The notes under the pieces were generated by a model. It was not told the DNA's origin, ran no database searches, and saw nothing but the letters and a program-made list of their open reading frames with translations. Made by a program: the position numbers and the translations under genes. From NCBI GenBank assembly GCA_946699065.1, contig CAMPDV010000078.1, forward strand, positions 186,001-250,000: 64,000 nucleotides of DNA. The letters are read 5' to 3'. The stretch is from Loxodes magnus. Its lineage: Eukaryota; Ciliophora; Karyorelictea; Loxodida; Loxodidae. This document shows positions 1-64,000 of this stretch, one piece after another; positions within the stretch are counted from its first letter, which is position 1, and every line of letters starts with the position of its first letter.

Positions 1-479
1 AATTTGTCAAAGTGTGCATGTGATTTAAAAAGTAGTTAGGTTAATTTTAATTTTAAGTATATGTAGATATATAATAAACTTAAGTTTCTTTTATTTCGTC
101 AAAATTTTTATCGATTTATTTTTAGGTTTTGTAAAAATTTAAGTTTAGTAAAAGATTTAAATTCTGTATAATTTTTTACGAAGTTAATAAAATTTATTTG
201 TACATGCAAAATTAGTTTATAATCATGATTATTATTTAAAAAATTTTATTAAATTTTTTTTGTTATTTTGTTTTTAATTAATCTTTGTTTTTAACTATTT
301 AATCTTAATTATAATTTTTAATTATTTTTAATTATTTTAATTATAACTTTTAAATTTAAATTTTATACTTAATTTATTTCGTTTCTGATTAGAACATTTT
401 TTATTAAAGTAAGTTTTTTTATTTATCTTAATATATTAATTTCAAAGTATAAATTTCAAAAAATAAAAAATTTGTTTTT

Positions 480-1000
480 TGTTCTTCTTTTACATTAATG
501 GACATTTTCGGACTGAATAATTTTTTTGATTTTGGGATGAAAAAGTTAAAAAAGAATAAAATTTCAAGAAAAAGTTTCAAATTAAAAATTTTTTTAATTA
601 AATTAGAATAGGAAATCTTTTATGCTAAAATGATATTTTGTAAAATGAAAAAACTTTTTTTGATTCAAAGAAAAAGTTTGTTTTCCGTTTTTGATTTAAG
701 GAAAATTTTCGATAAGGTAAATTATTTTTGAAATAGTAAAAAACAAAAATTTTGTTAATGTTTTTGATAAAAATAAATTTTTGATTTATAATTAAAATTT
801 TAAACATTTGAATTTTTTAGACTAAATGATAAATCTTGTTTTAAAAATTTTTAATTTTATAAAGATTGTCTTAATTGAAAAGAATCTCAAGAAAAAAGAA
901 AAGATAATAAAATAAACATGAAATCGTGAAAAAATTAACCTTTATTTTTTCTCTGAATTTTACACTAAAGAAGATTTTCGGGATGGATAAATATTTTAAA
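480..1000 (+). repeat. copies of a dispersed TTCGGAC-type short repeat
   Basis: Around 490-545, 660-715 and 940-1000 lie three diverged copies of a short motif: a stretch like CTCTGAATTTTACACTA, then a gap, then ATTTTCGG and an A/T-rich tail. The same motif recurs in both arms of the large inverted repeat (near 11.95, 12.33, 21.65, 34.80, 50.66 and 51.0 kb). I see no coding sense in it. The rest of 1-1,200 is low-complexity AT-rich DNA with no recognisable gene. Confidence 0.55.
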
Positions 1001-1199
1001 AGGGATAGAGTTTTAAAAGATATGAAAATTTTTTAAAAATAGTTTTTAAGAAGTAAAGATAAAAAATAAATGACAATTTTAGGAAGAAACAAAATTAGTA
1101 AAAAATCTCTATAAGAATGCTTAAAGTTACCTTTTATAATAGGTATTCTGAATTGTTAAAAACTAATCTAAAAGAGTTTAAAAATCCATTTATAAAAAT

Positions 1200-2600
1200 A
1201 TGAACAGTCAAATTAAAAAAATGAGGTATAATGCATCTGTAGCAATAAATTTTAGTCCAACCTACAAAGAATCTAAGAAAAGTAATTAAGCAAGGATCTA
1301 AATAATATATCTAGCTTAACTATATCAAATATAGAAACAAAAGCTTACTAATCAAGTTAAAAAACTGCCTTATTATAATAATAAGAAAAACATTAAAAGT
1401 TTAAAAAGACGAGCAAAAGTGTTTTGAAAAAAATTTATTACAACAATTTATTTATTTTTTAGTTTGTGAAAATATTTTAATTTAGAAGTGAAAAATGAGT
1501 TTTAAAAAAAAATTGCTATATTAAGTATTTTTTCCCATTAAAATTTTTCTCATTTTGTAATATTGAAAAGAAAAGCTTTAAAGATAAACTTTCTGATTAT
1601 AAGCAACTTAAATATATCTACTGTGCATGTAGAAAAGCGATTTTATTTATTTAATCTTAAAATTTGAATACCTAATGAAGCTATTTTATTAAAGTTGAAA
1701 GCTTAAAAAAAATTGATTGATTGCTTATCATATAAAAAACATTTACTAGTAAACTATATAAATAATTTGAATATATGCAATATTATAAAAATCTTCACTT
1801 TCTTGTAAATTATCTTATACTTCCATCTAAAATAAGAATAAAGTTATATTCTAATATTAAATAATACGAATTAGCAAAATAAAAGTGTAAATAATTAAGA
1901 AATCAATATAGTTTTCATTATATCAAAAAAGGTTAAAAGAAAAGCTTTAATCTTTTGAATTAATTAAAATAATATACAAAGTGTAAGTTAATAACTATTA
2001 TAATTAGCCTATAAAAAATGGGAAATATTTAGTACAATATAAAAAGAAACATATATAGCATAATAAAAGAAAAGTTTTGACTAAGCCGATAATGCTAATA
2101 GTACACAATTTCCTAAATAACCTTAAAATTGAGCTATTTTTGTTATATGCTAAATTATTAGACAACTAAATTATAATTTTTAATTTAAACATTCCTTTAA
2201 TAAATGTTTGCTTTAATATACAATATAGTATTTTTTAATTTAAGATATTAAATATTCATAAACATAAAAACATTTAAAGTGGTTTAATAAATATGATTTT
2301 TAAAAGATTAAACACTTATTTAAATTTAAAATATCTTATCAAGAAATTAAATTAAAATGTTTTCATATTCATTTTCTGATTAAAAATAGTTATTATTTTT
2401 TGTTCATTTATCTATTTGATTGATATTTTAAAGATTGTAATTATATTTATTCATAAAGTATGATATCAACTGAAAATTGCTAGATTATTTAAAGATAAAA
2501 ACTTAATTCTTAAAACAATTCTTTTATAAGATAAACAGTGATAAGATGATATTATAGTTTAAAAAGAAAATGCTTTCTGCAAATTGATTTATAAAGCAAA
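1200..2600 (+). other. possible coding stretch, unrecognised
   Basis: From an ATG at 1,200 a frame can be read with TAA/TAG as Gln and TGA as Trp, beginning MNSQIKKMRYNASVAINFSP. It has a Lys/Ser-rich start and several hydrophobic stretches. I recognise no domain. In this code every frame is open and there is no second copy to compare with, so this is only a candidate. It could be a degenerate gene, the 5' part of the retrotransposon that follows, or chance. Confidence 0.2.
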
Positions 2601-2789
2601 AGTTAATTTTATATTAGATTAATTGAAGATGAGCAAGAATTTGAGGAAATATAAAATAAATAGGTTATAAGATGCAATAAATCGTCAAAAATATTTATAA
2701 TCTTTCCTGTAAACTTATCTAGAATTCTTTTAGATAGATTAAGATAATCTTGAAGTTTAATATGAATTTATCAAAAATAACATCTAATA

Positions 2790-5250
2790 AAATGCTGATT
2801 AAACATTAGGATCCTTTATTCCAGACAAGTTATAACAAATTTCCTCGAGATTTTATTAAGAAATATGTAGGTCTAAAAGGGTTAACTCAGTATATAAAGA
2901 AGCATACATTATGTCTGGAAGAATAAATTAATAAGTAACTAATCTTTATGAAGCAGCGAAACGACATTCTGAATGACTTCAAGTATAATTTGTGAAAGTT
3001 TAAAAAAATAAAGCTAAAAGAAATTTTTACTTCTAAATGAAGATGCTAAAGAAATATTTTCACATACTAAGAAAATTAAAAACCCTAAAATAATAAATTA
3101 AATGAACTTTAATTAAGAAATAAAAAATAAATCCATGAATTCATGGAATAATTGTATTTTTATCAAATATTTTAATCTAACTAAATAATAAATAAATCTT
3201 AGTAATTAAAAAATAGATAAAATATAAGATAGTATTTAAGAAATTAAAGATTATCAACTCTCATATTTATAAGGATTTTATCTTTTACCATACAAGAAAT
3301 ACAGGAAATTATAAAAGAAATTACGAATGGAAAAGCAGATGGTCCAGACAGAATAAAAGGTGAATTTCTGAAATATGGTGGATAATATTTGATAATAATT
3401 CTTCACTCTTTTCTGAATAATATGTTAAGATTTGGAAGAATCCCTTAGGAATTAAATACATTGGCGGTAATTTCAATATTTAAAAAAGGAAATAAAGATG
3501 ACTGGAAAAGCTGACTATCTATTTCTCTTATTAATATTATTATAAAACTATATGATAAAACTTTAACAAAAAGACTATATAATCTGATTTATTAGAGAAA
3601 TTTGATTCACCCTTCATAAATGGGATTTATAAAAATCAGATAAAAAACTTAATAAATTTGAATAATATAACAAATAATTGATAACTATCGGAAAAGTGCT
3701 AAAAGTAAGACTAAATTGATAGCAACACTGATAGATGTTGAAAAAATGTTTGACTCAATAGAAAGAAGACTTTTGTTTGATTAACTTAAGAGACTACCAC
3801 TTGGAATAATAATAGCATTAGAATCGTTTTACAAAAACCTAAATTCTTCATTTAAAATAGAGGAAAGAACACCAGAACATTATAATACTAAGAAAAGTCA
3901 CATGGACCATATGACGTAGTAATTAGATATTTGGAAAGTAAAAGTACCTAATTGAGATTCAAATGACAGGGTTGGAGTATTAGCTTTGCATGCAGATGAT
4001 GAGCAGATGATTTGATTCTTCTTTCCAAAACTGCAAAGTAGATGAAGGAGTTAATAAATGAAACAGGTAAGCATTTTACATAAACGCACTTAAAGATTAA
4101 TGTTATCAAATATGAAAGCATCTAAATTTTAAAGAAACATTATAAATAATAAAATTTAAATTTACGATTAGGTAATTAACCAATTATTTAAAAGGAAAAA
4201 GTAACATATTTAGATGTAATGATACATCAGAAGAAGAGTTTTAATCCTTATTTTAGAGAAGTCGTGATCAAGTATTAAATGCAATGAAAAAGGCTTTTTC
4301 TTAACTAATTAGATATAAGAGTGTGACTTCTTGACATTTTTAAATTCTATGCAGACTTTTTACACTACTTAAAACAGAATATGGAGGAGAGCTAGTACCA
4401 TGGTGTATTCAGAAAGGAATAACTGGAGTTTTGAATAGAATTGAATCAAAAATGAGAATGATTTAAAGAAAAGCATTTTAAGCAGCAACTCCAACATCAA
4501 CAAATTATATTTCATAGATTTAAACTGGTTATCTTTCAAACACATTATAGCAATAAAGTATTTTAAATTCTAATATAAAATGAAATAAGAAAATATTGAT
4601 TTTCCAACATCGATAATAGGCTCTCTTTTCATTACCAACTGAAAAAAAGGATTTCAATACTATGATCAAGTTTAGCAATTATTAAACCTCTATAGTATCT
4701 CACTGTAGAATTCCAAGATTAGTACAAATTAAAAAATTTTTACTAAATATAAAAGAGACAAAATACAATAATATTTCTATAATAAAGCTACTCAAAAGTT
4801 TAAGAGAATGAAAAAAGTTAAAATATATACTAAGCAGTTTCGTATCTTAACCAATTTCTAGTAATTACTTACACTAAATTGAACAAATAATTTAGATAAG
4901 AAATTATCAGTATATATAAACTTAGAACCCAATCTTATAATTTTAGAAAAGATCTTTAAGATCGTCATTATCCTATTGATAATCCCTACTGCATGCGTTG
5001 AGAGCATAATACATTTGAGCACATTTTTATATGCATATATTATTCTAATATAAGAGATTGAATATCGTAAAAGATGATTAAGGACTTATAAACTCCCTTC
5101 CGAAGATTTATTTGGGATATTTAGATTTATAAATAACAAGAAACTTATATCAAGAAGACTGGAATTATTAGAAATGGAAAAAGCAAAAAGGGAGAAATAA
5201 AAGATGAGACTATAACAAGAGTAATTTAAAATTGATGAGTTCAAAATTAT
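2790..5250 (+). mobile_element. degenerate non-LTR (LINE-type) retrotransposon
   Basis: Translation with TAA/TAG=Gln and TGA=Trp shows reverse-transcriptase blocks in order. DGPDRIKGEFLKYGG lies near 3,337. DDWKSW followed by LSISLINIIIKLYDKTLTKR lies near 3,500. LIDVEKMFDSIERRLLFDQL (the FDS motif) lies near 3,720. ADD followed by LILLSKTAK lies near 3,990. Downstream is a thumb/connection-like region (EYGGELVPWCIQKGI near 4,380) and a C-terminal zinc motif CMRC...H...C near 4,990-5,040, typical of LINE ORF2 tails. Frame changes between blocks, and a duplication inside the active site, show it is dead. No endonuclease domain or poly(A) tail could be fixed, so the ends are approximate. Confidence 0.8.
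3992..4012 (+). repeat. 11-bp tandem duplication breaking the RT active site
   Basis: The codons for the catalytic ADD are duplicated: GCAGATGATGA is followed at once by GCAGATGATT. Without the 11 bp the frame reads ALHADD then LILLS, the normal polymerase box C; with it the frame shifts. This is seen directly in the sequence. Confidence 0.75.
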
Positions 5251-5259
5251 ATTAAAAAA

Positions 5260-6890
5260 ACATTAAAAACATTTACTAATGTCTATAATTGAAGGAAGCA
5301 ATTCTTGCAGTTATAGATGTCAAAAACTCTTTTAATTTAAATTTTAAATTTAAATAAACAGTTTCTTACATAACTCTTTCATTAAAGTGAAATATTATTA
5401 CTAAATAGTTTTAATTTAAAGCATTTATTTTTATAAAATAAATATTAAAATTTAAGTTCTAAAAACTAATTAAATTGCTAATGAAGCCATTTAAAGAAAT
5501 CTTTATTTAACTATAATTAATAAAACATATATAATATAAAGGAAGAAATATTTTAAAGGAATTTAAGTTCTAAGTAAACCAAAGGAACTTTAGCTTTGTT
5601 ACTTTAATAATATAAAATTCTAAATGATAGCAAAATATAGTTTAAAAAATCCCTTATAGTAGTAAGTAGTAGTAAGTTATTAATATTAAAAATACTATAT
5701 CAAAAATCTAAAATAATTCAATAATTATATGCTTAGCTAGAATTAATTATCTTTGTTTAATTAAAAATTAATAAAGAGGAAGCTTTTCATAATTTTGATA
5801 TGATTTTTAAATAATTGGCTAACAATAAGCATTTGATTACTAGATTATAAAAATATAAAAATTCTCATTTGATAATTAATGTCTACAATAATTAAAACAA
5901 TAATTTAGTTAATTAAAAAGTAAATATAGTTAAACATATCTTTAGAGATAACTGCATAAAATAAAATTAATAAAGAATTATCAATAATTATAAATTTAAT
6001 GAATGTATAATTTTTAGTTCTAAGTAATATAAGTAATTATAATAATAATCTTAAATAACTTTTATTATATTTTAAAGTTAAGTATAAATTATTAATTTAT
6101 ATAAATTTAATTAAACTTATTATAATTATGCAAAATTAATTATTTTATCATTATCAGTTTAAAGAAATTTAAATATAAGCCATTATTATTAATTTGCTAA
6201 TAATAAGAAAATTATACTTACTAAATATTTAACTATAATTAAATTACTTTATTTCTTTTATTTAAAAACATATTTTAACTAAAACTATCCTTTAATATTA
6301 TAAATGCTAAAAGATTAAATTTTATTTATCCTATCATTTTTATTATTTATATATATATCAGCAATTATATTAGAAAGGCACATATTTTAGCTTAAAAATA
6401 ATAAAATAAATGATAATTATTAAAATAATTTATTTTAATTTTAAAAATTAATAATTAAAAAATCTTATTTACTATTTAAAAGTTTAAATAATAAGTCATA
6501 ATAATAAACTATAAGAGTTTAAATATTTTAAATATTGAGGCATAATTGTATAATTATTGGCATTTAACCATGCAAATTACGCTAAATTTAAAAGTTTGCA
6601 TATTTCATTCATGGTTCTCTTTCACACTCATCTTGATAAAGAATTTTTCAGCTCATTAAATCTGTTTATGGGTTTTTAATATAACCTATTTTCTATTTAC
6701 TCTAGTTCTTAAAATCTCTAATGGTCTTCTAAATATTATTGATAAAATATTTTTATGTACTTATCTAATTTAATTATCTTATTTTTTGTAAACTATTGAT
6801 TAATATAGTTTAGTCATATAAAAAAGTCTTTTATACTATTTTTCATTAATTATTTTAAGTTTATTAAAAAATTTTTTAATAATTGAAAAG
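5260..6890. other. AT-rich stretch without a recognised gene
   Basis: The sequence is strongly AT-biased with short homopolymer-like runs. I found no conserved motif, tandem array or convincing coding frame. It separates the retrotransposon from the GC-rich RNA candidate and lies outside the inverted-repeat arms. Confidence 0.5.
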
Positions 6891-6895
6891 ATAAT

Positions 6896-7176
6896 GGAAG
6901 CTGAGAATGACCTTCGTGACAACACTTTATGGTTTTATGGCTAGGAACAAGTTCCTTTCCTGTCGTTGAGAAAGTCCCTGGTCAGAGTCATTTTCTGAAG
7001 GGAACACTGTCTTTGAGATTATCCGCTCTTGGTAGGGGCTTGAAGCCTGGCTGCTCATAGCGATGGGGCTCCCTAGCAGCTGTGTCTAGAGCACAACAGG
7101 ATATCCCCGTTATTCCATAAAAAGAGAGCGTCGGGTCGTGCAATCGGAAAGGAGTTTCCGGTCCAAAAACTTTTTT
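6896..7176 (+). ncRNA. GC-rich structured RNA candidate, RNase P/MRP-like features
   Basis: About 280 bases rise sharply above the AT-rich background and end in ACTTTTTT, as a pol III transcript would. A perfect hairpin (CGGAAA-GGAG-TTTCCG) lies just before that T run. The segment GAGAAAGTCCCTGG at about 6,968 resembles the CR-I/P4 strand of RNase P and MRP RNAs. A later GGGGCT (about 7,065) can pair with AGTCCC as the P4 partner, in a context resembling CR-V. AGCTG near the 5' end can pair with CAGCT at about 7,077. These pairings are my reading only. SRP RNA or another structural RNA remains possible. It lies just outside the left end of the inverted repeat. Confidence 0.45.
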
Positions 7177-8349
7177 AGTTGAAATTAATTAATAATTAAT
7201 TTTGTCTGAAATGCTTAGAAAAATAAGTTTATATTATTTTTAATAGAAACGGATATATTTAAACTAAAAATAAGAAGGGATTTATTCTTTATTGATATAA
7301 TTTATTTTGTAAATTTATAATTTCTAATTAAAAATTTTTTAATATTTTGATTATTTTTAATTAGCACTTTATTTTTCTTTTAATAATATTTTTAAATAAT
7401 TTTTTAGAAACTGACAACGTCAAATAAATTATAAGTAGTTTTTATAATCATTTTTTTTGGAAAATTTATTTTTTAAGTTTTCCATTTACTTTTTTATTTA
7501 AATTTAGTTATCCTTGACTATATTTTTAAAGTTAAAATCTAAATTATATAATTTTAATATTTTTTATTTAACATTTAATTAAAATATTTACTTAAAATAT
7601 CCTTTTAAAGAATAAATTTTATTAAATTTTCTCTTATTATATTTTTTTTTTCCAACATTTAGTTTAGTTTCTTATAAGACACTAATACATTTTATATATA
7701 AAATATTATTTTAAGTTTTTATTCAACAAAATGAAAGATGGTAATTTTTCTAAATTTTCATTTAATTTAGTGTATTTTTTTCTTCCTTAATAAGATATAC
7801 ATGAAACTTCAGTTTTTTAAATAGATTTAATTTTTATATTTTTATTCTTTTTTGTCTTTCTTATTATTTAACTAATAATGATATTTTTAATTATTTATTT
7901 TTTTAATTATTTGTCTAAATATTACATTTTAAAATATCTTTACTTTTATCTCCTTCACTTGTTTTTTTTATTATTTGCTAGCAGTTTAAATTTTTTCAAT
8001 ATCTAACATTTCTAATAAATTTTTTTGAAAATGCATAAAATTATCTAAATTTTATTAAAATTTAAGTATTTTTTAATTTTCTTTTAAATATTTAAATTAT
8101 ATTATATATTAATTTTTTTTCAAAATTAGTTAGAAATTTCCAAGTTTAATTTGAATTTATTCCTTATTTGAGCCATTATTCATTAACTTGTTATCTTAAG
8201 GAGTATTTTAAATTAATTTTAGTATGCTTAATATAGAAAATATAACTTAGAAAACAGAATTTTAAATATTCTAATGAAATTAAAAAAAAATTGATCTAAA
8301 TATTTATCTTAAATCAATATGATCCAAATTTCTCTAAATTTGCTACAAA

Positions 8350-9340
8350 TATTTATTTATTATCCTTTTTCACACTGTATGTTATAACTTTATAAGTTAA
8401 AACATGCACAAATAATTTACCAGGCACTTTTACAAAAGAATATGCTTTCTCTTAGGCTTTGTTAGTCAGAGAATTGTACTTTTATTAGATTATCTATATT
8501 TTCTATAATTAATGATTGATTATGTTCATATGTTTAGCTTTATTTAATAAATTATAAGCTTCTTAATTCACTTTATATTGTAAAGTCTATTCTATAAGAT
8601 TTAGAAAATAAAAAATGTTTTTAATTTAAACATAAAATTAATATAAGCAAATTTTATTTATTAATTCTATCATTTTAACATATTTTGTCTCTATGGAATA
8701 AATTATTAATATCAACTCATTGCTTTAAGTTATATTCCTATTGAGAACTATATTAAAGATAAATTTTAGTAAAATTCTATTAAGAAACTACTTTAAATTT
8801 TAGAGTCATGCAGACTATATGGATAATCCAAAAAAAAATAGAAGAATTTAGAAGTTTCCTTAAATTAACTATAACAAATCAATAAGTAATATAGTAAGAA
8901 ATAATCTCATCTTAAGTTGCGAACTGATTCATCCAGTTTTAAATATGAATTGCATTTGCTTTATTATCCTGTGAAAAGTTATTTCTATATGAGTGAAAGT
9001 AAAACATGCTTATATATATCTTCAAATGTTTCTACTATTAAATTTTATTTTGACATCTTTCTAAAATTTCCAGGTAAAAATTTGTAAAGAAAATAACATA
9101 AATCAAATTTACTTAAACTTATATTTTATTTTTTATAAAAATTAGAAATAGATCTTCAAATTAAAATTTTTCATAAGAATTTACTGAAAAATAAATTAAA
9201 TATTTGGAAGAATTATATCAAATTAAATAGAAACGAAGGTAGAATAAAAAAAGAGAGATAATGAAAGCAAGAAACGTAAAATGCCAAATGAGAAAAAGAA
9301 ATTTACATTAATAAACTTAAATTTATATAAATTGCAGTAT
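8350..9340 (+). CDS. conserved protein region, left copy (unrecognised)
   Basis: Near 8,423 the frame reads GTFTKEYAFSQALLVRE; the right arm gives GTLIKEYALSKNLLVRE. The two stay alignable for about 70 codons with mostly conservative changes, so this is real coding sequence. From an ATG at 8,808 another frame begins MQTIWIIQKKIEEF and is likewise matched in the right arm (MQTTQIIQEKLKEAQ). The frames differ, so an intron or frameshift separates the blocks and exact ends are not fixed. No known domain is recognised; hydrophobic and Lys-rich segments alternate. The next gene starts at 9,693. Confidence 0.5.
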
Positions 9341-9692
9341 CTGAATTTAATCGGAAATTTCATACAATATAAATGTTATTAAAGTGAACTAATTTATAAG
9401 TTTTATACTTTTAGGTTTATTTAATTATTATTAAAGATTTTCCTTTAAAAATTTCTTTTATGAATTTAGTAAGAAATTTACTAATATAAACTTTTTTATT
9501 ACTTCTTATGATTCATTATTATCTAGCATTTACATAAAATAAATATAATATATTTATTCTTCTTTATATAAAACAATTTTCTATGATTTTTTAGTTTATA
9601 TTTAGAGAAGAATTATAACTAATCTTTTTAATAAATTTTTGAGTTAAAGAAACTATTTCGTATTTTATTAATTATTAAAATAAATAGATAAA

Positions 9693-10160
9693 ATGCAAAA
9701 TTTCTTGCAAAAAGTCTCTTCTAAAGAGAATCCATCCCAATCAAATTACGATAAGCAAAACATACTCTAAGAACTCAAAGCTATGCTATAGGAGAATTTT
9801 AAATTTTTAAGAAACGTATAAGAGCTTGAAGAAAAATCGCATACCTAATGTCTAACACATAAATATAAAAAAATATAAATTTCCAACCATTCAATTTGAG
9901 AATTGAACAAATAAAATCCAAATTTAATAAATTAGCGGCAATGACTGTTAGCTTATTTCTAAAAATATATATTCTAAGAAGAAGACTCAGGAAGATTAGA
10001 AATGGAATAACACTAAAGACAATTTTAAACTTTAAAATTTTTGATTAATGGCAAACTAAATAAAGGTGGCACCACGTTAATAAATTATGTTATATTATAG
10101 TTTCTTAAATTTTCTAATAATTATCTTTCAAATATCGAAGAAATCTGTTCTTTTGTTTTT
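9693..10160 (+). CDS. coiled-coil conserved protein, left copy
   Basis: The start MQNFLQKVSSKENPSQSNYD is followed by a heptad-like segment ILQELKAMLQENFKFLRNV and by ELEEKSHTQ. The right arm reads almost the same protein, so the frame is secure for about 70 codons. Further on, a block KGGTTLINYVILQFLKFSNN and NIEEICSFVFYFAKKF can be read. The 3' end is not clear because TAA/TAG are sense. I do not recognise a family. This copy keeps its ATG; the right-arm copy does not. Confidence 0.6.
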
Positions 10161-10579
10161 TATTTTGCAAAAAAATTCAAATAGTTAAAAAAATAAAATT
10201 TTTTCATAAGATGTTAGATTGCAATTTTTTATTTCATTTTTTATAATTTAAGCTATTATAATAAAAAATCATTACTTTGTATGCAACTTTTATTTATTTA
10301 TTTATTTGTTTATTTATTTATTAAAAATAGCTATTTTATTAATTATTAATCTTTTAACTACATTTATCTGTATTCTTAATCTTTAAAAATATTTTTTTAT
10401 AATTAAATTATTTTTATTTATCTTTTTTAATTATTTTATATTTTTTGTAAAAATGTTTTGATTTACAATTTATTTATTTTAAAATTACTGTTGATGGAGG
10501 ATTTAATTTTTTTAATTTAATATGAAAAAAATTAAAATAGCTTAGTTATTTATAATTTATAATTTATTTTTCTTTTTTA

Positions 10580-10632
10580 TTATAAAGAGCTGCACACCAA
10601 TGAGGTTCTACGCGCTCTATAATCAAATTTAT
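10580..10632 (+). repeat. dispersed GC-rich hairpin repeat, copy 1
   Basis: AAGAGCTGCACACC...GGTTCTACGCGCTCT followed by ATAATCAAATTTATTTA. The GC-rich core folds as an imperfect hairpin (AGAGC pairing with GCTCT, CACC with GGTT/GGTG). The same about 50-bp unit, with the same AT-rich right flank, occurs at 35,077, 52,332 and 52,640. Its role is unknown; it may be a miniature mobile element or a small structured RNA. The surrounding 10.2-11.9 kb is otherwise AT-rich without a recognised gene. Confidence 0.7.
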
Positions 10633-11927
10633 TTATTATTTATTTATGTTCTTTTATTTTAATGTTTAGCTTAATTTAAAATATTTTAAAAGACAAAAAT
10701 TTAGTAATTAAGCCTTCAAATAGTATTTAATATGTATCTTCATCAGTTTTTGCAATGTAATTCTATCTTTTTATTTTTCTTTTATAATAATTAAATTAAA
10801 ATGCAGAGCAGTTAGATTATTCTATAGTTTTAGCCTCATATGCTTTTGTCGTTCTTAATTTGTATATTTATTTTATAAAATGATTTATTCTGATGCTAAA
10901 TTAACATATTCTATTGTGTTCTTAAAATTTGTATCATAATTATATAAATTTATTTTATTTAATAAAAATATTTACTTTTATTTAAAATTATTAGTATCTT
11001 TTATTATGTTATCAGATTAAATTTCTGCAATATTTTATACATGTTTAAAAGATTAACAATATTAAAAAATTTAAGTTTTATAGATTTCAAAGTAATTTTT
11101 TATAGTAATATTAGTTAATATTTAATTATTTAGAATTAACTTATAAAATTGTTTGGTTTGAGAATAAAAATATTTCAATTAACTATAATTTAATTTTAAA
11201 TATTACAGTTAATATTATTAAACACTAAACTTAGATTTAAAAATAATTGTTGTGAAAGCAATGCATTACTAATAATAAATTTTAGCTTAATATATTTAGT
11301 TTTTTTCTAGAATTAACAAATATATTTATTAAAATTTTTCATATCTTCTGCTAAAAAAACGTTTTCTTTCATTATAAAAAACTTAAAATTTTTAAGTTTT
11401 TATTGGTGTATGAATAAAGATTCATATGATATAGTCTAAAAAATTTTAATTTTTTTTGCTATTAAATTTTTTTCTCATTTTATAATTTAATATTTGCAAT
11501 TAAATTATTTTTAGAAGAAAATATATTTTCTGATTTTTAATTTACTTTTTTTAGCAATTTTTAATTCTTAAATGAACATTAAAATATTTATTAATGAGAT
11601 ATTTATCATCCTTATCACTATTAAATATAAAAAACTAAATTAATGAATTATTATTAAAAAATATTTATATAGCATCAGTCTAATAAACAAATATTTTTAT
11701 TAAAAACTTAGAGTAAAAAAATAAAATAAATAATATTTTTTTTAATTATTAAAATATTAGTCTATCTTTAAAAGTTCCTGTAGTAAATCTACAATAAAAA
11801 ATAAAAATTTAATTATTAAAATATTTTTTATATTCCTAATCTCTATATTATGCATTATCTAAAAAATTCTAAATGGTTTACTTTAATAAGAATAACTTTA
11901 GACTTAAAAACTTGATTCAAAATTTCT

Positions 11928-12362
11928 AAAATTTTTGTTCCGTCCGAAAAATCTTCTATAGTAAAAATTCAGAGCGAAAAACAAAAATTCAAATTTTTAC
12001 ATCTTAAATCGATTTTATCAGTTAATCAAAAATTAACTGATATAGATTAGAACTTTCTTAGTCTCACCTCCACTAAATTTATAAAAATTTATTTTATTTA
12101 AATTAGATAAAAAAGAAATTTAATTAATAATTAATTATCTTTACTTTTTGAATTTTTCCAATTCATAGTTAAAAAAAAATCTAAAAATCTAAAAATCTAA
12201 AAATCTAAAAATCTAAAAATCTAAAAATCTAAAAATCTAAAAATCTAAAAATCTAAAAATCTAAAAATCTAAAAATCTAAAAATCTTTTCCTTCTTTTAA
12301 AATTCCAAAAAAAATTTTTGTTCCGTCCGAAAATTTTCCTGTAGCCGATCGAAAAACAAAAT
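11928..12362 (-). repeat. two TTCGGAC-type dispersed repeats
   Basis: Two copies in the same orientation at about 11,930-11,990 and 12,308-12,362. On the minus strand each reads GTTTTTCG..., a TATAG-like block, then TTTTCGGACGGAACAAAAAT. The core TTCGGACGGAAC is the best conserved part. Confidence 0.65.
12178..12287 (+). repeat. 8-bp tandem repeat (CTAAAAAT)n
   Basis: About thirteen perfect copies of CTAAAAAT. The right arm has the same array (as ATTTTTAG) with only about six copies at 50,713-50,763, so copy number changed after the arms duplicated. 12.36-13.2 kb next to it is AT-rich without a recognised gene. Confidence 0.9.
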
Positions 12363-13111
12363 TAAAATTTTCACAAATTTTAAACAAAAAAAAATTTAAA
12401 TATTAAACATTTTTACATAATTTTAAGCAAAAAGATATTTTAATGATAAAAAATTAATTATTTAAATAATTTTAACCACTTTTAAATAATTTAGAAATTA
12501 TCTAATACATATTAAAAAAAATATTTTTATATTATATAATCTTTAAAAATCAAAAATATCTTTCTCTTTTCTTTGCATCTACAATCTTTTTGTCCTTTAT
12601 TTTAAAAAATTATCTTCAGTCTTAATTTACAAAATTCTTATCCTTTAACTTTCCCTTTTTACACTTTTATAACTTTTATATCTTTTTACACTTTAGAAAG
12701 TAAAAAAGAGTTATATACCCTTCCTCTAATTACTCTTTAAAAAAATACTTTTACCCTTAAAAAAAATTAAATCCTTAGAAACTAATTATATAATTATTAA
12801 ACTACAATACTAAATATTCTAACTCCAATACTTAAAATACATTATTAAATAAATTTTAAACCTTTAATACTCATTCTCCACACTCATAGAACCTTATACA
12901 AAATCAAAAAACAAATAACAAAATATTTTAAACATAAATTTAAAAAATATCAATTATAATATAACTTCATAATAACAAACACAATAATATATATTCAAAA
13001 TGATAAATTAAGATATATTTAAATATATTTAGATATACTAAAATATACTATTGTTAATCATTAATTACTTTAATACCCCTTATATACATACTTAATTAAT
13101 AAACATATATT

Positions 13112-13185
13112 TAGTAGAGTTCAAATTAAGTAGAGTTAAATTAAGTAGAGTTTATATTAAGTAGAGTTCAAATTAAGTATTTAAA
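13112..13185 (+). repeat. short tandem repeat AATTAAGTAGAGTT
   Basis: About four imperfect copies of a 16-17 bp unit (AGAGTTCAAATTAAGT) downstream of the left micro-exon chain. A decayed version with fewer copies is at 49,830-49,885. No function is apparent. Confidence 0.7.
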
Positions 13186-13211
13186 GTCATTCACTCACTC
13201 TCACCAATTGA

Positions 13212-13871
13212 TCACTATGTAATATTGATACTCACGTCCTATTTTAAACTCATAAAACACAAACTCACCCCCTTAATAATAACCTTAAACTAACATACAT
13301 TCTATATAAAATAATTAATAACTCACCTCCTAAATAAATTATTTTTTAACCTACGATCTAAAAAACAGAAAAAAAAACTATAAATACACCTTACATACTA
13401 TCAATATTAATAAATACGCTCTAAATTGGAAACTTAAAATACTTACTTGCTATATGTCAAGAATATTAAAATACTTACTCCCTATATGTTTAAGAATATT
13501 AAAATACTTACAGTCTATATGTTTAAAAGCATATTAAAATACTTACCTTCTATATGTCAAGAATATTAAAATACTTACCTTCTATATGTCAAGAATATTA
13601 AAATACTTACCCCCTATATGTTTAAAAGAATATTAAAATACTTACAGACTATATGTTTAAAGAATATTAAAATACTTACTAGCTATATGTTTAAAGAATA
13701 TTAAAATACTTACTTGCTATATGTTTAAAGAATATTAAAATACTTACTCGCTATATGTTTAAAGAATATTAAAATACTTACTCGCTATATGTTTAAGAAT
13801 GTGAAGTACCTCCTAAAATTATTTATATAGTAAACTTACTATCTAATAATACATTTAACTTTTAAACTTAC
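13212..13871 (-). other. chain of mini-intron-like units with 3-nt slots, left arm
   Basis: Reading the minus strand from 13,871, intron-like units start with GTAAGT, GTACTT, GTATTT, GTAGGT, GTGAGT or GTATGT and end in TAG/AAG. Each is separated from the next by exactly three bases. The first units are 29 and about 27 nt. Then come about eleven related units near 31 nt (13,800-13,440), then unrelated units of about 20-37 nt down to 13,212. The slots begin ATA, GAG, CGA, CGA, CAA and end TAT, ATC, GAG, AAT, GGG, GAC, and a final TGA. The spacing is identical across units unrelated in sequence. Read phase 0, the tail is ...SGKKTGQSYIENGD-stop. Read in the phase left by exon 2 (phase 1) it is WNRATTTIWEEDWT.... 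I cannot decide between them. Confidence 0.8.
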
Positions 13872-14887
13872 TTCACTTCATTTTAAGCTATTCCCCATCG
13901 ACAATTTATAAACTCGATACTGATTAACCGTCCTTCAGTTTAGTATTGTTTTTTAAGATGTTGAGAGACCATGCGTATAACTTAGTTTATTGTGCGATTT
14001 ATTCTTTTATCTACTTTATTGTAGTTTCTTATTTGACCTTGAGCTTTAGTTTCTTCTTGTTCGGCGATACAATGGTTATACTGATATCCTATATCTTTTT
14101 CTACTGAGGAATATTCTAAAGGGGAGAAATTGGCTAATTAGGCTACACTACTGGCGTAACTTATTAGAACTAGATTTACTAACCTTATAACTAAGATAAC
14201 TATTTTTGATTCTAGACTTAATCATTCAATTTCTATATCTCACTCCTCAAATAATCATTTTCCTTAACCATTTACTCTTTAATCAACTTATAATTGTCCA
14301 ACTCCTCAAAAATATTAACCGATACCCTCACATCGATGATCCTTTAAACCTCATCTAACAATCTCAACACCTTAGACTCATACCTAGAAATATCCTAACC
14401 TTAGAAACCCTAATTGTTATTACTAATAGTTATTACTAATAGATATTACTTACCTCTAGATTTTTAAGAACCTTAACTACTCCTATATTTATCTATCCTA
14501 GTCAAACAACTACCTTTGTAAGACAATATTGTCCTTAAAAACGTAACTACTCACATGCTTAATCAACTACTAGATGAAAGTATATTAGACCTTAGACAAT
14601 TAAGTCTAAGCTTAACGCAATCTCAGTGATTGATTCTCCAACAATGATATACTCTCCATTACACTCTTTTACTCAAGATAATTAAGTAACTAACTGTCTT
14701 TTACCAAATTTTAAGGATGGATCTTATGAACTTGCTGACAATTTGGACATTTGATATTTTTTGTTTTTAGATAATGATCATAAGAACAGATTGCACATAT
14801 GTTGTGCTTACATGGCAACAACATGGGAAGCTTTTCCTATCCGTCGAAATCTCCTTTACAAGATTGACATTAAGCAACCTAGGACAT
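13212..14887 (-). CDS. RING finger / coiled-coil / ubiquitin-like protein, left copy
   Basis: Probably an E3 ubiquitin ligase-like protein. The start ATG at 14,887 gives MSQVAQCQSC. The RING is near residues 7-53: CQSC, then PCKHNICAIC, then CPNC (C3HC4 spacing). A long Gln-rich coiled coil follows. Exon 1 (14,887-14,454, 434 nt) ends in phase 2, and a 31-nt GTAAGT...TAG intron (14,453-14,423) restores the coiled-coil frame (SLLENQSLRLRQAQ before it, ESKVLRLLDEV after it). Exon 2 ends in a UBL domain: ITIVSPNKKKLKLKV, TTIEQIKEQIAQQTKL, LKDGQSVSSLQIVDGEQL, aligning with ubiquitin. Exon 2 stops at 13,872, where the micro-exon chain begins. A TGA directly after the UBL (MK-TGA) could be the stop. 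If instead read through, the chain extends the protein to a TGA slot at 13,214-13,212. Confidence 0.8.
14423..14453 (-). other. 31-nt intron in the RING-UBL gene, left copy
   Basis: GTAAGTAATATCTATTAG... ending ...ACTATTAG, exactly 31 nt. Removing it joins the RING/coiled-coil frame to the coiled-coil/UBL frame. The next ATTAG downstream would give 44 nt and the wrong frame. It has the same length as the tandem units at the gene's 3' end. Confidence 0.75.
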
Positions 14888-16172
14888 TTCTTATTATTAT
14901 TTTTTAGAAAAAAACAGTTCCTTTTATACAAAAACAACGTAAATATACGCTATACAATATTATGAAATTAAAAAAGCACGTAGCTAAAAATAATAATAAT
15001 AATTTTATGAAACTTTAGTATTATTAATATAAGAACTACATATCTTGAATTCCTATTATATCTTCTTGGATTCATCTTCTTCTACAAAGAAAATTAATAA
15101 AAAAACTAATATTCAATCTTTTTGTTAAATTGTGCTAATTCATAATTATCAGTCTTTTCTTACCCTTTTTCTCAGATTAAACTTTCTAACTTATCATTGA
15201 GATACTTTAAAATAGTAAATCATAATTAACTTAGATGAAAACTACTTAAGATTATTTTTTTTAATAATTATATAAATAAATTGAAGAAACTCTTCTTTAG
15301 ATTCTCCTTCAAATACATTTTGTATTCAGCTTTACTTCAACACAAAATTTATTATCTCCTTCTATAAATTAAAAAATTTATAACAAACTTTAAAGTAAAT
15401 CACTTAATCTTGATACATTTACTTGATACTTAACTACAGTAAATCATTTAAGTAGTTAATTTCTTAAATAACCATTCAGTCCTAATATTGAAACACTATT
15501 GCAATAAATAATAATAATTCCATCTTATAATGCGTACTAAACTTATATATATGAGAATCAGAATGTATATATACTACTTATTGCAGAAATCATTCCATTA
15601 ACTCTTAAAAGATCTTACCAATAAAACTCTTTTCATCTTAATTTTTCATAAAATAACTTTCAGTTTAACTCTATACTAAAACTATTTGTTACAATATAAA
15701 ATTTTTATAGACTTAACAATATAATTTTAATGCCTAGGGAATTAAAGTATTTCAATTCTTAAAAAAGTATAGAGAAGTTTAAGATACTTACATAATTTAT
15801 CAACTAGAAATAAGCAAAAGAAAATCCTGAAATGACCAAAGATATTAAGACTGGGAACTAGGATAAAAGAACATAAAATAGATTTAGTTAGCTGCATATA
15901 AATAGTAAAATGTATATGATAATAAGAATATTTAGTTAGTCAAATTTAAAATAGAAATTTATAGTATTAGTTATTAGAGTACTTACAGTAATATCTATGA
16001 ATTACTCTATATTCTCAGTTATAGAACTCATTTTCCTGCTTGTATTTTTGGAGAGATAGACTCTTTATAGTAATTTTCAATTATTACTTTATTAATGAAA
16101 TATTTATTTCGTCATCCTATCCTTGTATTAACTAAATTTTCTTAATTAAATAATTAAGCAACATAAAATAAA

Positions 16173-17312
16173 ATAGATTTGCAAGTAGAAATTCTAGAAA
16201 ATAGCTAACTTAAAGCAAATGCTTGAAAGATCATATTCAATAGGATAAAGGTAGAGAATAGTACTATATAACTTAACTATATTATGATACTCTAAAAAAC
16301 TATTAACAGTTTAAAAGAACTAAGCTAAATATAAAATTTATTAGAAGGCTAATTAACTATCCAACCAGAAAAAGAATTAAAAGCTGTGTAATTTAAGTGA
16401 AGTTCCAGTTAAAAACTTAATTTATCAAACCTAGAAATATAATTACAAAATTCGAAATTGACTAAGATGTAAAACAATAGCGTAAGGATTCAATTAAAAA
16501 TATGAAATGATAAAGATTGCAAAACAAATTATAGCTCATCGATAAATAAAATTATTTAAATTAACACTATCAGGCACTTTTACTCTAAGTTATATACAAC
16601 ATAACTATGATATAAAAAATTTTGAAATAACAAAAACTTTAGCTATATCTAAACATATGAGAAATAATTTAAAATATAGTCTGAATAAACCGCTTTTATA
16701 AGAAAATTAAATTAGAAATTCATAATAAAAACTTAAAGAAGTGCTTAAAATAATCTAACTCATGCCATTATTCAATTAAGAAAATATCTAATAATATGAA
16801 AGAAATTAAAATTTTCTACAGATAAGATTTAATACCATCAAAAATAAATTAATTATAAAGTATATCAAAATATTCATAGACCGTTTTAAAAGATTCATCT
16901 TTCTCATAAAAAGATAAAATAAAAAAGTATTTAAAAGGATTAATCTACTTTACTATCTTAAATGAAAAACTAACAACAAAGTCTCTATGCTAAAAAAGTA
17001 GAGATAATTTCATAAAAATATTTAAAGATAGTATATTTATATATGACTATTAAAATAAAAATAACTATTTACCTTTATCTACACATGATAATTATTTATA
17101 ATTTAAATATCTTAAAGATTTTAGATCTTGTAATATTTCAGTTTTACAAAAAATTATTTAGCATATTTATTGCTTTATTAGTCCAAGTTATTACTCTATC
17201 TTATTTAATATTATATTTTGAGTTAATAATTATAAGATTTTTCACTCAAAGCAGCTATTTTATTCACATATTATTTTATAATTTAACTGAATCCAATGCT
17301 AAGATTAATTAA
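16173..17312 (+). pseudogene. coiled-coil/membrane protein, left copy with lost start
   Basis: The right arm starts this protein with ATG (MDSQVEILENSQLKANAWKI). Here the same place reads ATA GAT TTG, so the start is gone, although the frame stays open for 380 codons. The reading is Gln/Lys/Ser-rich, then strongly hydrophobic at the C-terminus (about residues 290-360, for example FSIFIALLVQVITLSYLILY), suggesting membrane segments. No known family. An ATG at 17,043 in the same frame could start only the membrane part. 15.0-16.1 kb upstream is AT-rich and unrecognised. Confidence 0.45.
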
Positions 17313-17659
17313 ATCTCTCTATTAATTTTTTTTTGTGCCTCCTAATAAGTCTCACTTTAAATTTTAGTGAGATAAAGGTAATGCTTAAATCTAACTTTAT
17401 AATAAAACTTAGTTTGTAAATAATCTCCAACATAAGCCACATTTTATTTCTAGATTTAATGAAACTAAAAAGAAGTGATTATAGTAACTATAAAGACTCT
17501 AATTAATTCATATAGAAAAGAGAAAAATATTAAGATAGACAATAAGAAATAAAACTATAAATATAGAACTTTATAAGTAACTGTTTTAATAATTAAACTG
17601 CATTAGTATTTATTTATAAAGGACTAAATAAAATTAATTTAAGTGCCTAGTGAACAGAA

Positions 17660-18350
17660 ATGCAATTAAAATCTTTTTCTTAGCAAACTGCTAAGAAAAG
17701 TTTATAATACTAGTCAACTATTTTAAAAATTTGGGATAGGTGTAATTAAATATGAAATATACTCCAATATTAAAACACTTGCATATTTCCAATATCTATA
17801 CTATCAAATCAGACACAAATATCAAGAAGGCTATAACATTAAAAATAATAAATTTGAAGAGCAGCAAATAGATATAAAAAAACTGAATAAACTACTATTT
17901 TTATAGAATAAATTAACTAAAACACATTTGCATTATTAGGATCTGCTGGTGAGGAATATAAATATTTATAATTATAATATGAATAGAACTGAATATTATG
18001 AAATATATTCTATAGATATTTTCATAAAACCAAATAAAATCAAAAGAAAGAGATTTATATTATATCGGGATAAAAATGTGTATAATGTAATCATAAAGAT
18101 GTAAAGAATGCGAAGTCTATGATATTAAAACGAAGACATTCAGAAGTATCAGTTGAATTAATCTACCAATAAATCATTTTCGATGAGATATATGTGAGGA
18201 AAAGATATTTGTGTTTGGAGAATGAATAAACAAAAAAGGAGGATGAAAAATATAATTATATGCTTAATTGATTTTAGTTGTAAGATATATTTATATCTTT
18301 AGATTAAAACAACAAGTAAAATTCTTATTATATATATTTGATATAAAAAA
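17660..18350 (+). CDS. small conserved protein region, left copy
   Basis: An ATG conserved in both arms starts MQLKSFSQQTAKK here (MQLNSLSQEIAKK in the right arm). Further on, ALLGSAGEEYKY is shared, and the downstream KRKRFILYRDKNVYNVIIKM is nearly identical between arms. The blocks lie in different frames, so short introns or frameshifts are present. The Lys/Tyr/Ile-rich sequence matches no family I know. Confidence 0.45.
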
Positions 18351-18419
18351 GAATCTTAAAGTTAGATATTCTATTGAATTAAATTTTAATTTTAGTTAAT
18401 TTTTTCACTTTCAAAAATA

Positions 18420-18836
18420 TCAGTCCTAAGAGTAATTGTCCTATGAATAAAGCTTATTCACTTGAACTTCATATTTAGATACACATTCTTATGTAGCTCT
18501 TTACATATCTGTCATTGAAATAGATATATAAGGACAAAATTATGACAAACACCAACAAGTCACATTTGCAATTAAGATCCTATAAAAAACAGCTCTTTGG
18601 CTTTTTCCACATTTTTTGCTCCAAACTTTCCAGTCTAAATTCATAACAATAGAAAAAACTAGAATGGATAGACTTCATTATATATACCTAATTTTTTTAT
18701 ATTCCTTAATAAACTTCTAGTCTATTGGAGGAGTAGCGTCAAGCTCTAATTTTTTATTTTCATAATCGTTAAAGAATCTTTCATATAATTTCTTATTATG
18801 CGGCCTTCTTTCTATTTTATTATAAATAAAGTAATC
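18420..18836 (-). CDS. conserved 138-codon reading ending in TGA, left copy
   Basis: 139 codons including a terminal TGA, the same length as in the right arm. It begins DYFIYNKIERRPHNKKLYER and includes SKKCGKSQRAVFYRILIA. A hydrophobic segment lies near residues 54-66, followed by several Cys. Upstream a short GT...TTTTAG suggests that the real first exon lies before this block. No family is recognised. The convergent neighbour is the 17.66 kb gene. Confidence 0.6.
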
Positions 18837-19028
18837 CTAAAATATAAGAACCTAGAATAAACATTAATTTTAAGTATTAAATTATTTTTGCAAATACTAA
18901 AAGAGGAAAGTTTTATTTAAGAAATTTGGATGAAATAGTAATAAGAAATAGTTTATTAATTAAAATATATTTCTTACTTATATTTACTCTTTGTAATTTT
19001 AAAATAAATTATTTTAAAATTTAAGATT

Positions 19029-19646
19029 ATGGAAACACTTCTTAATGCATATAAAGTAGATGAGTTGAAATATCAAGAATAATCTTAAAAGTTTCTATTC
19101 TTTTCTATCTTAATAATTTTGGTAACTACGATGTTTAGAATATTTTGTTTAGTAATTATTTTATATTATTTATAGTGCTAAATGTGATTTTGTTATTAGA
19201 CATAGCGAAAACATGATTCTGGGGAATTTAAGACTAAAGTAAAAGTAACTAATGTAGTATAGATTCCAATCAAGTACTAACTCCAACTCTAAAGAGTATT
19301 TCATAATACTGCTATAAAATCAATACTCTTCAGTGCTTTTATTATTTTCAGCTTTAGCTATTTCCTAGTTAATTCATTTTAGGATTATAGTAGTCCATTC
19401 AGAAAAGATACTCTAGAAGATCTTAAAAATGTGATAAGCAAAAGAGATGAATTTTTTTTTATAAGACAACAATTTTGGAAGGAAGTAAGAGTTAATTTTA
19501 TGATTTAAAGCTTAATAGAAAAATATTACTTTAAAAATGAAGGATTAGCTATATAGTTAGACCATTTTCAAATTAGCTTAAAAGCTATTTTCATTTTATA
19601 AGCTAGAAGATAACTTAAAGAATTCGATAATTATACTGAAAAATGA
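19029..19646 (+). CDS. two-membrane-segment protein, left copy (intact)
   Basis: ATG at 19,029 (METLLNAYKVDELKYQ), 205 codons, then TGA at 19,644. A first hydrophobic segment lies at about residues 22-48 (KFLFFSILIILVTTMFRIF) and a second near 98-115 (SILFSAFIIFSFSYFLVNSF). A charged helical tail follows (DTLEDLKNVISKRDEF, IRQQFWKEVRVNFM, RRQLKEFDNYTEK). It is probably a small membrane protein with a cytosolic C-terminus. I do not recognise the family. Confidence 0.6.
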
Positions 19647-19949
19647 TAACTCTGAAAAGGAACAATTAAAAAAAATTTTTGAATTTCTAAAACAAAAGAT
19701 CTAAATTGTAGAATATCTTGCTATCTGAATGTGATTACAAAAATAATGAATCAAATTTTCAAAAGAATATAGAAAACCTAGTTAGTTAAATTTAAGAAAT
19801 GTACTCGCTTTCTAACTATTAATAAATGAATTTATTTAAGAAAATCTATGTTTATTTGAGTTTTTTAGATTATACTAAGAAATTTTTTGCAGAACTGAGC
19901 AAATATAATTGGAAATTAATTTTGGTGATAAGAATAAAAAAATGGTTGA

Positions 19950-20800
19950 AGGTTTCAAGTTAGGCTTCTATACCACTTCTTCCTAAGCCAAAAAGGAAGG
20001 GAGGAAGCAAGAAACCAAGTCTTAATAATCTTAACAATCTTCTCTATCACAACCTTAACCAACACTGAACTAACAACTTGGAATCTAACAAAACGAACGA
20101 AAGCCAACCTTGAAGAATATACACACGGAAACTCCAACCTCAAGCGAGAAACCGAGGAAACAGATGAAGTCTGTTCTCCACCAGGAGGTATCAGAGTTCA
20201 ACTCTTCTAGCCAGATGAGCATGGAGTAGCTCATCAAAGTGGTACTGAACCTCCAGGAAGAGGTCAAGAGATTGAAGAAGGACAATGATATGCTGATGAC
20301 AAAGCTAGACCTAGCAGAAGGAATTGAGTCAAGACTTATGTCCTAGGAAAGAGATCTTAACGCCTTTTGGAATATCTCACAAAGTCAGACTAACGAATCC
20401 TAAAATTAGCTTTAGAAACAGACTGAATTGGATAACAGACTCCGAAAAGTAGAAGAGAAATGTAAATTTTTAATAAAGAGTAAAGCGAAACTGGAGCTAT
20501 ACAAATGGAAATCGAAGCCTAGAAAGAGCAAACAAATCAAGGAAAATAATTCAAAATAAAAAAGAAATGTTTCTGTTGTTGAAGTGTATGACATTTTTAT
20601 CGGAAGTGTTAGAAATTCTAATAGAAATAAAGAAATTATTGGATAAAAGAACAAAAAAAGAAGAAAAAAGAAGAAGCAAGAATGAAAAGAATGTATTGCA
20701 ACCCGGATGGTTCAATATACAAGATTAAGATGGAACCAAGGCAAGTTAAAGGAGGGAAAACCTTGAAAAATCCGAGTTCCCAATCTCACTAAAATTGGGC
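19950..20800 (+). pseudogene. coiled-coil / zinc-knuckle protein E1, left copy (frameshifted)
   Basis: Gag-like layout. There is a basic N-terminal block (PLPKPKRKGGSKK near 19,978) and a strong coiled coil at about 20,160-20,450 (LQEEVKRLKKDNDML, LRKVEE). A CX2CX4HX4C knuckle at about 20,566-20,612 reads CFCCWSVWHFYRKC, with TGA as Trp twice. The motif MYCNPDGSIYKIK lies near 20,697. Compared with the right copy one T is missing near 20,461, so coil and knuckle are in different frames. After it, 20,760-20,900 has an imperfect palindrome (CAGCAGGGAGCATGAACTGC). Confidence 0.7.
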
Positions 20801-21264
20801 GCCCCGAATTTTTATATTTAACAGCAGGGAGCATGAACTGCTGTATTCCTGACGGGGTTGGAAATCCCTAAAACGGAAAACTTAAAATTAATATTATTAT
20901 TATTTTGGTGATAAGATTAGTCAAACAAATAGTTTTCCTACTCAAGGATTACAATTTCTCATTTCTTATTTAGTATAATCTCAAACCGGTATAAAATTAT
21001 TAAGATTTTTATTGAAAGACAAACTAAAAAAACTATGGCTTACTAAAGAATCATTTTTTTTAAAATAACTTAAACAACAATAAAAAGAAAAAAATAGGAA
21101 TTATAAATAATAAAAATATAAATAAATTTCTACTTAAAAAAAAATTTTAATTTCATCCAAAAAATCGCAATTTTGATATATTTTATCATTTACTTATTTA
21201 TGTAATTTAAAGTGAAACTATCAATAATTGATTTTAAAAATAGATGATTTTGCTAAAAAATAAA

Positions 21265-21617
21265 CATCTTTTAAGTAAATTCTTATAACATTAAAAATTT
21301 TTAAAGCGAATTTTTCATTTACTCGAAAAGAATTTCAAAATTAAAAAATGTTCTTTCTTCAAAACATAAAAAATAATTTTTTTATAATTTCAAAAATAAT
21401 TTACATTATCAAAAATATATTTATAAATCAAAAACAAAAAAATTTTGTCAAACATTTTTTTTTATTTTTACAAAAATACCATTTCAACAAAAAGATTTCA
21501 AAATTCTATTTTAATGTAAATTGCTTTTTAATTCCTATTTTTTTTTTCAAAAATCTTTTATATTTAGAATTTTTTCTTGAAATTTTATTCCTATTTAGAA
21601 TTTTTAATGCCGAAATA
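21265..21617. other. left-arm-specific AT-rich segment
   Basis: The arms stop matching here: this roughly 350-bp stretch replaces about 2.4 kb of the right arm (34,830-37,225). It is A/T low-complexity. A 102-codon ORF on the plus strand is Phe/Asn/Lys/Ile-rich and not conserved, so I do not call it a gene. Confidence 0.5.
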
Positions 21618-21690
21618 AAAAAATTTATTCCGTGGCGAAAATCTTTGGTAGTGTAAAACGCTGAGCGAAAAACAAATTTTTCATTTTCAA
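21618..21690 (-). repeat. TTCGGAC-type dispersed repeat, diverged
   Basis: Minus strand: TTTTTCGCTCAGCGTTTTAC, ACTACCAAAGATTTTCG, then CCACGGAATAAATTT. It lies at the junction where the arms differ (left 21,265-21,650 against right 34,830-37,225), so it may mark an insertion or deletion edge. Confidence 0.55.
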
Positions 21691-21784
21691 GAAATTTAAG
21701 CTCTAAACCTGAAAGATAAATAAAACTTATTATCAGAAAAATTAATTTTCCAATCGAAACAATAAATGTTAAACATAAAATTTG

Positions 21785-21872
21785 AAATTTTATAATAATA
21801 ATAAATAATAATTAATAATAATAATTAATAATAATTAATAATAATTAATAATAATTAATAATAATTAATATT
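21785..21872 (+). repeat. AT tandem repeat, left arm
   Basis: Copies of TAATAATAAT/TTAATAATAA. The right arm holds a longer 10-bp array (TTATTATTTA) at 34,493-34,660. Confidence 0.85.
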
Positions 21873-22380
21873 AAATATCAATCATAAAAAATAAAGAATA
21901 AAAAAATAAATTTAGTTTAAAATAAAATAAATAAAATACTTAATTGCATTTTTTAAATTATAATCAATGTTATAAACTAACTTTGCCCTTATAAATAATA
22001 TTCTAACTAATTCACAAAAAAAATGAAAATTTATACTTAACTTGAAATTTTTATAAAATCTAAAAATAAATCTATAAAAAATTTATAGAATAAAATTAAA
22101 CTTAAACTTATTTTACGTCTTCATTTAACAAAATTATATTTTTAATATTTTAAACATTACCACTTTAAATCACATACCTCACTAATTTCAATAACCTATA
22201 TTATCTACTCAACTTTTATTTTAAACCAAGAATATTTAACAATATACAATCTTTTAATAAATAAAAAGCAAGCATTTCATAAAGCTAAAAACATAATTAA
22301 CATTAAACATTCATTTAAATGCATAACCAATATCTTATATCTTTAATCTTAAAATTTAATTAAGTCAAATCATAAGTTAC

Positions 22381-23200
<820 letters not shown>

Positions 23201-23466
23201 TTTAATTTTTATAACTTACTTCTATAAATATTTAATTAAAATAACTAAATAAATTTTACAACTCAATTTCAATATAATTAAACTATTAAATTATTTATTA
23301 AGCATATTTATTAATATCTTCTAAAACATTGATTTTTCTATTTTTGTCTTAAAAAAAGACGAGATATTAAACTAATAGTGTACAAGCTTTTACAATTTTA
23401 ATTATTTTATTTCTGTTTACTTTTAAATAAAAGGATAAATTATTATTTCAAAAGTTTTATAACGAA

Positions 23467-23481
23467 GAATTATATCCTTAT
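23467..23481 (+). repeat. target-site duplication of E2, 3' side
   Basis: GAATTATATCCTTAT, identical to 24,314-24,328 and to the single empty site in the right arm. Confidence 0.85.
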
Positions 23482-24313
23482 AATAATAATAATATACTTA
23501 AAGTTAGTAGAGTTTTGCATTCTCTGGAATTGCAACCAGTTCCTGCGGACAGTTTTTTTAACGTGGGTGTGATCCACGACCTTTTTATTAAGTGGAAGGT
23601 TACCACTGTAACCGTTCAAGTGGTCTTGCAAAAAGCTTTTATTTGTAGATCCCTGTTGGAGTTATTCATAGTTTATTGAGTTGTCTCCATGTTCTTTTCT
23701 GCTCTTATTCGTTTATTTTCTTTCATTATCAACAGTTTTTTAAAATATGTTGATTTGATTTGCAACATCAACAAATTTTGTATTATTGTCTTTATTTCGT
23801 TCTTTTTTATGATAATTTATTTTCTATATTTTCTAATCTTTTAATGAAACTTGTAGCAATCATTTCTTTTTCTGGATTCAATTCTGTTTTTAATTCTATT
23901 AGTATTTTTTCTATTTCCATTTTCGTGTCATATTTAAAGTTTTATTGTGACTAAGTTCAGAGTTGTTCTTCCATTATCAAATTGCTTTGAATGAGCTGTC
24001 TTCTGAGTATTAATAATTCGTTATTTTAATCCTCTATGCTATTCATTAATTCCCTTATTTTTTCTCCTTAGTTATAAGCTATTTCTTCATACTTTGAAAT
24101 TAATTTTTACATTTGATCTAGTTAAATTTAAAGTTTTTGATCAGATTCGTTCTTAGGTTATCTTATCTCTATAGATCCTACCATCACTTTACCTTCTGAT
24201 GACGAACTTGACTCCTCTCGTTGCTATTGTTTTTTCTAAATTTCTTTTGCCGCTTTTCTCTTTAGGTTTTTAAGTTAATTCTTTGAGAGTCGAAGAGATT
24301 AATCCATTTTTTT
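23482..24313 (-). mobile_element. 0.83-kb coiled-coil/zinc-knuckle element E2 with target-site duplication
   Basis: Present only in the left arm. It is flanked by direct repeats GAATTATATCCTTAT (15 bp) at 23,467-23,481 and 24,314-24,328; the right arm has the single empty site near 32,620-32,650. The element's 3' end (left side) is an (ATT)n tail, as in target-primed retrotransposition. Its 5' end is only seven bases from the ATG. No polymerase is encoded, so it must move in trans. This is the clearest insertion in the window. Confidence 0.85.
23510..24307 (-). CDS. E2 protein: coiled coil, CCHC knuckle, LW.T.GIY motif
   Basis: ATG at 24,307. The basic, Ser-rich N-terminus reads MDQSLRLSKNQLKNLKRKAA, REESSSSSEG. 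A long coiled coil follows (LDQMQKLISKYEEIAYNQG, KIRELMNSIEDQNNELLILR). The knuckle is CWCCKSNQHILKNC (CX2CX4HX4C). Twenty residues later LWITPTGIYKQK replaces the LYCN..G.IY motif of the relatives. The frame is open throughout with TAA/TAG=Gln and TGA=Trp. The stop is uncertain because no TGA follows before the element's end; TAA close to the 3' tail may be used. Confidence 0.75.
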
Positions 24314-24328
24314 GAATTATATCCTTAT
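24314..24328 (+). repeat. target-site duplication of E2, 5' side
   Basis: Second copy of GAATTATATCCTTAT. Beyond it, 24.33-25.42 kb is AT-rich arm sequence without a recognised gene. Confidence 0.85.
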
Positions 24329-25425
24329 TATAATAAATTTAATATGCATTTATTTAATTACAACTTATTTATGTTTAAATCAAAAAATTTCAATAAGAAA
24401 ACCTTATTTCTTTATAAACCCTTTTAAATGATAAATAAAATATTACAATTTTTTTTTAAACTATTGTTATTAATTATTACTTTTCACTTGCATTTAATCA
24501 AAAAAATTATTTATTTAAGCTATTTACTAATAAAAAAATGAAATAAAGTAAGTTTCTTATTAATTAGTTTGAATAAATATTAAAAAACATCAAATTATTT
24601 AAAACAAAGTATTTTTAGAATTTATAAGATAAACTCTTTTAATTATCCACTTTCTTACTACTATTTAATTAAAACTTTTTATTTATAAAGATCTCTCTTA
24701 TAATAATAAACTAATATAATTTATTTTAATGTTGATTCTAAGCTAAATATATAAATGTAATAAATATAAGTAGTAGAAAGTAAATATATAAACTAACTAG
24801 TAATATTTAAGTTTATTATTAAAATAAGCTTTAATATGTTTAATTATGTCTATTAAATACTTAAAATTTTATCCTTTTAGCTTTATTAGTTATTAATTAA
24901 TTTCTATTTAATTTATAAAGATATTAGATTATTTATAATTAATACATTTAGATAACTTTCTCTTTTTATAGCAAACTAATATTATATTTATTATTTATGC
25001 TATTTTTGTAATTATCATTTCAAATTAATAATACCTAAATTATTCTAGATTACTTAAAGATAAAAACTTAATTCTATTATTCTATACAAATCTATATTAT
25101 ATTGCTAACACTATTAATACTCTCTTTTTTTAAATAAGTTGTTTGATATTAAGAAAATTATAAGTTTTTAAGAAAGAAAGCATATTTTAATATCTTCTAT
25201 TATTATTTTCTGAATTTAATAGAAAGAGTAAACTTAACATAATATGTTTGTTTGTAGTAATAGATAATATAAGTATTAGATTAGCTAATATAAGCTATTT
25301 AAAACTAATCTAATAGATTATTATTTACTCTTAATACATTTATTAATCTACTATTATTCTATATCTTATTATTCCTAATCAGCAATTCTTCATTTTTTGC
25401 TTTATAGCACATCATACTTTGTAAA

Positions 25426-26340
25426 TTCTGCAATACTGGAGTATAAGACGAAACTCCCATCATAAGTACATGAGAATATTATATGGAAGAAAGAGAAAGA
25501 TGTAAATCTTAATTTTAAATAATTTACCTCAATAACAGGCTAGAACTAATAGATCTACCAAACTTTGAACTAATAACATAATATAAGGTAGTAACAAATT
25601 TTAATAATGAATACGTAATCAATAAGTAAAACTGTGGTAATAAATAGATTTTATAGTAAAAGATTAGATTAAAGAAATATTAGAAAAAAGGAATAAAAGA
25701 TACATTGAAAGAACTTTATCATATTAAAAGTAATTGGCAAATATTTTTTGGGGATCTTATGAACATACGTTATTATATAATGAATTAACTAAACAAAGAA
25801 AATAGAAACTAAGCAAGAGGAATTTTAGAGAAAAGTTGAGTTGAATATAATCTAAAATAAGTGAAAAAAAGATTAACGGATAGTGAAAATGAATTAAGAA
25901 CTCAAATTTAGCGTAGAAAAATGTTTAAATTAATTCATTATATATATTATGCTTAATTAAAACCAAAGCATAAGCTAAAATTATATCTTATTTAAATCAC
26001 TAATCTTTATTTAAATTGTATTAGATTGCATTAACTCATTTCTACTAATTTGATACTCATATCAAATACCATTATAAAATCAATCAACTAAACTAAAATT
26101 AAGTTTCTAATTATTTTAATCAATCTATTTCAAACTAAAATTAAGTCTCTAGCAACTAAAAACGGGCTACCTTACAAAACAACTATGGATTAAACTTTTC
26201 AAAATTACTTATTTATACTAAATTTACTATCTCTCTTAATATTAAGCCTTTAGCTTTAACTTAATTTACATCTCTTAACTAAGATTAACAGTTTATTCTA
26301 TTTATAAGCTATTTTACTATATCAATTTAAGGATCACATT
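25426..26340 (+). other. start of the single-copy centre, weak coding signal
   Basis: Here the arms end and single-copy DNA begins. Plus-strand readings such as NWQIFFGDLMNIRYYIMNQ and RLTDSENELRTQIQRRKMF look protein-like, but no domain is recognised and there is no second copy for comparison. Treat as unresolved. Confidence 0.25.
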
Positions 26341-26346
26341 TTAATC

Positions 26347-27760
26347 ATGCTAAGTGTTGCTGTTAAACAATAAAGTTGAAGCTAGTTAAACATTATTCAA
26401 GACAATGATAATTGGACTAATATTATTAAAAGCTAATGAAAATCTATAATCTAATAAAATAAGAACTTCATTAATCAACCAAAATAAATTACACCTAGAA
26501 AATTTATAACTAAATAAGTTATATTTAAGTTAAAGTTGAAATTTTAGATTACAATTTTGATGAAAATTACCTTCAAAAGCTGAAAAATTGTATGAAATAG
26601 CTATTGCATAAAACAATTTTAGTAAAGATAAATAAAATAAAACAAAAGATAAAATGAGAGAAACAACAATAATAAAAAGAAAAATTTAAGAAAAAACTAA
26701 GATGCTATAAAATTAAAAGAAGGCCCAAATCTATTGATAAGGTTATTTTGTGTAATTTTTCTGCTAGATATCAGGCTAAAAGAAAAATAAATAAAATGCA
26801 TGCTGAATATAAACATAACTATGAAAAGAAAACTAGAAAAAAAGTTAAATAACCATAAATTCAAGCAATAATTGTTTCTAATGAGTAGAACTTACATTCG
26901 ATATATCACTGTAGAAATTCGAACAAAAATTAAAAGAACAAGAATTAGATCTCTAATTGCGATTTATAAAGATGTTATGATAATTTTAAGTGCGTGCTTT
27001 TGCTTATTTAAGCCTTTAGAGTTTTTTCAAACCTAAATTTTAATTTATTTTTTTGCCTTTATTCTAACAAAATTATTTACATATTTTTTATTTCTTAAGT
27101 GTTTCTCAATTAAATTTATACATTTTCATAGCTTTTCTATTTCTTAAATTTATAATTTTTGCATTAAAAAATTCCAACAGCTGAGAAATATAATATCTAA
27201 GAATAAATCTTAGGATATTAATTTGAATATCAATGAAGACTAATTTATATAAACAGGCTATTATCTTTTAGTACCTATAGGTATTAGCTTATTTTCTTAA
27301 ATTACCCTAATAATTAATATTCCTCTGATTTATTATAAATTTTACTTTCTTTATTAAAACTTTCTTCAATGATGAACTAATTAGTCTTATTATCTTACTA
27401 ATTAAGATTTTAATTAGCTTTATGCTTCTAATTTTCCTAAATTTACAAATACTTACTTTTTTATTATTTTAAGCTTCGTGCAATATAGATTGTCTTTCAT
27501 ATTATTACTCTTTTTATACAGTTCCGTCTTTTATAAATATTAATTCTCCTTTAAGCTCCAATGAGATATTTCTATAGGAATGTTTAGCTGTATATGTAAA
27601 TATTCAGGCTAATTTTTTTTATAATGGTAGTCTTGGACTATCTATGTTCTGCTTACTTAAAAAGCTTAAATTATTTTATTAATTTTTAATAATTTAAGAC
27701 TTCACTGTATGAAGGGTCACTATGAACTCTTTTGTTGGCACTATTTTAATAAATAAACAC
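26347..27760 (+). CDS. possible multi-pass membrane protein (single-copy centre)
   Basis: From ATG 26,347 (MLSVAVKQQSWSQLNIIQDN) one frame stays protein-like for over 400 codons. The first half is basic and Gln/Asn-rich. The second half has several hydrophobic segments (YYLLVPIGISLFSQITLIIN, TYFFIILSFVQYR, FILLLFLYSSVFYKYQF). I do not recognise a family. In a code without closed frames this is suggestive rather than proven, and introns may be missed. Confidence 0.35.
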
Positions 27761-27814
27761 TTACATTTTATTAATTTTTAAATTAAATTAATTAAAAAAA
27801 GAAAAAGGTTAATC

Positions 27815-28560
27815 CTTAATTATTGAAGCAAGTAAATCATTATCAACTTAATAAAACTTACTAAGCTATTTTATTAGCTGTAGAGACTAAATGTTATTAT
27901 AAATGAGTTATAGAATCAGCTAAACCTTCTATTTTTTGTGATACTATTCATAAACAAGTTGTGAACAGTTAGGTAGCAAGATTGAGGAAGAGACTTAAAT
28001 CTTAATAGAATAATATAAACATTAGAAGTAACAAGTGAAGACTAAGATAAGAATACTTTAATATCATTAATATGTATAATTATAACCTAATAATAATAAA
28101 ACTTAAAGGTGTAAATTTCAAGCTAATTAAAATTCTTTAATGGTATCATGCTGAGATGTAGATCCTAAAAATACTAGGACTTAACTTAAAGAGACAATTT
28201 TTAAGCAGAAAAGAAGATATCAAATAAGATGTTTAAAAGAATTGAAGTTAATTAAAGAATTTATCTGAAAGTTGTAATTTAAATTCAAGGATTTTATAGA
28301 AGTCAATTCTCCATTGACTGGAACATCAAGAACTCCAAAAAGTAAAAATAACTAAAAGGGAATAGAAGTGGAAAAAGAAAGAGTTTAGGAGCAAGTTATA
28401 GATATGAAATAATGTTTTAAGCCTTCAAATGAACTTGATTTATCTAATACCTTTAACATTCATTGAATTATTTAGAATAAGAACATTAATTTGCTTGGTT
28501 ATCTTTTAATAATATTTAAATTTTAATCTTTTAGCTATGAAGCATTAGAGCAAAATGATA
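27815..28560 (+). CDS. possible DNA-binding-type protein (single-copy centre)
   Basis: Two protein-like blocks. Near 27,825 is YQAILLAVETKCYYKWVIES with AKPSIFCDTIHKQV, helix-turn-helix-like in spacing but without a family match. After an ATG at 28,140 come MVSCWDVDPKNTRTQLKETI and EVNSPLTGTSRTPKSKNN, with VEKERVQEQVIDMKQ. They lie in different frames, so they are either two genes or exons with a short intron. Function unknown. Confidence 0.35.
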
Positions 28561-29057
28561 GTATCATCTTATTTAGAAATAAGGAGTAGATTAAAATAAT
28601 AATAATAAGACTCAAGTTTAGATAAAGGGAATTAGTATAATTTTAAGAAAAAGAAATTAATAATAGTAGAAGACTTCTTAACTAAAAGTACTTCTGTTAA
28701 TAAATATATTAATTGAATATCTTTAATTTAATATAAATCTTAATTAAATAAAAGAAAGATTCTTATTTCATTTAAATTAAAGAAATAAAGCAATTAACTC
28801 GGAACAATTAAAATTTTATCTCCATCTAAACAAATTGAGAAACTATTTCAAAATTAGAACTTTAGATTTAGCAAATAAATAAGAATAATTATGATTATTA
28901 GTAAATAAGAAAGTATAAGTCATAAATCAAAAAGAAATTAATAGATATCCAAAAATAAAATTTAAAGACTTTATGATTTACTGAAGATATTGGAAATTAT
29001 TTTTATTTGAAAGTGAAAAAGGACTAATTGAGCAGAATAAATGTAAAACACTATAAA

Positions 29058-29498
29058 ATGCCTGCTAAAAGAACAATTTAAGAAGTATAAAATAAAAAAA
29101 TAGGAAATATTACAATCAGTTTGAATTCTGAATTTGAGGATTCAGAAAAATCTTCACAAGATAAAGAAATGCCTCATTAAATAATTACAAAAGTGGCAAA
29201 AAAAGATAAAGTAAGATATTTTAGGACCATTGAATGAACTACAGCTTTCAGTTCAATAAATGGGAAGTGAAAAATAGAATTTAGAGAAAGATCTTTAATG
29301 TAGAGAATAAGAACAATTTAGGAAATAAGACTCAAATAAAAAGTATCTAAAAATCAAAATCAATCTATAAAGCCAATTTTTATTTTTTCTAGCAAATTTT
29401 TTGTTAGCATGTGCTGATAGAAAGGGACTGAGGGATTTTTAACAATGATTTCACTAAATTATTTAAGATATCTTAAACCTAGAATTAGAAAACTTTGA
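29058..29498 (+). CDS. small basic protein, 146 residues (unrecognised)
   Basis: ATG at 29,058 and an in-frame TGA at 29,496. It begins MPAKRTIQEVQNKKIG, followed by an acidic/Ser stretch (NSEFEDSEKSSQDKEMP) and a basic helical part (RERSLMQRIRTIQEIRLKQ). The N-terminal composition is natural for a nuclear protein, but no domain is recognised. 29.5-31.48 kb after it is AT-rich without a recognised gene. Confidence 0.4.
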
Positions 29499-32400
29499 TT
29501 TGAATAATAAATTAGATACAATTGCGTTAATTATTAAATACTAATCATTATTAATTATTTTTCTATGAAATTAAATTTATAAAAATAATAAATATAAGAT
29601 ACGCAAATAAATTATAAATACTATTATTATAATAATATTATTTTTCGCTTATAATTTGTAATTATAAATGAGTTAGTTTTATACAATTTAATTACCAGAA
29701 ATTTTTATTTTGGATTAAAATATTTAAATAATATTAAATTTTAAATAAGCAAGAATAATATTCAAATTATCTTTTATTTGTATATCTATTGTTCTTAGAC
29801 AATCTTTAGCTCTCCTTTTAATAAAAAACATTCCTAGTTTCATATTTTTTTATTTATAGGCATATTTTAATCAATAAAATTAAAAAATAAATAAGCTTTT
29901 AATTCAAAATTTTAATTAATTTTGCTACTTTACTTAATATATAAAGTTAGAATGCTAATATTTAAATAAAATCAAATAATTTTTAAAAATGAAGCTGAAT
30001 TTAATATTAAGTTTAGAAAATAAAAAATTAAATAATTTTTTTTTATTTATTCAAATATTGAAAAGTTTCCACTTAAGCAGAAGTTTAAAATTTGAAACTA
30101 ATAAAAAAATTAGTAATTTTAACATAATATACATCCATAAAGGATGAAAAATAGTAAAAATAAACTTTTTTTGAATAGGCTGATTATAAGAAAACTGTGA
30201 GTTTGAGGATTTTTTAACATTTTTAATTTTTTATATTTTGAAACTGAAAATTACTAAGAATAATTATTTTTATGTTGAATTTCTTTATTTAAAAAGTCAA
30301 TCAATGCTATATTTGTAAAATTTTTATTCTTTAATATTTATCTTTATCACAAATATTGTTAAATATAAAATTTTAAATTATAATTTTTTTAGTTTTTTAA
30401 ATTAATTAATTTATCCTTTATTTTTCTTTTAGTAATATTTTAAAATAATTTAATAGAAGTTGATAGTTTCAATTAAATAATTAGTAAATTTTATATTCAT
30501 TTTTTATAGAAAATATTAATTTCTTAAGTTTTCCTTATAATTTTTAATTTAATTTTTAAAAATATTTTACTACATTTCTAGGGTTAAAATATAGATTACA
30601 TAATTGATTATATTTTATCTAAAATTAATAAAATATTTTAAATATTTAATTAAATATAATTTAGAATTATAAATTTTCTTAATATTTTTAAATTATATTT
30701 AATTAATTTTTTGCATTTACTTTGGTTTTTTATAAAATATTAAGAGATTTTATATAATAAATTGTTTTAAGTTTTTATTAAACAAAAAGAAAAATATTAA
30801 TTTTCCTTATTTTAATTTAAAAAATTATTCTTCATTAATAAGAAATGTAATCACAGTTTTATTAAATATTTTATCTAGAGGATAATAAAATTTCTTATTA
30901 GTATCTAATTAAACCTATCTAAATTAACTTAAAGTATTTAGAATATTTGTAAGTATAGTTAAAGTAAAATAGAATATTTCTTTTATGTTTTTATGAATTA
31001 ATATTACTAAATGAGTTAGTAAAGGAGGCTATAATATATTAAACACTTGGTTTTAAGATAAATAGAGGATTTTAGATAAATGAATAATTGACTCTATTGA
31101 AGATTTAAATAGCTTTTCTTTATTTAATTATATAAAAGAATAATGCTTTCTCTTTACTATTTATTTTAGTACATATAACTACCTAAATGTTTTATAGAAC
31201 TAGTATCATTAATACTTTAAATTTAATATATTCTTATACTCACTAAAATAAACTTAGATAAATTAAGACTGAATATTTTACAAAATGTATCTTTTTGTCA
31301 GTTTTCCTAACAAAAGTTAATTAGAATAGATAGTTAATAAAAAGGAATATATAAATATAATTTAAATTTAGGAAAATTATAAATAATCTAAAAATCTAGC
31401 TCATTTTAATGCCTAAGTTTCAAATAATTCTATAACTATCTATATTTCTTTTTAGATTTAAATCTTTTTTAATAAGATTAATAAATTATGATGTGCTATA
31501 AAGCAAAACATGAAGAATTGCTGATTAGTAACAATAAGATATAGAATAATAGTAGATTAATAAATGTATTAAGAGTAAATAATAATCTATTAGATTAGTT
31601 TTAAATAGCTTATATTAGCTAATCTAATACTTATATTATCTATTACTACAAACAAACATATTATATTAAGTAAACTCTTTCTGTAATTCAGAAAATAACA
31701 ATAGAAGATATTAAAAATATGCTTTCTTTCTTAAAAAGCTTATAATTTTCTTAATATCAAACAACTTATTTTAATAAAGAGAGTATTAATAGTGGTAACT
31801 ATATTTTTTGGATAAGTATAGAATAATAGAATTAAGTTTTTATCTTTAAGTAATCTAGAATAATTTAGGTACTATTAATTATAAATGATAATTCTAAAAA
31901 TAACATAAATAATAAATATAATATTAGTTTGCTATAAAAAGAGAAAGTTATCTAAATGTATTAATTATAACTAATCTAATATCTTTATAAATTAAAGAGA
32001 AATTTAAACTAATAACTAATAAAGCTAAAAGGATAAAATATTAAATATTTAGTAGACATAATTAAACATATTAAAGCTTATTTTAATAATAAAACTAAAT
32101 ATTACTATTTAATAATTGTAAGATAAAATTAGTGATACACCATTTCTAGTTAGTTTAAATATTTACTTTCTACTACTTCTATTTATTACATTTATATAAC
32201 TTAATTAGAATCAACATTAAAAGTAATAAATTATATTAGTTTATTATTATTTTAAGAGAGACTTTTATAAATAAAAAGTTTTAATTAAATAGTAGTAAGA
32301 AAGTGGACAAATAAAAGAGTTTATCTTATAAATTCTAAAAATGCTTTGTTTTAAATAATTTGATGCTTTTTTAATATTTATTCAAACTAATTAATAAGAA

Positions 32401-32907
32401 ACTTACTTTATTTCATTTTTTTATTAGTAAATAGCTTAAATAAATAATTTTTTTGATTAAATGCAAGTGAAAAACAATAATTAATAACAATAGTTTTTAA
32501 AAGAATTGTAATATTTTATTTATCATTTAAAAGGGTTTACAACGAAATAATTTTTTCTTATTAAGAGTTTTTGATTAAAAGCAAAGATAAGTCGTAATTA
32601 ATAAATGCATATTAAAGTTATTATAATAAGGATATAATTCTTCGTTATAAAACTTTTGAAATAATAATTTATCCTTTTATTTAAAAGCAAAAAGATATAT
32701 AATAATTAAAATTGTAAAAGCTTGTACACTATTAGTTTAATATCTTGTCTTTTTTTAAGACAAAAATAGAAAAATCAATGTTTTAGAAGATACTTATAAA
32801 TATGCTTAATAAATAATTTAAGAGTTTAATTATATTGAAATTGGGTCAGTAAAATTTATTGAGTTATTTTAATTAAATATTTATAGAAGTAAGTTATAAA
32901 AATTAAA

Positions 32908-33979
<1,072 letters not shown>

Positions 33980-34492
33980 GTAACTTATGATTTAACTTAA
34001 TTAAATTTTAAGATTAAAGATATAAGATATTGGTTATGCATTTAAATGAATGTTTAATGTTAATTATGTTTTTAGCTTTATGAAATGCTTGCTTTTTATT
34101 TATTTATTAAAAGGTTGTATATTGTTAAATATTCTTGGTTTAAAATAAAGGTTGAGTAGATAATATAGGTTATTGAAATTAGTGAGGTATGTGATTTAAA
34201 GTGGTAATGTTTAAAATATTAAAAATATAATTTTGCTAAATGAAGACAAATAATAAGTTTAAGTTTAATTTTATTATATAAAATTTATAGATTTATTTTT
34301 AGATTTTGTAAAAATTTCAAGTTAAGTATAAATTTTAATTTTTTTTGTGAAGTAGTTAAAATATTATTTATAAGGTTAAAGTTAGTTTATAATATTGATT
34401 ATAATTTAAAAAATGCAATTAAGTATTTTATTTATTTTATTTTAAACTAAATTTATTTTTTTATTATTTATTTTTTATGATTGATATTTAAT

Positions 34493-34660
34493 ATTAATTA
34501 TTATTAATTATTATTAATTATTATTAATTATTATTATTTATTATTATTTATTATTATTTATTATTATTTATTATTATTTATTATTATTTATTATTATTTA
34601 TTATTATTTATTATTATTTATTATTATTTATTATTATTTATTATTATTTATTATTATTAT
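34493..34660 (+). repeat. 10-bp AT tandem repeat, right arm
   Basis: About fourteen copies of TTATTATTTA following four of TTATTATTAA. Expanded relative to the left arm. Confidence 0.9.
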
Positions 34661-34775
34661 AAAATTTCAAATTTTATGTTTAACATTTATTGTTTCGATT
34701 GGAAAATTAATTTTTCTGATAATAAGTTTTATTTATCTTTCAGATTTAGAGCTTAAATTTCTTGAAAATGAAAAA

Positions 34776-34832
34776 TTTTTTTTCGCTCTGAGTTATTCGC
34801 TACAAAAGATTTTCGGACTACTAAGGCTTTAA
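34776..34832 (+). repeat. TTCGGAC-type dispersed repeat at the edge of an insertion
   Basis: TTTTTTTTCGCTCTGAGTTA, then TTCGCTACAAAAGATTTTCGG followed by ACTACTAAGG. It is the last sequence shared with the left arm before the right-arm-specific insertion begins. Confidence 0.6.
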
Positions 34833-36085
34833 CAAAGTTTTTTAACTTTTAACTTTATGATAAAATAGTAAAAAATTATTATTTACCGAATAATTATTTT
34901 CAATGCTCTTAAACAAATATATCATTTAATTTAAAAAAGAAAAATTTAAAAAAAGTGAAAACATAAAATTATAAACTATAAATTTTAATGAAAAATTGGA
35001 AGAAAAAGCACAATTAATGTAATTATTAATCTTATTAACTAATAATTTTTCACTTTTTCTTTATTAATTTATTTATAAAGAGCTACGCACCAACGAGGTG
35101 CTACGCGCTCTATAATCAAATTTATTTATATATTATTATTTTTTAATTATAAAGAACCTAATTTTGACATCAACATCTTCTTTATATTCAAATAAATATA
35201 TAGAATTATATTAAAAAATAATAGTTACAAAAGTACTAGTAATAATAAAATTATACAAAAACATAATCAGATTTCATTTTAATTTTAATATTTAAATCCT
35301 AAAAATCTTCTATTTAAAATATATTTGAATAAAATACTAATTTTGTCATTAATAAAATTAATTATTTAAGTTAAAATTTTAGTTCAAAATTAAAATTATA
35401 AAGATAATTCCTTTAGAATACCAGAAACTCTGTTATCTTAATGTTTAATTATTAAATCTTAAAAATTAAATAAATTCCCTACTAATTTTAACTTCCAAAA
35501 GTAGAGTACAGATCAGAATTTTGTTTTTAAATATTTCTTTATATTATAAAAAAATAAAGTTTAATATTAAAAAATCTAACAAAAATATAATAATTTTTTA
35601 GATAATATTAAAGTACTAGGAAAGCAAAGTTTTATTTAAAAAGGTAAATTTAAACTAATAGAAACTTATTTAAGATATTTTTGAAGATAATTGAGATATA
35701 CAAATATTTATTTTCTTAAGACTTATAAATAGCTCTGAAAATTATAGATACAAAGTCCTTAAAAAGACTATAGCTTAGTTAATATTTTTCAGAACTTTTA
35801 TTTACAATTTTGATTAATATAATAAAAAATGCAGTATATTTAGAGATGAATTAAAAACTAAATCTTTATTTATAAATGCATAGATTAGTTTAATGCAGAA
35901 ATAAAATAATTCAGAAATATGGCTTATTAAAACTTTAAATTTGTATCTAAATTTATTTTTTAATAATTTCCTACTTTAATACACTTTAAAAAACTGTTTT
36001 AGTATCAAACTTTTGCATTCGAATTTGCTCAGAAATATGTCAAATTATACAATGAGATGATATATATGGAAGATTATATATTTTT
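34833..36085. other. right-arm-specific insertion, non-coding part
   Basis: Sequence absent from the left arm. Apart from the hairpin repeat at 35,077 it is AT-rich with no recognised gene. It precedes the zinc-knuckle element E3. Confidence 0.5.
35077..35127 (+). repeat. dispersed GC-rich hairpin repeat, copy 2
   Basis: The best-formed copy: AGAGCTACGCACC, loop AACGA, GGTGCTACGCGCTCT, then ATAATCAAATTTATTTA. It lies inside sequence that the left arm lacks, near the start of the 2 kb right-arm insertion. Confidence 0.75.
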
Positions 36086-36089
36086 GGAC

Positions 36090-36870
36090 TATTTAATTAC
36101 GTTAAAATGGCTTCTAACTCAAATAAGAAAATATAGATAATTTTTAATATTAGCCACGAAAGGTATTTAAAATTAAGTTAATAAATTAAATGAAAAGATT
36201 AAAAGCCATGCTATTAAATGCTATAAAAATTCAGTAAGTTAATCATTTATTAAAAAAGGAAATCAGCAATGAACCTGAATCTTCTGAAGAGAATATGAGA
36301 CTGTCATTGCTCAAAGAGTAGCTTAAAAAGATTGCAGCATAATCGTAATAAATGTATTTCAAAGATAATCTAATGAATATTGAGATGGAATACATACCAA
36401 TTTATTAGCAAAGTAAGATGCCTAGATACTGTTACTGCAAGAGAAAAGGTCACTTAGTCAGATAATACTAATAATTTACAAAAAATCAAAAGATAGAAGG
36501 GATGAAATTCTGGAATAAACTTAATTAACTATATTGTACGCATTAGGGTCAACTTATAGAAGAGAATTATAATAAGAATAAGAACTGCATGAAGATATAG
36601 CAGAAGTAAACAAAATCAAAATGAAGAAGATGCTAGCAGGAGCATTGGACATATCATATTACAAGAGGAAGAAAAAGAATGAGCAACAGAAAAAGAAGAA
36701 CAAGAAATCTATGAACAACTTTGTAGGAAGAAACAAGAGTTCTATAAGAATAAATACAATTGAACTTAAAAGTGGCTAATTTTATAATGATAAAGCCACG
36801 ATAATTAATTATTATTATAATAAAGAAAAGGTTTGTGAAATGCAAATGAAACAAGATTAATGAGTTACAT
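36090..36870 (+). pseudogene. coiled-coil / zinc-knuckle element E3 (knuckle decayed)
   Basis: Starts near ATG 36,107 (MASNSNKKIQIIF). It has an acidic/coil stretch NEPESSEENMRLSLLKEQ, a knuckle relic RYCYCKRKGHLVRQY (first and last Cys now Tyr) near 36,425, and LYCTHQGQLIEEN about twenty residues later. A basic tail (GRKRMSNRKRRTRN) follows. Frame changes are present. It lies inside sequence that only the right arm has. Confidence 0.65.
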
Positions 36871-37734
36871 TTTTAAATATATATTAAATGCTTATTATAA
36901 ATTTTAGATTAAAATAAAGTATATTATAAGATAATTAATTATTTTTAGCTAAAATTTATGTCTTTTTTAATAGTTGATAAGTTTATAACTCTCTGAGTAT
37001 TAATAATAATTACTTTAAAATATTATTTAAATAATTTTATTTTAAATTTATATTTTTCTATTTTTATTAATATTTTATTTTTTATACATAAAATTACAGT
37101 AGAATTTTACAATTTGGATGTTACCAAATTAATTTAATAAGCCAGCTAAATTTAAAATAATAATTTATTTTGTAATTTAGCTCTAATCTAAAGTTAATTT
37201 ATTAAATTATGTAATAAATATAGATGTTTATTTTTTAGCAAAATCATCTATATTTAAAATCAATTATAGATAGTTTCACTTTAAATTACATAAATAAGTA
37301 AATAATAAAATATATCAAAATTGCGATTTTTTGGATGAAATTAAAATTTCTTTTTAAGTAGAAATTTATTTATATTTTTATTATTTATAATTCCTATTTT
37401 TTCTTTTTATTGTTGTTTAAGTTATTTAAAAAAATGATTCTTTAGTAAGCCATAGTTTTTTAGTTTGTCTTTCAATAAAAATCTTAATAATTTTATACCG
37501 GTTTGAGATTATGCTAAATAAGAGATGAGAAATTGTAATCCTTGAGTAGGAAAACTATTTGTTTGACTAATCTTATCACCAAAATAATAATAATATTAAT
37601 TTTAAGTTTTCCATTTTAGGGATTTCCAACCCCGTCAGGAATACAGCAGTTCATGCTCCCTGCTGTTAAATATAAAAGTTCGGGTCGCCCAATTTTAGTG
37701 AGATTGGGAACTCGGATTTTTCAAGGTTTTCCCT

Positions 37735-38543
37735 CCTTTAACTTGCCTTGGTTCCATCTTAATCTTGTATATTGAACCATCTGGGTTGCAATACATTCTT
37801 TTCATTCTTTTCATTCTTGCTTCTTCTTTTTTCTTCTTTTGTTGTTCTTTTATCCAATAATTTCTTTATTTCTATTAGAATTTCTAACACTTCCAATAAA
37901 AATGTCATACACTTCAACAACAGAAGCATTTCTTTTTTATTTTGAATTATTTTCCTTGATTTGTTTGCTCTTTCTAGGCTTCGATTTCCATTTGTATAGC
38001 TCCAGTTTCGCTTTACTCTTTCTTAAAAATTTACAATTTCTCTTCTACTTTTCGGAGTCTGTTATCCAGTTCAGTCTGTTTCTAAAGCTAATTTTAGGAT
38101 TCGTTAGTCTGACTTTGTGAGATATTCCAAAAGGCGTTAAGATCTCTTTCCTAGGACATAAGTCTTGACTCAATTCCTTCTGCTAGGTCTAGCTTTGTCA
38201 TCAGCATATCATTGTCCTTCTTCAATCTCTTGACCTCTTCCTGGAGGTTCAGTACCACTTTGATGAGCTACTCCATGCTCATCTGGCTAGAAGAGTTGAA
38301 CTCTGATACCTCCTGGTGGAGAACAGACTTCATCTGTTTCCTCGGTTTCTCGCTTAAGGTTGGAGTTTCGTGTGTATATTCTTCAAGGTTGGCTTTCGTT
38401 CGTTTTGCTAGATTCCAAGTTGTTAGTTCAGTGTTGGTTAAGGTTGTGATAGAGAAGATTGTTAAGATTATTAAGACTTGGTTTCTTGCTTCCTCCCTTC
38501 CTTTTTGGCTTAGGAAGAGGTGGTATAGAAGCCTGACTTGAAA
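37735..38543 (-). CDS. coiled-coil / zinc-knuckle protein E1, right copy
   Basis: Mirror copy in which coil, knuckle and MYCN motif share one frame. Coiled coil: LQEEVKRLKKDNDML ... LRKVEEKLQIFKKEQ. The knuckle CFCCWSVWHFYWKC lies at about 37,884-37,928 and MYCNPDGSIYKIK at about 37,767-37,796. The N-terminal PPLPKPKRKGGSKK block is in another frame, so the exact start is unsure; an in-frame Met before SVLHQEVSEF is one option. The knuckle is typical of nucleic-acid-binding gag/ORF1 proteins. No polymerase is adjacent. Confidence 0.7.
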
Positions 38544-38849
38544 CCTTCAACCATTTTTTTATTCTTATCACCAAAATTAAATTCCAATTATATTTGCTCA
38601 GTTCTGCAAAAAATTTCTTAGTATAATCTAAAAAACTCAAATAAACATAGATTTTCTTAAATAAATTCATTTATTAATAGTTAGAAAGCGAATACATTTC
38701 TTAAATTTAACTAACTAGGTTTTCTATATTCTTTTGAAAATTTGATTCATTATTTTTGTAATCACATTCAGATAGCAAGATATTCTACAATTTAGATCTT
38801 TTGTTTTAGAAATTCGAAATTTTTTTTTAATTGTTCCTTTTCAGAGTTA

Positions 38850-39466
38850 TCATTTTTCAGTATAATTATCGAATTCTTTAAGTTATCTTCTAGCTTATAA
38901 AATGAAAATAGCTTTTAAACTAATTTGAAAATGGTCTGACTATATAGCTAATCCTTCATTTTTAAAGTTATATTTTTCTATTAAGCTTTAAATCATAAAA
39001 TTAACTCTAATTTTCTTCCAAGATTGTTGTCTTATAAATAAAATCTATCTCTTTTCTAATCGCATTTTTAAGATCTTCTAGAGTATCTTTTCTGAATGGA
39101 CTACTATAATCCTAAAATTAATTAACTAGGAAATAACTAAAGCTGAAAATAATAAAAGCACTGAAGAGTATTGATTTTATAGCAGTATTATGAAATACTC
39201 TTTAGAGTTGGAGTTAGTACTTGATTGGAATCTATACTACATTAGTTACTTTTACTTTAGTCTTAAATTCCCCAGAATCATGTTTTCGCTATGTCTAATA
39301 ACAAAATCACATTTATCACTATAAATAATATAAAATAATTACTAAAAAAAAGATTCTAAATATCGTAGTCACTAAAATTATTAAGATAGAAAAGAATAGA
39401 AACTTTTAAGATTACAGCTTGATATTTCAACTCATCTACTTTATATGCATTAAGAAGTGTTTCCAT
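38850..39466 (-). pseudogene. two-membrane-segment protein, right copy, frameshifted
   Basis: Homologous to 19,029-19,646, with ATG at 39,466. At codon about 16 the right arm has one extra base (CAAGCTGTAATC against CAAGAATAATC), which throws the membrane segment out of frame. Total length from start to the matching TGA is 617 nt, not a multiple of three. Confidence 0.6.
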
Positions 39467-39660
39467 AATCTTAAATTTTTTAAAATAATTTATTTTAAAA
39501 TTACAAAGAGTAAATATAAGTAAGAAATAGATTTTAATTAATAAACTATTTCTTATTACTATTTCATTCAAATTTCTTAAATAAAACTTTCCTCTTTTAG
39601 TATTTGCAAAAATAATTTAATACTTAAAATTAATGTTTATTCTAGGTTCTTATATTTTAG

Positions 39661-40077
39661 GATTACTTTATTTATAATAAAATAGAAAGAAGGTCGCATA
39701 ATAAGAAATTATATGAAAGATTCTTTAACGATTATGAAAATAAAAAATTAGAGCTTGACGCTACTCATCCAATAGACTAGAAGTTTATTAAGGAATATAA
39801 AAAAAATAAGTATATATATTGAAGTCTATCCATTCCAGTTTTTTCTATTACTATGGCTTTAGACTGGAAAGTTTGGAGCAAAAAATGTGGACAAAGCCAA
39901 AGAGCTGTTTTTTATAGGATCTTAATTGCAAATGAGACTTGCTGGTGCTTGTCATAATTTTGTCCTTATATATCTATTTCAATGACAGATATGTAAAGAG
40001 CTACATAAGAATGTGTATTTAAATATGAAGTTCAAGTGAATAAGTTTTATTCATAGGACAATTACTCTTAGGATTGA
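39661..40077 (+). CDS. conserved 138-codon reading ending in TGA, right copy
   Basis: Begins DYFIYNKIERRSHNKKLYER, contains IPVFSITMALDWKVWSKKC and TCWCLSQFCPYIS, and ends at TGA 40,075-40,077. Length and frame equal the left copy, and most differences are synonymous or conservative, arguing for a maintained protein. TAG/TAA occur in-frame as Gln and one TGA as Trp. The start is probably in an upstream exon (TTCTTATATTTTAG just before it looks like a 3' splice site). Confidence 0.6.
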
Positions 40078-40209
40078 TATTTTCCGAAGTGAAAAAATTA
40101 ACTAAAATTAAGATTTAATTCAATAGAATATCTAACTTTATGATTCTTTTTTATATCAAATATATATAATAAGAATTTTACTTGTTGTTTTAATCTAAAG
40201 ACATAGATA

Positions 40210-40814
40210 TATCTTACAACTAAAATCAATTAAGCATATAATTATATTTTTCATCCTCCAAACACAAATATATTTTCCTCACATATATCTCATCCAAAAA
40301 GATTTACTGGTAGATAAATTAAACTGATACTTCTGAATGTCTTCGTTTTAATATCATAGACTTCGCATTCTTTGCATCTTTATGATTACATTATACACAT
40401 TTTTATCCCGATATAATATAAATCTCTTTCTTTTGATTGTATTTGGTTTTATGAAAATATCTATAGAATATATTTCATAATATTCAGTTCTATTCATATT
40501 ATAATAAAAATATTTATATTCCTCACCAGCAGATCCTAATAGTGCCAATGTGTTGTAGTTAATTTATTCTATAAAAATAGTAGTTTACTCAGTTTTTTTA
40601 TATATATTTGCTGCTCTTCAAACTATTATTTTTAATGTTATAGCCTTCTTAATATTTTTGTCTGATTTGTTAGTATAGATATCTTGGAAATATGCAAGTA
40701 TTTTAATATTTGAGTATATTTCATATTTGATCATATCTATCTAAATTTATAAAATAGTTGACTAGTTTTATAAACTTTCTTAGCAATTTCTTAAGATAAA
40801 GAATTTAATTGCAT
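40210..40814 (-). CDS. small conserved protein region, right copy
   Basis: Mirror of the 17.66 kb gene. ATG at 40,814 gives MQLNSLSQEIAKKVYKTSQL and a heptad-rich segment (LRRLQHQKQQFEEQQIYIKK). A second frame carries ALLGSAGEEYKYFYYNMNR and TIKRKRFILYRDKNVYNVII. The strong match to the left copy supports coding; how the two blocks join is not resolved. Confidence 0.45.
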
Positions 40815-40972
40815 TTCTGTTCACTAGGTACTTAAATTAATTTTATTTAATCCTTTATAAATAAATACTAATGCAGGTTAATTATTAAACAGTTACTTAT
40901 AAAGTTCTATATTTATAATTTTATTTCTTATTGTCTATCTTAATATTTTTCTCTTTTCTATATGAACTAATA

Positions 40973-41195
40973 AAAATAATTAAAAAAATGGAGTCTTAAA
41001 ATTTTGTTCCTGGCATTTTCTTGAGCAAAGAAGAGAAAAAAGCTCTAGAGAAAAAGCAGGCATAAAAAAAGTATCAAGAATCTTCTTTTCCCCACTTACA
41101 AAACTAATAAAGAACCTAATAACTATAATAAACACCTCCTATAGTAATAAAAAGAAAGGAATCTAATATAATAACAGCAATAGAACTTCCATCAT
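40973..41195 (+). mobile_element. element E4, 5' part (N-terminal coding)
   Basis: ATG at 40,988: MESQNFVPGIFLSKEEKKAL, then KKQAQKKYQESSFPHLQNQQ, similar in character to the E2 N-terminus. It is preceded by CTATATGAA (40,958-40,966), which matches the target sequence at the element's other end. The reading stops abruptly at 41,195, where host arm sequence in the wrong orientation begins. Confidence 0.65.
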
Positions 41196-41469
41196 ACTCA
41201 AAGCAGCTATTTTATTCACTTATTAGTTTATCTTTTAGTGAATAATCCAATGCTAAGATTATTTAAATCTCTCAATTAATATTTTTTTGTGCCTCCTAAT
41301 AAATCTCACTTTCATTTATGAGATAAAGGTAAGGCTTAAATCTAACTTTATTTAAAACTTAGCTTGTAAATAATATCCAACATAAGCACATTTTATTTCT
41401 AGATTTAATGAAACTAAATTTTAAAGAAATGATTATAGTAACTATCAAGACTCTAATTCATTCATATAG
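41196..41469 (+). other. inverted piece of arm sequence inside E4
   Basis: This about 270-bp segment matches left-arm 17,242-17,515 in the same orientation, whereas everything around it matches the left arm in reverse. It therefore flipped together with the 3' half of E4. It ends in TTCATATAG, the reverse complement of the CTATATGAA flanking the 5' part. Confidence 0.75.
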
Positions 41470-42150
41470 TAATGAAATTAAAATGTTCAACAGTGCCAAT
41501 CTGGACACCGTTTAAAATAAGTTGTTTTATCAGCAACACTTCTCATCATTCTTGACTTTCTAATGAAATTATCTTCACTAAGGTCTTCTCAGCTTCTTTG
41601 ATTTCTTGTTCTTATTATTTCAAAAGGTACTTCACATCATTTTCTTCTGTAAATATCTCCATGCTAGTTGCAATAGAGCCTCTAGTATTTTTCTTATTCT
41701 TTACGCCAAAATTTTTTCTTGAAATTCTAAAATTTTTAGCAATTCTTGTACAAATGTCACTTATTCTTACAGTAGTAGCATTTTTTCCTTATTTACCTGA
41801 TTGGTTTTCGATTTACAACCTCTTTTTATTCTAATTCCATCTAATTTGTCTAATTAGTTATGTTTGTGCTAATATTGTTTTGCTTAATAAACTCCAACTC
41901 TTGTTTTTATACGATATTTCCAAGCCTTGCTGTTTCTTATCTATGTTCAGTTTAAATGTTCCAATATGCTTGGAGTTCCCTTTCTTAATTAATAATTCTA
42001 ATCTCTAAGTTATCTTATCCAAGCGATAATAAGTTTTTAGTTCTTAATTTTCCTACATAAGCACTTTAATCTCTTCCTAGAGATTGGATATTTCAAATAC
42101 TAACTGTTAAATATTGATTTCCTTTTTTATTATCTTAAAAATCTTATAAT
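41470..42150 (-). mobile_element. element E4, 3' part (coil, knuckle, LYCN motif), inverted
   Basis: On the minus strand: coil LEIRIINQERELQAYWN, KQELEFIKQNN; a perfect knuckle CYYCKNKWHLYKNC at 41,780-41,739; then LYCNQHGDIYRRK near 41,675-41,640, twenty residues after the last Cys. With the 5' part the element totals about 0.9 kb, like E2. The inversion separates the two halves by 270 bp and opposite strands, so the gene is broken. Confidence 0.7.
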
Positions 42151-43208
42151 TATAAACTCAAAATATAATATTAGATAAGATAGAGTAATAACTTGAATTA
42201 ATAAAGCAATAAATATGCTAAATAATTTTTTGTAAAAACTGAAATATTACAAGATCTAAAATCTTTAAGATATTTAAATTATAAATAATTATCATGTGTA
42301 GATAAAAATAAATAGTTATTTTTACTTTAATAGTCATATATAGAAATACTATCTTTTAATGTTTTTTACGAAATAATATCTATTTTTTTAGTATAAAATC
42401 TTGTTGTTAGTTTTTCATTTAAGATAGTAAAGTAGATTAATCTTTTTAAAGACTTCTTTATTTTATCATTTTATGAGAAAGACAAATTTTTTAAAATAGT
42501 CTATGAATACTTTGATATACTTTATAATTAATTTATTTTTGATGGTATTTAATCTTATCTGTAGAAAATTTTAATCTCTTTCATATTATTAGATATTTTC
42601 TTAATTGAATAATGGCATGAGTTAGATTATTTTAAGCACTTCTATAATTTTTTATTATGAATTTCTAATTTCATTTTCTTATAAAAGTGGTTTATTCAGA
42701 TTATATTTTAAATTATTTCTCTTATGTTTAGATATAACTAAAGTTTTTGTTATTTCAAAATTTTTTATCTCATAGTTATGTTGTATACAACTTAGAGTAA
42801 AAATGCCTGATAGTGTTAATTTAAATAATTTTATTTATCGATGAGCTATAATTTGTTTTACAATCTTTATCATTTCATATTTATAATTGAATTCTTTATT
42901 AATTTTTTTACATCTTAGCCAATTTCGAATTTTGTAATGATATTTCTTAGGTTTGATTAATTAAGTTTTTAACTGGAACTTCACTTAAATTACACGACTT
43001 TTAATTCTCTTTCCAGTTGGATAGTTAATTAGCCTTCTAATAAATTTTATATTTAGCTTAGTTCTTTTAAACTGTTAATAGTTTTTTAGAGCATCATAAT
43101 ATAGTTAAGTTATATAGTACTATTCTCTATCTTTATCCTATTGAATATGATCTTTCAAGCATTTGCTTTGAGTTAGCTATTTTCTAGAATTTCTACTTGC
43201 GAATCCAT
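42150..43208 (-). CDS. coiled-coil/membrane protein, right copy, C-terminus cut
   Basis: ATG at 43,208 on the minus strand gives MDSQVEILENSQLKANAWKI, and the frame follows the left copy. Near 42,150 the homologous sequence stops inside the last hydrophobic segment at an inversion breakpoint, so the last part of the protein has been replaced by transposon sequence. Function unknown. 43.2-44.4 kb upstream is AT-rich with no recognised gene. Confidence 0.45.
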
Positions 43209-44507
43209 TTTATTTTATGTTTGCTTAATTATTTAATTAAGAAAATTTAGTTAATACAAGGATAGGATGACGAAATAAATATTTCATAAATAAAGTAATA
43301 ATTGAAAATTACTATAAAGAGTCTATCTCTCCAAAAATACAAGCAGGAAAATGAATTCTATAACTGAGAATATAGAGTAATTCGTATATATTACTGTAAG
43401 TACTCTAATAACTAATACTAAAATATTTCTATTTTAAATTTGACTAACTAAATATTCTTATTATCATATACCTTTGACTATTTATATGTAGCTAACTAAA
43501 TCTATTTTATGTTATTTTATCCTAATTTCCAGTCTTAATATCTATGATCATTTCAGGACTTTCTTTTGCTTATTTCTAGTGAATAAATTATGGAAGTATC
43601 TTAAACTTCTCTATACTTTTTTAAGAATTGAAATACTTTAATTCCCTAGGTATTAAAATTATGTTGCTAAATTTATAAAAATTTTATATTGTAACAAATA
43701 GTTTTTGTATAGAGTTAAACTGAAAGTTATTTGATAAAAAATTAAGATGAAAATAGTTTTATTGATAAGATATTTTAAGAGTTAATAGAATTATTTCTAC
43801 TACAAGCAGTATATATACAATCTGATTCTCATATATATAAGTTTAGTACTTAATATAAGATGGAATTATTATTATTTATTGTAATAGTTTTTCAATATTA
43901 GGACCGAATGGTTATTTAAGAGATGAGCTATTTAAATAATTTTCTATAAATTTTAAATGTAAAGTTTCAAGTAAAGGATCCATATGAAGTGATTTACTTT
44001 AAAGTTTCTAATAAATTTTTAAAGTTTATAGAAGGAGATAATGAATTTTGTGTTGAAGTAAAGCTGAATACGAAATGTATTTTAAGGAGAATCTAAAGAA
44101 GAGTTTCTTAAAATTTATTTATATTCCAATTAAAAAAAAATCATCTTAAGTAGTTTTCCTCTAAGTTAATTAAGGTTTACTATTTTAGAGTATCTGAATG
44201 ATAAGTCAGAAAGTTTAATCTGAGAAAAAGGGTAATAAAAGACTAATAATTATGAATTAGTACAATTTAACAAAAAGATTGAATATTAGTTTTGCTATTA
44301 ATTTTCATTGTAGAAAAAGATGAATCCAAGAAGATATATAGAAATTCAAGATATGTAGTTCTTATATTAATAATACTAAAGTTTCAAAAAATTATTATTA
44401 TTATTATTTTTAGCTACGTGTTTTTTTAATTTCATAATATTGTTAGACGTATACTTACGTGGTTTTTGTATATAAGGAATTGTTTTTCTGAAAAATAATA
44501 ATAAGAA

Positions 44508-47500
44508 ATGTCCTAGGTTGCTTCATGTCAATCTTGTAAAGGAGATTTCGACGGTTAGGAAAAGCTTCCCATGTTATTGCCATGTAAACACAACATATGT
44601 GCAATCTGTTCTTATAATCAATTTATAAGCACCAAAAGTATCAAATGTGCAAATTGTCAGCAAGTTTATAAGATCCATCCTTCAAAGTTGTAAGAAGACA
44701 GTTAGTTAATTAAGTATCTTGAGTAAAAGAGTATCATGAAAAGTATATCATTGTTGGAGAATCAATCACTGAGATTGCGTTAAGCTTAGAGTTAATTGTA
44801 TAAGGTTTAATTTACTTTCATCTAGTAGTTGATTTAGCACGTGAGTAGTTACGTTTTAAAGGACAATATTATCTTATAAAGGTAGTTGTTTGACTAGGAT
44901 CGATAAATATAGGAGTAGTTAAGGTTCTTAAAAATCTAGAGGTAAGTAATAACTATTTGTAATAACTATTAGTAATAACCATTAGGGCTACTAAGACTAG
45001 GATATTTCTTAGTATGAGTCTAAGGTGTTGAGATTGTTAGATGAGGTTTAGAGGATTAGTTATTAGAAGGTATCGGTTAATGTTTATGAGGAGTTGGACA
45101 ATTATAAGTTGAGTCAAGAGTAAATGGTTAAGGAAAATGATTATTTGAGGAGTGAGATATAGAAGTTGAATGATTAAGTTTAGAATCAGTAATAATAGTT
45201 ATCTTCTCTATAAGGTTAGTTGATCTAGTTCTAATAAGTAACGCAAGTAGAGTAGCCTAATTAGCCAATTTCTCAACCTTATAAGAAGCTTCAATAGACG
45301 AAGATATAGGATATCAGTATAACCATCGTATCGCCGAACAAGAAGAAACTAAAGCTCAAGGTCAAATAAGAAACTACAATAGAGTAGATAAAAGAATAAA
45401 TCGCACAATAAACTAAGTTATGAGTATGGTCTCTCGACATCTTAAAGAACAATACTAAAATGAAGGACGGTTAATCAGTATCGAGTTTATAAATTGTCGA
45501 TGGGGAATAGCTTCAAATGAACTGAAGTAAGTTTAAAAGTTAAATGTATTATTAGACGGTAAGTTTATTATATAAATAATTTTAGGAAGTACGTCGTATT
45601 TTTAAAACATATAGTTAGTAAGTATTTTAATATTCTTTTAAACATATAGCTGGTAAGTATTTTAATATCCTTTAAACATATAGCAAGTAAGTATTTTAAT
45701 ATTCTTTAAACATATAGAATGTAAGTATTTTAATATTCTTTAAACATATAGAATGTAAGTATTTTAATATTCTTTAAACATATAGAATGTAAGTATTTTA
45801 ATATTCTTTAAACATATAGAATGTAAGTATTTTAATATTCTTTAAACATATAGAATGTAAGTATTTTAATATTCTTTAAACATATAGAATGTAAGTATTT
45901 TAATATTCTTTAAACATATAGAATGTAAGTATTTTAATATTCTTTAAACATATAGAATGTAAGTATTTTAATATTCTTTAAACATATAGAATGTAAGTAT
46001 TTTAATATTCTTTAAACATATAGAATGTAAGTATTTTAATATTCTTTAAACATATAGAATGTAAGTATTTTAATATTCTTTAAACATATAGAATGTAAGT
46101 ATTTTAATATTCTTTAAACATATAGAATGTAAGTATTTTAATATTCTTTAAACATATAGTCTGTAAGTATTTTAATATTCTTTAAACATATAGAATGTAA
46201 GTATTTTAATATTCTTTAAACATATAGAATGTAAGTATTTTAATATTCTTTAAACATATAGAATGTAAGTATTTTAATATTCTTTAAACATATAGAATGT
46301 AAGTATTTTAATATTCTTTAAACATATAGAATGTAAGTATTTTAATATTCTTTAAACATATAGAATGTAAGTATTTTAATATTCTTTAAACATATAGTCT
46401 GTAAGTATTTTAATATTCTTTAAACATATAGAATGTAAGTATTTTAATATTCTTTAAACATATAGTCTGTAAGTATTTTAATATTCTTTAAACATATAGA
46501 ATGTAAGTATTTTAATATTCTTTAAACATATAGAATGTAAGTATTTTAATATTCTTTAAACATATAGTCTGTAAGTATTTTAATATTCTTTAAACATATA
46601 GAATGTAAGTATTTTAATATTCTTTAAACATATAGAATGTAAGTATTTTAATATTCTTTAAACATATAGAATGTAAGTATTTTAATATTCTTTAAACATA
46701 TAGAATGTAAGTATTTTAATATTCTTTAAACATATAGAATGTAAGTATTTTAATATTCTTTAAACATATAGTCTGTAAGTATTTTAATATTCTTTAAACA
46801 TATAGCAAGTAAGTATTTTAATATTCTTTTAAACATATAGCTGGTAAGTATTTTAATATTCTTTAAACATATAGAATGTAAGTATTTTAATATTCTTTAA
46901 ACATATAGAATGTAAGTATTTTAATATTCTTTAAACATATAGAATGTAAGTATTTTAATATTCTTTAAACATATAGAATGTAAGTATTTTAATATTCTTT
47001 AAACATATAGAATGTAAGTATTTTAATATTCTTTAAACATATAGAATGTAAGTATTTTAATATTCTTTAAACATATAGAATGTAAGTATTTTAATATTCT
47101 TTAAACATATAGAATGTAAGTATTTTAATATTCTTTAAACATATAGAATGTAAGTATTTTAATATTCTTTAAACATATAGTCTGTAAGTATTTTAATATT
47201 CTTTAAACATATAGAATGTAAGTATTTTAATATTCTTTAAACATATAGAATGTAAGTATTTTAATATTCTTTAAACATATAGAATGTAAGTATTTTAATA
47301 TTCTTTAAACATATAGAATGTAAGTATTTTAATATTCTTTAAACATATAGAATGTAAGTATTTTAATATTCTTTAAACATATAGAATGTAAGTATTTTAA
47401 TATTCTTTAAACATATAGAATGTAAGTATTTTAATATTCTTTAAACATATAGAATGTAAGTATTTTAATATTCTTTAAACATATAGAATGTAAGTATTTT

Positions 47501-49810
47501 AATATTCTTTAAACATATAGAATGTAAGTATTTTAATATTCTTTAAACATATAGAATGTAAGTATTTTAATATTCTTTAAACATATAGTCTGTAAGTATT
47601 TTAATATTCTTTAAACATATAGCAAGTAAGTATTTTAATATTCTTTTAAACATATAGCTGGTAAGTATTTTAATATTCTTTAAACATATAGAATGTAAGT
47701 ATTTTAATATTCTTTAAACATATAGAATGTAAGTATTTTAATATTCTTTAAACATATAGAATGTAAGTATTTTAATATTCTTTAAACATATAGAATGTAA
47801 GTATTTTAATATTCTTTAAACATATAGAATGTAAGTATTTTAATATTCTTTAAACATATAGAATGTAAGTATTTTAATATTCTTTAAACATATAGAATGT
47901 AAGTATTTTAATATTCTTTAAACATATAGAATGTAAGTATTTTAATATTCTTTAAACATATAGAATGTAAGTATTTTAATATTCTTTAAACATATAGAAT
48001 GTAAGTATTTTAATATTCTTTAAACATATAGTCTGTAAGTATTTTAATATTCTTTAAACATATAGAATGTAAGTATTTTAATATTCTTTAAACATATAGA
48101 ATGTAAGTATTTTAATATTCTTTAAACATATAGAATGTAAGTATTTTAATATTCTTTAAACATATAGAATGTAAGTATTTTAATATTCTTTAAACATATA
48201 GAATGTAAGTATTTTAATATTCTTTAAACATATAGAATGTAAGTATTTTAATATTCTTTAAACATATAGAATGTAAGTATTTTAATATTCTTTAAACATA
48301 TAGAATGTAAGTATTTTAATATTCTTTAAACATATAGAATGTAAGTATTTTAATATTCTTTAAACATATAGTCTGTAAGTATTTTAATATTCTTTAAACA
48401 TATAGAATGTAAGTATTTTAATATTCTTTAAACATATAGTCTGTAAGTATTTTAATATTCTTTAAACATATAGAATGTAAGTATTTTAATATTCTTTAAA
48501 CATATAGAATGTAAGTATTTTAATATTCTTTAAACATATAGAATGTAAGTATTTTAATATTCTTTAAACATATAGAATGTAAGTATTTTAATATTCTTTA
48601 AACATATAGAATGTAAGTATTTTAATATTCTTTAAACATATAGAATGTAAGTATTTTAATATTCTTTAAACATATAGAATGTAAGTATTTTAATATTCTT
48701 TAAACATATAGTCTGTAAGTATTTTAATATTCTTTAAACATATAGAATGTAAGTATTTTAATATTCTTTAAACATATAGAATGTAAGTATTTTAATATTC
48801 TTTAAACATATAGAATGTAAGTATTTTAATATTCTTTAAACATATAGAATGTAAGTATTTTAATATTCTTTAAACATATAGAATGTAAGTATTTTAATAT
48901 TCTTTAAACATATAGAATGTAAGTATTTTAATATTCTTTAAACATATAGAATGTAAGTATTTTAATATTCTTTAAACATATAGAATGTAAGTATTTTAAT
49001 ATTCTTTAAACATATAGTCTGTAAGTATTTTAATATTCTTTAAACATATAGCAAGTAAGTATTTTAATATTCTTTTAAACATATAGCTGGTAGCAAGTAA
49101 GTATTTTATATTCTTTTATTCTGGTTATTTTAATATTCATATAGAATGTAAGTATTTTAATATTCTTTAAACATATAGAATGTAAGTATTTTAATATTCT
49201 TTAAACATATAGTCTGTAAGTATTTTAATATTCTTTAAACATATAGCAAGTAAGTATTTTAATATTCTTTTAAACATATAGCTGGTAAGTATTTTAATAT
49301 TCTTTAAACATATAGAATGTAAGTATTTTAATATTCTTTAAACATATAGAATGTAAGTATTTTAATATTCTTTAAACATATAGTCTGTAAGTATTTTAAT
49401 ATTCTTTAAACGTATAGAGAGTAAGTATTTTAATATTCTTTAAACATATAGTGAGTAAGTATTTCAACATCCTTTTAAACTTATAGTTGGTAAGTATTTT
49501 AATATTCTTTTAAACTTATAGTTGGTAAGTATTTTAATATTCTTTTAAACATATAGTTGGTAAGTATTTTAATATTCTTAAACAAATAGAGCGTATTTAT
49601 TAATATTGATAGTATGTAAGGTGTATTTATAGTTTTTTCTATTTACTAGATCGTAGGTTTAGAATAATATTTATAGGAGGTGAGTTATTAATTATTTTAT
49701 ATAGAATGTATGTTAGTTTAAGGTTATTATAAAGGGGGTGAGTTTGTTTTTTAATGAGTTTAAAATAGGACTCGTTGAAAAATCGAGTGGTTGTGAAATA
49801 TTCTGAGTGA
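44508..49810 (+). CDS. RING finger / coiled-coil / ubiquitin-like protein, right copy
   Basis: Same protein as the left copy. ATG at 44,508 gives MSQVASCQSCKGDFDGQEK. RING: CQSC, PCKHNICAIC, CANC. Exon 1 is 44,508-44,941 (434 nt, as in the left arm), the intron 44,942-44,972 (31 nt) and exon 2 44,973-45,526, ending after the UBL (ITIVSPNKKKLKLKV ... KMKDGQSVSSLQIVDGEQL). A TGA at 45,523 may end the protein. Otherwise the coding sequence continues through the micro-exon array to a last exon (49,769-49,810) that in phase 0 reads DSLKNRVVVKYSE then TGA. With the preceding slots this gives SYIENGDSLKNRVVVKY, resembling the last strand of a ubiquitin fold. If all slots are exons, the extra residues are mostly Asn (phase 0) or Gln (phase 1). 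Confidence 0.75.
44942..44972 (+). other. 31-nt intron in the RING-UBL gene, right copy
   Basis: GTAAGTAATAACTATTTG... ending ...ACTATTAG, 31 nt. Its position, length and phase match the left copy. Confidence 0.75.
45527..45649 (+). other. entry units of the micro-exon chain (non-repeat introns)
   Basis: Four intron-like units of different sequence and length follow the UBL exon: 45,527-45,555 (29 nt), 45,559-45,585 (27 nt), 45,589-45,614 (26 nt, GTACGT start) and 45,618-45,649 (32 nt). The three-base slots between them are ACG, GAA and TTA. The left arm has matching units at the same places but with slots ATA, GAG and CGA. Confidence 0.8.
45650..49590 (+). repeat. 34-bp tandem array: 31-nt intron-like unit plus 3-nt slot
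   Basis: Roughly 115 head-to-tail copies of a 34-bp unit. The constant part is GTAAGTATTTTAATATTC followed by TTTAAACATATAG (31 nt, intron-like with a consensus 5' splice site and TAG end). The remaining three bases are a slot, mostly AAT, otherwise TCT, CAA or CTG, with TTG, AGA and TGA near the 3' end. The constant part is almost invariant while slots differ at all three bases. The order TCT-CAA-CTG recurs near 46.77, 47.59, 49.02 and 49.21 kb, showing higher-order duplication. One scrambled junction lies at 49,080-49,140. The left arm has only about eleven such units. Confidence 0.95.
49591..49810 (+). other. exit units of the micro-exon chain and terminal exon
   Basis: After the array come unrelated intron-like units starting GTATTT, GTAAGG, GTAGGT, GTGAGT, GTATGT and GTGAGT, each ending in AG and each flanked by three-base slots: AGC, then TAT, ATC, GAG, AAT, GGG. 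The last unit (49,738-49,768, 31 nt) leads to a 42-nt exon ending in TGA at 49,808. Slots and units match the left arm closely until GAC; after that the two arms differ. Confidence 0.75.
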
Positions 49811-50637
49811 GTGAATGACTTTAAATACTTAATTTAACTTTACTTAATTTTAACTCTGCTTAATTTGAACTCTACTAAATATATGTTTATTAATTAAGTA
49901 TTTATATATAAGGGGTATTAAAGGTATTAATGATTAATAATAGTAAATCTTAGTATATCTTAATATATTTTAGTATATCTAAATATATTTAAAAATATCT
50001 TGTATATCTTTAATATATCTTAATTTATCATTTGAATATATATTATTGCGTTTTTTATTATTAAGTTATATTATAATTGATATTTTATAATTGATATTTT
50101 TATTATATTTTGTTATTTGTTTTTGATTTTGTATAAGGTTGTATGAGTGTGGAGAATGAGTATAAAAGGTTTAAAGTTATTTTTTAATAATGTTGTTTAA
50201 AGTATTGGAGTTAGAATATTTAGTATTGTAGTTTAATAATTATAAGTAGTTGTTAAGGATTTAAATTTTTTAAGGGTAAAAGTATTTTTTTAAAGAGTAA
50301 TTAGAGGAAGGGTATATAATTTTGTTAAAGTTATAAAAATGTAAAAAGTTATAAAAGGCAAAAAAGCGTAAAAAGTGAAAGAAAGTTAAGGAGTAAAAAA
50401 TTTTGTAAATTAAGACTGAAGATATTTTTTAAAATAAGAGGACAGAAAGAGTGTAGTTGTAAAGAAATGAGAAAGATATTTTTGTTTTTTAAATATTTTC
50501 TAATATAAAATCTTTTTTTTAATATGTATTAGATAATTTCTAAATTATTTAAAGTATTAAAATTGTTTAAATAATTAAATTTTTTGAATATAAATTTTTT
50601 TTTGTTTAAAAATTGTGAAATTGTAATTTTGTTTTTT

Positions 50638-51034
50638 TATTCAGCGTTTTACACTATAGGGAATTTTTCGGATAGAACAAAAATTTTTTTTTGGAATTTT
50701 AAAAGAAGGATAGGATTTTTAGATTTTTAGATTTTTAGATTTTTAGATTTTTAGATTTTTAGTAATCAATATTTTTTAATTTAATAATTTTTTTAGATTA
50801 TGAATTAGAAAATTCAAAAAGTAAAGATAATTAATTATTAATTTAATCTTTTTAATTTAATTTAAATAAATAAATTTTTATAATTTTAGTGGAGGTGAGG
50901 CTAAGAAAGTTCTAATCTATATCAGTTAATTTTTGTTTAACTGATAAAATCGATTTAAGATGTAAAAATTTAATTTTTGTTTTTCGCTCTGAATTTTATA
51001 CTATAGAAAATTTTTCGGACGGAACAAAAATTTT
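50638..51034 (+). repeat. two TTCGGAC-type dispersed repeats, right arm
   Basis: Partners of the 11.93-12.36 kb pair. 50,638-50,690 has CAGCGTTTTACACTATAG then TTTTTCGGATAGAACAAAAA. 50,982-51,034 has TTTTTCGCTCTGAATTTTAT, ACTATAGAAAA and TTTTTCGGACGGAACAAAAA. Confidence 0.65.
50713..50763 (+). repeat. 8-bp tandem repeat (ATTTTTAG)n, right arm
   Basis: Five to six copies of ATTTTTAG, the reverse complement of the left-arm array. 49.85-50.6 kb beside it is AT-rich with no recognised gene. Confidence 0.85.
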
Positions 51035-52331
51035 AGAAATTTTGAATCAAGTTTATAAGTCTAAAGTTATTCTTATTAAAGTAAACCATTTAGAATTTTT
51101 TAGATAATGCATAATATAGAGATTAGGAATATAAAAAATATTTTAATAATTAAATTTTTATTTTTTATTGTAGATTTACTACAGGAACTTTTAAAGATAG
51201 ACTAATATTTTAATAATTAAAAAAAATATTATTTATTTTATTTTTTTACTCTAAGTTTTTAATAAAAATATTTGTTTATTAGACTGATGCTATATAAATA
51301 TTTTTTAATAATAATTCATTAATTTAGTTTTTTATATTTAATAGTGATAAGGATGATAAATATCTCATTAATAAATATTTTAATGTTCATTTAAGAATTA
51401 AAAATCGCTAAAAAAAACAAATTAAAAATCAGAAAATATATTTTCTTCTAAAAATAATTTAATTGCAAATATTAAATTATAAAATGAGAAAAAAATTTAA
51501 TAGCAAAAAAAATTAAAATTTTTTAGACTATATCATATGAATCTTTATTCATACACCAATAAAATCTTAAAAATTTTAAATTTTTTATAATGAAAGAAAA
51601 CATTTTTTTAGCAGAAGATATGAAAAATTTTAATAAATATATTTACTTATTCTAGAAACAAACTAAATATATTAAGCTAAAATTTATTATTAGTAATACA
51701 TTGCTTTCAAAACAATTATTTTTAAATCTAAGTTTAGTGTTTAATAATATTAACTGTAATATTTAAAATTAAATTATAGTTAACTGAAATATTTTAATTT
51801 TCAAACCAAACAATTTTAGAAGTTAATTAAAAATAATTAAATATTAACTAATATTACTATAAAAAATTACTTTGCAATCTATAAAACTAAAATTTTTTAA
51901 TATTGTTAATCTTTTAAACATGTATAAAATATTGCAGAAATTTAATATAATGGTATAATGAAAGATTCTTATTAATTTTAAATTAAAATAAATAATTTTA
52001 TTAAATAAAATAAATTTAATTATTATGATACAAATTTTAAAAATACAATAGAATATGTTAATTTAGCATCAGAATAAATCATTTTATAAAATAAATAAAC
52101 AAACTAACAATGAAAAAAAAATGAAGCTAAAACTATAGAATATTCTAACTGCTCTGCATTTTAATTTAATTATTATAAAAGAAAATATAAAAAGATAGAA
52201 TTACATTGCAAAAACTGATAAAGACACATATTAAATACTATTTGAAGACTTAATTACTAAATTGTTGTCTTTAAAATATTTTAAATTAAGCTAAACATTA
52301 AAATAAAAGAACATAAATAATAAATAAATTT

Positions 52332-52378
52332 ATTATAGAGCGCGTAGAACCTCATTTATGTGCAGCTCTTTATAATAA
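52332..52378 (-). repeat. dispersed GC-rich hairpin repeat, copy 3
   Basis: Mirror-image partner of the 10,580 copy. It reads on the minus strand as AAAGAGCTGCACATAAATGA and then a core ending GCGCTCTATAATAAATTTAT. The hairpin has partly decayed. Confidence 0.65.
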
Positions 52379-52635
52379 AAAAGAAAAATAAATGATAAAT
52401 TATAAATAACTAAGCTATTTTAATTTTTTTCATATTAAATTAAAAAAATTAAATCCTTCATCAACAGTAATTTTAAAATAAATAAATTGTAAATCAAAAC
52501 ATCTTTAAAAAAATATCAAATAATTAAAAAAGATAAATAAAAATAATTTAATAAAAAACAAAAAATTATTAAAATTTAAGAATCCAGATATATGTAGTTA
52601 AAAGCTTTATGCAAAATTAAAAGATTAAATAAATA

Positions 52636-52692
52636 AATTTGATTATAGACCGCGCAGCACTCTCGTTGGTGCGCAGCTCTTTAAAAAAAATG
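52636..52692 (-). repeat. dispersed GC-rich hairpin repeat, copy 4
   Basis: On the minus strand AAAGAGCTGCGCACC, AACGA, then GAGTGCTGCGCGGTCT and ATAATCAAATTTATTTA. It has no partner in the left arm and sits exactly at the edge of the GC-rich insertion 52.69-53.10 kb. Confidence 0.7.
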
Positions 52693-53100
52693 TTTCATAC
52701 TGACAAGAATGTTTGTTACTGATAAAATTATCAGATAATGATAAACCTTGTTCAATACTGATATAATTTTAGAATACTCGTAATCTTTAATACTTGCTGG
52801 AGGACCAAGGACATGGCAGGATTGTGTCTCATTGCATCACCAAAGCAGAGGACGACATGCGTCAATTATGGATACTTAAATTCCCCACCTCTGATGAAGC
52901 TCGCAATATTATTTCTTTTTCGTTCCAGAATTAAAAATAAACGAAGCCGAGCAAAGCCAGTGTCGAAGGTCTAAGAATCTTATGTCTCGAGGTCAAACCA
53001 AAGCAGAGGAAGACATAAAGTCGATTATGGGTACTTAACTTCCCAACCTCTGATGAAGATGACCTTGTTGTTCACCTTCGAACAACTATGGCGGTTTTAA
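52690..53100 (+). other. GC-rich insertion with a duplicated coding-like segment
   Basis: Absent from the left arm and far richer in GC than anything nearby. Two roughly 65-bp direct copies begin ACCAAAGCAGAGGA and end CCACCTCTGATGAAG / CCAACCTCTGATGAAG (about 52,842-52,901 and 53,000-53,060). One frame reads YLLEDQGHGRIVSH, TKAEDDMRQLWILKFPTSDE and later RLWVLNFPTSDEDD, so it may be a fragment of a foreign or GC-rich gene. The copies also contain CTGATGA (a snoRNA C-box-like word). Neither reading is proven. A hairpin repeat marks its left edge. Confidence 0.5.
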
Positions 53101-53109
53101 AAAAATTTA

Positions 53110-53780
53110 TTTAATAATTAATAAAAAAGCTATATTTAATAAATAAATAAAAGATGCATACAAAGTAATGATTTTTTATTATAATAGCTTAAATTATAAA
53201 AAATTCAATAATATAAAATTCAATAAAAAATTGAAATCTAACATCTTATGAAAAAAATTTTATTTTTTATTAATTCTTAACTATTTGAATTTTTTTGCAA
53301 AATAAAAAACAAAGGAATTTAATTCCTCGATATTTGAAAGATAATTATTAGATAATTTACGAAACTATAACATAACATAACATAATTTATTAACGTTGTA
53401 TCACCTTTATTTGATTTGCCATTAATCAAAAAGTTTAAAGTTTAAAATTGTCTTAAGTGTTATTCCATTTCTAATCTTTTTCCGAATCTTCTTCTTAGAA
53501 TATATATTTTTAGAAATAAGCTTACAGTCAATTCCGCTAATTTATTAAATTTGGATTTTATCTGTTCAATTCTCAGATTGACTGGGTGGAAATTCTTATT
53601 TTTTGTATTTATGTGTTAGAAATTAGGTTTGCGATTTTTCTTCAAGCTCTTATACGTTTCTTAAAAATTTAAAATTCTCCTATAACATAACTTTGAGTTC
53701 TTAGAGTATGTTTTGCTAATCGTAATTTGATTGGGATGGATTCCGTTTAGAACAGACTTTTTGCAAGAAATGTTAAATTT
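53110..53780 (-). pseudogene. coiled-coil conserved protein, right copy lacking its start
   Basis: Mirror of the 9,693 gene. HFLQKVCSKRNPSQSNYD and the following coiled-coil block are conserved, but the bases matching the left-arm ATG read TTAACATTTC instead of ATGCAAAATTTC. A different upstream start cannot be excluded. The homologous 3' part runs up to the GC-rich insertion near 53,100. Confidence 0.5.
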
Positions 53781-54129
53781 TTCTATATATGATACTAATT
53801 AATAAGATACGAAATAGTTTCTTAAACCAAAAGAATAATTAAAAAGATTTATAATAAATTTCTCTAAATATGAACTAAAAAATCCTAGAAAATTGTTTTG
53901 TATAAAGAAGTATAAATGTTTCATATTTATTTTATGTAAAGACTAGATAATAATGAAACCATAAGAAGTAATTAAAAAGTCTATATTAGTAAATTTCTTA
54001 CTAAATTCATAAATTTTTTTAAGAGAAAAATCTTTAATAATAATTAAATAAACCTAAAAGTATAAAACTTATAAATAACTTTACTTTAATAACATTTTTA
54101 TTGTATGTAGTTTCCGATCTAATTCAAAT

Positions 54130-55075
54130 ACTTAAATTTATATAAATTTAAGTTTATTAATATAAATTTCTTTTTCTTATTTTACTTTTATGTATCATGC
54201 TTTCATTATTACTCTCTTTTTATTCTACCTTCGGTTCTGTTTAATTTGATATACTTCTTTCAAATATTTAATTTATTTTCATAGTAAATTCTTATGAAGA
54301 TCCATTTCTAATTTTTATAAAAAGTAGAATATAAGTTTAATTAAATTTGATTTATGTTATTAATCTTTCAAATTTTTACCTGGAAATTTTCAGAATGATT
54401 TCAAAATAAGTTCAAATAGTAGAAGCATTTGAAGATATGCATAAACATGTTTTACTTTCACTCATATAGAGATCATTTTTCACAGAATAATACAGCAAAT
54501 GTAATTCATATTGAAAACTACAAGAATCAGTTCGCAACTTCAAGAATGAGATTATTTCTTTCCTATATTGCTTATTTATTATAGTTAATTTTAAAAAATT
54601 TCTAAGCTTCTTTTAGTTTTTCTTGGATTATCTATGTAGTCTGCATGACTCTAAAGCGTAAAATAGTTTCTTAATAAAATGAAGCTAAAATGTTATGTTT
54701 AATATAGTTCTGAATAGGAATATAAGTTAAAGTAATGAGTTGATATTAATAATTAATTTGATAGAGACAAAATAAATAAGATAAAACTAATAAATAAGAA
54801 TTAATTATATTAAGATTATAATTAAGCTATAAACATTTTTTATTTTCAAATTCTTATAGAATAGACTTTACAATATAAAGTGAATTAAGAAGCTTAGAAT
54901 TTATTAACTAAAGCTAAACATATGAACACAATCAATTATTAATTAAAGAAAATATAGATAATCTAATAAAAGTAAAATTCTCTGACTAGTAAATTTTTAG
55001 ATAAAGCATACTCTTTTATAAGAGTGCCTGCTAAATTGTTTGTGAAGTGTTTTAACTTATAAAGTTATAGCATAC
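54130..55075 (-). CDS. conserved protein region, right copy
   Basis: Mirror copy of the 8.35-9.34 kb region. The GTLIKEYALSKNLLVRE block lies near 55,020 and the second block starts at an ATG at 54,646 (minus strand). Agreement with the left arm is at protein level, with third-position and conservative changes, which is the main evidence for coding. Function unknown; gene ends and introns are unresolved. Confidence 0.5.
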
Positions 55076-56289
55076 AGTGTGAAAAAGTAAATAAAATGAG
55101 TCTTTGAAGCAAATACAGAGAAATGTATATCATATTAATTTAAGATAAATATTTTGGTCAGATTTTATTTAAATTTCATTAGAATATTTAAAATTCTCTT
55201 TTTGAAGTTATATTTTCTATATTAAACTTCCTAAAATTAATTAAAATATGCCTTAATATCATAAGTTAATGAATAATAGCTTAAACAACTAATAAATTCA
55301 AATTAATATTGGAAATTAACTTACTAGTTTTGAAAAGAAATTAGTATATAATGATTTAAACATTTAAAAGAAAATTAAACAATACTTTAATTTTAATAAA
55401 ATTTAGATTATTTTATGCATTTTCAAAATAATATATTAGAAGTTTAGCTATTGGAAAAATTTAAGCTGCTTGCAAATATCAAATTAAAAAACTACTGAAG
55501 GAGATAAAAGTAAAGATATTTTAAAAGGAAATATTTAGAATGACACAAATAACTTAATAATTGAATAATAAAAAACATCATTATTAGTTAAATAATAATA
55601 AAGAAAAAATATTAAAAATATTAAAAATATTAAAAAAATTAAAATTAAATATATTTAAAACAACTGAAGTTATTGCATATCTTATTAAGGAAAAAAATAC
55701 ACTAAATTAAATAAAAATTCATAAATATTAATATCTTTTATTCTGTTGATAAATCCTTAAAATATTATTTTATATATAAAATGTATTAGTGTTTTATAAG
55801 AAACCAAACTAAATGTTGGAAAAAATAATAAAATATAATTAGAGAAATTTAGGAAAATTTATTCTTTTAAATGATATTTTAAATAAATATTAAAATGTTT
55901 TAATTAAATGTTAAGATAAAGTAAGTAAAAAATTATATAACCTAGATTTAACTTTGAAAATATGTTAAGGATAACTAATGGAAAACTTAAAAAATTAAAT
56001 TTTTCCATAAAAATGATTATAAAAACTACTTATAATTTAATTGACGCTATCAGTTTCTAAAAAATTATTTAAAAATATTAGTAAAAGAAAAATCATAAAG
56101 TGTAAATTAATAAATAATCAAAAAAATATATTAATAAAATTTTAATTTTAAATTACTAATTTACAATCAAATTATATCAATAAGGAATAAATTCCTTCTT
56201 ATTTTTAGTTTAAATATATTCTTTTCTATTAAAAATAATATAAACTTATTTTTCTAAACATTTCAGACAAAATTAATTATAAACACTTC

Positions 56290-57770
56290 TTTTATAATTA
56301 ATTAAAAACTCTATTAAGTTGATAAAATTTAATTTATACTTTTATAAAAGAGATATTCTTTCTAATTATATTATAGCAAGTGGTTCATTTATTATATTTT
56401 CAAATATATATAGAAATTAAAAAAATAAATTAGATTAGAATTTTAAAGTTTTGTATTATAAGAAATGTATTTTATATATAGTAAATTTATACAAGAAATG
56501 ATATAGTAAATAAAGAAATTAATAAATAATTTTATTTATAAGCATCATTAATGGACTCTTTATATCTATTATACAAATATTTAATTTCTTATTATATTCT
56601 AAATAATATATATTTTTTTTAAATATCTTTATATAATAGTTTTAATTTAATTTTTCATAAAATTTTAGCTTAGCAAAATCTCTATAAGTTAAAAGATATT
56701 TATATTGCAAATTTAAAATATTTTTAATTCTAAAATTATCAAAAATGTACTAAAAATTATCATATTATTTTAAGCTACAATAAGAATAAAAGAAAGTATT
56801 AAATTATGTTAGAATAGCATTTAGAAAATATAACTATACTTATTAAATATATTAAATAACTTAAAAAATTAATTTAATTTTCTTTGATTTTAAACATTTT
56901 AAGCATGGTAAAGCTTTAAATAATTTTAAATTATATATAGCAATAAAGAATACTATTTTAATAAAAATTATAAATCAAATAGTTAAATTAAATTAATATA
57001 AATCTTTCAAATTTAATTTAAGATTATTTTTATTGCTTATTATTATTATTTTTATATTTATTTATTTATAGTTTTTACTATTAGATTCTAATTATTTTTA
57101 ATGTTAAAGTTTATTATTTAGAATTTATTTATTTCAATACATTTGTTTTTGTTATAATTTTGTGATTAAATTATGATATTTTTAATGTTTATCATATTCT
57201 TTTAGAATAAATATTATATTATAATTGTTAAATTCTTATCATAATAACTTATTTATTATTCAATCCTAATTAATTTTCTTAAAATATAGACTCAATTAAT
57301 TTAATTCTAGCAAATATCTTTCAATAAACTAAGTTTTTTCACTAATAAATTCATTTTAATATATTGTTTCTATATTTTTAAATTATGTATTTTCAAATAG
57401 TCATATTCTATTAAAAAATTGCACCGAAGTTTTATAAAGTTCGAAAATGTTATTTTATTGCTAATTTTTTACTTGCATTTTTTTAATTCCAGATAAATTT
57501 TACTAAAATCTTATTTACTAAACATCAGATCTGGCTTTTTTTCTAAACTAGAATCGAGAGTTTAAGTTTCAATGAAATAATAGTAATTAAAAATAGTATT
57601 ATTTTAATCTTTTATTAGTATTATCAAATCATTTTTTTACTTAAAAATCCCAAATTTGAGGGGAAAATAAATGTCTATGATTTTAATGAAGAGAAATAAC
57701 AATTTTAAATGAGGACATTTGAAACTCTAAAATTTTAGAAAAAACAGCAAATATTAATTGATGCTATTAT
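56290..57770. other. AT-rich stretch beyond the right arm
   Basis: Very low GC, with short A/T repeats. I see no gene, array or conserved motif. Confidence 0.5.
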
Positions 57771-57789
57771 AATTATATAAAATTGTTTT

Positions 57790-58690
57790 TCTGTTATTGG
57801 ATTCACCCTATCAAGTACATCGCTTTAAACTCCTCATTTTTCGCAAAAATGTTTGGGGTAACAGGAAGATTATACGTTCCCATTCGCGGGTTTTTTAATA
57901 GGTTTTCCGTCCTGCATTCCTGTCAAGTCTTGGTTATAACTCCATCTACTTCCTCTTATAAATACTACATTCTTTTTGCAAAAGAACTTGTTTTTTCTGC
58001 TTGCTTTGTTATCAGAAGTCCCGCTATTTCTATTGAAACTTCCGACTTTTCTGATATAGGTGCTATTGGCTTTGTATCAAAAGCATCTCTTCCTGATCGG
58101 AATTAGTCTCATTAGAGGTTAAGCTTAGTATTCGACAACCATTGGGTTAAATTCATTATTCAGCTGTTCCATTCTTGATCTTTTAGGATTTGAATTTCCT
58201 ATTCTTATTTCGCTACTTAATCCCTCGACTAAGTTTTGTTCTTATCTTTGTGGTGTTGGATGCTGAAGAACACATCTATTGAGTGCTCATATTTGTCTAT
58301 ACAATCCCCGTCCATTTAATTATTTTCTTCTAGCTTGAAAATTAGTTTTTTCGTTCAAGTATTTCAACTTTAAACCTCTTCATGGAGATTCACCACCATC
58401 AATGCAAACTACGCTACATCAACTTGCTCGTAATTGAAGCTAAATGATCTTAACTTGTCATGCAATAACAATTTCTGTTGTTTTCGAGGTATCTTTTCCG
58501 TGTTAAGAGTTTGTGGAATATTTTGTCATTTAGCCCGCTTTGGAAGTTGTTAGGTCTTTTATTATTTTTTTGGCTGATCAAAAAGTTGATTACAATTAAA
58601 TTAAAGACTTGAAGTTATAAGAAGTGGCATCTCGCTTCCTCTCCTCCTTTTTGTCTTTGGAAGAGGTGGTAAAGAAGCCCTATTGAATGT
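57790..58690 (-). pseudogene. coiled-coil element E5, diverged relative of E1
   Basis: On the minus strand SLPPLPKTKRRRGSEMP matches the E1 N-terminal block, and LHDKLRSFSFNYEQV with ALMVVNLHEEV matches E1 LHQEVSEFNSSSQMS / VVLNLQEEV. At the knuckle position another frame reads KFFCKKNVVFIRGSR, a relic with most metal ligands lost. It is richer in GC than its surroundings. Decayed by frameshifts; no intact product is expected. Confidence 0.6.
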
Positions 58691-59049
58691 TTATTCTTTT
58701 TTGGCTACATATAAATTGATGTAATTTATAATTATCAAGCTAGAAGAAACTTAAAACTTAATAAAGTTAATAATTTAAAACTAATTAATTATTAGATTAA
58801 AACTCTTTAAATAAAATTTAGTTTTAAAAAAGCTTACCAAGTTTTATAACTTTTAAGAAAGCATCATAAACGTTTTTGTATTCTAAGTTTTGAAATCTAA
58901 ATTTTATTTTTCAATTTAAATTATTAAATTAAAAACTTTAAAGTTAATAATCTTAATGAAATTAAGCTTTTAATATTGCTCAATAAAGGCTTATAATTAG
59001 TGTTAGAATATTCAATTTTAAAAAAAAGATTGGTAGTTTAATTAAAAAT

Positions 59050-61140
59050 GTTTTTAAAGTTTCTATCTAATAGAGGACAAAAATTCAATCTCTATAGACA
59101 TATTTCACATTTCAAAAGACTTGGATCACCATGCAAAACAACTTTCATTATTTATGAGAAAGATGTAAAACATATAGGACATCCTGTCTCATCTTCCATT
59201 TGCTACCATATTTTTTCTTTTTCTTGGTCGAAGATTCCTACTATTAAAATAGCTTTTTCTATATTATTCTCAATTTCCTCTTATATTTCTTCCTGTTTTT
59301 CTTCACTTTCTTTTATTTACTTTTGCTGTATATCCTGATTTTGTTCTTATAGTTTATCCTAATTACATTATTATAAGACTTACTTATTTTTTAACTGATT
59401 TTCTTTCATTTCCCCAATTCATATCGTAACTGTTAAGCTTAGGAAGTCTTTCCTTGAAAGCCTCATATACTGCACTATCTTAAGAAGTTGTTCTTTCAAT
59501 TATAAGTAAAATAAATTTTACTCCTAAAGGTAGTGAAAGATTTTCTTCTTTACAAACATCTAATATCTCTTAGAGAGCTCAAGCACTTTCTTCACCTTTG
59601 CTAGACTTAAAATAATAATTTTTCACTCTTTACTATTTTAGGATGTATGAGATTGATTTGAAAAGTGAGAACTTAAGGTTTGATAAACATTTGACATTTA
59701 TTTAGTTTACTTTACTTTACTTTTCCTATTCAGTTTATTGAGCACTAAGAACATTTTAAATATTTTAGCGTATTCTCTAATCTAAAAGAGGCGTAGAAGC
59801 ATTTGATTATACTAAAATAAGCATCAGCTCTCCTATTAAAGCAGCATGTCTATTAAGTTTAATAGCTCCTAGAATAAATTCTGCAACTCCTGCATCACTT
59901 AAGGAGTTTTTCACACTTGGACAGATGGCTAAATATAGAGTAGAATTCCCTTCAAATCTTTGCAATTTTCCATTACTAAAGATAAATTCTTACTTGTATA
60001 TATAAACTAGGAATTCCTCTAAGTCTCTAAAAGGCTGTTCTGAAACAATCTAATACAAAACTACAACTTCTTAGCGTATTTTGCACTGAATTTTCTGCTT
60101 TTTTGTGTAAATATTCAATCAGTTAGTCTCTTTCTAATATGCCTTCCACTTCAAGACTTGGAATATTTCTAGCAATTCTTTCCCAAATCATTCTTAGGCT
60201 TGATAATCCTTCAAATGTTATATTTTATTGAAGAGAAAAAAAAACCATAAAAAAAGCCATAAGTTGTTTATTTAAGAACGTTTACTATTTCAGAATCTCC
60301 CATATTATAAAGCATGAAGTTAAAGTCACTAGAATGAAGAGAGTTTATATAATCTTTATATTTTATAGCTGCTTCAAGAGTCATCTCTCTTCATCATCAG
60401 TTCTTCTAATAGCTATATTCCTTATAGTTTCTACTAAAAGTTTATCAAGTCAGATACTTTCACTGATTATTCTTAGAATTATTTATACAGTGTTATCATA
60501 GCCCGTATATAAGCTAAATATTTGTCTTCCCTTAATCTATTATAAACCACTAGAACACTATGAATACATGCTAGATAAGGCAAAACATTTCAAGAGAATT
60601 TTTTTCCTCTCTGATCTTATCAATCTATTCTATGCGTCAGGTTCTAGATGTACGAAAGATGATATTAATCAGTTTTCGTTCTCTGGAAATTTCTCTCTCC
60701 AAAATACATTATCTATTATTCTGCAGGTAATAATCCTAGAACACCTCCTAATTTCATCCATTATTTGTTCTACATAAAAAACAGGTACAATGTCCGTTTG
60801 TAATGATACATCTATTTCTGGAAATTAAAAACGAACACAAGATATTCATCAGCTTCAGTTTTACCATAATGGGCTTTAAAAGTATCATTAAGCATTTAAA
60901 ATACTACATTTTTTCTCAATCAATTTTATTTCTCAGCCAGCCCACTACTTTGGAGATGCTATCTAATAACTCATTATTGGAGACAGGCAATCTTAATAAG
61001 ATATTTAAAGTACAGAAATTTTTAACTAAATGGCAATAAAAAGTGTTAATAAATATATAATATAAGAAAGATATTATAAAAATAATAAGAATATGTGATA
61101 TTAAGACAGAAAATTTATTTAAGAAATTAAAAAGAAGCAC
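59050..61140 (-). CDS. ARM/HEAT-like helical protein with C-terminal RING-type finger
   Basis: Minus-strand gene. It starts with helical text (NILLRLPVSNNELLDSISKV near 60,960), continues through EQPFRDLEEFLVYIYN and GNSTLYLAICPSVKNS, DAGVAEFILGAIKL, ESAWALQEILDVCKEEN, in the style of armadillo/HEAT repeats. A 25-nt intron (59,383-59,359, GTAAGT...AATTAG) joins GNERKSVKKQ to DKLQEQNQDIQQKQ. A Glu-rich coil and a terminal finger follow: GCPICFTSFS ... HGDPSLLKCEICLQRLNFCP, RING-like. Probably an E3 ligase-type scaffold. The start (an ATG at 61,140 is one option), other introns and the stop are uncertain. TGA is used as Trp and TAA/TAG as Gln throughout. Confidence 0.65.
59359..59383 (-). other. 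25-nt intron in the ARM/RING gene
   Basis: Minus strand GTAAGTCTTATAATAATG...TTAG. Its removal (phase 0) is required to keep upstream MNWGNERKSVKKQ and downstream EKQEEIQEEIENN in one frame. Confidence 0.7.
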
Positions 61141-61149
61141 TGATAAAAT

Positions 61150-61730
61150 AAGGTCTGCAATGATAGCAAATGAAAATAAGAAACAAAAAAAATTTGGAGA
61201 TGATTATAAATTAAAAGAAGACTAATGGTAGATTGAAGAGTATATTAAGGGAAATCGATTTGATAATATAGGATGTACGATATAAAGAGTGTAAATTGAG
61301 GGAAGAGATAAGACATTTAACTTAGAAAAACATTATCATTAAATTGAAATTAAAAGATAAAATTTGGAAATAAACGAAAATAAAATTTTAAATATTTAAA
61401 TATTAAAAGTAATTGAAAGATATATTTTAAAACAAAAATAGAAAAAAAATTAAAGAATAATTTAAATGTCAAACTACTGTTCGAAATAAATAAGTAAAAG
61501 GTAAAATAAAATTTATAAATAAAGAATCAAATCTAAAATTAAATATTATTTTTAAAATAAACAAATAAAAATAAGTTTGAAGTGTAAAATAAATTAGAAA
61601 TTTAATATACAAAAAATTTATGAAATGAATAAGGAAAATTGATATAAGCGGAATCTTATTATTAATATAATAAAAAGAGTAAAATAAATGTAAAAGAAAG
61701 TAAATATGAGAAATTTAATTTATAATGTTG
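61150..61730. other. AT-rich stretch without recognised gene
   Basis: A-rich on the plus strand. No domain or repeat is recognised; it may include the 5' region of the minus-strand ARM/RING gene. Confidence 0.4.
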
Positions 61731-61734
61731 GAAA

Positions 61735-62240
61735 AGCAGCAAAAAGGATGAAAATAGTATTTGGTTTTTAGGTTATTGCTTTTAGTTTTTTGGTTTCTTG
61801 CTTTTAGTTTTTGGTTTATTGTCTTTTGTTTTTTATGCTTTATGCTTTTTGGTTTTTGGTTTTTTTATTTTGGTTTATTGTCTTTTAATTTTTGGCTTCT
61901 TGTTCTTTTTTTTTGGTTTCAGGTTTTTGGTTTTGGGTTCTTGTCTTTTTTTTAAATATTTTTTGGTTTTTTGTTTTTTTGTTTCTAGCTTTAATTTTTA
62001 GTTTTTAGTTTCTTGTTCCTGGTTTTTGGCTTTTTTATTTTATTTTTTGGTTTCTTGTTTTAAGTTTTTGGTTTCTTGTTTTTAATTTTTTCTTTTAGTT
62101 TTAGTTTTAGTTTCTTTTTTTTGTTTTTGCATTTCGGTTTCTTTTTTGTTTTTTGGTTTATTTTTTTGTTTTTTATGCCTTTTAGTTTTTTAAGTTTTGT
62201 TTTTTGGTTTCTTGTTTTTTATTTTTTTCTTTTTGGCTTA
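61735..62240 (+). repeat. GT-rich low-complexity tract
   Basis: About 500 bases almost devoid of A and C on the plus strand, made of variants of TTTTTGGTTTCTTG. Strong strand asymmetry. Plus-strand open frames here are Phe/Leu-only artefacts. Confidence 0.85.
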
Positions 62241-62479
62241 CAAAATTAAATTTTATTTTATTATTAAATTAAATAAAGATTTTTCTTTTTTTTTCTTTTC
62301 ATAATTAGTTTCTAAAACCCGGCTTAAATCTTCAATTTTAAATTTTAAAACTAAATTTATCAAAATTTACAAAAAATAAGATGATTGATGTTAACAGATA
62401 CAAAAAATATTCTTTCACTATTTATTTAGAATATTATTAAATATTTTAATATATAGATCCTGAGGGCGGAAAACTTGAA

Positions 62480-63120
62480 TCTTCGGCTTCTTTTGTTAGA
62501 TAGAAAAAAGGAAAATCAAGACTTGTTTAGTAAAGTTTAGTTTTAAATTGAAGCCTTAACTTCCTAATTTGAACTATTAGAAAAAAACCTAGAAGCAAAT
62601 CAATAGAAAATTAAAGAAGAAATTCGATTACCAATCAAAAAAAACTAACTTCAATCAGAAAAGATGGAAATTGAAAAAATGTAAACAGAATAAAAATTTT
62701 AATTCAAGCCCTTAATAGAACGTTGCTATTGTTGTCAAAAGGCTGGACATTTTTGGAGGTAATGTCCGAAGTGAAGAAGAGTGCTTGAGCAGCACCGTAA
62801 ATAATTTGGAACATCGAGGAGGCTATATTGTAACTACTTTGGAGGCATTTACAGAAAGAAGCTGATATTAGATGATTCAAGTGTGACACTAATCAAACAG
62901 GATCTTGGTAATTAATAGTAACAGAATAAATAGCTTTAAAAGGACAACAATGACCTTAGAATTTGTTTAGAGAAGCTGGAGAAAAATTACAAGAAAATGG
63001 AAGAACAATTCTATGAGCTTATTGAAGAGAAAGAAGAATTATCTCAGTTTGAAATTGATTCAGATGAAGACATGTACAGTTGAGTATTGAATATAGAAAC
63101 TTTTATTGTCTTTAGTTTGA
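62480..63120 (+). mobile_element. coiled-coil / zinc-knuckle element E6
   Basis: Plus-strand protein with coil (IEALTSQFELLEKNLEANQQ, MEIEKMQTEQKFQ), a perfect knuckle CYCCQKAGHFWRQC at 62,724-62,765, and LYCNYFGGIYRKK near 62,823 after 19 residues. A second acidic coil follows (LEKLEKNYKKMEEQFYELIE, SDEDMYSW). The start is unclear; PEGGKLESSASF near 62,461 lies in another frame. TAA/TAG read as Gln. It is followed directly by E7 in the same orientation. Confidence 0.7.
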
Positions 63121-63429
63121 TGAAACATTTTCTCTAATTAAAGATGACCCTAACCCTTATAGTTAAAATTAATTAATTAATTAAATATTTTTAATACTAA
63201 AGTCAAAAAGAATATATCCTATTAAAAGAATTAATAAATGGATTTAACTAGCTAATAAAGTATTTATCAAAATGAGATAGAAAGAGAGCTATGACTGAAA
63301 ACGCAGAAACATTTAAATTTAAAATTATTTTTTTGATTTTTCCCGATAATTATTCAATTATGTCTCAATATTTCAAATTTTGAATCTCATATAGTTTATT
63401 CTTTATATCATTATATATATTTAAATAAA

Positions 63430-64000
63430 ATGGCTCCTAAGAAATAATCGACAAAAACTAACAGGAAATCGAACAATAAAACTCTCTAATCGAAATATAC
63501 TCCCTAGAAGCCGAAAACAAAAAAATGCAACAATCACTTCTAGACTTTATTTAACGATTATATTCTCTAACTTTTACTGTGCAATAATTATAAAACGAAA
63601 ATTAATGATTAAAAACTGAAATAAGTACTAAAGCCTTGATGTTGCAAGGTAATTAAAAACTGGAAAAAATGGAGCAAAAAATAGTAGAAATTAATAAATC
63701 ATACAATTCTAATCTTAATAATGTTCCTATGGTAATAGAAGAACAAAATTTAAATTCTTTTTCGGATCGGAAAAAAATTGTCAATTTTTTAAAATTCCAA
63801 AAATGCTAAAAATGCTTAAAAATAGGACATAACTCGAAATATTGTAAAAAAAGATGTTTTTAATGCTAAAAGGTTGGACACATCTTTAGAAGATGCTGGT
63901 ATTTCCAGAAGAAGCAAGAATCTAATAATTGAAAGATATGAAATAATATGAAAAAATTATATTGTTCTCTAGAAGGAAGACTTTACAAGAAAAAATTATA
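63430..64000 (+). CDS. coiled-coil / double zinc-knuckle element E7 (runs off the window)
   Basis: ATG at 63,430 gives a basic start (MAPKKQSTKTNRKSNNK). The coil and knuckles are in another frame (NSLIEIYSLEAENKKM, KLEKMEQKIVEINKSYN), so one frameshift or short intron lies near 63,450-63,520. There are two consecutive knuckles, CQKCLKIGHNSKYC and CFQCQKVGHIFRRC (63,807-63,892), then LYCSLEGRLYKKKL at the very end. It is the only family member here with two fingers. Incomplete at the 3' end. Confidence 0.7.

Follow-up and report, generated by a model that had tools for sequence, protein, structure and literature searches.

Chains of putative mini-introns spaced three nucleotides apart in a RING-UBL gene family of Loxodes magnus, with a predicted variable protein tail

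The closest described systems, as presented in the accessible portions of the papers cited here, combine very short or exactly repeated exons in different ways. LRR genes of Tetrahymena contain head-to-tail arrays of exons of exactly 90 bp with more than 98% phase-2 introns, for which recombination has been proposed (PMC6564038). The exons of Schistosoma MEG genes are mostly of 15 bp, with the abstract giving a range of 3-81 bp and the main text 6-81 bp, and lie between introns of 100 to almost 5000 bp (PMC10526429). Isolated exons of 3 nt and 1 nt are known from Drosophila hth (PMC7392893) and Arabidopsis APC11 (PMC4674806). For the ciliate Loxodes magnus, RNA-seq and MIC and MAC assemblies have been reported, the MAC assembly being rich in tandem repeats and 706 Mbp in size; the organism uses translation table 27, in which TGA is the sole stop and may also encode Trp at a good distance from the poly-A tail, and both TGA and UAA are depleted in about the last 20 codons (PMC11441545). 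According to RNA-seq in the same study, introns have a mean length of 19.3 nt and a mode of 17 nt, and 93% are of 25 nt or less. The gene models take their introns from RNA-seq mapping with a limit of 40 bp (PMC11441545); since short reads are also hard to map over consecutive 3-nt exons, genes with chains of the kind described below may be missed in the models. Micro-exon chains are not mentioned in the portion of the L. magnus genome paper accessible here (PMC11441545), and no precedent for a chain of 3-nt exons was found in the accessible open-licence literature on micro-exons, ciliate germline genomes and Loxodes exons.

The RING-UBL gene and its mini-intron chains in the window

The window, which is the whole stretch of 64,000 nucleotides of L. 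magnus DNA that was analysed and corresponds to C78:186001-250000 of the assembly, contains an inverted duplication (8407-25426 and 31477-55044, centred at about 28-29 kb), both arms of which carry a RING-UBL gene and a WD40 gene; the 25 longest of its 215 inverted pairs show 81-98% identity. The WD40 gene (22.0-23.5 kb on the minus strand, 32.7-34.3 kb on the plus strand) has near-repeated blocks of 126 nt, the number of repeats being unequal between the arms. The predicted parts of the RING-UBL gene are as follows.

14454..14887, minus strand: RING exon of arm 1, beginning MSQVAQCQSC..., with a C3HC4 cysteine pattern
14423..14453, minus strand: body intron of arm 1, 31 nt, GT...AG
13872..14422, minus strand: coiled-coil and UBL exon of arm 1, ending ...EQLKMK(TGA=Trp)A in phase 1
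13215..13871, minus strand: arm-1 chain, 21 mini-introns of 20-37 nt and 20 micro-exons of exactly 3 nt
13201..13214, minus strand: last exon of arm 1, ending in a TGA taken as the true stop
44508..44941, plus strand: RING exon of arm 2
44942..44972, plus strand: 31-nt intron of arm 2
44973..45526, plus strand: coiled-coil and UBL exon of arm 2, ending EQLQMN(TGA=Trp)A
45527..49768, plus strand: arm-2 chain, 125 mini-introns and 124 slots of 3 nt
49769..49806, plus strand: last exon of arm 2, GAC TCG TTG ..., frame ...ELYREWGLVEKSSGCEIF* (the end at 49806 was counted from the unit listing and is consistent with 49803 as the end of the open frame)

The 31-nt body intron is the junction, among those tried in arm 1, that unites the frame of the RING exon with that of the UBL exon. 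The C3HC4 spacing of the RING exon was recognized by eye, its matches to Pfam RING models (E 1e-4) fall under the curated cut-offs, and no relatives of this exon were found among public proteins at E<=1e-3. The UBL of arm 1 matches Pfam Rad60-SLD with E 4.5e-6 (26.8 bits against a cut-off of 23.8); a shorter piece was submitted from arm 2, and its Rad60-SLD score is below the cut-off. No Rfam families at the gathering threshold and no tRNAs were found within the window, and the exact repeat pattern of the chain had 0 matches in genome_contigs and viral_contigs.

The first-pass annotation had placed about 20 GT...AG units, each three bases from the next, downstream of the UBL exon, and the parse bears this out with 21 units of 20-37 nt and 20/20 gaps of 3 nt. 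The arm-1 slots in order are ATA GAG CGA CGA CAA CTA TCT GGG AAG AAG ACT GGA CAA AGC TAT ATC GAG AAT GGG GAC. The corresponding chain that had been expected in the other arm at 45.5-49.8 kb is likewise present, with 125 units on the plus strand (45527-49768) and 124/124 gaps of 3 nt when a damaged stretch at about 49055-49144 is counted as two long units. The regular 31-nt scaffold of the array is broken within that stretch. Among the 124 arm-2 slots, 87 are AAT, 14 TCT, 5 CAA and 4 CTG, and splicing of the slots in silico gives a long Gln-rich tail. A single 31-nt sequence recurs, nearly unchanged, in the majority of units. At the ends of the chain, the first two or three units and the seven final ones have, as had been noted before, sequences and lengths unrelated to the array, yet the spacing of 3 nt is maintained there.

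Because the parser demands a GT (or GCAAG) start and an AG end, single units have GT...AG ends by construction, and the real test is the occurrence of long chains with one spacing, which are absent from Markov sequence. Outside both chains, the window contains at most two consecutive units at a spacing of 3 and at most four at any spacing of 0-9; when 64-kb sequences were drawn 100 times from an order-2 Markov model of the window, the longest run spaced by 3 nt was of two units (86 times) or three (14 times). When spacings of 0-12 were scanned, runs of at least five units were found solely at 3 nt, apart from a 7-nt alias produced by the same arrays. The GT...AG chain at 3-nt spacing is far beyond chance.

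Ciliates excise short germline segments, and on this ground it might be supposed that the units are removed from DNA in the manner of IESs and not from RNA. The units are nevertheless still present in the assembly, which agrees with the MAC assembly in size, and their ends are intron-like, being GTAAG...TAG in most units of both arms. Together with the report that L. magnus lacks canonical IESs, in so far as the accessible text of that paper covers them (PMC11441545), these features disfavour the excision at the DNA level that had been proposed for comparison, and we regard it as scarcely credible. A germline (MIC) transposon was also considered for the region and set aside, there being no integrase or polymerase among the matches listed (the top 25 of 61 families from 78 ORFs, all WD40-type; 10 further ORFs gave 0).

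The chain across the family, the genetic code and the reading frame

A search of the genome (705,730,643 bases in 7843 contigs) with the RING exon gave 150 scored genomic matches from 2468 first-look candidates, and with that number of matches the RING-UBL family is a large one. Sixty copies were examined (30 from the search, 20 divergent and 10 further), two of which are the window's own, and a chain with 3-nt spacing was found in 60/60, in L065 by eye only. This architecture extends to subfamilies at 50-67% identity that have different scaffold introns (28, 29, 30, 31, 34 or 36 nt, depending on the subfamily) separated by a slot that is nearly always a triplet. From the UBL exon onward, 58 copies were parsed, yielding 48 distinct slot series once ten copies with a series identical to another had been left out; L063 and L065, both with the chain, were not anchored and stand outside the counts, and L012, being the same locus as arm 2, was replaced by the full arm 2 of the window. 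With a parser that favours 3-nt gaps, the slots of the 48 series measure 3 nt (1610), 6 nt (19), 0 nt (17), 7 nt (2) and 1 nt (1), so that 1646/1649 keep the frame (0, 3 or 6 nt). Both 7-nt gaps occur in L042, where the following unit starts with TT rather than GT, and each was taken for a 3-nt slot with such a TT unit behind it; the 1-nt slot is a single case in L049. The introns (n=1697) have a median length of 30 nt within a parser range of 17-45, and apart from the two TT units of L042 the only non-GT unit is one GC-AG unit. On nearly the same loci, a flat-scoring parser found 1669 gaps of 3 nt, 30 of 0 nt, 40 of 6 nt, 23 of 1 nt and 88 others, of which 75 were of 11-12 nt. Many of the 19 slots of 6 nt are at one conserved position.

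In the divergent subfamilies L050-L068, the second slot is a recurrent 6-nt micro-exon (AGAAAG, AGCTTG, AACAAG, GGGAAG and others), and some AG/GT junctions have no slot at all. Nine of the ten contigs numbered first (L069-L074, L076-L078) open with tandem arrays whose units are of about 50-115 bp; by eye, one of these arrays consists of WD40-like coding repeats. In G000, C32, C537, C930 and C2553 have ubiquitin matches every 1055-1066 bases or so, in long arrays.

A TGA directly precedes the chain in both window copies, and reading it as a stop, which the first-pass annotation had allowed for and which code 6 would give, divided the copies into those with open and those with stopped tails. 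That code was dropped on finding TGA at Trp positions. At Trp positions of the window's WD40 gene, TGA in one arm faces TGG in the other; within the UBL exon, TGA replaces the TGG of other copies in two cases, and a TGA of arm 2 faces a Tyr of arm 1 (LwVWSLDIL and LYAWSLNIL). In-frame TGA occurs in many of 150 tubulin matches, tallied regardless of residue position. The RING exon and the ubiquitin matches often contain TAA and TAG, with no TGA among those listed; the arm-1 RING exon has no Trp, and neither does ubiquitin. At the position before the chain, 32/48 distinct series have Phe, Tyr, Arg or Leu and 16 have TGA, for which Trp is thus the natural reading. From these exchanges, the in-frame tubulin TGAs and translation table 27, the TGA just before the chain is very probably Trp and no stop.

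With TGA read as Trp, one base is left over at the end of the UBL exon, so that on a spliced reading under table 27 the chain would be entered in phase 1. In this frame 32/48 series are open to a conserved end of the type (L/I)Y.(E/K)WGL followed by TGA, L042 being counted among them with its two 7-nt gaps taken as 3; of the other 16 series, 12 are truncated by the limits of the fetched sequence, and L049, L051, L053 and L068 have parses that fall short of a recognized end. The predicted arm-1 tail is MKwNRATTTIWEEDWTKLYREWGLINW*, and another example is ...ATTTIWEEDWTKLYREWGL. Where codons of the conserved end differ (20 distinct sequences compared), the change is synonymous in 44% of cases in the UBL frame, in 20% in the frame of the slots and in 6% in the remaining frame. 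When slot letters were scored against the codon usage of the UBL exon, the mean log p was -4.01 in the UBL frame and -4.47 and -4.43 in the other frames, and the UBL frame was the best in 25/40 short arrays scored singly. In the 32 complete copies the tail, from the last Met of the UBL to the stop, is of 21 to 139 codons; outside six long arrays, Gln, Glu, Tyr, Trp, Lys and Leu abound in its variable part, and Pro, Cys and His are almost absent. Two observations spoke against slots read as codons in their own frame and against a second ORF from the frequent first slot ATG, and both readings were rejected: TGA is frequent as a slot (60/1226), and in the slots' frame fewer of the differences at the conserved end are synonymous.

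Entry in phase 1 implies that each 3-nt exon straddles two codons, contributing two nucleotides to one and one to the next. The earlier proposal of single-codon micro-exons is therefore strongly supported across the 60 copies in its prediction of one interruption per codon and has to be amended in its identification of slots with codons. An untranslated minisatellite behind a UBL stop, in which the GT-AG ends and the 3-nt gaps have no coding role, would account for the tandem repetition of the units and, had code 6 applied, for the TGA directly ahead of the chain in the window copies. It fares badly with a TGA that is sense in this genome and with a pre-chain position that is not TGA in two thirds of the series; moreover, the end units are non-repetitive and keep the spacing, nearly all slots preserve the frame, and the end is conserved as amino acids in the UBL frame. 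We consider such a minisatellite very improbable.

The coding TGAs in complete copies lie at least 19 codons ahead of the stop in 16/16 cases, a distance that agrees with the published depletion of TGA near the stop but gives it no significant support, since one TGA was seen in the last 20 codons against 2.85 expected with shuffled slots. TAA is not depleted in the last 20 codons (22 seen, 22.5 expected), unlike UAA in the published analysis. Shuffling the order of slots within arrays barely alters the codon fit (z 2.87 for all arrays and 0.66 without the six long ones); L051 was mis-anchored both in this test and in the residue composition and is correctly placed in the frame counts of the 48 series. 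There is little and no clear selection on slot order in the repetitive middle, and for this reason a real rival is that the micro-exons of the conserved end alone are spliced in, the middle being skipped as one large intron with neutral filler in its slots. Any 5' site joined to any later 3' site would stay in frame, shuffled slot orders fit codon usage almost equally, and TGA near the stop is not significantly avoided, all of which would be expected from such skipping. What it leaves unexplained here is that the slots, with 36-37% GC against 19-22% in the introns, fit codon usage in the UBL frame; we give it a small share of the probability.

Constant introns, variable slots and the turnover of units

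Across the 25 loci of subfamily A, the 31-nt units that start with GTAAGTAT number 402, and 202 of them are distinct. Among the units with this start, entropy is near zero in the introns (maximum 0.54 bits, the first eight positions being fixed by the selection on GTAAGTAT) and 1.87, 1.86 and 1.77 bits at the three slot positions. Without that condition, 225 distinct units of 31 nt, a set that includes some unrelated chain-end units, have a maximum intron entropy of 0.5, slot entropies of 1.89, 1.84 and 1.83 and a mismatch of 2.8%. The slots use 45/64 triplets. Between loci, subfamily-A units differ by 0.8% at any divergence of the gene body, the mean of which is 7.3%, so the array introns look younger than their host genes and the slots look saturated. 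Bases 3-6 of the 5' splice sites of array introns vary no less than the interior (47/168 versus 147/895 locus-sites).

Skipping of the middle would leave unexplained why near-invariant introns alternate there with near-random slots. It is also at odds with the arrays having 28 distinct intron indel variants and slots of 3 nt (1029) or 6 nt (1), with the 7-nt gaps of L042 counted as 3; this last point is a weak one, the probability of no slot indel being estimated at about 0.07 if slots took 9% of indels. The apparent youth of the introns relative to the genes and the apparent age and saturation of the slots would also follow if one family of introns with introner-like mobility had recently invaded an older, formerly uninterrupted exon, with one insertion following each codon, and some copies do have identical slots and differing introns. 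Random insertion, however, predicts many exons of 6, 9 and 12 nt, where 1610/1649 are of 3 nt and 19 of 6 nt, and close copies differ by whole units of intron plus slot; on balance insertion of this kind appears unlikely.

Turnover of units between close copies is directly visible: in 9/9 pairs of distinct subfamily-A series with body differences of 0-7 per 1060 nt, the arrays differ by whole units or slots, the count having been made after removal of copies with identical slot series. L037 and L038 have no differences in the body (0/1060) or in aligned introns (0/643), and one slot is AGA in the first and TTC in the second, a swap for which conversion from the unit next to it may account. A single extra unit separates the arrays of L009 and L010, a block of five units separates those of L017 and L018, and L013, which is cut, has 2/1060 body differences from arm 2 and an array greatly unlike it. 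Identical slot series form four groups (L023, L029, L039 and L043 with their relatives), giving ten comparisons. In five of these, within the L023 and L029 groups, the body is identical over 900 bases and 0 or 2 introns differ; in the other comparisons, L040 with L039 and four relatives of L043, there are 4-11/900 body differences and 1-4 differing introns with all slots the same. Because the L039 and L043 groups keep their slots while body and introns drift, fast change of slots is not universal.

At the four places L023-L026, which lie on four contigs, the slot series, the introns and the compared body are all identical, as in recent copies or a duplicated assembly. L043-L046 and L048 constitute a subfamily with one common slot series, in which the body and some introns drift, unlike in subfamily A.

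Interpretation and comparison with known systems

The reading that we hold with considerable confidence is that the chain forms the 3' portion of the coding sequence in a gene for a RING/coiled-coil/UBL protein, in which phase-1 mini-introns split consecutive codons and the spliced micro-exons would encode a variable tail. Successive codons, from 20 to over 100 of them, would each be split by a spliceosomal intron in phase 1, nearly every exon in this part being of 3 nt, and the joined slots would form a tail with a conserved start on one side and an LYREWGL-type end on the other. We infer that the units are removed as RNA by the spliceosome. Array introns of 28-36 nt exceed the lengths of 93% of L. 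magnus introns (25 nt or less), which places them above the usual range and inside the possible one. Units of intron plus slot would be gained, lost and swapped as cassettes, the presumed motor being recombination within near-identical introns, which could move, duplicate and delete slots with the frame intact; with introns in phase 1, each new neighbour of a slot would create a new codon. Skipping of whole units keeps the frame as well, and isoforms are therefore possible.

A further and decidedly tentative proposal is that these genes diversify codon by codon: constant phase-1 introns would serve as scaffolds for recombination, the slots of active subfamilies would be renewed far faster than neighbouring sites by recombination or a slot-directed process, and in-frame skipping would add to the resulting repertoire of hypervariable tags on proteins like E3 ligases. 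Groups of copies whose slots are identical while their introns drift make it less probable. That the tail is a surface for recognition or identity on a protein like a ubiquitin ligase is a guess.

If spliced as read, more than 100 consecutive exons of 3 nt would be precisely joined in one transcript, which, if true, challenges notions of minimal exon size and of the pairing of splice sites among identical introns in a row. Subfamily A would also invert the usual rule of conserved exons and drifting introns. The size of the family and the published L. magnus data make the origin of single-codon exons and fast protein diversification testable.

As far as the accessible portions of the cited papers describe them, several systems share features with the Loxodes chains. 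Provided that the units are spliced, 1646/1649 slots would belong to runs of consecutive very short frame-keeping exons, the general mark of a micro-exon gene, and as in the MEG genes of Schistosoma these runs are tied to protein variation. The Schistosoma introns span 100 to almost 5000 bp, against a median of 30 nt in the Loxodes chain, and no chain of one-codon exons is described for MEG genes in the accessible text of PMC10526429. Exons of 1-3 nt in Drosophila hth and Arabidopsis APC11 demonstrate that such exons can be spliced, yet they are isolated, whereas in Loxodes they would form chains of 20-124. The LRR arrays of Tetrahymena offer a likeness in being a ciliate gene family with one exact exon length, one dominant intron phase, a variable number of exons and a proposed role of recombination. 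They differ in that their exon is of 90 bp, encodes a protein repeat and is bounded by phase-2 introns, while the Loxodes chain has 3-nt exons and phase-1 introns in a RING-UBL gene; and unlike in those arrays, it is the exon that varies in subfamily A of Loxodes and the array intron that stays constant.
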